Assembly (NCBI GenBank): GCA_018650445.1
Contig: JABIFX010000132.1
Location: 1 to 52,320 of the forward strand
From: Fidelibacterota bacterium
GTDB lineage: Bacteria; Fidelibacterota; UBA8477; JABMPR01
Direction: 5' to 3'
DNA length: 52,320 nucleotides
Positions 1-52,320 of this stretch are shown one piece after another. The notes below the pieces were generated by a model. That model made no database searches and was not told the DNA's origin. It saw only the letters and a list, made by a program, of their open reading frames with translations. Each line of letters starts with the position of its first letter. Position 1 is the stretch's first letter. Position numbers and translations under genes: made by a program.

Positions 1-23
1 CAAACGATTTCTCGTTTGCTTTG

Positions 24-106
24 TACCGCGGAGAGGGGTCGAACCTCCACAAGCTGAGCTTACTAGATCCTAAATCTAGCGCGTCTACCAATTCCGCCAC
101 CGCGGC
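24..106 (-). tRNA. tRNA-Leu (anticodon TAG)
   Basis: Read on the minus strand this folds as a class II tRNA. The 7-bp acceptor stem GCCGCGG/CCGCGGT closes with a G-U pair, the D-arm is GGCGGAATTGGTAGACGC, the anticodon stem CTAGA/TCTAG encloses loop TTTAGGA with anticodon TAG, there is a variable arm, and the T-arm carries GGTTCGACC. The discriminator is A and CCA is not encoded. The long variable region and the 5' GGTGGCGGAATTGG pattern are typical of tRNA-Leu. Confidence 0.95.
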
Positions 107-150
107 TTAAAAAAGCGTCGCAAGATAGAAACTGCCTCGTTTGAAGCAAC

Positions 151-181
151 AAAAAGCCCCAGTGAAAACCGGGGCTTTTTC
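151..181 (-). terminator. Rho-independent terminator of the T9SS cargo gene
   Basis: AAAAAGCCCC, an eight-base loop, then CCGGGGCTTTTT forms a strong GC stem with an A-run on one side and a T-run on the other, so it can act in both directions. It lies about 20 bases after the stop codon of the minus-strand gene at 203-1516 and separates it from the tRNA. Confidence 0.85.
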
Positions 182-202
182 CATAAATATTTCAAGGAAG
201 GA

Positions 203-1516
203 TTACTTGAGCATCACCAATTTTTTAGTGGCACTAAAACCAGCAGAACTACTCATCCTATAGAGATAAATTCCTGACTCAACGCGGACCCCGTTCTGGT
301 TTAATCCATCCCACATTGCTGAGTATACACCAGGTTGATGTTCACCATTTGATAGTGAGCGAATTTCCTGACCTAGAAGATTGAATATTCCTACCTGGAT
401 TTCAGAAGCCACTGGCACACTGTAACTGATAGTGGTCGTTGGATTGAAGGGGTTGGGATAATTCTGTTTGAGCTCGAATGCAGTTGGCAGCTCAGCTTCC
501 TCATCTACACCGGTGGTAAGTGAAAAAACATAGTCTGTACCGTTACTGGGCAGGGGCAGACCACCTTGTGTAGCAACAATTAAATCAGTGATAGAAAGCG
601 AAAGGTCATTCATGGGTGCATTTGAAGCAATCATAAATTGTACTTCTAGAATAGCACCACTACCAGGAGCAATTTCCTCCCCATTAAAATTGACGCCCAG
701 GATCAGGGATTGACCATTTACTTCGTTACCAACAAAAGTAAAGTTAGCTGCGCGGCCAACTTGTTGGACGGATGCGACATCGATAGTCAAATAATCCACA
801 TCGTCAACCAGATTAAACTGTAATCCTTTTACTGGAACAGCATTGTTCATTTCGATGACCAGAGGCGCAGACAAAAAGCCTGGCGTTCCACCACCACCAG
901 TGAGACGAACTTCGATTCCGCCCACGGTGAGGAGACCATTTAACCAGGTTGTGTTTAAGGCGTCCCCGTCTGGGTCACTAACTACCAGCGGAAACGATGG
1001 ATCTGCATTTAGAATTTCATGGAATTTGAGATCGATAATTTCATCGCTTACCGTCGTTGGGACAGAAAATATGATTGTACATATTGGGCCATAACCAGGG
1101 AATATGGGTGTAGCAGAAGGGCTGTAGGCGAGTATACTGACAGTAGTATCACGGTCATTAAAATTGAATGATAATGCTGGGTCATAACTACCATTACCAT
1201 TGGTATCAGTGTAAGGCTCTCCAAAATCATACATACCATTTCCAGCACCAATACCGCCAGCACCACCTGTATCATCATAGGGTTCTGCAACTGCTCTACC
1301 AGCGGGACTAACGGAGGCTACAGATAACTCGTTTGGGATATCTTTCAGGTTGAATTGAAAACCACCAACGTTTCCAGTATTTTCCAGATTTATCTGAACA
1401 GCAGCATATAATTCACCATTGGGAGTGGAGGACCCGATAACAGACATAACTGTCTCACCAAAGCCAAAACTGGCGATGATTATCAGGCTGGTGATGACTA
1501 GAAAGCTTCTACGCAT
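203..1516 (-). CDS. Secreted cohesin-like protein with T9SS C-terminal sorting domain
   Basis: A 437-residue secreted protein. A more upstream ATG (1549) exists, but GGAGGG lies six bases before the ATG at 1516, and the product from there starts directly with a signal peptide (MRRSFLVITSLIIIASFGFG). Two similar beta-sandwich units follow, both with a G-[FL]-QFNL pattern typical of cohesin-like domains. The first contains an EF-hand-like loop (DTNGNGSYD) that probably binds calcium. The last 85 residues begin FELKQNYPNPFNPTTTISY and end in an SGIYLYRM-type beta strand, the standard T9SS type A sorting domain, so the protein is expected outside the cell or on its surface. It stands alone, with a terminator behind it. 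No catalytic residues are visible; an adhesive or scaffold role is inference. Confidence 0.85.
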   Translation of the reverse strand: MRRSFLVITSLIIIASFGFGETVMSVIGSSTPNGELYAAVQINLENTGNVGGFQFNLKDIPNELSVASVSPAGRAVAEPYDDTGGAGGIGAGNGMYDFGEPYTDTNGNGSYDPALSFNFNDRDTTVSILAYSPSATPIFPGYGPICTIIFSVPTTVSDEIIDLKFHEILNADPSFPLVVSDPDGDALNTTWLNGLLTVGGIEVRLTGGGGTPGFLSAPLVIEMNNAVPVKGLQFNLVDDVDYLTIDVASVQQVGRAANFTFVGNEVNGQSLILGVNFNGEEIAPGSGAILEVQFMIASNAPMNDLSLSITDLIVATQGGLPLPSNGTDYVFSLTTGVDEEAELPTAFELKQNYPNPFNPTTTISYSVPVASEIQVGIFNLLGQEIRSLSNGEHQPGVYSAMWDGLNQNGVRVESGIYLYRMSSSAGFSATKKLVMLK

Positions 1517-1706
1517 ATTTCCCTCCACATGCATGTGGTTGATTTTCATTAAAACTAATTATGCTAACGAACAATCGTGTTGATTCTTATCACAGTCCGA
1601 TTCATTCACTAAACAAGTTGAAAAATAATGTCCTCAAGGGGTGATACAAACTTTATTTGCCTGTCTACCTACTGTAACAAAATTGTTAGTGATCAAGAAT
1701 CCAACC

Positions 1707-4700
1707 CTACTTACCGTGACATTTCTTGTATTTTAGACCTGATCCACATGGGCAGGGATCATTTCTTCCAATCTTTTCTTCCACATGAATTGGTTTTGGT
1801 TTCTGAGGGGGACCAGGCTGGGCGGCGCCCTGACTTCCTTCTCCACCGGTCTGTGGCAAGGCATTCAGAAATCCCATATTTGATGTCTCAGCATGGTTGG
1901 AAGAAAGATTTCTGGCTCTGCGCATTTTATTTTCGCGCTCATCGACAATACGAGCGTGGAAGAAGAGTTTGAGAACTTCACGATCAATAAGATCAAGCAT
2001 CTTCACAAAAAGTTGATAGCCCTCTTTCTTATACTCTATCAAAGGGTCTTTCTGGCCGACGGCTCGAAGGTTAATACCTTCCTTCATCTGATCCATCTCA
2101 TAGAGATGCTCACGCCACTTCTCATCCACCACTCTCAAATATACAAATTGCTGAAGTCGTTTAAAATTCTCCGAACTTCCCGTTATCTCAAGTTTCTGCT
2201 CATAGGAATCCCAGATAAGCTGCTTGACGAGTTCCCTCAATTTATCAGCATCGAGATCGAGTGATGGCGTTTCCGAAATCTGAACCATGGCAGTTGAGCC
2301 AAGATCAGCCTTTAATCCACTCCAGTCCCACAATTCCACATCAGACTCGAGACCACCATATTTTTCAACTACCGTATCGACATAATTCTCGATGACTTCA
2401 CTGTATTCTTCTTTAAGATCAAGACCATCAAGGGCAGCCTGTCGGCGATCATAGATAACTTCGCGCTGCTGATTCATCACATTATCGTATTCCAACAGAT
2501 GTTTACGGATGCTGTAGTTACGGGCTTCAACCTTCTTCTGGGCTCTCTCAACAGCCTTGGTCACCATGCCGGCTTCAATGACCTCACCCTCCTGTAAACC
2601 GAGACGATCCATAACGCTGGCCACGCGGTCAGAACTAAACAGACGCATCAAATCATCTTCGAGACTCAGGTAGAAACGTGATGCCCCGGGATCACCCTGT
2701 CTTCCAGAACGACCTCTCAGCTGGAGATCAATTCGACGGGACTCATGACGTTCGGTGCCCAATATTTTGAGACCACCCAGATCCTTGACTTCAGGACCCA
2801 GTTTGATATCAGTTCCACGACCGGCCATGTTGGTAGCGATAGTCACGGCATGTGCCTGTCCTGCTCTGGCTACAACTTCCGCTTCTCGGCCATGCTGTTT
2901 GGCATTGAGTACATTATGAGGAATTTTGAGTCGTTTAAGCATTCGAGAAAGTGTCTCTGACACTTCAACTGTGATGGTACCTACCAGGACAGGTTGTCCT
3001 GATTTGTGTGAAGCAATAATCTCTTCTATCACCGCGTTAAATTTTTCCCGGCGGGTTTTGTAGATTTGATCGTTTTCATCTGCTCGTACGATATCACGAT
3101 GTGTAGGTACTTCAATCACCCCAAGTTTGTAGATATTGAAAAATTCCTCTGCTTCAGTGACAGCGGTACCTGTCATACCGGAAAGTTTTTTGTACAGTCG
3201 GAAATAATTCTGAAGCGTAATCGTGGCCAGTGTCTGGCTTTCTTTCTCTATCCGAACTTTTTCTTTGGCTTCTAAAGCCTGGTGCAAACCATCACTATAG
3301 CGACGACCGTGCATGATACGACCCGTAAATTCATCGACAATCATGACTTTACCTTCTTGAACCACATAATCCACATCTTTTTCAAAAAGTGAATACGCTT
3401 TGAGAAGCTGACTCAAATTATGGATGGTATCGGAGCGCTCACCATGTAGGGCATAAAGTTTTTCTTTGCTTTCATTCAGATCTTTAATTGAAAGCGATTC
3501 ATCACTCTCCAGATCATTTAGTAGCGTGGGTAAATCCGGGATAACAAATCTATCAGGGTCATTGGGCGATAAAGCTTCACGACCTTTATCAGTAAGATCT
3601 ACACTATTCTGTTTTTCCTCTATGACAAAGTAAAGGTCATCATCTATCTCAGGCATGCGCTTATCTCGGAGATAATCATTCTCAACACGCTGCTCAAGCT
3701 TCTTGATTCCCTGTTCCTGGTAGAGTTTCTGGAGACGACGATGTTTGGGACTCCCCCGGCGAGCCTGAAGGATTAGTTCTCCAGCGTCATATTCCAGTTT
3801 GGGATCCTTGAGGGCTTCTTCAGCTTTTGCAAGTATGGAGTTGACCAGAGTGGTTTGACGACGCATGAGTGTATCAACCAGGGGTCGTAAATCTGTGTAT
3901 CGTTGAGCAATTTCTGACTCCACAGTTCCAGAAATAATGAGAGGGGTTCGAGCCTCATCGATGAGCACACTATCAACTTCATCAACAATGGAGTAATAGT
4001 GGCCTCGTTGGACCTGATCCTGTTTGCTGATGGACATATTGTCGCGGAGGTAATCAAATCCAAACTCACTATTGATACCGTAAGTCACATCGCAATTGTA
4101 CATTTCCTGACGTAGCGGTGGATCCATTTGATTCAGGATCACACCAACTGAGAGCCCCACGTACTTCAGAAGGGCACCCATCCATTGTGAATCTCGTTCG
4201 GCGAGATAGTCATTCACCGTGATGATATGCACACCCTTCCCAACCAAAGCATTGAGATAGATAGGCATGGTAGCAACCAGGGTTTTTCCTTCACCCGTCT
4301 TCATTTCGGAAATTTTACCCTGATGAAGGACAACAGCGCCCATGAGCTGAACGTCATAAGGAATCATGTCCCAGGTCATCTCCTGACCGGTGACTTTGAT
4401 TGTCTGCCCCATGAGGAGGGCCGCGCCCTTTTTTACTACAGCGAATGCTTCAGGTAAAATTTCAGCAAGAATTTCTTGCTCGAGATCGTATACGGCTTCA
4501 TTGATCGATTTGAGATCTTTGCCTTCACCTTCAAGCCTGGATTGGAGTTCCGAAATATCTCCACTGATCCGAGTTTTAAAAGCTTCTGTTTTAGAGAGCA
4601 GGGTCTCTTGTGTGGCATTCGAGAGTGCTGAGAACTGTTCATTGATCTGTGCGACAAACGGAGTCAACTGCTTGGTCTCACGATCAGTGCTGGTTCCAAA

Positions 4701-4727
4701 TATTTTGGTAATAAGTTTACTAATCAT
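1707..4727 (-). CDS. secA: Preprotein translocase ATPase SecA
   Basis: SecA drives secretory proteins through the SecYEG channel by ATP hydrolysis. The 1006-residue product has the Walker A motif MKTGEGKTLVA at about residues 142-152, the DEVDS helicase box with the downstream DEARTPLIISG segment, the second-half motif NMAGRGTDIKLG, the QLRGRSGRQGDPG motif, and the helical scaffold and wing region. The C-terminus is a SEC-C zinc-binding tail (NDPCPCGSGLKYKKCHG). It is longer than the roughly 840-900 residue proteobacterial and Bacillus proteins because of an inserted segment after the DEVDS region (about residues 270-400), which is common in Bacteroidota and relatives. The gene is a single transcription unit, divergent from the regulator at 4762 across a 34-base gap; no terminator is obvious behind it. 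Confidence 0.98.
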   Translation of the reverse strand: MISKLITKIFGTSTDRETKQLTPFVAQINEQFSALSNATQETLLSKTEAFKTRISGDISELQSRLEGEGKDLKSINEAVYDLEQEILAEILPEAFAVVKKGAALLMGQTIKVTGQEMTWDMIPYDVQLMGAVVLHQGKISEMKTGEGKTLVATMPIYLNALVGKGVHIITVNDYLAERDSQWMGALLKYVGLSVGVILNQMDPPLRQEMYNCDVTYGINSEFGFDYLRDNMSISKQDQVQRGHYYSIVDEVDSVLIDEARTPLIISGTVESEIAQRYTDLRPLVDTLMRRQTTLVNSILAKAEEALKDPKLEYDAGELILQARRGSPKHRRLQKLYQEQGIKKLEQRVENDYLRDKRMPEIDDDLYFVIEEKQNSVDLTDKGREALSPNDPDRFVIPDLPTLLNDLESDESLSIKDLNESKEKLYALHGERSDTIHNLSQLLKAYSLFEKDVDYVVQEGKVMIVDEFTGRIMHGRRYSDGLHQALEAKEKVRIEKESQTLATITLQNYFRLYKKLSGMTGTAVTEAEEFFNIYKLGVIEVPTHRDIVRADENDQIYKTRREKFNAVIEEIIASHKSGQPVLVGTITVEVSETLSRMLKRLKIPHNVLNAKQHGREAEVVARAGQAHAVTIATNMAGRGTDIKLGPEVKDLGGLKILGTERHESRRIDLQLRGRSGRQGDPGASRFYLSLEDDLMRLFSSDRVASVMDRLGLQEGEVIEAGMVTKAVERAQKKVEARNYSIRKHLLEYDNVMNQQREVIYDRRQAALDGLDLKEEYSEVIENYVDTVVEKYGGLESDVELWDWSGLKADLGSTAMVQISETPSLDLDADKLRELVKQLIWDSYEQKLEITGSSENFKRLQQFVYLRVVDEKWREHLYEMDQMKEGINLRAVGQKDPLIEYKKEGYQLFVKMLDLIDREVLKLFFHARIVDERENKMRRARNLSSNHAETSNMGFLNALPQTGGEGSQGAAQPGPPQKPKPIHVEEKIGRNDPCPCGSGLKYKKCHGK

Positions 4728-4761
4728 GGCGCTAAAATAACTTCCTCGGAGGGTTTGTGAA

Positions 4762-7700
4762 GTGCTTTATTGCGAGTGTGGCCTTGATTATTCACCATCG
4801 TCTATGTCAGCCTTATCAGAAGACTCGTTGCTGGCGATGGTAGCCCCATCTCTATGTTTTCTATTGCCATTATATAGAGTCCAATTAGCTTTGTTCCATC
4901 GTTTTACAGAAGATATGGGGACAATAGTGACATTTAGTCAAATTGTTTATAATCAATGTTTCTATAGAATCGGAAATGGTTCTGTGTTGCTTCGGCTACT
5001 GTCTACCACAATCACGATTGTATTTTTTTCCTTAAATTCCCTCCTGGCCGATGACCAACCGATTCGATTCAACCACCTCACAGTAAAAGATGGACTCACA
5101 ATGAATGCGGTGCACAGCATACTTGAGGACAGTCAGGGTTTTATGTGGTTTGGGACCCGCCTGGGTCTGAACCGCTATGATGGCTCAGAGTTCAAAGCCT
5201 TTCTATATGACCCTCTAAATGAAAATTCAATCCCGGGTTCCTGGATAACCGTAATTTGTGAAGATGCTGCAAGTGTCCTGTGGATTGGCACAAAAAATGG
5301 TGGCTTTAGTCGGTACGACCGTGTCCAGGAAAGCTTTAAAAATTTTGCCCACGATCCCGATAACCCAAACTCGCTTGTCAGCGATCATATTACCTGTCTT
5401 TTCCCAGATTCCAGAGGTGCACTGTGGGTTGGGACAGAGCATGGCTTGAGCAGATATGACCCTGATTCACATAAATTCACAACTTTCCGCCATGATCCTG
5501 ACACGTCTAGTATTGCTCAAGATCGCATTATGACCCTGGCAGAAACGCCAGGTGGTAGACTTTGGGTTGGTACCGAAAACGGAGCAGCATCAGTAATATC
5601 ACTGGATGATTTCAGCATAAATCAAAAAGTCCAGGTACGTCCATCAACGTCAATAAGTCTTACAGCCATGCTGGCTGATACAGCAGATCAATGCCTTTGG
5701 TTGGGTCGGATCGGTATGGGTCTCTATCGATGGGACTATAATGAAGATAAGTTCGACCTTTTCTATGATCGTGATACGCCCGTTACACCGATTGACGGGA
5801 TCACATCTATCAGCAAAGACAAGAATGGTACGCTCTGGTTTGGGTCAGCGGGTGGCCTGGCAAACTATAATCATGATACGAAAGAATTCACCTATTACTA
5901 TCATGATGCCAATGACCCAGGGTCGTTAGGAGATAATCTGATCTATTCAACCCTGGTAGACCGACAGGGTATACTCTGGGTAACCACAGCCTCAGGTGGT
6001 GTTAGCTATTATGACCCGGGGCTCATAAGATTCCAGCTTAGACAGAGTGATCCAGACAATATCAATAGCATTCGTGCTAATGCAGTTTACTCGATTTCTC
6101 AGGATCCACTTGGTAATATCTGGTTCGGTACTGTCGAGGGTGGGACCAGCGTCATGGATGCGACCACAGGTGCTTTTACTCATTATAATTCTATTAAGAC
6201 ACTTGGGGTAACTGAGTGGTGGAGTAGGGATTTCATTGCGAGAGTTCGTTCAGATCGGAATCACAAAATATGGATCGGCACCTTTACTTGTGGTCTATTC
6301 ACGCTGGACTATCCAACTCAGACTCTAAATCATTATCGAAACCGGGAAAATGAGCCCAATAGCTTTGGCGACAAAACAACTCGAGATATTCTCGAAACTC
6401 GAGATGGTTCTATCTGGATTGGTACAGAAGCTCAGGGTCTTGAACGCTACAATGAACTAACAGATGACTTCGAGCATTTTAAGAATGATCCAGATAATCC
6501 CCAAAGTCTGAGCAGTAACTTCACTTACTGTTTGCTCGAGGATAAAGCTGGTTATATCTGGATTGGTACAGCAGATGGCGGTTTAAACCAATTTGATCGG
6601 GTCTCAAATACCTTTAAACGTTTCGAAGTGGCTAGAAACAACAGCAATTCAATTACCAGTAATTGTGTCACCTCCCTCTACGAGGATTCCGAACAGACCC
6701 TGTGGATAGGAACACGCAGTGGCGGATTGAATAAACTGAACAAGGCGAGGACACAATTCTCAACTCTGGATTTACACTCTAGCCTGAAGAAGCTGTCCAT
6801 ATATGGGATTCTCCAGGATGACCACCGTTTCCTCTGGTTAAGCACCAATCAGGGTATTCTGAAAGCCCACCCTGACAGTGGTCTCGTCACTGACTACACA
6901 GCAAGCGATGGGGTTCAAGAAACTTTTTATTTCTTATCCAGCCTCGAGGCTGACAATGGATTGATGTATTTCGGAGGTGGAGAAGGATACAATGTCTTTC
7001 ACCCCGATAGTATTAAGAATAATCAGTATATCCCTCCTGTAGTACTTACTGGACTAGCCATAAATTATGAGGATGTTGCTATTGGTGAGACCAGGAATGG
7101 GCGTATAATATTAAATAAATCCATTACTCAGACCGATAAACTGAAACTCGATTATCGTGACAAAGTTATCACCTTCAAATTCTCGGCGCTAAATTTTTCA
7201 GCCAGCTATAAAAATCACTATTCGTATAAATTGGTTGGGTATGACGAGGATTGGATTGATGCGAACAATACCCCTAAAGCTCAATACATGAATCTTCCTG
7301 CGGGGGAATACAAATTTAGAGGTAGAGGATCCAATAATGATGGCGTCTGGAACGTGGAAGGAGCTTCCATTGAAGTATCTATCGCACCCCCTTTTTGGAA
7401 AACATGGTGGTTTAAAACCCTGGGCATTGTAACCCTACTTGGGCTCATCCTGGTTTATATCCAACTCCGCACATACCGGCTCATTGCTCAAAGAGATAAG
7501 CTGGAAGCCCTGGTGAGAGAGCGCACCGCACAGCTCCACGTCGAAATTGAAGAGAGGCAAAGAGTTGAAATGGAAAAAGCCGAGCTCAAATTAGATCATC
7601 TCAAACGTGAATTGCTCACTCAATCCCTCCACCTCAATGACAAACAGCGGATCATGGATAACCTGCAGAGTGAACTGGAGAGCTTCTCAAAATTGAGTTG

Positions 7701-8022
7701 GAATGATGTTAAACCCAGAATCAAAAAGCTACTGCGCTTTCTTCGGGATCGTAGTTCTGTAAAACAGGATTGGGAAGATTTTGAAATCTGGTTTACTGAA
7801 ATTCATACCGGGTTTTATTCTGAACTTCGCAGTAGTCATCCTATGCTTTCAGAGAATGAGTTGAAGGTTTGTGCCCTCCTCAGATTGAATCTTATTTCAA
7901 AAGATATTGCCAAAGTGATGAATGTTCAACCCTCCTCCATTGATATTTATCGCCATCGGATCAGAAAAAAACTGGAGATCGGCGGCGACGAAAATCTTTC
8001 AACTTTTCTCTCCAAATATTGA
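4762..8022 (+). CDS. Transmembrane beta-propeller sensor with LuxR-type DNA-binding C-terminus
   Basis: A membrane-bound one-component regulator by architecture. After a signal or anchor segment there are about a dozen two-component-regulator propeller repeats (W[IF]GT...GL.RYD, roughly residues 105-770). A Y_Y_Y beta-sandwich (about 797-877), one transmembrane helix (about 880-901), a coiled coil (about 905-965) and a C-terminal helix-turn-helix with the LuxR/GerE-like pattern SENELKVCALLRLN...DIYRHRIRKKL follow. No HisKA, HATPase or receiver domain is present, so the signal probably passes straight from periplasm to DNA. The start is uncertain: the first 50 residues look non-coding, and the ATG at 4915 or the GTG at 4984 (just before the hydrophobic signal) are better candidates. 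It lies 270 bases upstream of the beta-helix cargo in the same direction, which makes that gene a plausible target. Confidence 0.85.
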   Translation: MLYCECGLDYSPSSMSALSEDSLLAMVAPSLCFLLPLYRVQLALFHRFTEDMGTIVTFSQIVYNQCFYRIGNGSVLLRLLSTTITIVFFSLNSLLADDQPIRFNHLTVKDGLTMNAVHSILEDSQGFMWFGTRLGLNRYDGSEFKAFLYDPLNENSIPGSWITVICEDAASVLWIGTKNGGFSRYDRVQESFKNFAHDPDNPNSLVSDHITCLFPDSRGALWVGTEHGLSRYDPDSHKFTTFRHDPDTSSIAQDRIMTLAETPGGRLWVGTENGAASVISLDDFSINQKVQVRPSTSISLTAMLADTADQCLWLGRIGMGLYRWDYNEDKFDLFYDRDTPVTPIDGITSISKDKNGTLWFGSAGGLANYNHDTKEFTYYYHDANDPGSLGDNLIYSTLVDRQGILWVTTASGGVSYYDPGLIRFQLRQSDPDNINSIRANAVYSISQDPLGNIWFGTVEGGTSVMDATTGAFTHYNSIKTLGVTEWWSRDFIARVRSDRNHKIWIGTFTCGLFTLDYPTQTLNHYRNRENEPNSFGDKTTRDILETRDGSIWIGTEAQGLERYNELTDDFEHFKNDPDNPQSLSSNFTYCLLEDKAGYIWIGTADGGLNQFDRVSNTFKRFEVARNNSNSITSNCVTSLYEDSEQTLWIGTRSGGLNKLNKARTQFSTLDLHSSLKKLSIYGILQDDHRFLWLSTNQGILKAHPDSGLVTDYTASDGVQETFYFLSSLEADNGLMYFGGGEGYNVFHPDSIKNNQYIPPVVLTGLAINYEDVAIGETRNGRIILNKSITQTDKLKLDYRDKVITFKFSALNFSASYKNHYSYKLVGYDEDWIDANNTPKAQYMNLPAGEYKFRGRGSNNDGVWNVEGASIEVSIAPPFWKTWWFKTLGIVTLLGLILVYIQLRTYRLIAQRDKLEALVRERTAQLHVEIEERQRVEMEKAELKLDHLKRELLTQSLHLNDKQRIMDNLQSELESFSKLSWNDVKPRIKKLLRFLRDRSSVKQDWEDFEIWFTEIHTGFYSELRSSHPMLSENELKVCALLRLNLISKDIAKVMNVQPSSIDIYRHRIRKKLEIGGDENLSTFLSKY

Positions 8023-8292
8023 TCTTTACTACCTTTACTTTTTCTTTACATATTAAAAACATTAATCTTCAATTGAGCAAAGTTATACATATCTTTAGTT
8101 GTATTAATACAATTACTTAGAGCCCCTTCCTCCCTTCTTTATAACTTCAGCAATCCAATCTTTACTTCGCCTGAGACTGATCTTAGGTGTGGTTAAAACT
8201 TTTCTGCATTTGTATAGATTTTGTAAAGATGCCAAATCCCCCGCTCTGTTGTAGGTTTACACCAGAATTCAAACCCAAACAAGGAGGGGATT

Positions 8293-11200
8293 ATGAAGTG
8301 GATGATTCAATTGATTATTGTGCTGGTCGGAATAGGAACCGTATCAGCAACTGTGATCGAAGTACCAGAAGATGCTGCCACGATTCAGGCAGGTATGGAT
8401 ATCGCCAGTACTGGTGATACAGTCCTGGTGGATCGAGGTACCTATGTTGAAAATATCAATTTTAACGGCAACAACATCGTGGTTATGTCTCTACGTGGTC
8501 CAGTGTTGACCACTATTGATGGAAACCAGAATGGCTCTGTTGTTCTTTTTCTGACCCAGGAAGATGAAAATGCAGTTTTAGACGGATTCACTCTTAAGAA
8601 TGGAACCGGCTGGGATAATGGTGACGAGGTCGTTGGAGGTGGGATAGCCTGTCGTTCTGGCTCATCACCTACCCTAAAAAATCTCATTGTCACAGGGAAT
8701 ACTGCCTTTGGTGGTGAAGACCCAGCGGGTGGTGGTATTACTATTGCGCAACAATCAAGTCCAAGCTTGGAAAATATCGTAATTTCCTACAATGAATCGT
8801 CATGGGGAGCAGGTCTGGCTATTGCATATGATTCGCATCCAACATTGAAAAATATTAAGATATTTAGCAATACTGCCACTACGACTGGCGGAGGTGTCTA
8901 TATTGGTGTTAACTCAGATCCCATTTTAGAGGATGTATTCGTCCACCACAATAATGCAAGGTATTATGGTGGCGGCATTTTCCTCCATGACCAGGTGGAG
9001 CCCCTATTTAATAAAGTCACAGTAATAGGAAATAGAGCACCCAGTGGTGGTGGTGGGATGATAACGAACGATGGTAGCAGCCCTAGAATAGTCAATTCAA
9101 TATTCCATGGCAATTTCCCCAACCAGATTATGTTCAACAGCGACCCACAGTATGATCCTGATACCGTGATGGTTGCCTATACAAATATCCAGGGCGGCCT
9201 AGCCGGAATCAATATTGGCCCTGGAGAATTAAACTGGCTAGAGGGAAACACTTCAACAGACCCTTGTTTTACTGGCATTGAGGATGAATTGCATGCATCC
9301 TCATCCTGTATTAATTCGGGGACAGCACTTTTTACTTTTGAGGAGGAAACCTGGATTGATATGGCCTCGTCAGAGTATGTAGGATCTGCACCGGACATGG
9401 GTTCCTTCGAACTGCCTCCACCTCCAACCGTCTTCAATGTACCAGGGTATTTTACCACCATTCAGGGTGCTATTGATGCGGCTGTGGATGGGGATATTGT
9501 GAGGGTAAATGTGGGCACCTATGTTGAGAATATCAATTTTAACGGTAAGGACATCACCGTTGAATCAGTAGGTGGTCCAGAATTAACCATCATTGATGGC
9601 AATCAAAATGGTTCCACCGTGCAGATAGTGAGTGGAGAATCTGAAAACGCGGTTTTAGATGGATTTACGATTACCAATGGGACTGGGACGCCTGGTGAAA
9701 CTTCGGATATCCTGGGAGGGGGCATTCTTATACATTATGCTTCATCACCCATTCTTAAGAATCTGATTATATCTGGTAACTCCGCTGTAATTGGTGAAGA
9801 ACCTGATGGAGCCGGGGGTGGAATTGCAGTCAGTGTCCAGTCAAACCCAGTTTTAGAAAAAATCATCATTACTGATAATCATTCAGTGTGGGGTGGTGGT
9901 CTTTCCATCGCTCATAATTCTTCTCCATCAGTTAAAGACCTTGAAATATATGGCAATACTGTTTCTCAAGCTGGTGCAGGTGTCTACATTGGTCAATTCG
10001 CTGCTCCATATTTTGAGGATGTATATATTCATAGTAATGTTGGTGTTGCTGGTGGTGGTTTGTTTCTGCATGACCATGCCACACCCACATTTAACAAAAT
10101 TACGGTAGAAGGGAATCGAGGGTCAAATGGTGGCGGAGGTATGTTAACCAACCATGCCAGCACACCAAAAGTCGTGAATTCTATTTTCTATGGAAATATA
10201 CCAGATCAGTTCTACCTGATGTATTTTGATGGAGATAATCTTGCTGATACGGTATCTATTGCCTATTCAGATATCCAGGGTGGCGTGGCTGCAATGTATC
10301 TAGGGATTGGTGAGGTGGATTGGATTACCGGTAATCTGCAATCGGATCCCAGCTTTGGTGTTGGAGATCATCTGGAAGCCAACTCGCTCTGTATCGATGC
10401 AGGAACGGCTCAGTTTGTCCACGAAGGTATGACCTGGATCGATATGTCCGCAGATGAATATGTAGGTGTAGCTCCTGATATGGGTTCCTGGGAACAGCCT
10501 GCACCGCCGCAAACACTTCTGGTCCCCTCTGATTACACAACGATACAGCTTGGGATTGAAGCGGCATTAGATGGTGACACGATACTGGTTGCAGATGGTA
10601 CCTATGTTGAGAACATAGACTTCCTTGGCAAAAATATAGCGGTGCTATCGGAACATGGTCCTGAGACCACCATTATTGATGGTGGCAATGTAATGAGTGT
10701 AGTGATGATTGTGACTCAGGAAGAGACTGCGATTTTAGATGGCTTTACCATTACGAATGGTATGGGCTGGGTAAATTCTAGTGGGTATTCTGTTGGTGGT
10801 GGTATTAATGTCAGACATGGCTCGACTCCTACATTGAGGAATCTAATAGTAGAAGGTAATATAGCCGTTGGAGATACCGCAATGGGTGGTGGTATCATGT
10901 GCGCCTATGGTGCTGATGCTCTGATTGAAGATGTCATTATCCGCGACAATGAAGCGGACTATGGCGGTGGGATTGTAGCCTATGAGTCAAGCCCCACACT
11001 TAGAAGGGTGAAGATTAGTAGAAACCTGGCGCGAACTACTGGTGGTGGACTGACACTCTGGACTTCCAACGCCCTGGTGGAGCAGGTTGCTATCTTTAAG
11101 AATCGGGCTATATCTATGGCTGGCGGGGTATGGGTACATCTTGGTGGAAATCCCACACTTAATCGTGTTACTGTTGCTGATAATAATATCACAAACCTTC

Positions 11201-11874
11201 TCTGGTTTGAAGCTGGTGGAATCGGTTTAAGCTCTGGCGCTAATTTGACACTTAGCAATTCAATTGTTTGGGACAATACTCATAGGGGAATTACCCCCAA
11301 TAACATTGAATTCTACTCTTCAAGTTCTCACAGTTATCTGACCATTATAAACTCAGATATTGAGGGAGGTGAAGCTGGAATCAGTACCAATAACAATGGT
11401 ACAGTTACCTGGGGAACAGGAAATATTGTAGATGATCCTCTATTCGTTGACCCAGATGTTGATGATTATAACTTGCAACTGGGATCGCCTTGCATTGGAA
11501 CAGGCGAGGATGGTGTTGATATGGGTGCTGGTGCGGAATGTATGATTGTGGATATTGATCCAGAATTGGCCATCGTACCACAGCAATTTGAATTGTATCA
11601 GAACTATCCCAACCCATTTAACCCATCGACGACGATCAACTTTGAGTTGCCAGGCGCTGGTTGGGTTACTTTGGCAGTCTATGATATTACTGGTAGGGAA
11701 GTAGCTACACTAATTGATGATCAAAGGCTTGGGGGCAGGCATTCCATGAAATGGTTTGCGAAGGATCGTCAGGGTAAACTCCTTGTAACAGGAATTTATT
11801 TATATGAGATGAACTTCATCGATTCTCAAGGTAAGCAGTTCCGAGAAGTCCGGAAGTTTACGCTTCTGAAATAG
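8293..11874 (+). CDS. Giant three-unit parallel beta-helix protein with T9SS sorting domain
   Basis: 1193 residues. A textbook AAGGAGGGG lies just before the ATG, and the protein opens with a signal peptide ending at VSA. Three homologous units of about 360 residues follow, starting near residues 20, 380 and 739. Each opens with a V-P-x-x-[FY]-T-T-I-Q-type strand, has GTYVENI[ND]F and IDGN or IDGG turns, and contains many GGGI/GGGV rungs, the signature of right-handed parallel beta-helix (pectate-lyase-like) surface proteins. The first two units end with an I-D-M-(A/S)-x-x-EYVG-x-APDMGS segment. The tail (FELYQNYPNPFNPSTTINF to a GIYLYEM strand) is a T9SS type A sorting domain. A terminator follows. 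Such folds bind or cleave polysaccharides, but no catalytic residues can be assigned, so adhesin versus glycan-active enzyme is open. Confidence 0.88.
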   Translation: MKWMIQLIIVLVGIGTVSATVIEVPEDAATIQAGMDIASTGDTVLVDRGTYVENINFNGNNIVVMSLRGPVLTTIDGNQNGSVVLFLTQEDENAVLDGFTLKNGTGWDNGDEVVGGGIACRSGSSPTLKNLIVTGNTAFGGEDPAGGGITIAQQSSPSLENIVISYNESSWGAGLAIAYDSHPTLKNIKIFSNTATTTGGGVYIGVNSDPILEDVFVHHNNARYYGGGIFLHDQVEPLFNKVTVIGNRAPSGGGGMITNDGSSPRIVNSIFHGNFPNQIMFNSDPQYDPDTVMVAYTNIQGGLAGINIGPGELNWLEGNTSTDPCFTGIEDELHASSSCINSGTALFTFEEETWIDMASSEYVGSAPDMGSFELPPPPTVFNVPGYFTTIQGAIDAAVDGDIVRVNVGTYVENINFNGKDITVESVGGPELTIIDGNQNGSTVQIVSGESENAVLDGFTITNGTGTPGETSDILGGGILIHYASSPILKNLIISGNSAVIGEEPDGAGGGIAVSVQSNPVLEKIIITDNHSVWGGGLSIAHNSSPSVKDLEIYGNTVSQAGAGVYIGQFAAPYFEDVYIHSNVGVAGGGLFLHDHATPTFNKITVEGNRGSNGGGGMLTNHASTPKVVNSIFYGNIPDQFYLMYFDGDNLADTVSIAYSDIQGGVAAMYLGIGEVDWITGNLQSDPSFGVGDHLEANSLCIDAGTAQFVHEGMTWIDMSADEYVGVAPDMGSWEQPAPPQTLLVPSDYTTIQLGIEAALDGDTILVADGTYVENIDFLGKNIAVLSEHGPETTIIDGGNVMSVVMIVTQEETAILDGFTITNGMGWVNSSGYSVGGGINVRHGSTPTLRNLIVEGNIAVGDTAMGGGIMCAYGADALIEDVIIRDNEADYGGGIVAYESSPTLRRVKISRNLARTTGGGLTLWTSNALVEQVAIFKNRAISMAGGVWVHLGGNPTLNRVTVADNNITNLLWFEAGGIGLSSGANLTLSNSIVWDNTHRGITPNNIEFYSSSSHSYLTIINSDIEGGEAGISTNNNGTVTWGTGNIVDDPLFVDPDVDDYNLQLGSPCIGTGEDGVDMGAGAECMIVDIDPELAIVPQQFELYQNYPNPFNPSTTINFELPGAGWVTLAVYDITGREVATLIDDQRLGGRHSMKWFAKDRQGKLLVTGIYLYEMNFIDSQGKQFREVRKFTLLK

Positions 11875-11891
11875 CCTCAGTACATGCACAA

Positions 11892-11927
11892 AGCCCTGGT
11901 CTCATCTGGTAGGCCAGGGCTGTTTTT
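11892..11927 (+). terminator. Terminator of the beta-helix gene
   Basis: AGCCCTGG and CCAGGGCT form an 8-bp stem followed by GTTTTTG, 17 bases after the stop codon of the beta-helix gene. Confidence 0.75.
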
Positions 11928-12107
11928 GTTCTATAGCTTTAATTGAAATGGCAGCGGCAGTTGGGATTTAGGAGTTGAAAGATTCACCTCCTGGGTTTGA
12001 GTTGTATCCCAACTTTAGCAATCCCTTCTGCCATGCCAACATTCATAATTATTGTCTCTGATTATTGCATATAGTTTCTGGGGGAAATAGATGATTGTGA
12101 TAACAGC

Positions 12108-12269
12108 ATGATCTCAGAAAAAACAAATAAACGGTTAAGAGGGGTTTGTCTCCTGGCCATCATCATTCTGGCTCTGATCCTCCCCAATACATGCGCTTTC
12201 GCTCAGGATTGTAAATGTTGTGAACATGAAGCTCAGTGTGGATTGGATCTACCCTGTTTACAAAAGTAA
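12108..12269 (+). CDS. Candidate 53-residue secreted cysteine-rich peptide
   Basis: A short frame that encodes a charged N-terminus (MISEKTNKRLRG), a strong hydrophobic core (VCLLAIIILALILP), an AFA cleavage site and a mature peptide of about 21 residues with five cysteines (QDCKCCEHEAQCGLDLPC). A seven-codon frame at 12091-12111 precedes it: its ATG sits after a G-run (GGGGG), and its TGA overlaps this ATG as ATGA, an arrangement that would allow translational coupling. It lies in a 600-base gap between the beta-helix terminator and the terminator shared with nusB, with two hairpins behind it. I do not recognise the family. The signal peptide and cysteine spacing are persuasive, but an ORF this short could arise by chance. 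Confidence 0.5.
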   Translation: MISEKTNKRLRGVCLLAIIILALILPNTCAFAQDCKCCEHEAQCGLDLPCLQK

Positions 12270-12314
12270 TGCGTTTACTCAGAGAGTGGTCATACTAATC
12301 TGAGGACATACCAT

Positions 12315-12341
12315 CCCCGGTCTGTGCCACACGGACCGGGG
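12315..12341 (+). terminator. Perfect 12-bp hairpin after the small peptide frame
   Basis: CCCCGGTCTGTG pairs with CACACGGACCGGGG around a three-base loop (one G-U pair). It lies 46 bases after the stop codon of the candidate peptide. No T-run follows, so it is either a weak terminator, an mRNA-stabilising 3' hairpin or part of a small RNA. Confidence 0.45.
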
Positions 12342-12411
12342 CCTCCTATTCCTGGGAACAAGATTTCAGACTTTGGTAGGAGCTTAGTTCTGTATGAAAA
12401 ACTGGAGATAT

Positions 12412-12460
12412 AAAAAAAGCATGTCTTAGACCTGGCAGGCAGGGAGACATGCTTTTTTAT
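12412..12460. terminator. Bidirectional terminator between the small peptide and nusB
   Basis: AAAAAAAGCATGTCT and AGACATGCTTTTTT form an 8-9 bp stem with A and T runs on either side. It can end transcription from both the plus-strand peptide frame and the minus-strand nusB operon, whose last stop codon is at 12480. Confidence 0.8.
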
Positions 12461-12479
12461 TTTCAACTTATTTTAATGT

Positions 12480-12908
12480 CTAAATCATGGACAATTTGCC
12501 CTCAGAAAGAGCATCATTCAGAATTGCATCCAGGATACCATTCACAAAACTGCTACTCTCCTCTGTACTGAATACCTTGGCGATTTCAATAGCCTCTGAA
12601 ATGGACACCTTTGGTGGAATATCTTTAAAATAAAAGAATTCCGTGAGGGCCATCCTGAGAATCAATCGATCAATCAGGGCAATACGGGTCAGATCCCAAT
12701 TTCTGGATTTACTGGCTATGAGCTCATCGAATTCTTGGCGATGAGCCATAATCCCGTTTACCAGATCACGGGCAAATTTAAGCAAATCATCAGATAATTC
12801 GCTCTTCTCTGCCAAAAGGTTGAAGGTTTGATCCAGGTTATCGTTTTGGATCTCATGTGCATATGAGACCTGAACAACAAATTCCCGGGCTCGACGTCTT
12901 TCTTGCAT
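12480..12908 (-). CDS. nusB: Transcription antitermination factor NusB
   Basis: 142 residues, the usual NusB length. The N-terminus MQERRRAREFVVQVSYAHEI and the motif LTRIALIDRLILRMALTEF, followed by PPKVSISEAIEIAKVFSTEESSSFVNGILD with short breaks, match the all-helical NusB RNA-binding fold. With NusE it binds boxA RNA and supports antitermination of rRNA transcription. It is the last gene of the acyl-CoA/leucine dehydrogenase operon, 31 bases behind leucine dehydrogenase, which is an unusual neighbourhood: nusB is more often next to ribH or other housekeeping genes. Terminator behind it. Confidence 0.95.
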   Translation of the reverse strand: MQERRRAREFVVQVSYAHEIQNDNLDQTFNLLAEKSELSDDLLKFARDLVNGIMAHRQEFDELIASKSRNWDLTRIALIDRLILRMALTEFFYFKDIPPKVSISEAIEIAKVFSTEESSSFVNGILDAILNDALSEGKLSMI

Positions 12909-12939
12909 GAACTGAGGCCTGATCCTTTCTACGTGTAAT

Positions 12940-14034
12940 TTATATTTTCGAGAATAAACGTTTGCCAGAGCGATGCATCTGTTTCAGACGACCCAGTTTA
13001 CGAATTCTCTCTTCAGCTAGAATATCAGCTGCATCCATGGTAGGAATATTTTCATCCTCTGAACGCTGGAATATCTCCTGAAGGATGTTATAGATATGAT
13101 TTACGCGGTTGTAAGAACGTTTTTCGTTATAGCCTTCGAACTCGCCATAGACATTGATCACTCCACCAGAGTTAATAGCATAATCCGGGGCGTACAAGAC
13201 ACCACGGTCGAGGAGGATCTTGCCATGTTTTTCGTAGTCGGAAAGCACATTATTTGCAGCTCCTGCCACAACCTGACATTTTAAACGATCAATGGTTTCA
13301 TCGTTGACGGAGGAACCTAAAGCACAGGGAGCAAATACATCCATTGGAACATCATAGATATCCTCAGGTGCAACGGCTGTGACATTTTTGTATTTGAGCA
13401 TATCTTTAACACGATCTTCTTTTATATCAGTGACAATTACTTTTGCACCAGCTTTTGAAAGATGCTCAACAAGATAGATTCCAACATGCCCCAGACCTTG
13501 GACAGCAATAGTCTTGCCTTCCAGACTGTCTGACCCCCAGGTCTTATTTGCTGCGGCTTTGATACCTACAAAAGTACCATAAGCCGTGAATGGTGAAGGA
13601 TCCCCAGAGCCACCCAGGTCTGGACTAAGACCAGCAACATAATCAGTTTCTTCATGGACCCATTCCATCATTTGGGGCGTGGTGTTAACGTCTTCAGCGG
13701 CGACATAGCGACCACCCAGACTGTCTACCAGACGACCAAAAGCACGAAATGCAGCTTCATTACCGATATCCCTTACCCGGCCAATGATAACTGACTTACC
13801 GCCACCAAGGTTCAAACCTGCCAAGGCAGATTTATAAGTCATTCCCTCGGAAAGCCTGAGCACATCACGAAGTGCGGCCTCTTCATCATCATAATTCCAA
13901 ACACGACAACCACCGAGCGCAGGTCCTAAACTAGTGTTGTGAACAGCAATGATCGCTTTTAGACCTGTTTCATCATCCTTTGCAAAAACAACCTGTTCGT
14001 GGTGGTTCAATGCAGGTGCATCAAAAAATCCCAT
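12940..14034 (-). CDS. Leucine dehydrogenase (Glu/Leu/Phe/Val dehydrogenase family)
   Basis: Catalyses NAD-dependent oxidative deamination of leucine and other branched-chain amino acids to their 2-oxo acids. At 364 residues it has the length of leucine rather than glutamate dehydrogenases. The glycine-rich substrate segment contains Lys68 and Lys80 (MTYKSALAGLNLGGGKS), the positions used for substrate binding and catalysis in Bacillus leucine dehydrogenase. The NAD-binding fold has GLGHVG at 180-185. Its place between an acyl-CoA dehydrogenase and nusB suggests that it feeds branched-chain amino acid carbon into the acyl-CoA genes upstream. Phenylalanine or valine preference cannot be excluded from sequence alone. 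Confidence 0.92.
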   Translation of the reverse strand: MGFFDAPALNHHEQVVFAKDDETGLKAIIAVHNTSLGPALGGCRVWNYDDEEAALRDVLRLSEGMTYKSALAGLNLGGGKSVIIGRVRDIGNEAAFRAFGRLVDSLGGRYVAAEDVNTTPQMMEWVHEETDYVAGLSPDLGGSGDPSPFTAYGTFVGIKAAANKTWGSDSLEGKTIAVQGLGHVGIYLVEHLSKAGAKVIVTDIKEDRVKDMLKYKNVTAVAPEDIYDVPMDVFAPCALGSSVNDETIDRLKCQVVAGAANNVLSDYEKHGKILLDRGVLYAPDYAINSGGVINVYGEFEGYNEKRSYNRVNHIYNILQEIFQRSEDENIPTMDAADILAEERIRKLGRLKQMHRSGKRLFSKI

Positions 14035-14065
14035 TTCTCATTTCTCCTTTTACAATTCTGTAAAT

Positions 14066-15208
14066 CTAATCTGCCAGAAGATGTCTACTGATGACCAATC
14101 TTTGAATCTCGTTGGTGCCTTCGTAGATCTGTGTAATCTTCGCGTCGCGCATCATGCGTTCCACTTCAAATTCACGTATAAATCCATACCCCCCGTGAAT
14201 CTGAACAGCCTCAGTTGCTACATACATGGCCGTATCACCGGCAAACATCTTGGCCATTGAGGCTTTCTCCCCAATGGTTTTCCCCTGATCCTTTAGCCAG
14301 GCTGCCCTATAAACGAGTAGTCGACTGGCATCCACACGTGTGGCCATATCGGCCAGCTTAAATCCAATTCCCTGAAACATTCCGATAGGTTTACCAAACT
14401 GCTCGCGCTCCTTGGCATATTTAATAGATCTTTCCAGAGCTCCCTGGGCAATTCCCAAAGCCTGTGCTCCAATTCCAATACGTCCCACGTCCAGGGTGGC
14501 CAGAGCAATAGTGAAGCCCTGCCCCTCTTCCCCGATAAGATTCTCTACAGGGATACGGCAATTCTCAAAAATCAATTCACTGGTATCAGAACCACGGATA
14601 CCAAGTTTGTCTTCTTTCTTGCCTGTAGTAAATCCATCCAATCCTTTTTCAACGACAAAGGCCGATATACCTTTATAACCCGCATCTTTATTTGTTTTTG
14701 CGAAAACAATGACAAAATCGCAACTAATTCCGCTGGTAACCCAATTTTTTACTCCGTTGAGGACATATGAATCCCCGTCACGGGTAGCAGTGGTTAGCAT
14801 GGCCTTGGCATCAGAGCCTGATTGAGGTTCACTCAGGGAGTAGGCTCCCAGTTTCTCGCCACTTGATGTGAGAGGTAAATATTTATTCTTTAGGTATTCT
14901 GAACCAAACTTGAGGATTGGGTTTGAAAATAAAGAGTTATTGACTGACATAATTACACAGGTTGAGGCATCCACACGAGCAACTTCCTCAAGGGTAATGG
15001 CATAACTCACAGCATCCATTTCGGTACCGCCATAGGCTTCAGGAACCTGCATACCCATAAAACCCAGTTCGGCTAATTTTTGGACCACTTCGGTAGGGAA
15101 CTGAGCTTTTTCATCTCTCTCCATCACACCCGGTTTAATCTCCGCTTCAGCAAATTCCCGAATGGTTTCTCGAACCATTTTTTGCTCTTCTGTTAATTCA
15201 AAATTCAT
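14066..15208 (-). CDS. Short-chain acyl-CoA dehydrogenase (butyryl-CoA type)
   Basis: A 380-residue flavoprotein that introduces the alpha-beta double bond into acyl-CoA esters, passing electrons to ETF. It shows the whole family pattern: MNFELTEEQKMVRETIREFA at the start, AYSLSEPQSGSDA for flavin contact, KNWVTSGISCDF, the ISAFVVEKGLDGFTTGKKE segment with KLGIRGSDTSEL, the QIHGGYGF motif and the C-terminal IYEGTNEIQRL containing the catalytic base Glu363. Best matched to butyryl- or isovaleryl-type enzymes. It is 34 bases downstream of the 3-hydroxyacyl-CoA dehydrogenase and 31 bases before leucine dehydrogenase. No etfAB is nearby. Confidence 0.95.
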   Translation of the reverse strand: MNFELTEEQKMVRETIREFAEAEIKPGVMERDEKAQFPTEVVQKLAELGFMGMQVPEAYGGTEMDAVSYAITLEEVARVDASTCVIMSVNNSLFSNPILKFGSEYLKNKYLPLTSSGEKLGAYSLSEPQSGSDAKAMLTTATRDGDSYVLNGVKNWVTSGISCDFVIVFAKTNKDAGYKGISAFVVEKGLDGFTTGKKEDKLGIRGSDTSELIFENCRIPVENLIGEEGQGFTIALATLDVGRIGIGAQALGIAQGALERSIKYAKEREQFGKPIGMFQGIGFKLADMATRVDASRLLVYRAAWLKDQGKTIGEKASMAKMFAGDTAMYVATEAVQIHGGYGFIREFEVERMMRDAKITQIYEGTNEIQRLVISRHLLAD

Positions 15209-15242
15209 ATTTAGCCTTTTTCGGTTTCAAGTTCATAGTGAA

Positions 15243-16094
15243 CTATTGATAGGAATAAAATCCCTGCCCCGTTTTGCGTCCAAGATTTCCAGCTGCAACC
15301 ATACGCTTCAGCAATGGACACGGTCGATATTTGGGATCCCCCAGACCTTCGTGGAGAACTTCCAGAATAGACAGGCAGACATCCAGACCAATCAGATCCG
15401 CCAGTGTAAGTGGACCCATAGGATGGGCCAGGCCAAGATGCATAATTTCATCAATGGCTTCTTTCGTGGCGACACCTTCCATAAGTGCAAAAACAGCTTC
15501 ATTAATCATAGGCATGATAATACGATTTGCTACGAAGCCGGGATAGTCATTGGCTTCGACAGGAGTTTTTCCCAATGCTTTACAGAGTTCCATGGTTGTG
15601 GAAACAGTTTCATCACTACAGACATGTCCGCGAATAATTTCCACCAGTTTCATCACAGGAACTGGATTCATAAAATGCATACCTATCACACGCTCTGGAC
15701 TTGAAGTTTGAGCTGCGATTTCTGTAATTGATATAGATGAAGTATTTGAGCTAAGAATCACACCTGGTTTTAAAATATCATCCAGGTCCTTGAACAATTT
15801 AAATTTAATATCTCTGTTCTCAGTGGCAGCCTCGACCACAAAATCACAATCTTTCAATTCCCCAAGATCAGTTGAAGTTTTTAAACGTTGGAGTGTAGCT
15901 GTTTTATCGGCTTCTGAAATTTTTTCTTTTTTGACCTGGCGGTCCAGATTTTTGGTGATGGTGGCGATTCCCTTTTCAAGGAATGCCTGTTGAATATCCA
16001 TGAGGATGACTTCATAACCAGACTGTGCAAAGACATGGGCAATCCCATTCCCCATAGTTCCAGAGCCAATGATACCAACGTTACGAATACTCAT
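15243..16094 (-). CDS. 3-Hydroxybutyryl-CoA dehydrogenase
   Basis: NAD(P)-dependent oxidation of 3-hydroxybutyryl-CoA to acetoacetyl-CoA, or the reverse. The start is set at the ATG at 16094 because AAGGGGG lies six bases before it and the protein then begins with the Rossmann motif [19 protein letters not shown]; the longer frame to 16169 overlaps the thiolase and looks spurious. 283 residues, the usual length. [13 protein letters not shown], the catalytic His140 and Asn143 in [16 protein letters not shown], and the C-terminal helical domain ([19 protein letters not shown]) are all intact. It starts 10 bases after the thiolase stop codon. Confidence 0.95.
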
Positions 16095-16104
16095 AATATC
16101 CCCC

Positions 16105-17301
16105 TTAAATACGTTCCACGATGAGTGCAGAAGCTTCTCCACCACCAATACAAAGTGTAGCCAGACCAAAACGTGCTTCTCTAGCTTCCATGGCGTGGAG
16201 TAGCGTTGTCAGAATACGCGCACCAGAAGCACCAATAGGATGTCCCAGAGAAACAGCTCCACCATTTACATTCACTTTGGTGTAAGGAATATTTAGTTCA
16301 TCCATGGCAACCATGGTGACGACTGAGAAGGCCTCATTGATTTCGAAAAGATCGATTTCACCCAGAGTCATCCCGGCTCTTTTAAGGACATTGTTAATGG
16401 CTTTTACCGGGGCTGTGGTGAACCATTCAGGTGCCTGAGCGGCTGAAGCTTGAGCGACAATACGCGCCATAGGTTTTAATCCCCGTTTTTCAGCCTCTCC
16501 TTCACGCATGAGTACCAGTGCGGCGGCCCCATCATTTATCTTGGATGCATTGGCAGCAGTGATGGTTCCGTCTTTGGCAAAAGCAGGTCTCAGCTTAAGC
16601 ATTTTGTCGAAATTACCTCGACCAGGTTCTTCATCAGTATCAAATACAAGAGCATCACCTTTGCGTTGAGGAATTTCGACTGGCGTAAGTTCATTGTCAA
16701 AGGCGCCTGATTTTTGGGCAGCCTGTGCACGGAGATAACTCTCCTTTGCGAAGGCATCCTGAGCTTCGCGGGTATAGTTGTATTCTTTTGCGCACAGCTC
16801 ACCGCTGACACCCATATGAATACTATCATAAGCATTCAGTAGTCCATCGCGGAGAATACCATCAACCATTTGACCGTGGCCTAATCGTTGACCATCCCTC
16901 GCTCCAGGCAGATAGTATGGCACAGTGGACATGCTCTCCATACCGCCAGCAACCACGATGTTCGCATTCCCAACTTCGATGGCCTGGGCAGCCAGCATGA
17001 CCGCTTTTAAACCTGAACCGCAAACTTTGTTTATGGTCATACATTCTGTGGTATCGGATAAACCGGCATATATGGCCGCCTGTCTGGCAGGGGCTTGTCC
17101 TTCATTAGCAGTGATCACATTGCCCATGATGACTTCATCGACATCCTCAGGTAAAACTTGACCACTTTCCAGTGCAGCCTTGATGGCTGTTGCGCCTAGT
17201 TTGGGGGCGGTAATCGAAGAAAGTCCACCCTGAAAAGCACCCACGGGGGTTCGTTTAGCACTTACAATAGCAACTTTACGTATGGCTCTGACACTGCTCA
17301 T
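16105..17301 (-). CDS. Acetyl-CoA acetyltransferase (thiolase)
   Basis: 398-residue thiolase that condenses two acetyl-CoA or cleaves 3-oxoacyl-CoA. The nucleophile Cys94 lies in [16 protein letters not shown], the histidine in [18 protein letters not shown] and the second cysteine in [14 protein letters not shown]. It is the first gene of the acyl-CoA operon. No enoyl-CoA hydratase accompanies it here, so the pathway needs a crotonase from elsewhere in the genome. Confidence 0.95.
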
Positions 17302-17485
17302 GATAATTCCTTTTGTAATTTTCTCAAACCTGGGACAGCATAAACTTTATAAACAGCTTGCGAATTCCACCTGGGATTCAATTTCCACAGGACGCAAATT
17401 GTTTTGTCTTATCAAAGGTCAAAAATCGTTCCAAACCTGAATATCATCGTAAAGATGAATAGTTAGGCCCTGTAGCTCAGGATTC

Positions 17486-18448
17486 TCACGGTTGGTCATA
17501 GGCTTTAATAATCCGCCTGACCAATTTGTGTCTCACAATATCACCTTCATCAAATTCGACAAAGGCGATACCATCGACCTCTTTCAGAATTCTTACGGCT
17601 TGGAGTAAACCAGATTCCTCATGCTTAGGGAGGTCAATCTGAGTGGGATCACCAGTAATAATAATTTTGGAATTCACACCCATTCGTGTGAGAAACATTT
17701 TCATCTGCATATGGGTAGTATTTTGTGCTTCATCCAGGATAATGAAAGCATGATCCAAAGTTCTTCCACGCATATAGGCAAGCGGGACAATCTCAATGGT
17801 TTTCTGATCCATGAGGATACGCACTTTGTCATGAGGCATCATATCAAAAAGCGCATCATAAAGTGGTGCAAGATAGGGGTCAACCTTTTCGCGTAAATCC
17901 CCAGGTAAAAAACCGAGGCGTTCACCTGCTTCTACGGCAGGGCGGGTGAGAATTATCTTCTTAACTTCCCGATTTTTTAGGGCGGAAACGGCAAAGGCTA
18001 CGGCCATATATGTCTTACCGGTACCAGCGGGTCCCAAGCCAAACACCATATCATTTGATGTGGCCGCAGAAAAATATCTTTGCTGACCAGGTGTGCGTGG
18101 CTTGATCACTTCTGAGCGAGTGAAGAGGACGACAGAATCAAGACCAGATTCACCAAGGGTAGACTTACCTGACTGGCTGAGACGGATGATGGTGAGCACA
18201 TCGTCTTTATCAATAAATTTTTTCCGATTCAAGACGGCAATCATCTCACCAATAATATTTTCAACGAGTGCATGCTTGGATTCGTCACCACGAACTATGA
18301 GTTCATCACCACGTACGAACAGCGCAACTTCCAGATGATTTTCAATCAATTTTAGGTTGGTGTCATTGGCACCGAGTAATTCAACGGGGCTAACCTCCCT
18401 GATTGGAAGGCGTTTTTCAGCAGCAGATTTCGCAGTTGTCAAACCCAT
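17486..18448 (-). CDS. phoH: PhoH-like ATPase
   Basis: 320 residues. It has an N-terminal KH-like segment (VRGDELIVRGDESKHALVE) followed by the PhoH ATPase domain with Walker A GPAGTGKT at 139-146, Walker B HAFIILDEAQNTT and ITGDPTQIDLP. Proteins of this family act in RNA metabolism, often beside ybeY, but ybeY is not the next gene here. A 184-base gap separates it from thiolase, so co-transcription is uncertain. Confidence 0.93.
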   Translation of the reverse strand: MGLTTAKSAAEKRLPIREVSPVELLGANDTNLKLIENHLEVALFVRGDELIVRGDESKHALVENIIGEMIAVLNRKKFIDKDDVLTIIRLSQSGKSTLGESGLDSVVLFTRSEVIKPRTPGQQRYFSAATSNDMVFGLGPAGTGKTYMAVAFAVSALKNREVKKIILTRPAVEAGERLGFLPGDLREKVDPYLAPLYDALFDMMPHDKVRILMDQKTIEIVPLAYMRGRTLDHAFIILDEAQNTTHMQMKMFLTRMGVNSKIIITGDPTQIDLPKHEESGLLQAVRILKEVDGIAFVEFDEGDIVRHKLVRRIIKAYDQP

Positions 18449-18785
18449 ATGGCGGGCTCAGATTAATTTGTAAATCGTGGATTTCCAAACAAAAATTATC
18501 CAAGCAAAGCAGTTCAGGACCGGAGCACTATGTGACTTGACCAAAAGGGCATGTAAATACAAAAAGCAATCGCTGGTAATTGTAGAAATTGCTAGTAGCA
18601 AATTTATTCATCGCATAACACTTTGAAATTAACATTTATACTAAATTTAGATTAGTTTAAAGCATGGTTTAATTCACATTGGTTTCAATTTGTGAGCTGG
18701 GGGCTCCTTTCTCCCATCTCCATGGAAAGAGTTGCAATACCCTTTTTCGACCAGAAATGATTTCATAGTTTGAAGGGAAACCCAG
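18449..18785. other. Divergent intergenic region, phoH / TonB receptor
   Basis: 337 bases, AT-rich, between divergent start codons. It should hold both promoters. I could not find a convincingly spaced -35/-10 pair; an isolated TATACT box occurs near 18640 and GAAGGGAAA precedes the receptor start. No small gene or hairpin was seen. Confidence 0.4.
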
Positions 18786-21314
18786 ATGAATATTCTTAAT
18801 TTAATCGGTAAGCCATTCCGGCTCACCACATTCCTTATTACTCTCATCCTAATAACACCCCATACTCTTCAATCTGGTGTAACTGGCAAGATCAGCGGAA
18901 AGCTAAGATCTGGTGAATCTGGAACTCCTGTTATCGGTGCCTCTATTCAGATCGAGGGAACTAATTTTGGCAGCATTTCTGATAAAAATGGCAAGTTTTA
19001 TATTCTGAACATTCCTCCAGGTACATACTCGGTCATCATTTCTTATATCGGGCTAGAAACCAGCTTGCTTGGTAATGTTCAGGTGACTGCAGATCTGACA
19101 ACCTGGCTTGATTTAACCATGAATCCTTCTATCCTGGAAGGCCAGGAGGTTATTGTCAATGCACCCATTGATGCTATAGAAAAAGATCTGGCAGGTACAC
19201 GATCAGTGGTGACTCAGGAGCAATTCAATTCGCTTCCAATATCGGAAATTTCTCAAGCATTATACCTGCAGTCCGGAGTGGCTGGTTCAGATGCCGACCT
19301 CATCGTTCGAGGGGGCCGAGCAAACCAAGTCGCATTTCTAATTGATGGTGTCTATGTGCAGGATCCATTTCTGGGATCGTTTGCAAATGATCTGGGAACC
19401 AATGCCATTGATGAACTCACGCTCCTCAGCGGCACCTTCAATGCAGAATATGGCAATGCGATGAGCGGAATAGTGAATATCCTAACTAGAGAGGGCGGTC
19501 GCAGTTGGCAGGCAAAACTTGAGAATCGGACAGGCAGTTTTCAGAACCGTGATAAGAACAAATCTGAAGGTACCTTAACGAGCTGGTCTCTGGGTGGTCC
19601 GCTGCTGAGTGAGAATCTGAGGCTTTTCGTCTCTGGTCAACATAATGATAAAGACAGTTATCTCCCCTGGGGCTTTAAAAAATCCAGTTCATATACGACA
19701 AAATTGACATATACAGGTATATCTAATATAAAACTTAATACTTTATATAGGACTTCATGGAAACGCTGGAAGTATTATCGTCACAGTTGGGCCTACATTC
19801 CTGAACAGTATTATCAATATGAGTCATCCCGACAACACATAAGCTTGAACCTCACCCACACCCTCAATCCCCATCTTTTTTATGAATTGAGGATATCACA
19901 GTACCATCAGGACTACCGTCAGGGAATCTGGATAGATTCCACCTCCTCCTGGAAAGACAGTAGCGAATATACAGCTTATGGTGACTATGAATGGAACCAC
20001 GAAGCTGGCAATGGTTATGAGTTTTATGCCCGTCGCAACCCACCAACTTATTTGATCTCGGCGACCAAGACCTTTGACTTGCGCTGGGATGGTATCTGGC
20101 AAGTCAATTCGTGGAATGAGCTAAAAGCTGGCTTCCAATACAAGCGGCACAATTTAGTCCTCTCAAATCCATATGATCCAGGCAGGGTTAATTTTTATCG
20201 GGATGAATACGATCTGTCCCCCATCGAAACTGCTATTTATTTGCAGGACAAAATTGAATTCCCTTTTCTGGTGATAAATCTGGGTCTACGCTTTGACCAG
20301 TTTGATGGGAAGGTTGGGTATCGACTAAATCCTATGTATGAATCTACCAGAACTACAGCTTCTCCTAAAAGTCAGATCAGTCCCAGACTTGGCATCGCCC
20401 ATCCCATTTCAGATCGTACCAAGATCCATTTTGCTTATGGACATTTTTTTCAGAATCCACCCTATGCCTATTTATACAACCGACTCAATTACGACTTTGC
20501 TGTTTCTGCCCCCGTGTTTGGGGATCCAGATATGAAAGCAGAGAAAACCGTAGCCTACGAGGTTGGACTCACTCATCAATTCAGCCCGGCATTTCTCGGA
20601 CGCTTCAACGCTTTCTACAAGGATGTTACCAATCTTGTGGGTACCCGATATTATGCTCCTTACGCAGAGGATGCACCTGATCGATATGTTGGTTATACCC
20701 TGATCATCAATGAGGATTATGCATTTTCAAAAGGAGTTGAGATCAATTTTGAATATGATCTTAGGAAAATGGCCACAGCCAAACTCAGCTATACCTATTC
20801 TATCGCAAAAGGTAGTGCATCATACGCAGATGAGCAATATCCAGGGAGCATAGAAACTACCACGCTTTATAATCTTGATTTTGATAGAACCCATGGCTTG
20901 AATTTTTATGGATCTGTGCGATCAGGTAAGCATCAGGGAGTGAAAATACTCAACATTTATCCTTTTCAGCGAGCTGATCTAGGATTTGTGATACAGGCCA
21001 ACACAGGTACGCCCTATACTCCATACGCCCGTGATATTGGACTGGTGGAGATCAATTCATTGCGCATGCCATCTACATATACTATCGATATGATCATGGG
21101 TAAACGATTCTCCCTGGCGAGCAAACTCTCTGCACGTGCCTTCCTGGAAATACTCAATTTGACTAACGCTCGGAACGCCATCGGCATTTTCACCAGTTCA
21201 GGCGAACCTGATTACACCCTCGTCCCCGGTCACAGCGAAGAATATATGAATAATCCTTCCCACTTTGGACCTCCACGCACCTTTAGGCTGGGTCTAGCAC
21301 TGGACTGGAGATAA
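18786..21314 (+). CDS. TonB-dependent receptor with carboxypeptidase-regulatory-like domain
   Basis: 842-residue outer-membrane receptor. A signal segment is followed by a carboxypeptidase-D regulatory-like domain (about residues 33-115; GASIQIEGTNFGSISDKNG...PPGTYSVIISYIG). A plug domain (about 125-250; LIVRGGRANQVAFLIDGVYV, EYGNAMSGIVNI) and a 22-strand-type barrel ending FRLGLALDWR come next. It is first in a three-gene operon: the T9SS cargo starts 2 bases after it and the PorV-like gene overlaps the cargo. The substrate is unknown. The operon layout resembles FCB clusters in which a receptor, a surface protein and a PorV/Q-like protein are co-expressed. Confidence 0.92.
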   Translation: MNILNLIGKPFRLTTFLITLILITPHTLQSGVTGKISGKLRSGESGTPVIGASIQIEGTNFGSISDKNGKFYILNIPPGTYSVIISYIGLETSLLGNVQVTADLTTWLDLTMNPSILEGQEVIVNAPIDAIEKDLAGTRSVVTQEQFNSLPISEISQALYLQSGVAGSDADLIVRGGRANQVAFLIDGVYVQDPFLGSFANDLGTNAIDELTLLSGTFNAEYGNAMSGIVNILTREGGRSWQAKLENRTGSFQNRDKNKSEGTLTSWSLGGPLLSENLRLFVSGQHNDKDSYLPWGFKKSSSYTTKLTYTGISNIKLNTLYRTSWKRWKYYRHSWAYIPEQYYQYESSRQHISLNLTHTLNPHLFYELRISQYHQDYRQGIWIDSTSSWKDSSEYTAYGDYEWNHEAGNGYEFYARRNPPTYLISATKTFDLRWDGIWQVNSWNELKAGFQYKRHNLVLSNPYDPGRVNFYRDEYDLSPIETAIYLQDKIEFPFLVINLGLRFDQFDGKVGYRLNPMYESTRTTASPKSQISPRLGIAHPISDRTKIHFAYGHFFQNPPYAYLYNRLNYDFAVSAPVFGDPDMKAEKTVAYEVGLTHQFSPAFLGRFNAFYKDVTNLVGTRYYAPYAEDAPDRYVGYTLIINEDYAFSKGVEINFEYDLRKMATAKLSYTYSIAKGSASYADEQYPGSIETTTLYNLDFDRTHGLNFYGSVRSGKHQGVKILNIYPFQRADLGFVIQANTGTPYTPYARDIGLVEINSLRMPSTYTIDMIMGKRFSLASKLSARAFLEILNLTNARNAIGIFTSSGEPDYTLVPGHSEEYMNNPSHFGPPRTFRLGLALDWR

Positions 21315-21316
21315 TT

Positions 21317-24118
21317 ATGAATAACAAACTATATAGAATAATTACGTTGATCATGGTGCTGCCAATGACCATGATATTTGCAGATGAGAAAGATTTTGAT
21401 GAGAAGCATAATGCAATTGCCAAATCCATGGACCTTACTGATCGTGCTGCAGGTATCCATAATGCCAGCAATATCAGCCTGTTCTTTGAAAATTATGGAA
21501 AATTCTCCCACGATTCTTTCTTGTATGGGGACGCCGGTGAATTTCCCGCCAACAGCAATCACAATTACCTGTACCTTATGAGCGCGATGGTCGGTGTTGC
21601 ACCTGATGCAGCCTCTGGACGCTCCGCAAATGTGATACAAAGCAGGTATGCAACCAGTACAGATTGGATGCCAGTTGGAGGGTATCATCAGGGTCCAGCT
21701 ACTGACATTGCCTTTAGTGACAATACAGCAACCTGGCCAAACGCGGAGTGGTTCTTTCAGGACGATGAAGGTGAGGCACTTATCGTATCCACCCAGGATA
21801 GCTATTGTGTATATAATGATGCAGGGAATCAAAATGAGGTCCTTGGTATTCAAATTGCCCAAACAGGCTATGCCTTCGGTGTCAGCGATTTTGAAGATAT
21901 GATTTTTTTCACCTTTGAAGTAACCAACCAATCTGATGTCAGCTATGATAGTGTCTATTTCGGATTGTATCATGATTTTGATATAGGAAATGATCCATAC
22001 GGAGTGAATGATTATTCAGATGATATGCTGGGATTTGATGCTGCAAATAACTTCATCAAAGTTTCTGATGCTGATCAATCCTCCCTAGAATGGAATGGTG
22101 AACCCGGTATGATGGGAATTGTCCTGCTGGAAACACCCCAGCTAAATGGGAACATGGCAGGCATTACCGACATGCACTATGGAATATTTGAAGACAATGA
22201 TGAAACTCAGATGGCACTTCTCTCCAGCAATTTGGATTATCTCCCTGATGGCATTGACCCTCGCAATTTTTTTAATACAGGCGATTCTCCCGATGCTCAT
22301 TTTGATGGTGTAAGCGCTATTCCCAGTACAGGGAAGGACATTTTTGGCACCATTTCTTCTGGTCCTTTTGACTTATCACCCACAGACTCACTCACATTTA
22401 TCATTGGTATTATTGCCGGGATAGATGAAGCGGATTTATACAATAACCTCTATGCAGCTCAAGGTCTATATGCAAATGAATTTGTGGCTCCAAAACCCCC
22501 AACTTCACCGGCACTATCCGGTGTGGCTGGACACAATGGAATCACACTTTACTGGACAAACTCGACGGAAGGCGAGATCGATGATGCATCAGGCATCCCT
22601 GATTTTGAAGGATATCGCTTATATAAAAGTGTAGACAATGGATTGAGCTGGGATCAAATAGATAGAAATTCTTATCCTGAATCAACTCCAGAAGCAGTCC
22701 CCTTTGCTAGTTTTGACCGTGTAAATGGATGGGGTGATGACACGGGTCTCCAATATACCTATGTGGACGACTCCGTAATAAATGGGTTCGAATATTGGTA
22801 TTCAATCACTGCCTTTGACCATGGAGATGCACTTACTGGGAGTTTGGAAAGTCCTATTGGAAATTCCGTAGATGTGAGCAACACCATTAGTATTATTCCA
22901 GCATCTACGCCGGCAGGATATGAGTCTGGGGACATTTCAGATTTGAACCACTATGACGGGAACGCCAACTATACACTCAGCGTAGATCCACTGGCTCCTG
23001 AGCAATTGAACAATTTTTCTTATGACCTTCATTTCCTCTATGCCCTTCAAAATGAGATTGGCAATCCAGGGATTTGGGCAACTGTTGATATCACCGACTC
23101 AAGTCTTGTACCTACAATACATTTTGGGATTGAGTTCACGGCTGAAGATCAAATAAATATTCTTAACCTTGATACACGGACTTTGTATTGGGCTGGCGAT
23201 TTAATTCTTGGCGTCCCTTATCCATTTGAGAGTTATTTTACACTTACCTTTCATAGATCGGACACGTTAAACATACCTAGCCCAGGTGACTTGCTCAGCA
23301 TAAATTTTAGTACAGAACTGCTCCGCTATGATGGTCAGGACACACTTCAGGTGCTTGGTCCCCAACGCTTTGATCCTGGCGCAGATCTGGTCTCCGATGA
23401 TGGGCTGATATTGAGTCTTGATGCCCAGCCAGTCATTCAGAACATCAGTGTACCTCCTATTCTGGATTTTGAACTTGAGATTGAAGTAGCAGACCTGGAA
23501 TCAATACAAGATATGGACTTTCAGATAACTATCACTCAATCAGGACATGATACTGAGGGCAATACCTATATAATTCTGAGAACCACAGATGAAAATTCAA
23601 TCGAGATAGGTGTGGCTGATACACTATACAATGGTTGGGGTATCCAATATAACGGTTGGGCTGCCTGGTTTGGATTTGATCCAGCACATCCACCAGCTCC
23701 AGGGACATCCGCGACTTTTTCAACCTTACCACCAATTCGTCCAACTATACAGGACTACTACCAATTTGGAATTATTGATGCAAAAACAAATCCTGATATG
23801 CTTGTAAAGGATATGAGCGAGATTCGGGTGGTTCCAAATCCATATATGGCTGGGTCGCTCTGGGAAACTGAACGGGGTAGTTTCGTGAGAGAACCTGTTC
23901 GCCAAATACAATTTACAAATTTGCCCGCGGAGTGTGAGATCCATATATTCACACTATCCGGAGATTTGATCAAGACACTGGAACATGATGCTGGCCATGG
24001 AACAGAGGCTTGGGATTTACGGGCTGAAGGAGGCAGGGAAATCGTCTCTGGAATTTACCTCTATCAGGTTAAAAGTGCAGGCTTCGAATACTTAAATAGA
24101 TTTGCGGTGATCAAATGA
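21317..24118 (+). CDS. Large secreted protein with fibronectin III-like and T9SS-type C-terminal domain
   Basis: 933 residues. The signal peptide ends near MIFADEK. The N-terminal half (about 50-390) is a conserved-looking but unassigned region rich in Asp and Asn. A fibronectin type III-like unit follows (about 395-520, PPTSPALSGVAGHNGITLYW...EGYRLYKSVDNG). The C-terminal 100 residues (IRVVPNPYMAGSLWE...CEIHIFTLSGDLIKTL...GGREIVSGIYLYQV) match the T9SS sorting-domain family in its VVPNPY variant. It is sandwiched between a TonB receptor and a PorV-like protein and overlaps the latter by 4 bases, so the three are probably made together. The substrate or ligand is unknown. Confidence 0.85.
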   Translation: MNNKLYRIITLIMVLPMTMIFADEKDFDEKHNAIAKSMDLTDRAAGIHNASNISLFFENYGKFSHDSFLYGDAGEFPANSNHNYLYLMSAMVGVAPDAASGRSANVIQSRYATSTDWMPVGGYHQGPATDIAFSDNTATWPNAEWFFQDDEGEALIVSTQDSYCVYNDAGNQNEVLGIQIAQTGYAFGVSDFEDMIFFTFEVTNQSDVSYDSVYFGLYHDFDIGNDPYGVNDYSDDMLGFDAANNFIKVSDADQSSLEWNGEPGMMGIVLLETPQLNGNMAGITDMHYGIFEDNDETQMALLSSNLDYLPDGIDPRNFFNTGDSPDAHFDGVSAIPSTGKDIFGTISSGPFDLSPTDSLTFIIGIIAGIDEADLYNNLYAAQGLYANEFVAPKPPTSPALSGVAGHNGITLYWTNSTEGEIDDASGIPDFEGYRLYKSVDNGLSWDQIDRNSYPESTPEAVPFASFDRVNGWGDDTGLQYTYVDDSVINGFEYWYSITAFDHGDALTGSLESPIGNSVDVSNTISIIPASTPAGYESGDISDLNHYDGNANYTLSVDPLAPEQLNNFSYDLHFLYALQNEIGNPGIWATVDITDSSLVPTIHFGIEFTAEDQINILNLDTRTLYWAGDLILGVPYPFESYFTLTFHRSDTLNIPSPGDLLSINFSTELLRYDGQDTLQVLGPQRFDPGADLVSDDGLILSLDAQPVIQNISVPPILDFELEIEVADLESIQDMDFQITITQSGHDTEGNTYIILRTTDENSIEIGVADTLYNGWGIQYNGWAAWFGFDPAHPPAPGTSATFSTLPPIRPTIQDYYQFGIIDAKTNPDMLVKDMSEIRVVPNPYMAGSLWETERGSFVREPVRQIQFTNLPAECEIHIFTLSGDLIKTLEHDAGHGTEAWDLRAEGGREIVSGIYLYQVKSAGFEYLNRFAVIK

Positions 24119-25125
24119 ATCAGAATAATCATATAGCAAAAATCAAGATTATCCTGCTTCTCTCAATACTTGCTGCCAGCTTGAGTGCTCAAAATGCGAA
24201 TCTGGGCACTGCAGGAGCACAATTTCTCAAGATTCCAATCGGGGCTCGTTCTGCCGCTCTTGGAGGAGCCGTGACAGGCATGTCCATGGATGCAACAGCT
24301 CTTTTCTGGAATCCAGCCGGTATCATCCACAATCATACTCACGCCTTACATGTTTCGCACATCCCCTGGATGACCTTTTTTGATGTCAATGCACTGGCCT
24401 ATACATTGAATCTAAAGGAGCAGGGTGCTATTGGATTTTATGCCCGTACGCTGGGGATGGAGAAGATGGAGATTACCACTGAATATGAGCCGGGTGGAAC
24501 TGGGGAATTTTTCGATTCCCAGGATCTTGAGATGGGCGTCAGTTATGCTCGCAAGCTCATCGATCAATTCAGTTTTGGAATTACAGCCAAATATATCAGA
24601 CAGCGCATCTGGAATGAGATAGCCTCAGGTATCGCTTTTGATTTTGGGACCCATTACAATATCGAATTCCAGAATGCCTCCATTGCCATGTCCTTAAGAA
24701 ATTTTGGACCAGACATTAAAATGGATGGACCAGATTTATTGGTTTTTTATGATGGCTCCGAATATTTCCCGAACCGTTTTATTCCATCCAATAAAAATAC
24801 TGAGGCGTATCCCCTGCCCTTGATTTTTCAATTTGGAATGGGGCTGGACCTGATTAAAGCACAATTCTTCCATTCCAGGTTAGCTCTGGACGTCATACAC
24901 TATAATGATAATGATGAGCAAGTTCTGTTAGGATTGGAATCAACCATTGCACAGAGATTTATTCTGCGTGGAGGGTATAGATTTAATCAGACCGAGCAAC
25001 AGCCAAGTCTGGGAGTAGGGTTACATCAGCGTATTGAAAAAATAGTGATTAAACTAGATTATGCATTTGTAATGCATGAACATTTGGGAGATACCAGATT
25101 CCTGTCACTGGATATTATTTTCTGA
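24115..25125 (+). CDS. PorV/PorQ family outer-membrane protein
   Basis: 336 residues with a signal peptide ending at SLSAQ. It has the hallmark N-terminal strand pattern AGAQFLKIPIGARSAALGGA...DATALFWNPAGI of the PorV/PorQ family, 14-strand FadL-like barrels. These act in type IX secretion: PorV shuttles cargo from the translocon to the attachment complex. The ATG overlaps the cargo gene stop (ATGA), which implies coupled translation. The closeness to a T9SS cargo suggests a dedicated PorV-like partner, although the family is large and many copies have unknown roles. Confidence 0.85.
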   Translation: MNQNNHIAKIKIILLLSILAASLSAQNANLGTAGAQFLKIPIGARSAALGGAVTGMSMDATALFWNPAGIIHNHTHALHVSHIPWMTFFDVNALAYTLNLKEQGAIGFYARTLGMEKMEITTEYEPGGTGEFFDSQDLEMGVSYARKLIDQFSFGITAKYIRQRIWNEIASGIAFDFGTHYNIEFQNASIAMSLRNFGPDIKMDGPDLLVFYDGSEYFPNRFIPSNKNTEAYPLPLIFQFGMGLDLIKAQFFHSRLALDVIHYNDNDEQVLLGLESTIAQRFILRGGYRFNQTEQQPSLGVGLHQRIEKIVIKLDYAFVMHEHLGDTRFLSLDIIF

Positions 25126-25135
25126 TTTGTTGTAG

Positions 25136-25173
25136 TTTAGGTAGGGACGTTACATGCCACGTTCCTACCTAAA
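25136..25173. repeat. REP-like palindrome between convergent genes
   Basis: TTTAGGTAGGGACGT and ACGTTCCTACCTAAA form a 15-bp stem with one G-T mismatch and an 8-base loop. It fills the whole space between the convergent stop codons of the PorV-like and U32 genes. It could serve as a terminator for both, but it lacks T-runs and resembles dispersed palindromes of the GTAGGGACGT type. Confidence 0.7.
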
Positions 25174-25175
25174 TG

Positions 25176-26501
25176 CTATCCCCGGGGTTCTGCCAAAACC
25201 TTCCGCATCACGGTAAATTCACCAGGATCATGATCGAAAGGGATATAACCCAAGCCTGTACCGCCATGAACCACATCAACCGAACGTTTTTTGCTGTTGA
25301 ACAATTCCTCAATAACGATTTCTACGGTTTTATCTGGAGAAATTACTTCTATGGTCTCTCCCACCCTAATTTGATTCTTAATCTCAAATTCAAGCAATTG
25401 AGCTGACTTTTCCCAGCTTGTCACCATACCCGCATTCTGATGGGTAAAATCCTGTGAAGAAGGGTCCACATAATTCTGGCCATATTCCTGGGGATTCTTG
25501 GTATAGAATCCTGAGATATATCCACGATGAGCAATACCAATAAGGTCTTCAAGGTTCTTTGAGTCAAAGGGAATATCAGCCTGCATATCATCAATGGCTT
25601 TCCGGTAGGATCTGGCTGTCATAGCTGCATAATAGACAGATTTCGTGCGCCCTTCAATTTTATAGCTAACAATACCTGCATCTCGCATTTGCTGAAGCAG
25701 CTCAATGGAACATAGGTCCTTGGCGTTCATCATGTAGGTGCCATGTTCATCTTCTTTCATATCGAAATACTGTCCCGGTCGCTTCGGCTCTTCCAGGAAA
25801 TAGCCATCTTCAGGAGGGCTGTAGGGAGCATCAATTTGAATGATATCCTGACTCTCCATTTCCAATAGACTTGGAGATTTCTGGCCAAAATTATAGCCCC
25901 AGCGACAGGAGTTTGTACACGTTCCCTGATTGGCATCCATATTATTCATATAGTTGGTAATTAGACATCTCCCTGAGTAAGCAATGCAGATGGCACCGTG
26001 CACAAAGGCCTCGAGCTCCACATCTGGAACCTTGGCATGGATTTCAGCAATTTCTTTCAGACTTAGTTCCCTGGATAGAATAATCCGCGTGACGCCTTGG
26101 TCTCTCCAAAAATCGGCACTGGCCCAATTGGTACAATTTGCCTGGGTTGATAAATGAATATCCAATTGAGGAAATTCTTTGCGGGCGAGGTGGATGAGAC
26201 CGGGGTCAGACATAATCATGGCATCCGGCTCATATTGAAGCATACGTTCCATCTCATCCATAAAGCCCTTAATTTTTGAATTGTGGGCATAGATGTTCAT
26301 CGTGAGATAAAGTTTTTTACCTAGATCATGCGTATAAGCGATAGCCTCAACCAAAGATTCTTTTCTGAAATCGTTTTCGCGGGTTCTTAAGGAGTAGCGT
26401 GGAACTCCGGCATATACGGCGTCAGCGCCATAGGCGAAGGCGTATTTCAATTTTTCAAAATTACCGGCGGGCAGTAATAATTCCGATGTTGTTTTATTCA
26501 T
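25176..26501 (-). CDS. trhP: U32 peptidase-family tRNA hydroxylation protein (TrhP/YegQ-like)
   Basis: 441 residues from the ATG at 26501, which follows AAGGTG; a GTG at 26513 adds four residues but has no Shine-Dalgarno sequence. The sequence follows E. coli YegQ/TrhP closely: ELLLPAGNFEKLKYAFAYGADAVYAG, PRYSLRTREND, MSDPGLIHLARKEFP, the cysteine motifs YSGRCL and NQGTCTNSCRWGY, then EDEHGTYMMNAKDLC and KIEGRTKSVYYAA, ending in the short beta-barrel domain. TrhP uses prephenate to form 5-hydroxyuridine at tRNA position 34 and carries an iron-sulfur cluster; the Cys pattern supports that. Some U32 paralogues act in ubiquinone biosynthesis or RNA hydroxylation (RlhA), but those differ in length. 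Confidence 0.88.
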   Translation of the reverse strand: MNKTTSELLLPAGNFEKLKYAFAYGADAVYAGVPRYSLRTRENDFRKESLVEAIAYTHDLGKKLYLTMNIYAHNSKIKGFMDEMERMLQYEPDAMIMSDPGLIHLARKEFPQLDIHLSTQANCTNWASADFWRDQGVTRIILSRELSLKEIAEIHAKVPDVELEAFVHGAICIAYSGRCLITNYMNNMDANQGTCTNSCRWGYNFGQKSPSLLEMESQDIIQIDAPYSPPEDGYFLEEPKRPGQYFDMKEDEHGTYMMNAKDLCSIELLQQMRDAGIVSYKIEGRTKSVYYAAMTARSYRKAIDDMQADIPFDSKNLEDLIGIAHRGYISGFYTKNPQEYGQNYVDPSSQDFTHQNAGMVTSWEKSAQLLEFEIKNQIRVGETIEVISPDKTVEIVIEELFNSKKRSVDVVHGGTGLGYIPFDHDPGEFTVMRKVLAEPRG

Positions 26502-27022
26502 AGTGGTATTCACCTTGTTGTAGTTTCATTGCCTTCAAATAAGACATTTTGAGCAGGAGAATGCAAACACATAATTTGATTGATCCATCTCACTTCGAAC
26601 CGGGAGGTTGGAATGAACTTATAACTCTAGCGAGCAATAAATGAAAAGCGCTCGGACAATCCTTACATCTAAAAGTATTAAAAAAATTTAACCCTTATCA
26701 GATTAATTCGAATTGAGGCTCTCATGCTACTCGAGCTAATCTCTCTAAGCTCTAGATATACAACATATTGGGTTCATATATGTGATAACCCCTAATAGTT
26801 GTGTGGGTACATCATTCTAGTGGAGTATAACAGAATCCTAACAAATTGATGGTTGACAGGTAAAAACTGCCAGTCTATCTTGCGCCGTAATGGATGAAGA
26901 ATTATAAGTAAATCTATGGAGTTCGTCTGGGATAAAAATTCCCGAGGAGCCCATTCATCGTGTGATGTCTGTCACAGTCATTACAAATATCGTATGTCCA
27001 ATAAAAGGAGGAAAACAAGAAG
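26502..27022. other. Long intergenic region upstream of the second TonB receptor
   Basis: 521 bases without a convincing gene. It includes a 27-codon open frame at 26561-26644 that I did not accept as a gene, the promoter at 26853-26881 and a roughly 140-base 5' leader. A strong AAAGGAGG ribosome site precedes the start at 27023. Confidence 0.5.
26853..26881 (+). promoter_or_regulatory. Sigma-70-like promoter of the TonB receptor gene
   Basis: TTGACA (26853-26858), a 17-base spacer and TATCTT (26876-26881) make a good -35 and a fair -10 box. Transcription would start near 26888 and leave a leader of about 135 bases before the ATG at 27023. Confidence 0.45.
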
Positions 27023-29872
27023 ATGAGTAAACGTTATCTATTTACTGTATTGCTCGTTCTGGTAATGGTTCCAGCTCTCGCCCTGGCACAGGGAACGATT
27101 TCTGGTTCAGTTACTGACGGTACTACAGGCGACGCCCTTCCAGGCGCAAATGTGATCGTGGATGGCCAGCCATATGGTGGTGCATCAGATCTATCAGGTG
27201 CCTTTGTTATTGAAGGTGTTCCAGCCGGTAATTATACCGTCACAGCTTCAGTCATTGGTTATGAATCAGTGACATTGAGTGCTCAGGTTGCAAGTGGTGT
27301 GGCCACAACCTTGAATTTTGCACTCTCAAGCCAGGCTCTCGAAATGAGTGCCCTGGAAGTTTTGGCTTCTCGAGCAGATGCCAACACACCTGTTGCTTAT
27401 ACAAATGTTTCAAAAGAAGAGATGGAAGTACGTCTTGGTTCACAGGATATTCCACTCGTTCTTAACACAACTCCTTCAGTATATGCCACCAACCAGGGTG
27501 GTGGTGCTGGTGATGCTCGTATCAACGTGCGTGGATTCAACCAGCGCAATGTTGCCGTTATGATCAACGGTGTTCCTCAGAATGATATGGAGAACGGTTG
27601 GGTCTATTGGTCAAACTGGGATGGTGTTGGTGATGCAACATCTTCAATCCAGATGCAACGTGGACTCAGTGCTGTTAACCTGGCTACACCTTCAATTGGT
27701 GGAACCATGAACATCATTACTGACCCAACAAAACTTGCCTCTGGTGGTAGCTTCAAACAGGAGGCCGGTTCCGGTTCCTTCCTGAAAACTACCGTTAATT
27801 ATAATACAGGCCTGATTGGTGACAAAATTGCCTTGAGCGGAACTGTCGTTCGCAAAACTGGCGAAGGAATCGTCGACAAGACGTGGACTGATGCATGGGC
27901 TTACTATTTTGGTGGTTCTTACGCAGTTAACTCTGATAACCGTTTTGAGCTATATGCCATCGGTGCACCTCAACGCCATGGTCAGAATCTTTACAAACAG
28001 AACGTTATGGCCTATGACCAGGAATTTGCAGAAGAAATTGCCAGAGATGGTGTTGATGATGCTGACTGGGACGCCTATGTAGATAAGTTTACTTTGGATT
28101 CTGATGGCTCAGATGCAGGTCGTCTCTTCAACCAGAATGTATCAGATATTAGCCCTGATTATAAAGGTGAACAATACTGGTATATGTACGGTGACCGTAC
28201 CGTTGAAAGACATGATCCAAATTACTTGAACGAACGGGAAAACTTTTTCCACAAACCTCTGGTTAACTTGAACCATTATCTGAACCTCTCTGAAAAGATG
28301 AGACTTTCAACGGTTCTTTATTGGTCAGGTGGTTCCGGTGGTGGTACTGGTACATATGGTAAGATTCCTACTATGGATGCCAACGGCAACCTCGGTGGTG
28401 AAAATTACAAATACTACTATGGTGACAGTCCCTGGATAAGAGATTGGAATGCCCTCGTTGCGATGAATTCTGGAAGCGATGATACAGTTTATGTTGACAA
28501 GACAGAGCTCGTTCGCACTCATGGTGATGGTAATAACCAATCCGTTGGTATTCTGCGTAATAGTATCAACCGTCAGAGCACCATTGGTGTTATTTCCAAA
28601 CTGAACTTTGACATGAGTGACATGTTGAAACTTCAGGTTGGTATTGATTGGCGTACCGCTGGTATCGAACATACTCGTGAAGTCCGTGACCTTATGGGTG
28701 GCGACTATTACCTGGATGATTCTGATCCAAATGAGAATGGTGGCGATGCATATAAGGTTGGTCTAGGTGATTTTATTGACTATCACAACTTGACTACTGT
28801 TGACTGGATTGGTGGATTTGCACAGGCCAGTTATACTGCAGGCTCATTGAATGCCTACGGTATGGCCGGTTTCTCATCTATCAAATATTCCTATCAGGAT
28901 ATGTTTACTACCGAGCAGACAGTCATTGAATCCGATGCTATCGGAGCTATGCAGGTCAAGGGTGGCGGTATGTTCCATCTAGCCGATAACTTCAACGTGT
29001 TTGGTAATTTTGGTTATGTTGAAAAACCACCAATCATGGATAATGTCATCTATTATGATGGTACTGTTGCAGCTGATCCTTCAAACGAGCAATTCATGAG
29101 TTCAGAACTTGGTGTGAATTTTAAAGCCAAGATGTTTGCCGTTACAGCCAATGTTTACAATACCGATTGGATTGATCGTAACTTGACTAAGGCAGTTACA
29201 AGTGGCCAGGGTTCCAGTGGAGATACAGACGTTATTTTCTTAACTGGTGTCAACCAGAACCACAAGGGTCTCGAAGTCGAAGCTTCCGTACAACCCATGA
29301 AAATGCTCCGTCTTGATGCATCCCTTAGCTTTGGTTCTTGGGAATTCGGCGATGATGCTGATGGCGATTACCAAAACGAAGCTGGTGAACTCTTAGGTGA
29401 GTACAGATACGCACTGAAGGGTCTCAAAGTTGGTGATATGCCACAGACAGCCTATGTTCTTGGTGCTACACTCATGCCTATCAAGGGTTTAAGAGTCCAA
29501 GCTCTTTATAGTATTTATGACAACAACTATGCTGACTGGAGTCCTGATAGTCGTCAGATTGATGATGCCGATGATGATGGTGTGATCAGCGAGTCAGAAT
29601 TAGCTACTGCAGATCGTGTTCAAGTTTGGGATGCTCCAGGCTATTCCAAAATGGATCTGCATATAACCTACGATCTGCCAAAGATCGCTGGATTCAATGC
29701 TCAGCTGTTTGGTCACGTTTTCAATGCTCTTGATGCTACTTATGTTCAAGATGCAGTTGATAACAGCCAGTATAATGGTTTCGGCGATGGTGCCAGTCAC
29801 TCAGCTTCAAGAGCTGAAGTATTCCTGGGAACACCTCGTTTCATGAACTTTGGACTTAAGCTTCATTTCTAG
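27023..29872 (+). CDS. TonB-dependent receptor with carboxypeptidase-regulatory-like domain, probably highly expressed
   Basis: 949 residues. The signal peptide (MSKRYLFTVLLVLVMVPALALA) is followed by a carboxypeptidase regulatory-like domain (about 24-105; GTISGSVTDGTTGDALPGAN). A plug domain (about 120-230; ARINVRGFNQRNVAVMINGV) and a barrel ending in the classic aromatic strand FMNFGLKLHF follow. The codon choice is more uniform than in neighbouring genes, with strong use of GGT, GTT, CGT and AAC, and the Shine-Dalgarno AAAGGAGG and the terminator are both strong, which together suggest abundant expression. It is monocistronic. The transported compound cannot be read from the sequence. Confidence 0.92.
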   Translation: MSKRYLFTVLLVLVMVPALALAQGTISGSVTDGTTGDALPGANVIVDGQPYGGASDLSGAFVIEGVPAGNYTVTASVIGYESVTLSAQVASGVATTLNFALSSQALEMSALEVLASRADANTPVAYTNVSKEEMEVRLGSQDIPLVLNTTPSVYATNQGGGAGDARINVRGFNQRNVAVMINGVPQNDMENGWVYWSNWDGVGDATSSIQMQRGLSAVNLATPSIGGTMNIITDPTKLASGGSFKQEAGSGSFLKTTVNYNTGLIGDKIALSGTVVRKTGEGIVDKTWTDAWAYYFGGSYAVNSDNRFELYAIGAPQRHGQNLYKQNVMAYDQEFAEEIARDGVDDADWDAYVDKFTLDSDGSDAGRLFNQNVSDISPDYKGEQYWYMYGDRTVERHDPNYLNERENFFHKPLVNLNHYLNLSEKMRLSTVLYWSGGSGGGTGTYGKIPTMDANGNLGGENYKYYYGDSPWIRDWNALVAMNSGSDDTVYVDKTELVRTHGDGNNQSVGILRNSINRQSTIGVISKLNFDMSDMLKLQVGIDWRTAGIEHTREVRDLMGGDYYLDDSDPNENGGDAYKVGLGDFIDYHNLTTVDWIGGFAQASYTAGSLNAYGMAGFSSIKYSYQDMFTTEQTVIESDAIGAMQVKGGGMFHLADNFNVFGNFGYVEKPPIMDNVIYYDGTVAADPSNEQFMSSELGVNFKAKMFAVTANVYNTDWIDRNLTKAVTSGQGSSGDTDVIFLTGVNQNHKGLEVEASVQPMKMLRLDASLSFGSWEFGDDADGDYQNEAGELLGEYRYALKGLKVGDMPQTAYVLGATLMPIKGLRVQALYSIYDNNYADWSPDSRQIDDADDDGVISESELATADRVQVWDAPGYSKMDLHITYDLPKIAGFNAQLFGHVFNALDATYVQDAVDNSQYNGFGDGASHSASRAEVFLGTPRFMNFGLKLHF

Positions 29873-29892
29873 TCTAAACGTTTAGATTTATT

Positions 29893-29925
29893 AAAAAGGT
29901 CCCGGATATCCGGGACCTTTTTTTT
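29893..29925 (+). terminator. Terminator of the TonB receptor gene
   Basis: AAAAAGGTCCCGGATATCCGGGACC followed by eight T. The core is a perfect 20-base palindrome 25 bases past the stop codon. Confidence 0.9.
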
Positions 29926-29959
29926 GTTCTTTTTTTTACCTGGATATTGGTGGTTTTGT

Positions 29960-29987
29960 GTAAGGGCGTATTGCAATACACCCTTAC
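29960..29987. repeat. 28-base near-perfect palindrome (REP-like)
   Basis: GTAAGGG, one mismatch, GTATTG then CAATAC, mismatch, CCCTTAC. Palindromes of the GTAGGGGCGTATTGCAATACGCCCCTAC type recur between genes in many bacterial genomes; this looks like a diverged copy. Confidence 0.6.
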
Positions 29988-30036
29988 TGGGCTTGGCGGG
30001 GGTTCAGGGTTTCCCCTTAGTGTGGATTCACCATAC

Positions 30037-30056
30037 CACCTGACTTAAGTCAGGTG
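30037..30056. repeat. Perfect 20-base palindrome overlapping a stop codon
   Basis: CACCTGACTTAAGTCAGGTG is its own reverse complement. It contains the stop codon and last codons of the minus-strand gene at 30045. It may be an mRNA 3' hairpin or a protein-binding site. Confidence 0.5.
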
Positions 30057-30470
30057 TTTCTTCACCAGGTAAAAAAGACCGACAAATATCCCAAGAACGA
30101 TTCCAGTGGGTGCCAGAAATATTGCGGCTAGAAAGCTGATCACAGCGAGACCCTCTAACAATTGATTCAGTATGATAATGTCACCGATCTGCTGGTTAAT
30201 CCCATCGAATACATTATGCAATAATGCGAGGACCGGGAAGCTGATGGCGGAAACCGCCAGGAGCGTACCATAGAGTCTGGCTTCACGCCAATGGTGGATC
30301 ATACTAAAACATATGAACATCAACCCGAGGTAAGACAGACCGATACCTGGGGGATTGTCGCTAATACCAATGATGAGAGCGATAATAATGAGTGTGATTC
30401 CCAGGCCAAAAAGTGGGCCGGTCCGGGGCCGGTTAAATTGTGTTTTTAAGTAGCCTACAAATTGATCCAT
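30045..30470 (-). CDS. Small multi-pass membrane protein, family not recognised
   Basis: 141 residues with about four transmembrane helices: around 19-36 (LFGLGITLIIIALIIGI), 43-60, 66-85 and 108-135 (VISFLAAIFLAPTGIVLGIFV). There is no conserved motif that I recognise. It is the last gene of the lon unit, 80 bases behind the zinc-ribbon gene, and may be co-transcribed or separate. Function unknown. Confidence 0.7.
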   Translation of the reverse strand: MDQFVGYLKTQFNRPRTGPLFGLGITLIIIALIIGISDNPPGIGLSYLGLMFICFSMIHHWREARLYGTLLAVSAISFPVLALLHNVFDGINQQIGDIIILNQLLEGLAVISFLAAIFLAPTGIVLGIFVGLFYLVKKHLT

Positions 30471-30550
30471 AAGACCCTCCCCACCGTTGATGAATGGTAA
30501 TAAACCCAGGTGAGGATAAATATCATCACCTGGAACAAGTCAATATGTGA

Positions 30551-30922
30551 TTATTTATTGCGATTAAACATGGATTTGAAGAATTCACCGATGGTCAATT
30601 CTTTATAATCTCTGAATTCACCAGCATCGAAATAAACACCCCGACATTCAGGACAACGCTCATAACGAATGTGCTGTTGCCTCTTGTCAGCCTCAGGAAT
30701 CATGGCAATTTCGCATCTTGGACAAATGGCCTCGGTATTCTGATTCTGTTGTTTACCGACTTCGGGATCACCCATATCGATGACTTCAGATCCTGAGAGT
30801 ACTTTCAAGTCCTGAAGCTCAAATCTATCGAACCAGATTCCATAGCATTTAGTACAGCGTTCGACCTGAACATGCTCGAACTCAATGCTTTTCATATAGC
30901 CTTTACATTTGGGACAACGCAT
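30551..30922 (-). CDS. Double zinc-ribbon protein (zf-TFIIB family)
   Basis: 123 residues with two copies of a C-x2-C ... C-x2-C ribbon. The first is MRCPKCKGYM ... VERCTKCYGIWFDRFEL and the second is AICPRCEIAM ... YERCPECRGVYFDAGEF. The GxWFD/GVYFD-x-E-[LF] ending is the mark of the zf-TFIIB family. It starts 9 bases after the lon stop codon, so it is almost certainly in the same mRNA. No biochemical role is established for this family; binding of zinc and perhaps nucleic acid or unfolded protein is inference. Confidence 0.85.
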   Translation of the reverse strand: MRCPKCKGYMKSIEFEHVQVERCTKCYGIWFDRFELQDLKVLSGSEVIDMGDPEVGKQQNQNTEAICPRCEIAMIPEADKRQQHIRYERCPECRGVYFDAGEFRDYKELTIGEFFKSMFNRNK

Positions 30923-30931
30923 ATTTCCTCC

Positions 30932-33310
30932 CTAACTGGCTTTTTTAACTTTGTCTTTCTTAGCAGATTTTCCACCTGCTGGTTCCAGAGCAAGCTCAAT
31001 GACATCACAAATTTCATCTACAAACTTGAAATCCATTTCTTTCTTCACTCGATCTGGTAGGTCAACAAGATCAGCTTCATTCTTTTTGGGAAGAATTACC
31101 GTAGTTAATCCTGCCCGATTGGCAGCCATAACCTTCTCGCGAATACCACCAATGGGTAATACAGCACCCCTGAGTGTGATCTCACCGGTCATGCCCAGAT
31201 TACTTTTAACCAAACGCTCGGTAAGTAGGGAAATCATGGCGGTAAAAAGTGTGATACCAGCGGAAGGCCCATCTTTTGGAACCGCTCCTGCCGGGATATG
31301 TACGTGGATATCCCATTTCTTATAGAAATCTGGATCGATGTCAAAACGTTCGGCATTTGAGCGAATATATGAATAGACTGCCTGGGCAGATTCCTTCATC
31401 ACATCACCGAGTTTACCGGTGAGCTTCAAGCCCCCTTTGCCCTCCATTTTCATGGCTTCAATAAACAGAATATCACCACCCACAGCTGTGTAGGCCAGGC
31501 CAATAACTATACCGTAGTTGGACATGCGTTCAGCAATTTCACTATGTCGTCTTGGTGGGCCAAGCAATTTGGTAATACTACTCTTGGTAATACGACGAGG
31601 TTTTTCATTACCCTCAGCTCTTTCCCGGGCCACCTTGCGACACACATTGGCAATCTGACGCTCAAGATTACGAACACCTGCCTCATAAGTATAACGACCG
31701 ATAATCTCAGCTATGGCGGTATCCATGAAGGTAATCTGCTCTTCTTCCAGGGCATGTTCAGTGACTTGCTTAGGAATCAAATACGACTTGGCGATGTGGA
31801 TTTTCTCTTCTTCAATATATCCAGGAAAGTCAATCATCTCCATACGATCACGAAGGGGTCCTGGGATAGGATCCAGCCAGTTTGCCGTGGCAATAAACAT
31901 GACCTTGGAGAGATCAAAAGTAACCTCGAGGTAGTGATCACTAAAGGAATGGTTTTGCTCTGGATCAAGTACTTCCAGGAGAGCGGAACTTGGATCCCCG
32001 CGGAAATCTGTCCCCAGCTTGTCAACCTCATCAAGCATAAATACGGGATTACGCGTTTTTGCCTTTTTCAATCCTTGAATAATGCGACCAGGTAAGGCAC
32101 CAATATAAGTACGGCGGTGACCCCGTATCTCGGCTTCATCGCGTACACCACCCAGAGAGATACGAATAAATTCTCTACCAAGTGCGTCTGCAATGGATTT
32201 ACCAAGCGAAGTTTTACCTGTTCCAGGAGGTCCCTGGAAACACAGGATGGGTCCCTTGATGGGTGCATCAGGGCTCTGTTCCATTTTAAGTTTCCGAACT
32301 GCCAGGAATTCCAACACTCTGTTCTTGACCCGTTTTAATCCGTAATGGTCTCGATCTAGAATATTCAAGGCTTCTTGAATGTCTACTCTATCTTCAGTTT
32401 CGTTGCTCCAGGGTAACTCCACCAACCAATCCAGATAGGTGCGCGAGACCGTATATTCTGGAGATGAAGGGGGAATCCGTTGGAGGCGATCAATTTCTTT
32501 GTTGGCTACTTTAAGCGCTTCTTCCGGCATGCCTGCTTCAAGAATTTTCTCTTCAAGTTCCTTGATTTCCAGGGTTTGATCATCTTCGCCCAATTCTTTC
32601 TTGATTGCTTTCATCTGCTCTCTCAGAAAGTATTCACGTTGACTCTTGGAAATTTCTTCCTGAACCTCAGTCTGAATTTTCTCGCCAATTTCCTGGCGCT
32701 GTATTTCCCGATTGATGAGGACAGTAGCTTTTTTCAGCCGCTCGGTGACATCAGTTTCCTCCAGAATATCCTGCTTCTCGCCATTGGAAAGCTGCATCAT
32801 GGAAACGGCACGATCCACCAAACGAGCAGGATGTTGGATATTGGAGAGTAGGGAGATATGCTCCTGGGTGATATAGTCGGCGACTTTTGAAAGTTCACGG
32901 AAGAGAGTCCGAATATTGGCAGACATGGCGTCGGTTTCAAGATCAGCATCGTAGATTTCTTCGATACCATCAATGCTGGCTTTAAAATACGGATCTGTCT
33001 GTGAGTAACTTTTTATGCGGACACGTTCACCACCCTGAACAATGGCGCTCTGGCTGCCATCAGGCATATCCAATATCTTCATGACAGAGGCAGTGGTTCC
33101 AACATCAAAAAGATCTCCTACCTCGGGATTCTCCACAGAACCTTCACGTTGGGCTACCACAACAATTGTCTTCTTCCCTGAGGGAAGTTCACGTAAAAGT
33201 TTCAATGAGCGTTCTCGGCCGATATAGAGCGGGATAACCTGTTGAGGGAAAAGGACCGTATTGCGCAGGGGCATCACGGGGAAGACGGTTGATGGAATTA
33301 TATCTGTCAT
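30932..33310 (-). CDS. lon: ATP-dependent protease Lon
   Basis: 792-residue LonA protease that degrades misfolded and regulatory proteins in the cytoplasm. It has an N-terminal substrate-binding domain (about 10-200), a coiled-coil linker, an AAA+ module with Walker A GPPGTGKT at 360-367 and Walker B PVFMLDEVDKLG. The C-terminal protease domain has the Ser683 (PKDGPSAGITLFTA) and Lys726 (GGIREKVMAA) dyad with the family's 43-residue spacing. The lysine-rich tail is short and variable. It lies 28 bases after the toroid-fold gene and 9 bases before the zinc-ribbon gene. Confidence 0.98.
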   Translation of the reverse strand: MTDIIPSTVFPVMPLRNTVLFPQQVIPLYIGRERSLKLLRELPSGKKTIVVVAQREGSVENPEVGDLFDVGTTASVMKILDMPDGSQSAIVQGGERVRIKSYSQTDPYFKASIDGIEEIYDADLETDAMSANIRTLFRELSKVADYITQEHISLLSNIQHPARLVDRAVSMMQLSNGEKQDILEETDVTERLKKATVLINREIQRQEIGEKIQTEVQEEISKSQREYFLREQMKAIKKELGEDDQTLEIKELEEKILEAGMPEEALKVANKEIDRLQRIPPSSPEYTVSRTYLDWLVELPWSNETEDRVDIQEALNILDRDHYGLKRVKNRVLEFLAVRKLKMEQSPDAPIKGPILCFQGPPGTGKTSLGKSIADALGREFIRISLGGVRDEAEIRGHRRTYIGALPGRIIQGLKKAKTRNPVFMLDEVDKLGTDFRGDPSSALLEVLDPEQNHSFSDHYLEVTFDLSKVMFIATANWLDPIPGPLRDRMEMIDFPGYIEEEKIHIAKSYLIPKQVTEHALEEEQITFMDTAIAEIIGRYTYEAGVRNLERQIANVCRKVARERAEGNEKPRRITKSSITKLLGPPRRHSEIAERMSNYGIVIGLAYTAVGGDILFIEAMKMEGKGGLKLTGKLGDVMKESAQAVYSYIRSNAERFDIDPDFYKKWDIHVHIPAGAVPKDGPSAGITLFTAMISLLTERLVKSNLGMTGEITLRGAVLPIGGIREKVMAANRAGLTTVILPKKNEADLVDLPDRVKKEMDFKFVDEICDVIELALEPAGGKSAKKDKVKKAS

Positions 33311-33338
33311 CGTTTACTCCGAATATATTTTTATTGAA

Positions 33339-34322
33339 TTAGAAATCTGAATCGTACTTAAGTGTTTCCTGAACACGCTGTGACTGGAAATGCTTCAATA
33401 CTTTTAGCACGCGCAAAGTCACACCAAAGTCACCCTGTCTGTCGCGGCCGACTATACTTGGCCATAATCCCGTCTTTAGCTGGGCATCAATGAGCCAATC
33501 AAGCAATTTATAGGTTTTGCGGTCCTTATTATTACCATCGATTAATTTGATGGTTTCCAAATATCTGAGGGTGCCTCCTGAGATAATGCTTAAACCACTG
33601 GTTCCTGAGATCAGAGTATCCCAGACTTGCATACCGGGAAGGAGATTGCTTTCACCTTCTTGAAGGACTTTGCTTTCTAAATATTTAAGCCCTTTCTTAA
33701 TCGCACGGTTCTCACGAAATTTTTCCGATTGTCCCAAAGTCCAAATGAGAAATAGGCTGCTCCAATAACAAGAGGAAGTTTCATCGGGTAAGCTGGACCA
33801 ACCGCCATCTGAATTTTGACGGGCAATTATATCTCTGATCAGCTGCTTGATAATGGGATTACCTTCTAAATGATAGGTTATCGCAAGAAATATAGCCTGG
33901 GATTGGTGATGAAGCCTGAGCTGGAGCTCCTGTTCAGCCAGGCTTCGAAGCACCTCACGCATGCCCAGCATGACCTTTTCCTGTTTATAGGTTACTGAAA
34001 AGTCAAGCAGCTCATGCAACACTTCCTGCTGTTTCAACAGCTGAAGGGTTTGAATCTGAGCATCACTCAATCCAGAAGTTTTGCCACCCATAGGCCATAA
34101 ACCATCCGCGTTCTGTTCTGCCAGGAGTTTTCGTCTGGGTTGATGCTTTCTTAAATTCTTTTGCAAGGCTAAAAAATCATCAGAAGATGAATCTTCCAGG
34201 ATATCAGTTACCAATTGATAGCGAACTGGTAGGGGTGCTGCCTTCAGTAGAACAGGGATAGGATTCTTTTTAAAATTGATCATCCAGGGATATTGGTCAA
34301 GATTCTGATTATCAGGCAACAT
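33339..34322 (-). CDS. Alpha-alpha toroid (prenyltransferase/squalene-cyclase-like repeat) protein
   Basis: 327 residues, no signal peptide. It contains several QW-like repeats (QNADGLWP near 95, QNSDGGWSSLP near 190, LKTGLWPS near 290) separated by helical pairs. This pattern is typical of the alpha/alpha toroid fold shared by terpene cyclases, protein prenyltransferase beta subunits and complement-like proteins. No DDTA or DxDD catalytic motif is seen, so an enzymatic cyclase is unlikely. It precedes lon by 28 bases; the reason for this pairing is not known to me. Confidence 0.65.
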   Translation of the reverse strand: MLPDNQNLDQYPWMINFKKNPIPVLLKAAPLPVRYQLVTDILEDSSSDDFLALQKNLRKHQPRRKLLAEQNADGLWPMGGKTSGLSDAQIQTLQLLKQQEVLHELLDFSVTYKQEKVMLGMREVLRSLAEQELQLRLHHQSQAIFLAITYHLEGNPIIKQLIRDIIARQNSDGGWSSLPDETSSCYWSSLFLIWTLGQSEKFRENRAIKKGLKYLESKVLQEGESNLLPGMQVWDTLISGTSGLSIISGGTLRYLETIKLIDGNNKDRKTYKLLDWLIDAQLKTGLWPSIVGRDRQGDFGVTLRVLKVLKHFQSQRVQETLKYDSDF

Positions 34323-34514
34323 ATGGATAAGCTAAGACCAAAATACACTCTAACAAGGTAAACCATGCCTGCTAACGGACATTTCTATTGAGTAAACTCA
34401 ATTTCTACTCGAGCTGAGGAGTAATTTGTCTTGGCTAATTTTATATTTCAAACATTTGAGGATGATTTTACATCGATTCTGTCAAAAATTGTGAACTTCC
34501 CTGGATGTTTGGAC

Positions 34515-34543
34515 AAAAAAAAACCCTGGTGATGAGCCAGGGT
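34515..34543 (-). terminator. Terminator of the IscA-like gene
   Basis: On the minus strand ACCCTGG, a seven-base loop and CCAGGGT are followed by a run of eight T. It lies 24 bases after the stop codon at 34567. Confidence 0.85.
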
Positions 34544-34566
34544 CTTGTTCGAGGAGAGTTACGGTC

Positions 34567-34911
34567 TCAACAGTTGCAGCTACCACCGCAATTGCAATTG
34601 CCACCGCATCCACAATTTGACTGTGCTTTAGGTTTCATAATAGTGAAGCCTTCGGCGTTATCGTCTTTGTAGTATTCAACACTGGCACCTTCCAGCTGAG
34701 CAAAGCTTGCTGGATCGACCAGAACACGGACGCCTTGAGAATCAAAGACATTGTCTTCGGGATGCTGCTTATTCTCTAGGGCCATTCCGTAGGAACTATT
34801 TGAACAACAGCCTGAGTTAGCATAAATGCGAAGGCCACCCTCAGTAGAGAGGTCCTGCTCACTCATGAGAACCTTAATCTTCTCAGCTGCTGTTTCAGTA
34901 ATTTGGATCAT
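34567..34911 (-). CDS. HesB/IscA-like Fe-S assembly protein with Cys-rich tail
   Basis: 114 residues. The fold pattern MIQITETAAEKIKVLM...GLRIYANSGCCSNSSYGMALE...VRVLVDPASFAQLEGASVEY matches A-type iron-sulfur carriers. The usual three cluster ligands are present: one in GCC near residue 35 and two in the CGCG near residue 100. It differs from IscA/ErpA in that the C-terminus continues as NCNCGGSCNC, adding five further cysteines in CxC pairs, and the first ligand region is a Cys-Cys pair. It is followed by a terminator and sits with a DUF6125-like and a NifX-like gene. A role in cluster transfer or metal storage is inference. Confidence 0.8.
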   Translation of the reverse strand: MIQITETAAEKIKVLMSEQDLSTEGGLRIYANSGCCSNSSYGMALENKQHPEDNVFDSQGVRVLVDPASFAQLEGASVEYYKDDNAEGFTIMKPKAQSNCGCGGNCNCGGSCNC

Positions 34912-35012
34912 TTTATATTACCCCATTCAAGTCAAGTTAGTGTACAGTTTAAAGATGATTATTTTTGTCCCTTATTGCAAGATATATTTATATCCTAATA
35001 TGGAGACGTTGA

Positions 35013-35525
35013 TTACTGCTGCAGACTAAATCTCCAAGCACAATAAAAGGTATCAGGATGGGGATCAGGAGGACAGCTCACGCAGGAGGTGATAATACGT
35101 GGGTCAATGGTGCTGGCAAATTCTGTGTATTCGACCATTCCTACTGACTTACAGGGGAAGTCTGCGAGACCCTGTCTAGCGCGAGCAACTTGAACCCGAC
35201 ACTCCTGCATTTCAAAAAGGAAGCTATCTTGTGTTTCTTCAATGATCCTCTGTTTGTTCAAGCGTGCATACAGCCTGTAGCCCAAAGCCTTCTTTAAGCC
35301 TTCCAACCCGGAGTTTTCACCGATGTTGTGTCGTTTCATGATGCGCTTTGCTTCAATTACTGTAAAGCGTCGCCAGGCTTCTGTATCGCACTCAATAGCG
35401 GTATCCATGCCGTGTTTGGATTCGATCGCCTGAAACCACAGGCCATCATGGGCCAACCAATTTTTTGCAAAATCATCCAGCATTCCGATGAGCTGTTCAC
35501 GAGATAAGTGAGCCAGATCTGACAT
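35013..35525 (-). CDS. DUF6125-like protein
   Basis: 170 residues, cytoplasmic. The N-terminal helical region includes the pattern LAHDGLWFQAIESKHGMDTAIE. The second half has ECRVQVARARQGLADFPCK, then VEYTEFASTIDPRIITSC and CPPDPHPDTFYCAWRF. The four conserved cysteines (DFPCK, TSC, SCPPDP, FYCAW) look like a metal or Fe-S site. I recognise it as resembling DUF6125, which is related to ATC-hydrolase-like proteins, with moderate confidence; its reaction is not known. It lies between two metal-linked genes in the same direction. Confidence 0.65.
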   Translation of the reverse strand: MSDLAHLSREQLIGMLDDFAKNWLAHDGLWFQAIESKHGMDTAIECDTEAWRRFTVIEAKRIMKRHNIGENSGLEGLKKALGYRLYARLNKQRIIEETQDSFLFEMQECRVQVARARQGLADFPCKSVGMVEYTEFASTIDPRIITSCVSCPPDPHPDTFYCAWRFSLQQ

Positions 35526-35550
35526 ATTATTCCCCCGTTTTGTGGTTCAG

Positions 35551-35928
35551 TTAGTGGACGCATCCCTTTTCTGGGTTATCAACCAATGTACCGGTAAGAT
35601 ATGCTGTGATCGCTTCGTCTACACCAGCAATGTCAGTAATCATTGCTTCTATATTGGCTTCCCGGAGATCATCATAGATACGTTTGCCCATGCCCCGCGA
35701 TATGACTACCTCACAATCTTTTAGGGCTGAGAGAATACTATTATGGGAGTGATTGTGACCACCCTGATGCTCATGAGTTTCCTGATGACTATGATGGGTG
35801 AAATTATTTAGCCGATATTCCTTCGACTTAACCTCACCCTCTAACAACTCCGCTATGATAAATCCCTTCGTCCTTCCAAAATGATTCGCAATTGAATGTT
35901 CGTCATTTGATGCGATTCCAACTTTCAT
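35551..35928 (-). CDS. NifX/NafY-like dinitrogenase cofactor-binding domain protein with His-rich loop
   Basis: 125 residues from the ATG at 35928, preceded by GAGAG; the longer frame to 36009 has no support. The fold of the NifB-C/NifX family is visible: MKVGIASNDEHSIANHFGRT, GEVKSKEYRLNN, then CEVVISRGMGKRIYDDLREANI and AVDEAITAYLTG-like ends (VDEAITAYLTGTLVD). A loop of about 20 residues (around 44-65) holds eight His (HHSHQETHEHQGGHNHSHN), more than usual for the family. No nif genes are nearby, so a Fe-S or metal-handling role outside nitrogen fixation is more likely. It is the first gene of the small metal cluster. Confidence 0.8.
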   Translation of the reverse strand: MKVGIASNDEHSIANHFGRTKGFIIAELLEGEVKSKEYRLNNFTHHSHQETHEHQGGHNHSHNSILSALKDCEVVISRGMGKRIYDDLREANIEAMITDIAGVDEAITAYLTGTLVDNPEKGCVH

Positions 35929-36334
35929 ATCTGACTCTCTCTTTCTATAATTAACTGTCACTAAATATTCTAAAATAAATATAACTGCTTTTTGGCATGT
36001 AATAAACATATTGTTTTACTTAGTGTTATTTTTTTACTAATATTTGCTATTATACATGTTTTGTATTCACTACTATGCATTCTTGCAGGTTTTGCTATAA
36101 ACATGTGTTATACCTGGCTAAGTACATATTATTACTGGCCGTGGTAATTTTGTACATTTTAAGATTCGACTAAGTGTTCGAAGTTTAATTATATGCTGAC
36201 TGGCACATTATTTGTTATAATTAAGTTTGCGAATAATCATATACTTGAGTGCGGGGAGTATAATGTTTTACACTGAATCACAATCTAGATCAATAATAAA
36301 ATCAATAATTTGAGTTTACTGAAAGGACTTTATC
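35929..36334. other. AT-rich divergent intergenic region ahead of the cytochrome operon
   Basis: 406 bases, clearly AT-richer than the neighbouring genes, between the NifX-like gene and the tetraheme cytochrome. It must carry both promoters. A TATAAT box is at 36259-36264, but no -35 hexamer sits at the right distance. It contains the small open frame listed at 36075-36173. Confidence 0.5.
36075..36173 (+). CDS. Candidate 32-residue single-helix membrane peptide with CxxC
   Basis: An open frame coding MHSCRFCYKHVLYLAKYILL, then a hydrophobic stretch ending YILRFD. The product would have a CRFC pair at the N-terminus and one transmembrane helix of about 20 residues. No Shine-Dalgarno sequence is visible and hydrophobic codons are favoured by the AT-rich base composition, so chance is a real alternative. 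Mentioned because it lies directly ahead of the multiheme cytochrome operon. Confidence 0.22.
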   Translation: MHSCRFCYKHVLYLAKYILLLAVVILYILRFD

Positions 36335-36904
36335 ATGAAAAAAATGCTTATTGTGCTATTAATCTTAACTGTGGGAATGGCATATTCTCAAACAAAAACT
36401 GCAAAGTACATTGGCTCAAAAAAATGTAAGATGTGTCACAGCAAGGCCGAAGTTGGATCACAATACTCTATCTGGGAAAAAGGACCTCACGCAGGATCTC
36501 TTGAAACCTTGAAGACAGATGCCGCCAAAGCCATCGCTAAAAAGATGGGACTGAAGACTGCTCCAGAACAAACACCAGAATGTCTCACCTGCCATGTGAC
36601 TGGCTGGGGAACAGAAACCGGTTATCAGCTCGAAGTAGATCCGCTTAATAAAAAAGCAGTTAAGAAAAATAATGATCTCAGTCGTGTGGGTTGTGAATCC
36701 TGCCACGGAGCAGGTAGTCTTTACAAATCAAAGAAAACCAAGGCCGCTATTGCTGCCGGTACTATCACAGCTGAATCTGTAGGATTGCTTACCATCAATG
36801 AGAAAACTTGTACAGTATGTCACAATTCAGATTCACCCACATACAAGCCCTTTGATTATGCCGTCCGTATCAAGGAAGTTGCTCATCCAGCACCAGAAAA
36901 ATAG
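36335..36904 (+). CDS. Tetraheme cytochrome c (cytochrome c554-like)
   Basis: 189 residues with a signal peptide (MKKMLIVLLILTVGMAYSQ) and four CxxCH sites: CKMCH, CLTCH, CESCH and CTVCH. The start of the mature protein, KYIGSKKCKMCHSK with IWEKGPHAGSLETL, matches the cytochrome c554-type family. Four covalently bound c-type hemes are expected in the periplasm. A good Shine-Dalgarno (GAAAGGAC) precedes it. It is first in a plus-strand operon with the dodecaheme protein 12 bases later and the c-b fusion further on. Electron carrier role is firm; the partner is inferred from the neighbours. Confidence 0.93.
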   Translation: MKKMLIVLLILTVGMAYSQTKTAKYIGSKKCKMCHSKAEVGSQYSIWEKGPHAGSLETLKTDAAKAIAKKMGLKTAPEQTPECLTCHVTGWGTETGYQLEVDPLNKKAVKKNNDLSRVGCESCHGAGSLYKSKKTKAAIAAGTITAESVGLLTINEKTCTVCHNSDSPTYKPFDYAVRIKEVAHPAPEK

Positions 36905-36916
36905 AAGGATTTCCTA

Positions 36917-37930
36917 ATGAGAGTCAGAACGGCTTTTCTTCTTCTTGGAATCATGGCTGGATTGGTATTTGGCCAAACTGCGACGGAGACAGACAGTATT
37001 CCTGATAAAATTGAGATCGGAATGCTGGAAAATATTTTTGAGCCAGTGCAATTTGATCACAAACTTCACGCTGATATGACTACCATGGGCGAAGGTTGCA
37101 ACACCTGCCATCACCATGGGTCTGAAGGCGTTTATGAGCCCTGTGCAGATTGTCACGTGAGTGGAGAAGAAAATGCCTCCATGACCATGCCCACCATAAA
37201 TGGGGCTTACCATCGAAATTGTCTGAATTGTCACCAGAATTGGACCGGGGATGAAGTATGTAAAACCTGCCATATCCAGAAGAAGTTTCGTTTCAATGTT
37301 CGGAAGAGTTTAGATGCGACCGACATTCTGGCTCATCCTCATGAAGAAATAATTGTACCCGAAGTTTTCAATTTTGTCTCACCAGAGAGTGATCAAAACC
37401 CGGTTTCATTCCAACACAAAGAGCATGTCGAATTGTATAGATTCAAATGCGAAAATTGTCACCGGCAAACCGATTGCTCAACCTGTCACAACTATACACC
37501 TGCTCCCGCAGGCGCTGTAAAATCTCTGGCTGTTCATCATGATCCCTGTAGTAATTGTCATGAAACCGCTAAGGAGGAAGGATGTGGAAGCTGTCATAGC
37601 TCCACTCCATCTCAGGGTTTTACGCATGCCAGGACAGGATTCGAGCTAAAACAATTCCATCAGACCCTAAAATGTAATGCCTGCCACGATGGTACAGAGC
37701 CCATCGTCGCACTTGATCCTACATGTACAAATTGCCATACAAACTTTGAAGTGGATGAATTTGATCATGCAGCCACTGGGTTGATTCTGAATGAGGATCA
37801 TATCGAATTTGATTGCTATGAATGCCATACAGACGATCAGTATGATATCACTCCATCATGTATGGAGTGTCATGATGATGATCTGAGCTTTCCCACGGAT
37901 ATACCGGGTGAAAGAATTCAACTAAAATAA
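36917..37930 (+). CDS. Dodecaheme cytochrome c (three c3-like tetraheme units)
   Basis: 337 residues with a signal peptide ending at LVFGQ and twelve CxxCH motifs (CNTCH, CADCH, CLNCH, CKTCH / CENCH, CSTCH, CSNCH, CGSCH / CNACH, CTNCH, CYECH, CMECH). The hemes fall into three groups of four; the first two follow an F-[DQ]-HKxH distal-histidine motif (FDHKLHAD, FQHKEHVE) and the third follows KQFHQTL, as in class III cytochrome c3. A three-unit tetraheme chain is suited to carrying electrons across the periplasm like a short wire. It sits between the tetraheme protein and the quinol-linked c-b fusion. Confidence 0.92.
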   Translation: MRVRTAFLLLGIMAGLVFGQTATETDSIPDKIEIGMLENIFEPVQFDHKLHADMTTMGEGCNTCHHHGSEGVYEPCADCHVSGEENASMTMPTINGAYHRNCLNCHQNWTGDEVCKTCHIQKKFRFNVRKSLDATDILAHPHEEIIVPEVFNFVSPESDQNPVSFQHKEHVELYRFKCENCHRQTDCSTCHNYTPAPAGAVKSLAVHHDPCSNCHETAKEEGCGSCHSSTPSQGFTHARTGFELKQFHQTLKCNACHDGTEPIVALDPTCTNCHTNFEVDEFDHAATGLILNEDHIEFDCYECHTDDQYDITPSCMECHDDDLSFPTDIPGERIQLK

Positions 37931-37969
37931 CATGTATTTGACCAATACCTTGAGAGGGTTATAAACCTT

Positions 37970-39886
37970 ATGCGCCATACCAAAACCTATCTGTTCATCC
38001 TGACTCTATTTTTGTTTATTCTGGTGATCCCCGCCCTGGGGCAAGATGATGAATATGAATCCCTTGACAGTGATATGTGTGTTGACTGTCATGAAGAAAG
38101 TGAAATGGAAACCATCATCCAGGACGATCTGGATGCCTCCATTCATGAAGGGATAGAATGTCTTGATTGTCACATCTATCATGATACTGAACCTCATACT
38201 GAAGAGGCTGAAAATTTTGTGGCAGGATGTGAAGGTTGTCGGGATTGCCATGAAGACGCATCAGATCAATATCAAGGTCATGGACGCTCCATAAAGGGCG
38301 AATGTGCGGATATGCCCACCTGTTCTGCCTGTCACGGTGATCACAATGTATTGCCCAGCACGATGTTAAACTCAACAGTCAACCCAGCTAATCTGGCCAA
38401 TACCTGCGGCAACTGTCATGAGAACATTGATCTCGTTAATCGCTATGATATTCTGGTTGATCATCCAGTTGAGATTTATAATAGTAGTGTTCACGGCAAG
38501 GCGACTGGTGAAGGCAATATGAAGGCTGCGTCCTGTGATGACTGCCATTCCTCTGGCGGAACATCCCACGAGATTTATCCCCCAACTAATCCAGAATCAT
38601 CTATTTATCACCTTAACATTCCTAAAACATGTGGCAAATGTCACCCTGATGAAGCGAAAGATTATTGGGAAGGTATCCACGGAAAATTGGCTGCCCGAGG
38701 CATGGCCAACGCACCTGTTTGCACAGATTGTCATGGTGAACATGGTATCATCTCTCCTGATGATCCGCTTTCACCGGTTTCATCACATCGTGTCGCGGCG
38801 GCAACTTGCGAGCCCTGTCATGAATCAACAATATTAAACGAGCGCTTAGGGAATCGCGGAGAAGTAAGTAGCTATGTGGATAGTTATCATGGCTTGAAAA
38901 GTCAGGCTGGTGATCTTCATGTAGCCAATTGCGAATCCTGTCACGGCGCTCACCGGATATTGCCAAGTACGGATTCTACGTCATCAATTCACCCCTTAAA
39001 CTTGGCTACCACCTGTGGCGAATGTCATCCCGGCATGAGTGATGAGCTGGCTGCTGTGACCATTCACGGTATTGGGCCTGAAGATCCACGGGCACCTCTG
39101 GCGGTTCTCATCGAGAAAATTTACATTCTGCTTATTGCTGTTACTATTGGCGGGATGTTCCTGCATACCGTTCTTGACTACTTAAAACAAGTACGCATGA
39201 AAATGAAAGAGCCCTCGGTCAGGCGCATGAGAGGTTTGGAGGTGGTGCAACACACCGCACTGCTACTATCCTTCTTTACTCTGGTGATCTCAGGTTTCTC
39301 CCTGCGCTTTAATGAATCCTGGATTGCTGAGTTATTCTTTGGTTGGGAAGGTGGATTCGAGTTCAGAGGTGTGCTTCACAGATATGCCGCTGTATTCATG
39401 ATTGTAACATCCGTTTGGCATCTGTTATTCCTGTTCACAAAACGTGGAAAACAGTTTGTTAAAGATATGGTCCCCGGTATCCGGGACATCCGTGAGTTCT
39501 GGGAAATGATTCTGTACTTCTTTGACTTTAAAAATCATGAGCCTCGATTTGGTCGATTTGCCTATGCAGAAAAGCTAGAATACTGGGCGGGAGTATGGGG
39601 CAATATCGTCATGATAGCCACTGGACTGGTTCTCTGGTTTGACAATTTCTTTATTCAGAAATTTTCCAGCGATCTCATCGATGTCTCCCTGGTTATTCAT
39701 TACTGGGAAGCCTGGTTGGCCACTTTGGCTATTCTTATCTGGCACCTCTATAATACCATCTTCAGACCCAGTGTCGGACCGATGAACACCAGCTGGCTAT
39801 CAGGTAAAATGCCAAAGCAAATGTTTGAACATGAGCATGGTGGAGCCAGCCCAGATCCAGAACTCAACCCCCCTGATGATGAATAA
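37970..39886 (+). CDS. Fused multiheme c / cytochrome b membrane protein (CbcL-like architecture)
   Basis: 638 residues. A signal peptide is followed by a periplasmic domain with eleven CxxCH motifs (residues about 36-350), then four or five transmembrane helices (about 375-615) of a cytochrome b type: LVISGFSLRF, GVLHRYAAVFMIVTSVWHLLF, VMIATGLVLWF, IHYWEAWLATLAILIWHLYNT. Paired histidines in helices support two b-hemes. It ends FEHEHG. The layout is that of Geobacter CbcL, in which a multiheme c domain fused to a diheme b domain takes electrons from menaquinol to the periplasm; direct homology is not claimed. The split genes at 50660-51676 and 49971-50663 encode the same parts separately. 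It is 39 bases downstream of the dodecaheme gene. Confidence 0.9.
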   Translation: MRHTKTYLFILTLFLFILVIPALGQDDEYESLDSDMCVDCHEESEMETIIQDDLDASIHEGIECLDCHIYHDTEPHTEEAENFVAGCEGCRDCHEDASDQYQGHGRSIKGECADMPTCSACHGDHNVLPSTMLNSTVNPANLANTCGNCHENIDLVNRYDILVDHPVEIYNSSVHGKATGEGNMKAASCDDCHSSGGTSHEIYPPTNPESSIYHLNIPKTCGKCHPDEAKDYWEGIHGKLAARGMANAPVCTDCHGEHGIISPDDPLSPVSSHRVAAATCEPCHESTILNERLGNRGEVSSYVDSYHGLKSQAGDLHVANCESCHGAHRILPSTDSTSSIHPLNLATTCGECHPGMSDELAAVTIHGIGPEDPRAPLAVLIEKIYILLIAVTIGGMFLHTVLDYLKQVRMKMKEPSVRRMRGLEVVQHTALLLSFFTLVISGFSLRFNESWIAELFFGWEGGFEFRGVLHRYAAVFMIVTSVWHLLFLFTKRGKQFVKDMVPGIRDIREFWEMILYFFDFKNHEPRFGRFAYAEKLEYWAGVWGNIVMIATGLVLWFDNFFIQKFSSDLIDVSLVIHYWEAWLATLAILIWHLYNTIFRPSVGPMNTSWLSGKMPKQMFEHEHGGASPDPELNPPDDE

Positions 39887-40228
39887 ATAGGTATAGGCCG
39901 AAGCAGACAGCTATCTCGTCAAAATCATCAACGCCCTTACTAGAGTTGAGCTTTAGTAAGGGCGTTTCTCTTTATAATGCTGGATTGGGTTCATTCCTCA
40001 TGAGCTCTTGATTAAGTAGTTCAATAAGCTAAATTCGAGTAATATTCAGCAACTTCGCAGAGGTCCAAATTATAGATCAGTTTATATGGAATCGTCTAAC
40101 AACACTTCAAGTGAGTGAGAACTGGTGTTGAATCCTGGTCCAGTGGGAAGTTTAATAGAAATTAGCAAATTAATTATACGGCGACATTGCCGCCTAAATC
40201 TATGTAATGTATAGAGCGAGGAGTCAAG
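39887..40228. other. Intergenic region after the first cytochrome operon
   Basis: 342 bases. It contains the terminator at 39930-39972 and no further gene. A GAGGAG ribosome site stands before the next start at 40229. Confidence 0.5.
39930..39972 (+). terminator. Terminator of the plus-strand cytochrome operon
   Basis: AACGCCCTTACTA pairs with TAGTAAGGGCGTT over 13 bp, followed by TCTCTTT. It is 43 bases past the stop codon of the c-b fusion gene. Confidence 0.75.
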
Positions 40229-40783
40229 ATGGATGAGAAAGTAGGGTATGAAGTAATGAGGATTGTAGGATCTAGTGCAATTGTTGCAGCCTTCGTCACT
40301 TATATACAGAACCGACGCATTGAAAAACTGAAAATGTTCTCTAAGCCTAATGCAAAGTATTACGAGTCTTTAATCGATGGCGTAAATACGCTCCTATCCA
40401 ACTACAAGCAGATCATTACATCCATCGTTGATATTCAGGAAAAATGTGACACGGGAGACTTTAACACAAGCACTTTGAAGGATTATTCTATAGCTCAAAC
40501 AGAATATGTAACCTCATTGCGTGCTCATAGGGTTTACTTAGTCCCATTTCTTCCTTTTGGTGATTCAAATGTTTACGCTGGGCTTCAAGATCTACAGGCT
40601 ATAAGCATGAGACTAGGTTTAATATTCGATCCTGAAGTGGATGATACATCAAGGTCGGAGGATCTCGAGCAATTGAAAATATCCATTAAACGTTTGATTA
40701 AGAATTATGAATATTTGAGTGATCGAGCAAATCGCGTAGTACGCGACATGGCTAACGGAAAGCTACGATTTATAGATCAATAA
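40229..40783 (+). CDS. Hypothetical membrane-anchored protein
   Basis: 184 residues, with GAGGAG a few bases before the ATG. An N-terminal helix (IVGSSAIVAAFVTYIQNRR) is probably a membrane anchor, and the remainder is mainly alpha-helical and charged (KLKMFSKPNAKYYESLIDG, SDRANRVVRDMANGKLRF). I do not recognise a family. It lies between the two cytochrome operons together with the kinase remnant, which suggests an accessory insertion. Confidence 0.6.
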   Translation: MDEKVGYEVMRIVGSSAIVAAFVTYIQNRRIEKLKMFSKPNAKYYESLIDGVNTLLSNYKQIITSIVDIQEKCDTGDFNTSTLKDYSIAQTEYVTSLRAHRVYLVPFLPFGDSNVYAGLQDLQAISMRLGLIFDPEVDDTSRSEDLEQLKISIKRLIKNYEYLSDRANRVVRDMANGKLRFIDQ

Positions 40784-40810
40784 TGGCTTACTAGCTCTCC
40801 GATTTTTGTT

Positions 40811-41870
40811 CATAGCGAGAATTAACATCAAATATTACTTTCAGCGCTTTGGGATATGGTACTCTTGTGGTATGATCATTTTCCTCCGACAAGGGCTCAT
40901 TCATAACAAGTGCTCAGAGCAGTAGCGACCCAGAGGCATTGTCAAGCAGATCTTGACCTTTAGCCGAAAAATCAAGGTGGCCATGAAACAGCAACAACTC
41001 CATGCAATCATTATGGAATCATTAGCCTTTGAGCGGGCGGTTTTACCTGCAAATATTGAGATGAAACAAGACATCGACATGAATTGTGGCTCAATCTTAT
41101 GTGACAAGACTCAGATTCAACAAATTGTAATCAACCTGTGCAACAATGCCAAACATGCTATGGCAGAAAAGGGCGGAACACTAACAGTAGATCTACATCA
41201 AGTAAGGACCTCTTTTGGCACCAGCGATACTATACTTGAGGCTCTTGAACTCAAAATAAGTGATACAGGCCACGGGAGGGATGCTGAAACTCTGACAAAA
41301 GTTATTGACCCGTTCCTTACTATAAAGGGAGTCGGTGGAACAGGGCTGAGGTTATCGGCTATAAATGGAATTATTGAGTTGATGAATGGTCATATTTCAG
41401 TTATCAGCGAAATTGGGGAGGGAACCACATATATTATTCAATTCCCCGTTGGAATAGAACATGAAGAAGTCACTTCTATCCGATCAAAGGTGCAAACACC
41501 TTCATCCTTCCAGTGTATTTTGCTTGTTGATGATGAAACCAGCATTCGGGACAGCATACAGAGAATTCTCATCCGGAAAGGATTTACGGTTGACAGTGCA
41601 GAGGATGGCAAGCAAGCCCTGGATTTATTCCTAGCAAATTCTGGGAGATACGATCTTATAGTTACCGATTTATCAATGCCCATCATGTCAGGTGCAGATT
41701 TGACCGTGGAGATACGCAAACGAGGATTAAAAATTCCCATCATATTATCTACAGGCAACCTTGGAACTGCAGACCAGGAGGGATACAGCAATATTGGTAT
41801 TGACGTCTGCCTTAAAAAACCCTGGACTGCTGAGGAACTAATTGCTTGTATACGTGAGTTTGGTGCCTAA
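40811..41870 (+). pseudogene. Decayed hybrid histidine kinase (HATPase plus receiver)
   Basis: An intact-looking frame starts at a TTG (40953), but this TTG is the Leu codon inside the conserved helix GIVKQILTFSRK. Reading further back in the same frame, this helix begins at 40935 and is cut by TAG at 40923. Upstream coding traces of the phosphoacceptor region (40830-40934, patterns such as LLSALWDMVLL and DHFPPTRAHS) lie in a different frame and contain TAA at 40904. The downstream part keeps an N-box (IVINLCNNAKHAM) and a full receiver domain with VDDE, the phospho-Asp in IVTDLSMP and the late Lys in LKKPWT. The ATP-lid region is eroded: DPFLTIKGVGGTGLRLS in place of the usual EPFFTTK-GTGLGLS. 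Frameshift and stop together with motif loss point to a pseudogene, though the receiver could still be expressed. Confidence 0.75.
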
Positions 41871-41896
41871 TTATTTAAACTTGCGACCAAGGAACT

Positions 41897-43525
41897 CTAA
41901 TAGACATCTCTCAAATGTTTGCCTTCATGACACTTCAATGTACAGGTTCCATGTCCTGGTTCAAGTCCCTCAATCTTCTTTTCACCGTTAATACTGGTGA
42001 TGTGGGACTGATTCAAATCTATCAGGCCTGGGGAATCGACACTACCATGCGGATTGTGACAGGCTGAGCAGCTATAGCCGGCTCTATCGATATGAAGACT
42101 ATGGAATTTAAAGCCATCATTACCTGTAATCTTACGCTGGTCGTGACATTTAAAGCATAATTCCTGTTCCTCTATGCTGGCATAGGGAAAGTCACTGTAT
42201 GGTGCCTTAAGAATGTGGGGTAAACTTGAGCCATGAGGACCCTGAGGACCATAGGGATCGTCGTTTCCATGACAGTCAGAACAGGTGATCAGAGACTGTT
42301 CACTCCAACCATCTTTCAAACTTGGGACATGTTGTGATAATCCAATATTTTCGATGGGATGGTAGCTCCGATTTCCCACACTGAGAAGTCGGGCAACATC
42401 ATTTCCAGAATTTACATTCTGATTTTGACCATGACATTTGTAACATACCTCGTACTCATAATCAACCTGCTCTTTTGGAAAGCCTATCGCATCGACGCCT
42501 TCAACAAAAGCCAGACTTCCATCCAATACGGGTGAAATATTTTTCTCAGTAACAGCATGAGGATTATGGCAATCGCCACAACGAACAAAGCGATCGTCAG
42601 CCAACCCGAAGTTCCATGGAGAATCACTATCTGAATCATAACCAACGTCTGTGACATTGGGATTAATTCGAATGGGGTGAGTAAATGGTTTCTCGAACAC
42701 TTCTTCAAGATTTTTTATGCTGGCGATTTCTGTATCTTCATCAGTTCTACCATCATGACAGGTCAGGCAGAGTGTGTTTTCATCGGCCTTGAGTAATTTT
42801 GCATTGGTAGGCAGAGTATGGATGGAATGGCATTGTAAACAGGCAACTTCCTCAAGATCAGCATGTAATGGATTCTGGGGATTTCCGTGTGTGGACAATT
42901 CCCAATTCTGCATGTGATGGCATTCCATACAAATTTCTGATCCCTGGTTTGATACCCTCAGGAAATGACCCTTTTCATTGTTATGAGGATCATGACAGGT
43001 GATACAACCAACCTGATTTTGGCTCGTGAGCATCAGTTCCGAAGATGCATCGGGACGGCTGATCTCTTTCCCTGACTTTGGAAAATTAAAGAGATGCATG
43101 TTGTAATTGGCCGGTGCCTGAACTTCAGGAGCAGTCATGTTCACCTGGGGATGTTTCTGGTCTCCTCGATGAGGGAAACTACGCGCCATTGATCCATCAT
43201 GACAAGAGAGACAATTGCGACTCCCTGGATCCAGGGTGTGAACATGCTCATCCGCAGGATCTATTTCTTTATTTATGTCAAATCTTGGGACTGAGATCTT
43301 CCGATACCACAGGGGTTCAACTGCAGTAGCCTTATTGGGCACATGACATGAACGACAAAGTGAGAAATCGACGAGAATGCTATCCAGCATCAACGCATCT
43401 TTATTCATCATCAGGTTATGTGGAGTATCAGCAATCTTGCTCTTGTTCTGAAGATCCTCCAATCCTTGACCCCATAAAGACGTTACGAGTATACACAGGA
43501 CGGGAATAAATTTTATTTTGATCAT
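41897..43525 (-). CDS. Multiheme cytochrome c with 11 CxxCH and one CX3CH site
   Basis: 542 residues from the ATG at 43525, whose ATGA overlaps the barrel gene stop; the longer frame to 43549 lacks support. After the signal peptide (MIKIKFIPVLCILVTSLWGQ) there are eleven CxxCH sites, plus CTLKCH near the C-terminus, a CX3CH variant. The part CITCHDPH...FLR...CMECH matches the doubled-CXXCH motif family also found in the 18-heme protein. It is last in the minus-strand operon, directly behind the predicted outer-membrane barrel, a position often taken by the barrel's partner cytochrome. Periplasmic or surface location is not decided: no lipobox and no T9SS domain are seen. Confidence 0.92.
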   Translation of the reverse strand: MIKIKFIPVLCILVTSLWGQGLEDLQNKSKIADTPHNLMMNKDALMLDSILVDFSLCRSCHVPNKATAVEPLWYRKISVPRFDINKEIDPADEHVHTLDPGSRNCLSCHDGSMARSFPHRGDQKHPQVNMTAPEVQAPANYNMHLFNFPKSGKEISRPDASSELMLTSQNQVGCITCHDPHNNEKGHFLRVSNQGSEICMECHHMQNWELSTHGNPQNPLHADLEEVACLQCHSIHTLPTNAKLLKADENTLCLTCHDGRTDEDTEIASIKNLEEVFEKPFTHPIRINPNVTDVGYDSDSDSPWNFGLADDRFVRCGDCHNPHAVTEKNISPVLDGSLAFVEGVDAIGFPKEQVDYEYEVCYKCHGQNQNVNSGNDVARLLSVGNRSYHPIENIGLSQHVPSLKDGWSEQSLITCSDCHGNDDPYGPQGPHGSSLPHILKAPYSDFPYASIEEQELCFKCHDQRKITGNDGFKFHSLHIDRAGYSCSACHNPHGSVDSPGLIDLNQSHITSINGEKKIEGLEPGHGTCTLKCHEGKHLRDVY

Positions 43526-45171
43526 AACTGCCTCACAAAACGCATCCACACGGAGAAATTTTCATCAAAGATGGTATCGGGTTTACCCTGAGCCTGAACT
43601 TCAAGCGCCCAATTGAAATAGTGCATATTCACTTTAATAAATGAATTCAGCCAAAGATAGTCGGGATAGATTTCTGATTGATAACGATACATACTGATCA
43701 AATTCAAGCTGCTACCAGAAGACATATGATAGGTGAACCTTGTATTCAGGTGAAGACGTAAATCACTCTCATCTCCCAGCTCACTGACCGTAAGATGATC
43801 CAGCGAGGCTCTCAATTTTCTCTTTACATATTTGAATTGAACGTTGTGTGTAATCGCATTGCGCAATGTATCTTCAGAAAAATCAAGATCCGTTCCAAAA
43901 TGGTTCAACAATCTAAATGTGTTGGCAACTTGAACTTTCTGACCGGGCCACAGATCAACAGTTAGATCTAAACGATGGTCTATATCGTATCTTGGATCTT
44001 TGCTCACTTCATCTAATCCAATAAATATTTCACCCTCGGAGTGATCACTTAGACCCACACGTAATTTCCGGTTCTGCATCAGAGGAACCCTTTCCTCTAA
44101 TTCAAAGCGCATATCAAAACCAGATCCAAAGCGGTAAGATTCTTTATATCCAAACTGCAGGACTCCAAGGGCAGATTTTCTATCTCCGAGACGCCAATGC
44201 ATTCCGGCGAGATAAGCTCTCCAATGGTATTGGGGATCGCCACTAAGGGGTTTGACCTTGCTTCCCTCGCCAAGCAGCTGAAAGGCGATGGCCTCGCTCT
44301 TCTTCCAGCGATAGTCCAGGTCATAGGCTTGTGTGTTGAGATAACTGCCACGATAGGATACTTGTTGATTGTTAACGTGTGCCCAGACAGTGGAACGGTT
44401 GGATAATTGATAGTTTACCCGTTGATAAACTCGCCAATAAGCATTTCCACCATAATTATAAACGGAATTAATTGCTGTCCAGTTTAAGCCTTTTACAGGA
44501 CTGCCGTACCACCGAATGGACATGTTGGATCTGTCGTCGTCCCCGCTTGTAACATTATTACTAATCAAATCTTTCTCACCACGGAAACGGAACTGTAAGC
44601 CCAGGAGTTTTTGTTCAAGATGAAGTTTCGCAAATTGGTGATCTATTGTATTGGTGTCTCGCTTGGAATTTCTGAATCCATAAGCAAAAAGTAATCGTCC
44701 ATTATTGGGGAGAGGGGAATGAAATTGAAGTCCACTGACCTGCTCCTTATGTTGCAGACTATCCTGAGCGATCTGCATGGGATTTCTCAATTGAGAATAG
44801 CTGAACATCTCAATAGTAGTTTGACGAAAGGGCTGAAATTGTGCTTTGACCTGAAACTCGGGAATTAATTCCGTCAATTCAAGCTGAGTCGATCCACGGA
44901 GGAGACCTCCACCACTAAAACTATAATTAAAATCCAGATAATTAAACTGCTGTTGGATTCCCCAGTTTATACGTTCCATATGGACTAAGTTGTTACCATC
45001 TCCAGCAACATTGGAGATCATTCCAACCCGACTCTCAACTCTACCATTACTTGCCATATCAAGGGCGATCGCTTGATTGCCAAGCAGAACCAAGCTGAGA
45101 ACACCCATCACCATAAATCTTAGGGAGGGTGTTGTCTGTTGTGTAGTATTAAGCTTCATATCCCTGCTCAC
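43522..45171 (-). CDS. Predicted outer-membrane beta-barrel (porin-like conduit)
   Basis: 549 residues. The GTG at 45171 shares its G with the TAG stop of the NHL lipoprotein gene, so coupled translation supports this start; the ATG at 45159 is the alternative. A signal peptide (LRFMVMGVLSLVLLGNQAIA) is followed by alternating aromatic/polar strand patterns over the whole length (FNYLDFNYSFSGGGLL, GRLLFAYGFRNSK, NLISMYRYQSEIYPDY) and a C-terminal strand ending WMRFVRQL, as in large barrels of 18-26 strands. There are no CxxCH motifs. Its size and its place between cytochromes resemble the barrels of porin-cytochrome complexes (MtrB, OmbB) in which the barrel sheathes a cytochrome; homology was not shown. 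Confidence 0.75.
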   Translation of the reverse strand: MSRDMKLNTTQQTTPSLRFMVMGVLSLVLLGNQAIALDMASNGRVESRVGMISNVAGDGNNLVHMERINWGIQQQFNYLDFNYSFSGGGLLRGSTQLELTELIPEFQVKAQFQPFRQTTIEMFSYSQLRNPMQIAQDSLQHKEQVSGLQFHSPLPNNGRLLFAYGFRNSKRDTNTIDHQFAKLHLEQKLLGLQFRFRGEKDLISNNVTSGDDDRSNMSIRWYGSPVKGLNWTAINSVYNYGGNAYWRVYQRVNYQLSNRSTVWAHVNNQQVSYRGSYLNTQAYDLDYRWKKSEAIAFQLLGEGSKVKPLSGDPQYHWRAYLAGMHWRLGDRKSALGVLQFGYKESYRFGSGFDMRFELEERVPLMQNRKLRVGLSDHSEGEIFIGLDEVSKDPRYDIDHRLDLTVDLWPGQKVQVANTFRLLNHFGTDLDFSEDTLRNAITHNVQFKYVKRKLRASLDHLTVSELGDESDLRLHLNTRFTYHMSSGSSLNLISMYRYQSEIYPDYLWLNSFIKVNMHYFNWALEVQAQGKPDTIFDENFSVWMRFVRQL

Positions 45172-46202
45172 TATTGTGCGAAATAACGAAATATTTGAAC
45201 CCTGTTATTATATGGATCAGCAACAAACAATCGCTGCTCTTCATCAATAAACAAATTGCGAGGCATCAAGAACTGACCCTGCCCCGTCCCTGTTTCACCG
45301 AAATAGAAAAGCAGGGCACCAGTAGCATCAAACATTTGAATGTTGCCAAAGGCCGCATCACCGATAAAAAGAGTACCATCAACTGCCAGGGCTATGCCCT
45401 TGGGAAAAGCAAAACTCCCAGGGACCTGATCATATTCACCAAAACTATTGATAAATTGGAAGTCAGGATCGTATTGTTTGACCTTACGAGCCATTCCATC
45501 CAAAACATAGATATTCCCATTGGCAGCATCGACTGCCATGGCAATGGGACTTTGCAAAACACCATGGGAATGTCCACCTTGACCCAATTGAGCGAGATAT
45601 TCACCTCCAGGTGAAAAAACAAATACCCTATTGGCTGGTGGATCTGCTATTAGTAACCGATTGGAATGGCCATCGTAGCAAAGACCGCCAGGTCTTTGCA
45701 TGTCGGCATGATTGATTGTCCCCACCAGATTGAATTCATAATCCAGAATGTGAACGGTGCCACCCATTAAATCACTAACAAAAATATTATCTGGTCCTGC
45801 AGCAATGGATGTGGGATGTAGAATTTCGGAAAGATGAACTCTTTCACTGTTCACCCATTCCCCTTCTACTTCGTTGTAAATGGAGATATATCCTGCTTCA
45901 GACTCAACGATGAGTAAACGTCCCTTCTGATCAACTACCATGTCGGTGGGCTGATTTAAGGTAAATTTACTTTCCGGTCCCACGATCATCCCCAGAAAAC
46001 GACTAAATAGCCCCTCAGGAGTGTCCTGAGCACCTTCAATGACTTGCTCAAGGGTCAAGTAGGGCTGCGGGATATCAGCTGGGTAATTCACAGCCTCGCT
46101 GATCTTGTTGCTTGAAGCACATCCAACAAGTCCAGACATAAAAACCGCTGATATGAGAAATAAAACTGTTAAGTATGGTTTAAAAGACCTGATGACTCTC
46201 AT
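45171..46202 (-). CDS. NHL-repeat beta-propeller lipoprotein
   Basis: 343 residues from the ATG at 46202, one base after the stop codon of the 18-heme gene and following AGAGAAAGAGAT. The signal ends in a lipobox, SGLVGC, so the protein is a lipoprotein. Six NHL-type repeats follow (LTL..., GPDNIFVSDLMGGTVHILD, HSNRLLIADPPANRVFVFS, ANGNIYVLDGMARKVKQYD, GTLFIGDAAFGNIQMFD, EQRLFVADPYNNRVQIF), enough for a propeller. NHL propellers bind other proteins or ligands. Here it is coupled to the barrel gene, so it probably helps to assemble or hold the barrel-cytochrome complex; that role is inference. Confidence 0.88.
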   Translation of the reverse strand: MRVIRSFKPYLTVLFLISAVFMSGLVGCASSNKISEAVNYPADIPQPYLTLEQVIEGAQDTPEGLFSRFLGMIVGPESKFTLNQPTDMVVDQKGRLLIVESEAGYISIYNEVEGEWVNSERVHLSEILHPTSIAAGPDNIFVSDLMGGTVHILDYEFNLVGTINHADMQRPGGLCYDGHSNRLLIADPPANRVFVFSPGGEYLAQLGQGGHSHGVLQSPIAMAVDAANGNIYVLDGMARKVKQYDPDFQFINSFGEYDQVPGSFAFPKGIALAVDGTLFIGDAAFGNIQMFDATGALLFYFGETGTGQGQFLMPRNLFIDEEQRLFVADPYNNRVQIFRYFAQ

Positions 46203-46203
46203 C

Positions 46204-48282
46204 TTAGTATCTCTTTCTCTTAACCGGGTCATGATAGTAATTGTATTTCCAGAGTGTGCTTTCACCATGACAATCAGTACAAAGTGTCAGCTGACTGGGA
46301 TTACGCAAAAATGATGTGAGGTCATTACCTTCTTCGTTTTCAGAGCCCAGCTTTTGGAATTTCTGTTTGTAAGACCAGGAATGAGGATTGTGACAGGTAA
46401 AGCAATCAATATGTCCAACAGTCATACTGGGACCTGCTTCACTAAAGAGTGGGAAGTCCAACCAGTCTCCTGTTCCTCTGGCAGTAGGAGTCAGAATGCC
46501 GAACTCACGAGGGTGGCTATAGCCTTCCACAAGTTTTTTTGATGCAATACCATTTTCACTATGGCAGCTGAAGCAATGTTTTTCATTAAAACTCGCACCA
46601 GGTGCATCACCCCATTTTGCGAGAATACCATATTGTGTTTCAGCGTTATGCGGAGCATGGCAAAGGCTACAAGCGCTTCGATCTTCCTCGGTCAAATCAT
46701 GGTCTGAATTTAAAATCGACTCTTGTTCAGGATGGCAATCCAGGCAAAGCTTTGGTTCCGGCCAGTTTGAAATAGTCAGGAATGAATTTCTGTCATCTCC
46801 CTTTAAATCAACTGTTTGAGATTTTTCAACTGTCTTACCCCACTTATGCGGATCATGACAGGTATTACAACTCAGTAAAGTTTGACCATCCTTTTTATAA
46901 CCATGCAGATTGCTCTTTGATTCAAAAGGTACACCAATGGGATGGTTATTATGAACCACTGACGTGGCGAAATGTTGACCATCGTGACAGCGCATGCACA
47001 GGACAGTATAAGGATCATCTTCTGTTGATCCTTCCAGGGCGTTCGTATGAGCTCCATGACAGACGGTACACTGACCGTTCAATGTATTCGATTCTCTGAA
47101 TAGCTGCTGGAAGCCTTCTCGGGCTACACTATGGTCAGAATTAAACATGCTGGATTGTCCGGCGTGACAGCTCACACATAACTGACCCTGGGCATCATCA
47201 GGCAAGCGCAAAAAGGAGGTATACTCAGTGCCCTCTTCATTACCCGCATTCACAGCGTATTTGTTTGAGAATTCCCACTGATGCGGATCATGACAGGATT
47301 TACATAGTAATTTGTCACCTGCTTTTATTCCCAAAGCAGGAATATTTTTTCTCAGCATAATATTTGATACGGGGTGACCTGCATGTGAAAATGTTTTTTC
47401 CTGACCCAGACCATTATCACTATGACAATCGATACAATAGCCATTCTCCCCTGCTTTAGGGTCAATTTCCATAGACCACATATGCTTCGCTTTTCCATTA
47501 TGACTGACATGGCAAGCGGCACAAGGATCGTTCCCACTAAAATCAGGTCCGATATCACTTGATTTATTCATCAGGGAGCTGGTGAGATCATGATCAGTAA
47601 GCTTGATGTTAAAATAGGCTTCATGACATGAGGAACAGAGTTCACTTCGGTCACTTCCCGTCACACCAACCACGGATTCTGTTCCATGAATAGGATGACA
47701 GGTCATGCATTCCATACTACCATCTTTACCCCAGAACGTACTTTCTGGCATTGTATTGTCTGGTGATACCTTCACTTTGATGGGGTGATTTCTGTGAGAT
47801 TTGGCTTGATTGGAGTGGCAATCCAGACAGAGCGCAGAATTCATCTTTGCCATTCGCAGGAAAGGCGCAAGACCACCATTTCGTGTTGGTTTCAGACTAT
47901 GGGGAGTGTGGCAGGTACCACAATAAATCTTGCCGTCCTTGTCAAGTGGTAGATCTTGAATATTTGCGTGCCTTACATCCATATCCATTTGGTGGTTGCT
48001 GGATGCGAAGGTTTGACGAGAATCTTTTACTGTTCCATCGTGACAGGTATAACACATGGCTGCCGTCGGAATACGAGCAGGCATCCCCTGGATCTGGATG
48101 GGAGCATCAATATCTGGGAGTAACGATTTCTCTGGATCGATGTTATCGTGCCAGCTTACATGGCAGGTGACACAATCCAGACTCACTTTGCGACCATCAG
48201 GGTTGTGTTGCCCAAAGACAAAAGCACTAAACAAACACAAAGCAGCAAAAACGATGATTAATCTTTTTGTGGTGTTCATCAT
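46204..48282 (-). CDS. 18-heme cytochrome c of doubled-CXXCH repeats
   Basis: 692 residues with a signal peptide (MMNTTKRLIIVFAALCLFSA) and eighteen CxxCH motifs. The chain is built of repeated pairs in which CxxCH-x-P-H is followed, after about 10-35 residues, by an FLR-type strand and a second CxxCH (examples: CGTCHTPH...FLR...CLDCH; CKSCHDPHQW...SFLR...CVSCH; CNTCHDPHKW...SFLT...CLDCH; CFTCHNPHSW...SFLR...CTDCH). This is the doubled-CXXCH motif pattern. The ATG overlaps the NHL gene stop (ATGA) and the NHL lipoprotein begins one base after its own stop, so it is wedged between two NHL genes. A long chain of hemes is suited to electron storage or transport across the periplasm or to the surface. 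Confidence 0.95.
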   Translation of the reverse strand: MMNTTKRLIIVFAALCLFSAFVFGQHNPDGRKVSLDCVTCHVSWHDNIDPEKSLLPDIDAPIQIQGMPARIPTAAMCYTCHDGTVKDSRQTFASSNHQMDMDVRHANIQDLPLDKDGKIYCGTCHTPHSLKPTRNGGLAPFLRMAKMNSALCLDCHSNQAKSHRNHPIKVKVSPDNTMPESTFWGKDGSMECMTCHPIHGTESVVGVTGSDRSELCSSCHEAYFNIKLTDHDLTSSLMNKSSDIGPDFSGNDPCAACHVSHNGKAKHMWSMEIDPKAGENGYCIDCHSDNGLGQEKTFSHAGHPVSNIMLRKNIPALGIKAGDKLLCKSCHDPHQWEFSNKYAVNAGNEEGTEYTSFLRLPDDAQGQLCVSCHAGQSSMFNSDHSVAREGFQQLFRESNTLNGQCTVCHGAHTNALEGSTEDDPYTVLCMRCHDGQHFATSVVHNNHPIGVPFESKSNLHGYKKDGQTLLSCNTCHDPHKWGKTVEKSQTVDLKGDDRNSFLTISNWPEPKLCLDCHPEQESILNSDHDLTEEDRSACSLCHAPHNAETQYGILAKWGDAPGASFNEKHCFSCHSENGIASKKLVEGYSHPREFGILTPTARGTGDWLDFPLFSEAGPSMTVGHIDCFTCHNPHSWSYKQKFQKLGSENEEGNDLTSFLRNPSQLTLCTDCHGESTLWKYNYYHDPVKRKRY

Positions 48283-49154
48283 TTGATCTGCCAGACACTT
48301 ACTTTGCTAGCGAATGACTCTACCACCCACAAACGATCCTGTTTATCTATATAAACTCCCATAGGGGCGGATAAGGCGAGACTTTCACCCTCGCTTGTGG
48401 CGATCCCCAAATATTTTCCGGAAATAGAGAAGGCTTGAATCGCACCTGTATAGCCATCAGCCACCCAAACACGTTTTTGTGAATCGAGAGCTACCCCTTT
48501 GGGGCTGAATATTTGTCCTTTTTCGACCCCTGGCTTGGCAATGATTTGCGGGTAACGACCGCTTGGTGAAAAGGAGACTACACGTCGGTTGAGGATGTCT
48601 CCGATAATGATTCTATTTTCAGGACCAGGAGCCAGGAAGCCAGGATTGATAAATTCGCCAACCTTCTCTCCTCTATTCCCCCAGTAATATTTTTCTTTGA
48701 AATCCTTATCCAGAACCGTGATAGTATGATTCAGGCGATCTGTGACAATAAAGTTGTCACCCATATCGGTGACATCTACAGGTTCAGTTTGATGATCTAG
48801 CGGGACAATCTGGCTGATTCGTCCATTCAACTCCATTTTCAGAAGACGTGAGCGAGGTGTATCGGCAATCCAGAGATCGCCATTAATCCAGGCAATTCCA
48901 ACTGCTTTGTAAATAGATTCGCGCTGGGGTTTAATTTCAACCACTTCACCACTGACTTTGAGCTGAACAACTCGATCATTCATACCATCCAGTACAAAGA
49001 CATCACCTCGATCATTTCCACAGAGATCAGTAGGGAAATTCAAATCCGCTTCAAGGGTCCTGACGTGGGAGAAACTTACTTCCTGAGCAATAAGACTTTG
49101 TACCAGGCCAAAACTGGCAACCAGAACAACAATTAGCAGCTTCTTAAATCTCAT
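48279..49154 (-). CDS. NHL-repeat beta-propeller protein (secreted)
   Basis: 291 residues from the ATG at 49154 with GAGAG before it; a TTG at 49184 would extend the frame into the preceding gene and is less likely. Signal peptide MRFKKLLIVVLVASFGLVQSLIAQ with no lipobox. About six NHL repeats are visible: GDVFVLDGMNDRVVQL, GDLWIADTPRSRLLKME, NFIVTDRLNHTITVLD, NRIIIGDILNRRVVSFS, KRVWVADGYTGAIQAFS, DRLWVVESFASKVSVW. It lies between the triheme protein and the 18-heme cytochrome, overlapping the latter by 4 bases. Likely a periplasmic or surface scaffold paired with the cytochromes. Confidence 0.88.
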   Translation of the reverse strand: MRFKKLLIVVLVASFGLVQSLIAQEVSFSHVRTLEADLNFPTDLCGNDRGDVFVLDGMNDRVVQLKVSGEVVEIKPQRESIYKAVGIAWINGDLWIADTPRSRLLKMELNGRISQIVPLDHQTEPVDVTDMGDNFIVTDRLNHTITVLDKDFKEKYYWGNRGEKVGEFINPGFLAPGPENRIIIGDILNRRVVSFSPSGRYPQIIAKPGVEKGQIFSPKGVALDSQKRVWVADGYTGAIQAFSISGKYLGIATSEGESLALSAPMGVYIDKQDRLWVVESFASKVSVWQIK

Positions 49155-49176
49155 GAAAGCTCTCGAATTCTCTGAT

Positions 49177-49974
49177 TTACTCAAAAACAGGAGGGAAATA
49201 GAATGATTCGTATTTCTCTACCATGCCCACTACTGCTGAATGTCGCATTTCATTTAATCTATCGCCTTTAAAACCCAGATACTCCCATGGGAATGATGCT
49301 GATTCTGAATGACAGTTCAAACAGGTCAAAGCTTTATCGCCGACCAGAGCCTCAGCAGCTTTCCTTGCCTTGACTTCATCCACGTATTCCCCGGCATCTA
49401 CTGAGTTTCGATACGTTAACGCTTGTTCAGAACTGTAGGGTGTGTATAGACGGGTTTTGATATCCCCATCATAAATGACGGGGAGAATTTTACTGATAAA
49501 GTTGTCGGAGCCTGAAAGCTTTGCATCAGCATCGCGGACTAACCCGTAGGCACCCTGTCTGGTAATGGAATTATCCACACCAAAGTTATGCCATTCAAAT
49601 TTAACTGGTCGACCCGGTTTTTCATCGATATGACAGGTCATGCAGGACATATATCTAGAGTGTTGATTATTAAAAGCACGCGTTCTCAGGTCTTTTTCGT
49701 GTGGCCATAACGAATGACAGCTCAAACAATTTTCCTGCTGATCCATGGGTAAAAAATAACGTTCAGAGGTCTGATGAAAATGACTCTGACGATTCTCATA
49801 ACTATCATAATAGCTATTTAGTTGTTCGACATAATTGGGGAATCGCGATTCGGAAAGAACTTCTGCTTCATGTGGGGTATCATGAGAGACCACCGCTTTG
49901 ATGAGAGTTACTGAAATAAACGTCCCTAGAAGCAGGGCAAAGAGGCCATAGAAGAGTTTCAAGGCTTTTTTCAT
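49177..49974 (-). CDS. Membrane-anchored triheme cytochrome c
   Basis: 265 residues. One N-terminal hydrophobic helix (LFYGLFALLLGTFISVTLIK), probably an uncleaved inner-membrane anchor, then three CxxCH sites (CLSCHSLW, CMTCHID, CLNCHSE). The spacing between hemes is wide, so the fold is not a compact c3. It overlaps the cytochrome b gene stop by ATGA, so it probably receives electrons from that b-type subunit and passes them to the periplasmic multiheme proteins. No family name is offered. Confidence 0.85.
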   Translation of the reverse strand: MKKALKLFYGLFALLLGTFISVTLIKAVVSHDTPHEAEVLSESRFPNYVEQLNSYYDSYENRQSHFHQTSERYFLPMDQQENCLSCHSLWPHEKDLRTRAFNNQHSRYMSCMTCHIDEKPGRPVKFEWHNFGVDNSITRQGAYGLVRDADAKLSGSDNFISKILPVIYDGDIKTRLYTPYSSEQALTYRNSVDAGEYVDEVKARKAAEALVGDKALTCLNCHSESASFPWEYLGFKGDRLNEMRHSAVVGMVEKYESFYFPPVFE

Positions 49975-50663
49975 TTTGAAGCCTCCTCTCTGGCTTTGAT
50001 TTCTTCAAGCTCAAGGGGATGCTCATGTTCCATCTCTTCTTCGGATAAGGTTCCCTTATACCAGACCTTGTTTGCAGGCCAGATACGAGGATTGAAATGA
50101 ACATTATAAAAATGCCAGATAATAATGGCTAACAACGCTAACATAGCTTCATCGCTATGGGCGATGTAGGCGATTTGAATTACAATTCCTGGTAAATATT
50201 TGCTAAATAGGACTGGGAACCACAAAACGATTCCACTACCTGCCATGATAAACATACCCCAGAATACAGCCCAGTAATCAAACTTCTCAATATATGAGAA
50301 TCTATGAAACTTTGGACGTTCATCAGACAAAAACAGGAAGTACTTCATGTTCTCTATAATATTCTTACCGTCTCTTCCAGTAGGCAAGAGATGCATTTCT
50401 GCCAGGGATGGTCTCTTTTTAATGAGATTATAACCGAGATAAAGGATGTGAAAGCCGAAATCAAGAATCATAACAGCTGCAGCAAACCGGTGAATAATCC
50501 GAGCTTTCTCAATACCGCCAGCGGCTGACATGACAACACTCCAAAACTCGCTTTCAGGAAATTTGATGGGAAACCCGGTCAAGACCAGAATGATGAATGG
50601 AACAAACATGAAAATATGCTGTAATCGTTGACTGAGGGTAAAACGCGTGTAGTCTTGACTCAT
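49971..50663 (-). CDS. Membrane cytochrome b subunit (CbcB-like architecture)
   Basis: 230 residues from the ATG at 50663, preceded by GGAGGAAAG and overlapping the upstream stop as ATGA; the frame to 50684 is less likely. Four to five transmembrane helices with histidines suited to two b-hemes: LQHIFMFVPFIILVLTGFPI, IIHRFAAAVMILDFGFHILYL, FIMAGSGIVLWFPVLF, LALLAIIIWHFYNVHF. The end, MEHEHP, mirrors the FEHEHG end of the fused protein at 37970, and the helices align in order. Together with the multiheme protein before it, this is a split version of the c-b fusion and is expected to oxidise or reduce quinol. Confidence 0.9.
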   Translation of the reverse strand: MSQDYTRFTLSQRLQHIFMFVPFIILVLTGFPIKFPESEFWSVVMSAAGGIEKARIIHRFAAAVMILDFGFHILYLGYNLIKKRPSLAEMHLLPTGRDGKNIIENMKYFLFLSDERPKFHRFSYIEKFDYWAVFWGMFIMAGSGIVLWFPVLFSKYLPGIVIQIAYIAHSDEAMLALLAIIIWHFYNVHFNPRIWPANKVWYKGTLSEEEMEHEHPLELEEIKAREEASK

Positions 50664-51676
50664 TTTTCTTTCCTCCGCATCCATATATCACCAACCCAGC
50701 GTCCAAAATCGAGGAAAATGTGTGCAAATAGGAGAGCCATGGTAGCAGCAGTTAATATGATGAATCCCCATTCTACATAGAAAAGGATGGGATTATTTTG
50801 AGTGGTAGGTTCTGAGTGAATTGCAGATGCGGCAAACGTACTGGATACACCTGAGTGACAATAACTATTTGCGCTACAAGTTTGCTGAATATTGTTGGGA
50901 TGAATACTTGAATTAGGGTCTTCTGCAGAAAGATTTAAATGGTTGCGGTGACAATCCATGCAATTTGCAACCTCATTCAGACCGCGTTTTAGAGCCTTGC
51001 CGTGAAAATGTCTTTCATATCCTCCAACCTGAGTGAGGTTGACGTCAAATTGTTTCATATGCCCTTGATCAGCATGGCATGATGAACATAGCTCTACGAC
51101 ATTTATGGAAGCCTCGGCAGTCCTATGACCCGAATGGGAGCTCACGTGAAGAATCACACCTGCAAGACCCTCTCCTTCGTGACAGCGAACACAATGTTGA
51201 CTATTCTCTTGTAACGCTTCATCATTGACAACATTCCGAAATGTATTTGAGTGACAATACTTACAATCGGGCTTAGCCTGATTTTTTTCAACTGAATACT
51301 CAGAATTGAAACCATGGGCACTAATGGCATGTGCATCGGTCTGCTCGGTATGTGAGTAACCTGTGAGGGCAAATGGTTTTGTAATGTGACAGGCCTTGCT
51401 ACATTCAACCTTGGCAACCTCTACTGGATGGGGAAAGACGTTGATATCTGTATGACAATCTCTACAGATGACATTTCTGTGAGTTGAATGACTGTAGGCA
51501 TTTGCGGTAACCTCGAAACTTCGCAATCCTTCTGAAGGTGTTGCAATACCCATCATTGCCAAACTATGGCATAGATTGCAGTTTTCAGCATCGGCCTGTT
51601 GTGCCGGTGCAGAAAGTGCAGTGAGCATCACAAGCAAAAGTACTAATATTGAATGTCTATAGATCGTGGCAGGCAT
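50660..51676 (-). CDS. Multiheme cytochrome c with C-terminal membrane helix
   Basis: 338 residues from the ATG at 51676, inside the end of the preceding gene (20-base overlap). Signal peptide (SILVLLLVMLTALSAPA), then six CxxCH sites plus two unusual ones: CSKACH (CX3CH) and CSANSYCH (CX5CH). The C-terminus is one transmembrane helix (VEWGFIILTAATMALLFAHIFLDF), matching the first membrane helix of the fused protein at 37970 after the same TC...CH-x-G segment. It is the c-type partner of the cytochrome b gene that follows with an ATGA overlap, like CbcA beside CbcB in Geobacter. Confidence 0.9.
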   Translation of the reverse strand: MPATIYRHSILVLLLVMLTALSAPAQQADAENCNLCHSLAMMGIATPSEGLRSFEVTANAYSHSTHRNVICRDCHTDINVFPHPVEVAKVECSKACHITKPFALTGYSHTEQTDAHAISAHGFNSEYSVEKNQAKPDCKYCHSNTFRNVVNDEALQENSQHCVRCHEGEGLAGVILHVSSHSGHRTAEASINVVELCSSCHADQGHMKQFDVNLTQVGGYERHFHGKALKRGLNEVANCMDCHRNHLNLSAEDPNSSIHPNNIQQTCSANSYCHSGVSSTFAASAIHSEPTTQNNPILFYVEWGFIILTAATMALLFAHIFLDFGRWVGDIWMRRKEK

Positions 51677-52320
51677 AGCACAAATTCTCTTTTGATAGGC
51701 GTAAGAAACGCTGGTTCTCTCCGTCACCCTCGTAAACCACCTGATCGGCTGCGAGGGTCCCCCGGTTATGTGTGTAGTGACAGGTGTTGCATTGAATAAG
51801 ATTATCCTCGGAAAGGGGCAAGGTTAGCCCAAATTTTTGTTGTGTTTCATAAAAGCGCTTAATCGTCGCTTTTTTGGATAATTCAATATTCTTACCTTGA
51901 TGATTTTGCTCATGGGAATGGAGAGAGTGGCACTTGTTGCAGGTTGCAGCCATATCCAGCTGCATCTCTCGGGCAATAGTAGGGTGATCATTTTTACTGG
52001 GTTGTTTTACATGACACTGTAAACAAGTTGAATTGTCGATACTACCATCAGATTGAATCTGTTTGTGTGGATTCATCTTCTTATAGTCTGCTTTGTCGTG
52101 ACAATTGTAGCAGAAATCGATCTCTCGTTTATAGGGTCCCCCTCTTAAGAAGGTCCTGTTGGAGCGGTCAATTTTGCAGGCGACCTGGTGACAGGTCAGA
52201 CATCCCAGGCTACCATTTGAATCCAGCTTAAAGCCCTCTGGGACAGAAATCTGATCCGATTCAGTGTTTACATTGTTAAGGGGGTGGATCAAGGCATTCA
52301 CTGCGGCAGCAGTATGACAC
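51657..52320 (-). CDS. Multiheme cytochrome c, 5' end beyond the window
   Basis: At least 221 residues, open to the window edge. The frame does not start at the GTG at 52301: the codons before it read C-H-T-A-A-A, so the edge cuts another CxxCH motif. Six complete CxxCH sites follow (CLTCH, CYNCH, CLQCH, CNKCH, CNTCH, CYACH). Two stretches have the doubled-CXXCH form with an FLR strand (CLTCHQVACK...TFLR...CYNCH; CNTCHYTHNR...RFLR...CYACH). It overlaps the next cytochrome gene by 20 bases and is the first visible gene of the minus-strand operon, whose promoter lies outside the window. Confidence 0.9.
   Translation of the reverse strand, partial: CHTAAAVNALIHPLNNVNTESDQISVPEGFKLDSNGSLGCLTCHQVACKIDRSNRTFLRGGPYKREIDFCYNCHDKADYKKMNPHKQIQSDGSIDNSTCLQCHVKQPSKNDHPTIAREMQLDMAATCNKCHSLHSHEQNHQGKNIELSKKATIKRFYETQQKFGLTLPLSEDNLIQCNTCHYTHNRGTLAADQVVYEGDGENQRFLRLSKENLCYACHDL

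Follow-up and report, generated by a model that had tools for sequence, protein, structure and literature searches.

A candidate electron conduit through the outer membrane, linked to a dedicated quinol module, in an uncultured marine member of the Fidelibacterota

Based on the analysis of a contig of 52,320 nucleotides, referred to in its whole length as the window, we identified nine tightly coupled open reading frames (ORFs) on the minus strand between positions 41897 and 52320 (g9 to g1 in reading direction) in an uncultured marine bacterium of Candidatus Neomarinimicrobiota (Fidelibacterota). In our judgement this operon, which brings its own quinol module, encodes an electron conduit through the outer membrane; its function, direction and acceptor we infer. 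That the products carry electrons all the way through the cell envelope is, in our estimate, likely. In the proposed path, whose genes are presumably expressed, g7 and g8 would oxidize a quinol, presumably menaquinol, at the inner membrane and would pass the electrons by way of the triheme anchor g6 to the putatively periplasmic 18-heme cytochrome g4, and to the 8-heme cytochrome g9 where present, with the periplasmic NHL protein g5 possibly acting as a scaffold. The electrons would then reach the 12-heme cytochrome g1, which may run through or be docked in the predicted 28-strand barrel g2, with the NHL lipoprotein g3 keeping it in place. Multiheme and rhodanese proteins encoded upstream, and possibly an OmcE-type filament encoded elsewhere, may take over the electrons at the surface, and the final extracellular acceptor could be a Mn or Fe oxide, a sulfur species or a partner.

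Gene content, coupling, conservation, heme motifs and the homology of the modules were read from the sequence itself. All nine consecutive minus-strand genes claimed in an earlier note on this DNA were present, with junctions exactly as described there: ATGA overlaps at 50660, 49971, 48279 and 43522, a TAG/GTG junction sharing one base at 45171 (g3/g2) and a one-base gap, TAA-G-ATG, at 46204 (g4/g3). The nine genes are coupled as the note had said, but they are not the entire operon, as relatives carry further genes upstream. With a length of exactly 52320 bases, the contig ends inside g9 (51657-52319), which therefore lacks its 5' end; the remaining part encodes a secreted multiheme cytochrome c with six of eight motifs, and was aligned with full-length relatives of 284-288 aa that have 8 motifs. 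The quinol-to-surface path proposed in the note stood in so far as a c-b module, periplasmic cytochromes, a barrel and a conduit cytochrome occur together, with extracellular transfer as the inferred part, but the path cannot be called complete because the contig is truncated. An acyl-CoA dehydrogenase, a thiolase and an amino-acid (ELFV) dehydrogenase are also encoded in the window.

Comparison of gene order in relatives, which the note had proposed, supported the arrangement. The order from g8 to g1 was identical in all eight close loci reaching g8 (g8 and g7 being fused in one of them), and three further close loci, cut by contig ends, agreed as far as they extend, so that a chance arrangement is excluded; related sets adjoin each other in other phyla. 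The operon was kept within the genus and order but was not conserved through the remainder of the phylum sample. The gene g9 was less constant, with 8 motifs in five of the eight loci, no ORF match in two (L061, L063) and a heme-less, remnant-like match in one (L066).

The quinol module consists of g8 (50660-51676, with the ATG at 51676 chosen by us as start), encoding a multiheme c part with a C-terminal membrane helix, and g7 (49971-50663), encoding the cytochrome b part (Ni_hydr_CYTB, E 1.1e-12). The 8 possible heme motifs of g8 comprise six CXXCH, one CX3CH and one CX5CH, the last of which is a CX4CH in three fused relatives; g8 and g7 are one protein in L047, L049 and L052 and two ORFs in the window. 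Homologous fusions of a nine-heme part (9 CXXCH) with cytochrome b were found in Geomonas and Geotalea (E 1.1e-60 and 5.0e-66), and these we take to be CbcL. CbcL-like proteins have a role in metal reducers. As in CbcL/CbcBA, a multiheme c domain and a membrane helix are joined to a Ni_hydr_CYTB cytochrome b in one or two ORFs, whereas the module of the operon has 8 heme motifs instead of 9 and sits inside a conduit operon.

The heme numbers that the note had given for the 18-heme, 12-heme and triheme proteins were found again: 18 CXXCH in g4 (46204-48282), 11 CXXCH and one CX3CH in g1 (41897-43525) and three motifs in g6 (49177-49974). The latter has an N-terminal hydrophobic helix, and its similarity to NapC/NrfH was weak and below the cut-offs. 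Homologues of g4 in other phyla have 16-24 CXXCH, and a plasmid search with g4 gave no match. The part from the quinol module to the 18-heme cytochrome recurs beside 12-heme/NHL-type sets in Proteobacteria and Planctomycetota. Separated by g4, both g5 (48279-49154, starting at ATG 49154 or else at TTG 49184) and g3 (45171-46202) match NHL repeats (beta-propeller) in Pfam. No lipobox was found in g5; g3 is a lipoprotein with an LVGC lipobox, the Cys of which was invariant in 7/7.

The N-terminal part of g1, about residues 36-213 with hemes 1-4, is OmcE-like, and the remainder holds the 8 further motifs. Its four CXXCH have the order and spacing of OmcE with the accompanying histidines, and the histidine motif seen at the N-terminus in OmcE-like proteins is retained; the His after heme 1 (TPH) was missing in 10/10 close loci. 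In the PDB, g1 matched chain 7tfs (E 3.9e-15), which is OmcE according to the available text of PMC12954529. A tetraheme model was matched end to end by 63 of 64 12-heme homologues (the remaining one reaching 11.7 bits), and by the close homologue in L057 at 17-214; this comparison would by itself be circular, since its 42 tetraheme proteins were chosen by similarity to g1, but the PDB matches are independent of that choice. When 196 other ORFs with at least 4 motifs were compared with the model, 21 reached 40 bits and 16 reached 60 bits (maximum 222.7), and the 14 matches listed seem to be OmcE-like or 12-heme ORFs that fell outside the length or motif filters, or partial matches. The host genome encodes a separate OmcE-like protein, and the relative G002 has a gene for an OmcE-like tetraheme protein on the strand of g1, some 1.3 kb downstream of it. 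The predicted structure of g1 was of low confidence and was discarded.

In OmcE a heme at the interface is ligated by a His of the neighbouring subunit, as described in the same available text (PMC12954529), so that the N-terminal domain of g1 could cap a filament. We regard it as a speculative and rather doubtful idea that g1 serves a cytochrome nanowire as its socket, with this domain sharing a heme ligand with the first subunit; the 8-heme remainder would then pass through the barrel and the NHL propellers would form a collar. If true, this would be valid for the whole 12-heme family in many phyla, Uet-type loci included, and would explain how filaments of cytochromes are attached to the cell.

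A 12-heme cytochrome with an NHL neighbour was found in many phyla, which makes NHL genes regular neighbours of one large conduit-like cytochrome family. In Geotalea or Geomonas, L105 and L106 combine a 12-heme cytochrome with NHL and barrel-sized proteins. Uet-type loci carry an 11-heme homologue of the 12-heme cytochrome. A Uet-like layout was present at L125, L126 and L135, each with a PPIC-type isomerase gene, and by this described layout and the isomerase gene their 11-heme proteins are probably UetJ; L133 had the 11-heme gene only, without the layout. When the 11-heme proteins of these four loci and the g1 family were aligned over the conserved heme motifs and placed in one tree, a Sulfurimicrobium protein formed one clade with the 11-heme proteins, and the g1 clade was separate with 100/100 support.

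This grouping with Sulfurimicrobium would fit the same conduit running inward, in which Fe(II), reduced sulfur or a partner would supply the electrons and quinone would be reduced by the cytochrome b module. Uet, the nearest described NHL/undecaheme set, comes from cathode-oxidizing Tenderiales and Gallionella iron oxidizers (PMC10734462, available text), and PCC3 was modelled for electron uptake in the part of PMC5566968 available. Against this direction, which we consider unlikely though the strongest of the alternatives, the g7/g8 module resembles the CbcL-like proteins of metal reducers, and the acyl-CoA dehydrogenase, thiolase and ELFV dehydrogenase of the window would fit a heterotroph needing an electron sink.

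Upstream of the quinol module, relatives have genes for a multiheme protein and a MerR-type regulator and, in most cases, for a double-rhodanese lipoprotein; in L037 the ORFs just upstream were MerR, a dipeptidase, a glycosylase, a rhodanese and multiheme proteins. The double-rhodanese lipoprotein precedes the module in L037, L045 and L047 (Pfam E 6.2e-17) and was present in 7/8 close loci extending far enough. With the upstream multiheme protein it might be a terminal reductase or binder of a sulfur substrate outside the cell, namely S0, polysulfide or thiosulfate, and the Geobacter rhodanese lipoprotein ExtH belongs to a porin cluster tied to selenite/tellurite reduction in the available text of PMC5877670. 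However, ExtHIJKL supports metal reduction too, in mutants (PMC6148476, available text), and the ORFs listed for G002, G019 and G021 did not include the rhodanese lipoprotein. None was found in the window's own assembly either, which is uninformative given the cut contig and a genome completeness of 86.75%. We hold a sulfur substrate to be improbable.

The barrel claimed for g2 (43522-45171) was borne out by an AlphaFold2 model that predicts a signal helix and 28 strands, though no Pfam or NCBIfam family, MtrB_PioB of Pfam included, matched at E 0.01. Ordinary porins have fewer strands. The top Foldseek matches of the model were FimD, TonB receptors and other outer-membrane barrels, and Mtr chain B aligned to it as one among many tied structural matches; we thus rejected g2 as an MtrB homologue. 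A g2 profile found no ORF match when the 69 loci beyond the close ones were scanned, and a common origin with barrel-sized proteins of 650-700 aa was dropped, the hhalign probability of 59.8 being too low. Barrels were counted across loci by size and absence of hemes only, and the barrel-sized protein of the second set of G002 occurred in that genome only (1/25). Catalytic-heme readings (NrfA, NrfB, MccA) were set aside, as they rest on short heme stretches only. Despite these weak matches of single heme stretches and the Foldseek matches to other barrels, it is very improbable that the genes encode a periplasmic chain respiring a soluble acceptor, with an ordinary porin beside it, since no soluble-substrate reductase model, named in the earlier note as counter-evidence, reached its cut-off in the proteins scanned (NCBIfam), g2 has more strands than ordinary porins, and it is translationally coupled between, and conserved with, the NHL lipoprotein and 12-heme genes. 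A profile of the multiheme protein encoded upstream also gave no good match to a solved enzyme (best E 0.066).

Marinimicrobia (SAR406) made up 27-28% of the community in the Black Sea sulphidic zone (PMC8359207), and mesopelagic lineages are credited with a variety of cytochromes (PMC6143742), both according to the text available. An extracellular electron conduit in Marinimicrobia was not found in the available parts of the open-licence literature searched; if the conduit is real, respiration with particles or partners would become part of the chemistry of such waters.

The gene content, which the note had not recognized as a described system, is partly precedented by Uet and PCC3, as far as the available texts describe them, but not wholly. 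Like Uet of Candidatus Tenderia and Gallionella (PMC10734462, available text), the operon has an 11/12-heme, UetJ-type cytochrome (g1), two NHL proteins, though not adjacent, and a triheme cytochrome, along with a predicted barrel that might correspond to UetC. A UetA-type extracellular tetraheme gene was not found in the window's operon, but G002 has the OmcE-like one downstream of g1. Unlike Uet, the operon has no UetB-type peptidyl-prolyl isomerase domain in g1-g9 (Pfam) and no row of small trihemes, and it adds the quinol module, the 18-heme cytochrome and its own barrel, with g1 in its separate clade. PCC3 of Fe(II) oxidizers, as described in the available part of PMC5566968, likewise clusters a porin, a large periplasmic cytochrome (median 21 hemes) and probably a b-type inner-membrane protein, but its extracellular cytochrome is very large and its inner-membrane protein has five helices (HX13H motifs), where the operon has Ni_hydr_CYTB, NHL proteins and the 12-heme cytochrome. 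The Geobacter cluster extHIJKLMNOPQS (PMC5877670, PMC6148476) shares a rhodanese lipoprotein (here in relatives), a porin or barrel, 12-heme and other cytochromes and a cytochrome b. Membership suggested by the rhodanese was dropped: ext includes a Rieske protein as well as a cytochrome predicted to be a selenoprotein, 'NHL' does not occur in the available texts, and no Ext-named model was among the NCBIfam matches. OetABI of syntrophic sulfate reducers and Geobacterales, with a porin, a periplasmic cytochrome, a surface lipoprotein and filament cytochromes nearby (PMC10553843), is alike in its described composition, and its available text does not contain 'NHL'. With MtrCAB the operon shares the logic of barrel and cytochrome, Mtr chain B aligning to the g2 model and chain A weakly to g1, but g2 has 28 predicted strands and no Pfam match, and the operon has NHL proteins and no MtrC-like gene. 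The operon would be a variant of conduits described in bacteria that use metals or electrodes, and since its conduit cytochrome contains a domain resembling a nanowire subunit, it offers a putative plug-in point for nanowires at which the joining of filament and cell is directly testable.

Based on the ORF listing of the window, nine minus-strand genes occupy the stretch between the contig end and 41897, as the earlier note had observed, and all the gene junctions that it claimed were exact on re-inspection of the sequence. As the contig comprises 52320 bases, the first gene (g9) is cut. Pfam assigned cytochrome c families to the c-type genes, NHL to g3 and g5 and Ni_hydr_CYTB to the cytochrome b gene g7, and gave no match for g2, the predicted beta-barrel. 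A short doubled-CXXCH domain was the sole NCBIfam model above cut-off, in g1 (the conduit cytochrome) and g4 (the 18-heme cytochrome). The heme motifs number 6 in g9, 3 in the anchor g6, 18 in g4, and 11 CXXCH plus one CX3CH in g1. The multiheme protein g8 carries 6 CXXCH, one CX3CH and one CX5CH; the last, at residues 284-291, possibly binds an eighth heme, and the same place is CX4CH in three fused relatives.

Tail to tail with the operon, 40953-41870 (+) encodes a histidine-kinase ATPase domain and a response-regulator receiver. A second cytochrome cluster at 36335-39886 (+), oriented toward the operon, comprises a 189-aa cytochrome c554-like protein (1bvb, E 5.9e-11), a 337-aa protein with 12 motifs in its counterparts of loci L058, L059 and L064, and a 638-aa fusion of a multiheme part and Ni_hydr_CYTB. 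A similar 11-motif gene adjoins the operon in L057-L060, L063 and L064. Elsewhere, type IX secretion is hinted at by the protein at 203-1549, which matches FlgD_ig and, below cut-off, Por_Secre_tail, and by a PorV-like protein (24115-25125).

A g1-alignment scan of genome contigs gave at least 331 confirmed loci, of which the best 80 were kept. The nearest 11 among these 80 (L057-L067) come from Candidatus Neomarinimicrobiota/Marinimicrobia MAGs, named Fidelibacterota in the tree tool, with identity up to 95%; judged by their isolate names (SI036 and BS150m, for example), Saanich Inlet and the Black Sea are likely origins. Eight of the 11 extend to g8 and all eight keep the gene order g8-g1, with g8 and g7 fused in L065; L060, L062 and L067 are consistent with this order over their extent. 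Among the eight, g9 with 8 motifs was present in five and a rhodanese gene in seven, while no ORF matched g9 in L061 and L063. A 233-aa frame in L066 (1174-1875) scored 120 bits to the g9 profile with zero CXXCH motifs, raising the question of a decayed or frame-shifted g9. The absent 5' part is supplied by relatives as a MerR-family regulator (L037), a multiheme protein and a double-rhodanese lipoprotein; this multiheme protein carries some 10-12 motifs, and its signal ends in FW-x-C, an ambiguous candidate for a lipobox. The g2 gene was present in 22 of 60 relatives examined (genus 18/19, other family member 1/1, order members 3/3, other phylum genomes 0/37). For g6, 28 of 245 phylum genomes gave a match, with at least 57% identity in 14, all within the genus, and far weaker matches in the others.

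The g8 and g7 proteins form a single protein of 559-583 aa in L047, L049 and L052. This fused form gave one long-protein match each in Geomonas oryzae (E 1.1e-60) and Geotalea sp. SG265 (E 5.0e-66), and in Geotalea an additional, weaker match to a 220-aa frame. By our own count both long proteins have nine CXXCH and a b domain, which is the architecture of CbcL. A second pair of large multiheme protein (19 motifs in L062) and cytochrome b lies right behind the 12-heme gene in L062 (6388-9268) and L049 (11999-14932).

In 65 of the best 80 of the 331 loci, an NHL gene ends no more than 3.5 kb ahead of the g1 homologue; in 52, an ORF of 480-860 aa that lacks heme motifs and is poor in Cys ends in this interval, and 48 loci have both. 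The g1 homologue starts less than 3.5 kb from the locus edge in 13 of the 80. Leaving out L057-L067, the counts are 54, 41 and 37 of 69. Cytochromes resembling g4 (at least 100 bits) were found in five of these 69: L071 (Proteobacteria), L074 and L100 (Planctomycetota), L112 (Sulfurimicrobium) and L136 (Desulfobacteraceae). In L071, L074 and L100 a c-b module and g6-like and g5-like genes stand ahead of the g4-like gene, and the run shares its strand with a nearby NHL/12-heme set. Since the sets adjoin in these three loci, the conduit set and the quinol-to-large-cytochrome set co-travel outside the phylum. L112 holds most of the same parts together with ResB and cytochrome c assembly genes, both located at 11948-13974, immediately after the 11-heme gene; a barrel-sized gene upstream was not found there. 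The genome of L109 gave no g4 match, and g4 matches were weak in the Geomonas and Geotalea genomes.

Compared with solved structures, the g1 profile matched the nanowire subunit OmcE (7tfs, E 3.9e-15), the putative multiheme cytochrome c 9yuq (E 3.3e-10) and Mtr chain A (6r2q_A, E 1.4e-8; under another label in the result table). The 7tfs match is split in two stretches, covering hemes 1-2 and then 3-4, in order. For the tetraheme protein encoded next to the set in L071, the match to 7tfs spans residues 15-180 (E 2e-12). A model built on 42 tetraheme proteins that the loci encode matched 64 of 64 12-heme homologues, 63 of them end to end, with a median of 170 bits versus 15.5 bits for 196 other ORFs with at least four motifs, 16 of which scored at least 60 bits. 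An N-terminal HN/HD histidine is found in 41 of the 42 tetraheme proteins and 63 of the 64 homologues. The histidine after heme 1 (TPH; about residue 72 of g1) is lost in the 10 close loci among these 64 and kept in 53 of the 54 others, so that one heme of g1 may be ligated differently.

An OmcE-like gene (E 3.5e-26; 211 aa) is present on another contig, C163, of the genome that the window belongs to, and the doubled-CXXCH matches of this genome at E 0.001 were limited to g1, g4 and this gene. The tetraheme gene (G000 C163:189-824, locus L139) is at the edge of the 8566-base contig, beside NtrC-like regulator and sensor genes. In G002, a genome of the same genus, g1 is followed on its own strand, after about 1.3 kb, by an OmcE-like gene. 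According to a review, OmcS and OmcE have in common an interfacial heme with a His ligand from the adjacent subunit (PMC12954529). This ligation, the OmcE-like domain of g1 and the OmcE-like genes of the host group lead to the hypothesis that g1 could be the socket of a filament.

In the g1-family tree (34 rows, nine inner branches open), the window's clade comprises eight rows and is set apart at 100/100 support by a branch 1.64 long. All four 11-heme proteins group in one clade (100/100), which L112 joins at 100/98. Additionally, G002 carries on the contig of its operon a second set (locus L140, G002:C101) of NHL, 251-aa multiheme, 651-aa heme-free, NHL and 12-heme proteins, further cytochromes and an OmcE-like protein. 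Its 12-heme protein clusters with L091 and not with g1 of the window, and the 651-aa protein was found in G002 only (1/25 genomes).

NHL proteins in cytochrome clusters are remarked on in PMC10376724, PMC12016550 and PMC9769857, two of which propose complex assembly or mineral binding. In the open-licence literature we found no study joining Marinimicrobia, multiheme and extracellular electron transfer; in the accessible text of PMC8067304 and PMC8359207 the last term is confined to the reference lists. L125, L126 and L135 have in one row a PPIC-type isomerase gene, a heme-free ORF of 592-788 aa, three-heme genes, NHL and an 11-heme gene, which is the layout described for the undecaheme electron transfer complex Uet in PMC10734462. 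The earlier reading of the operon as a quinol-to-surface conduit was largely right in mechanism, but its gene content is not without precedent. The operon is a variation on known conduits: it probably encodes an NHL-type conduit with its own quinol module in one operon, with a predicted barrel that has no family match and a conduit cytochrome with a nanowire-subunit-like domain.
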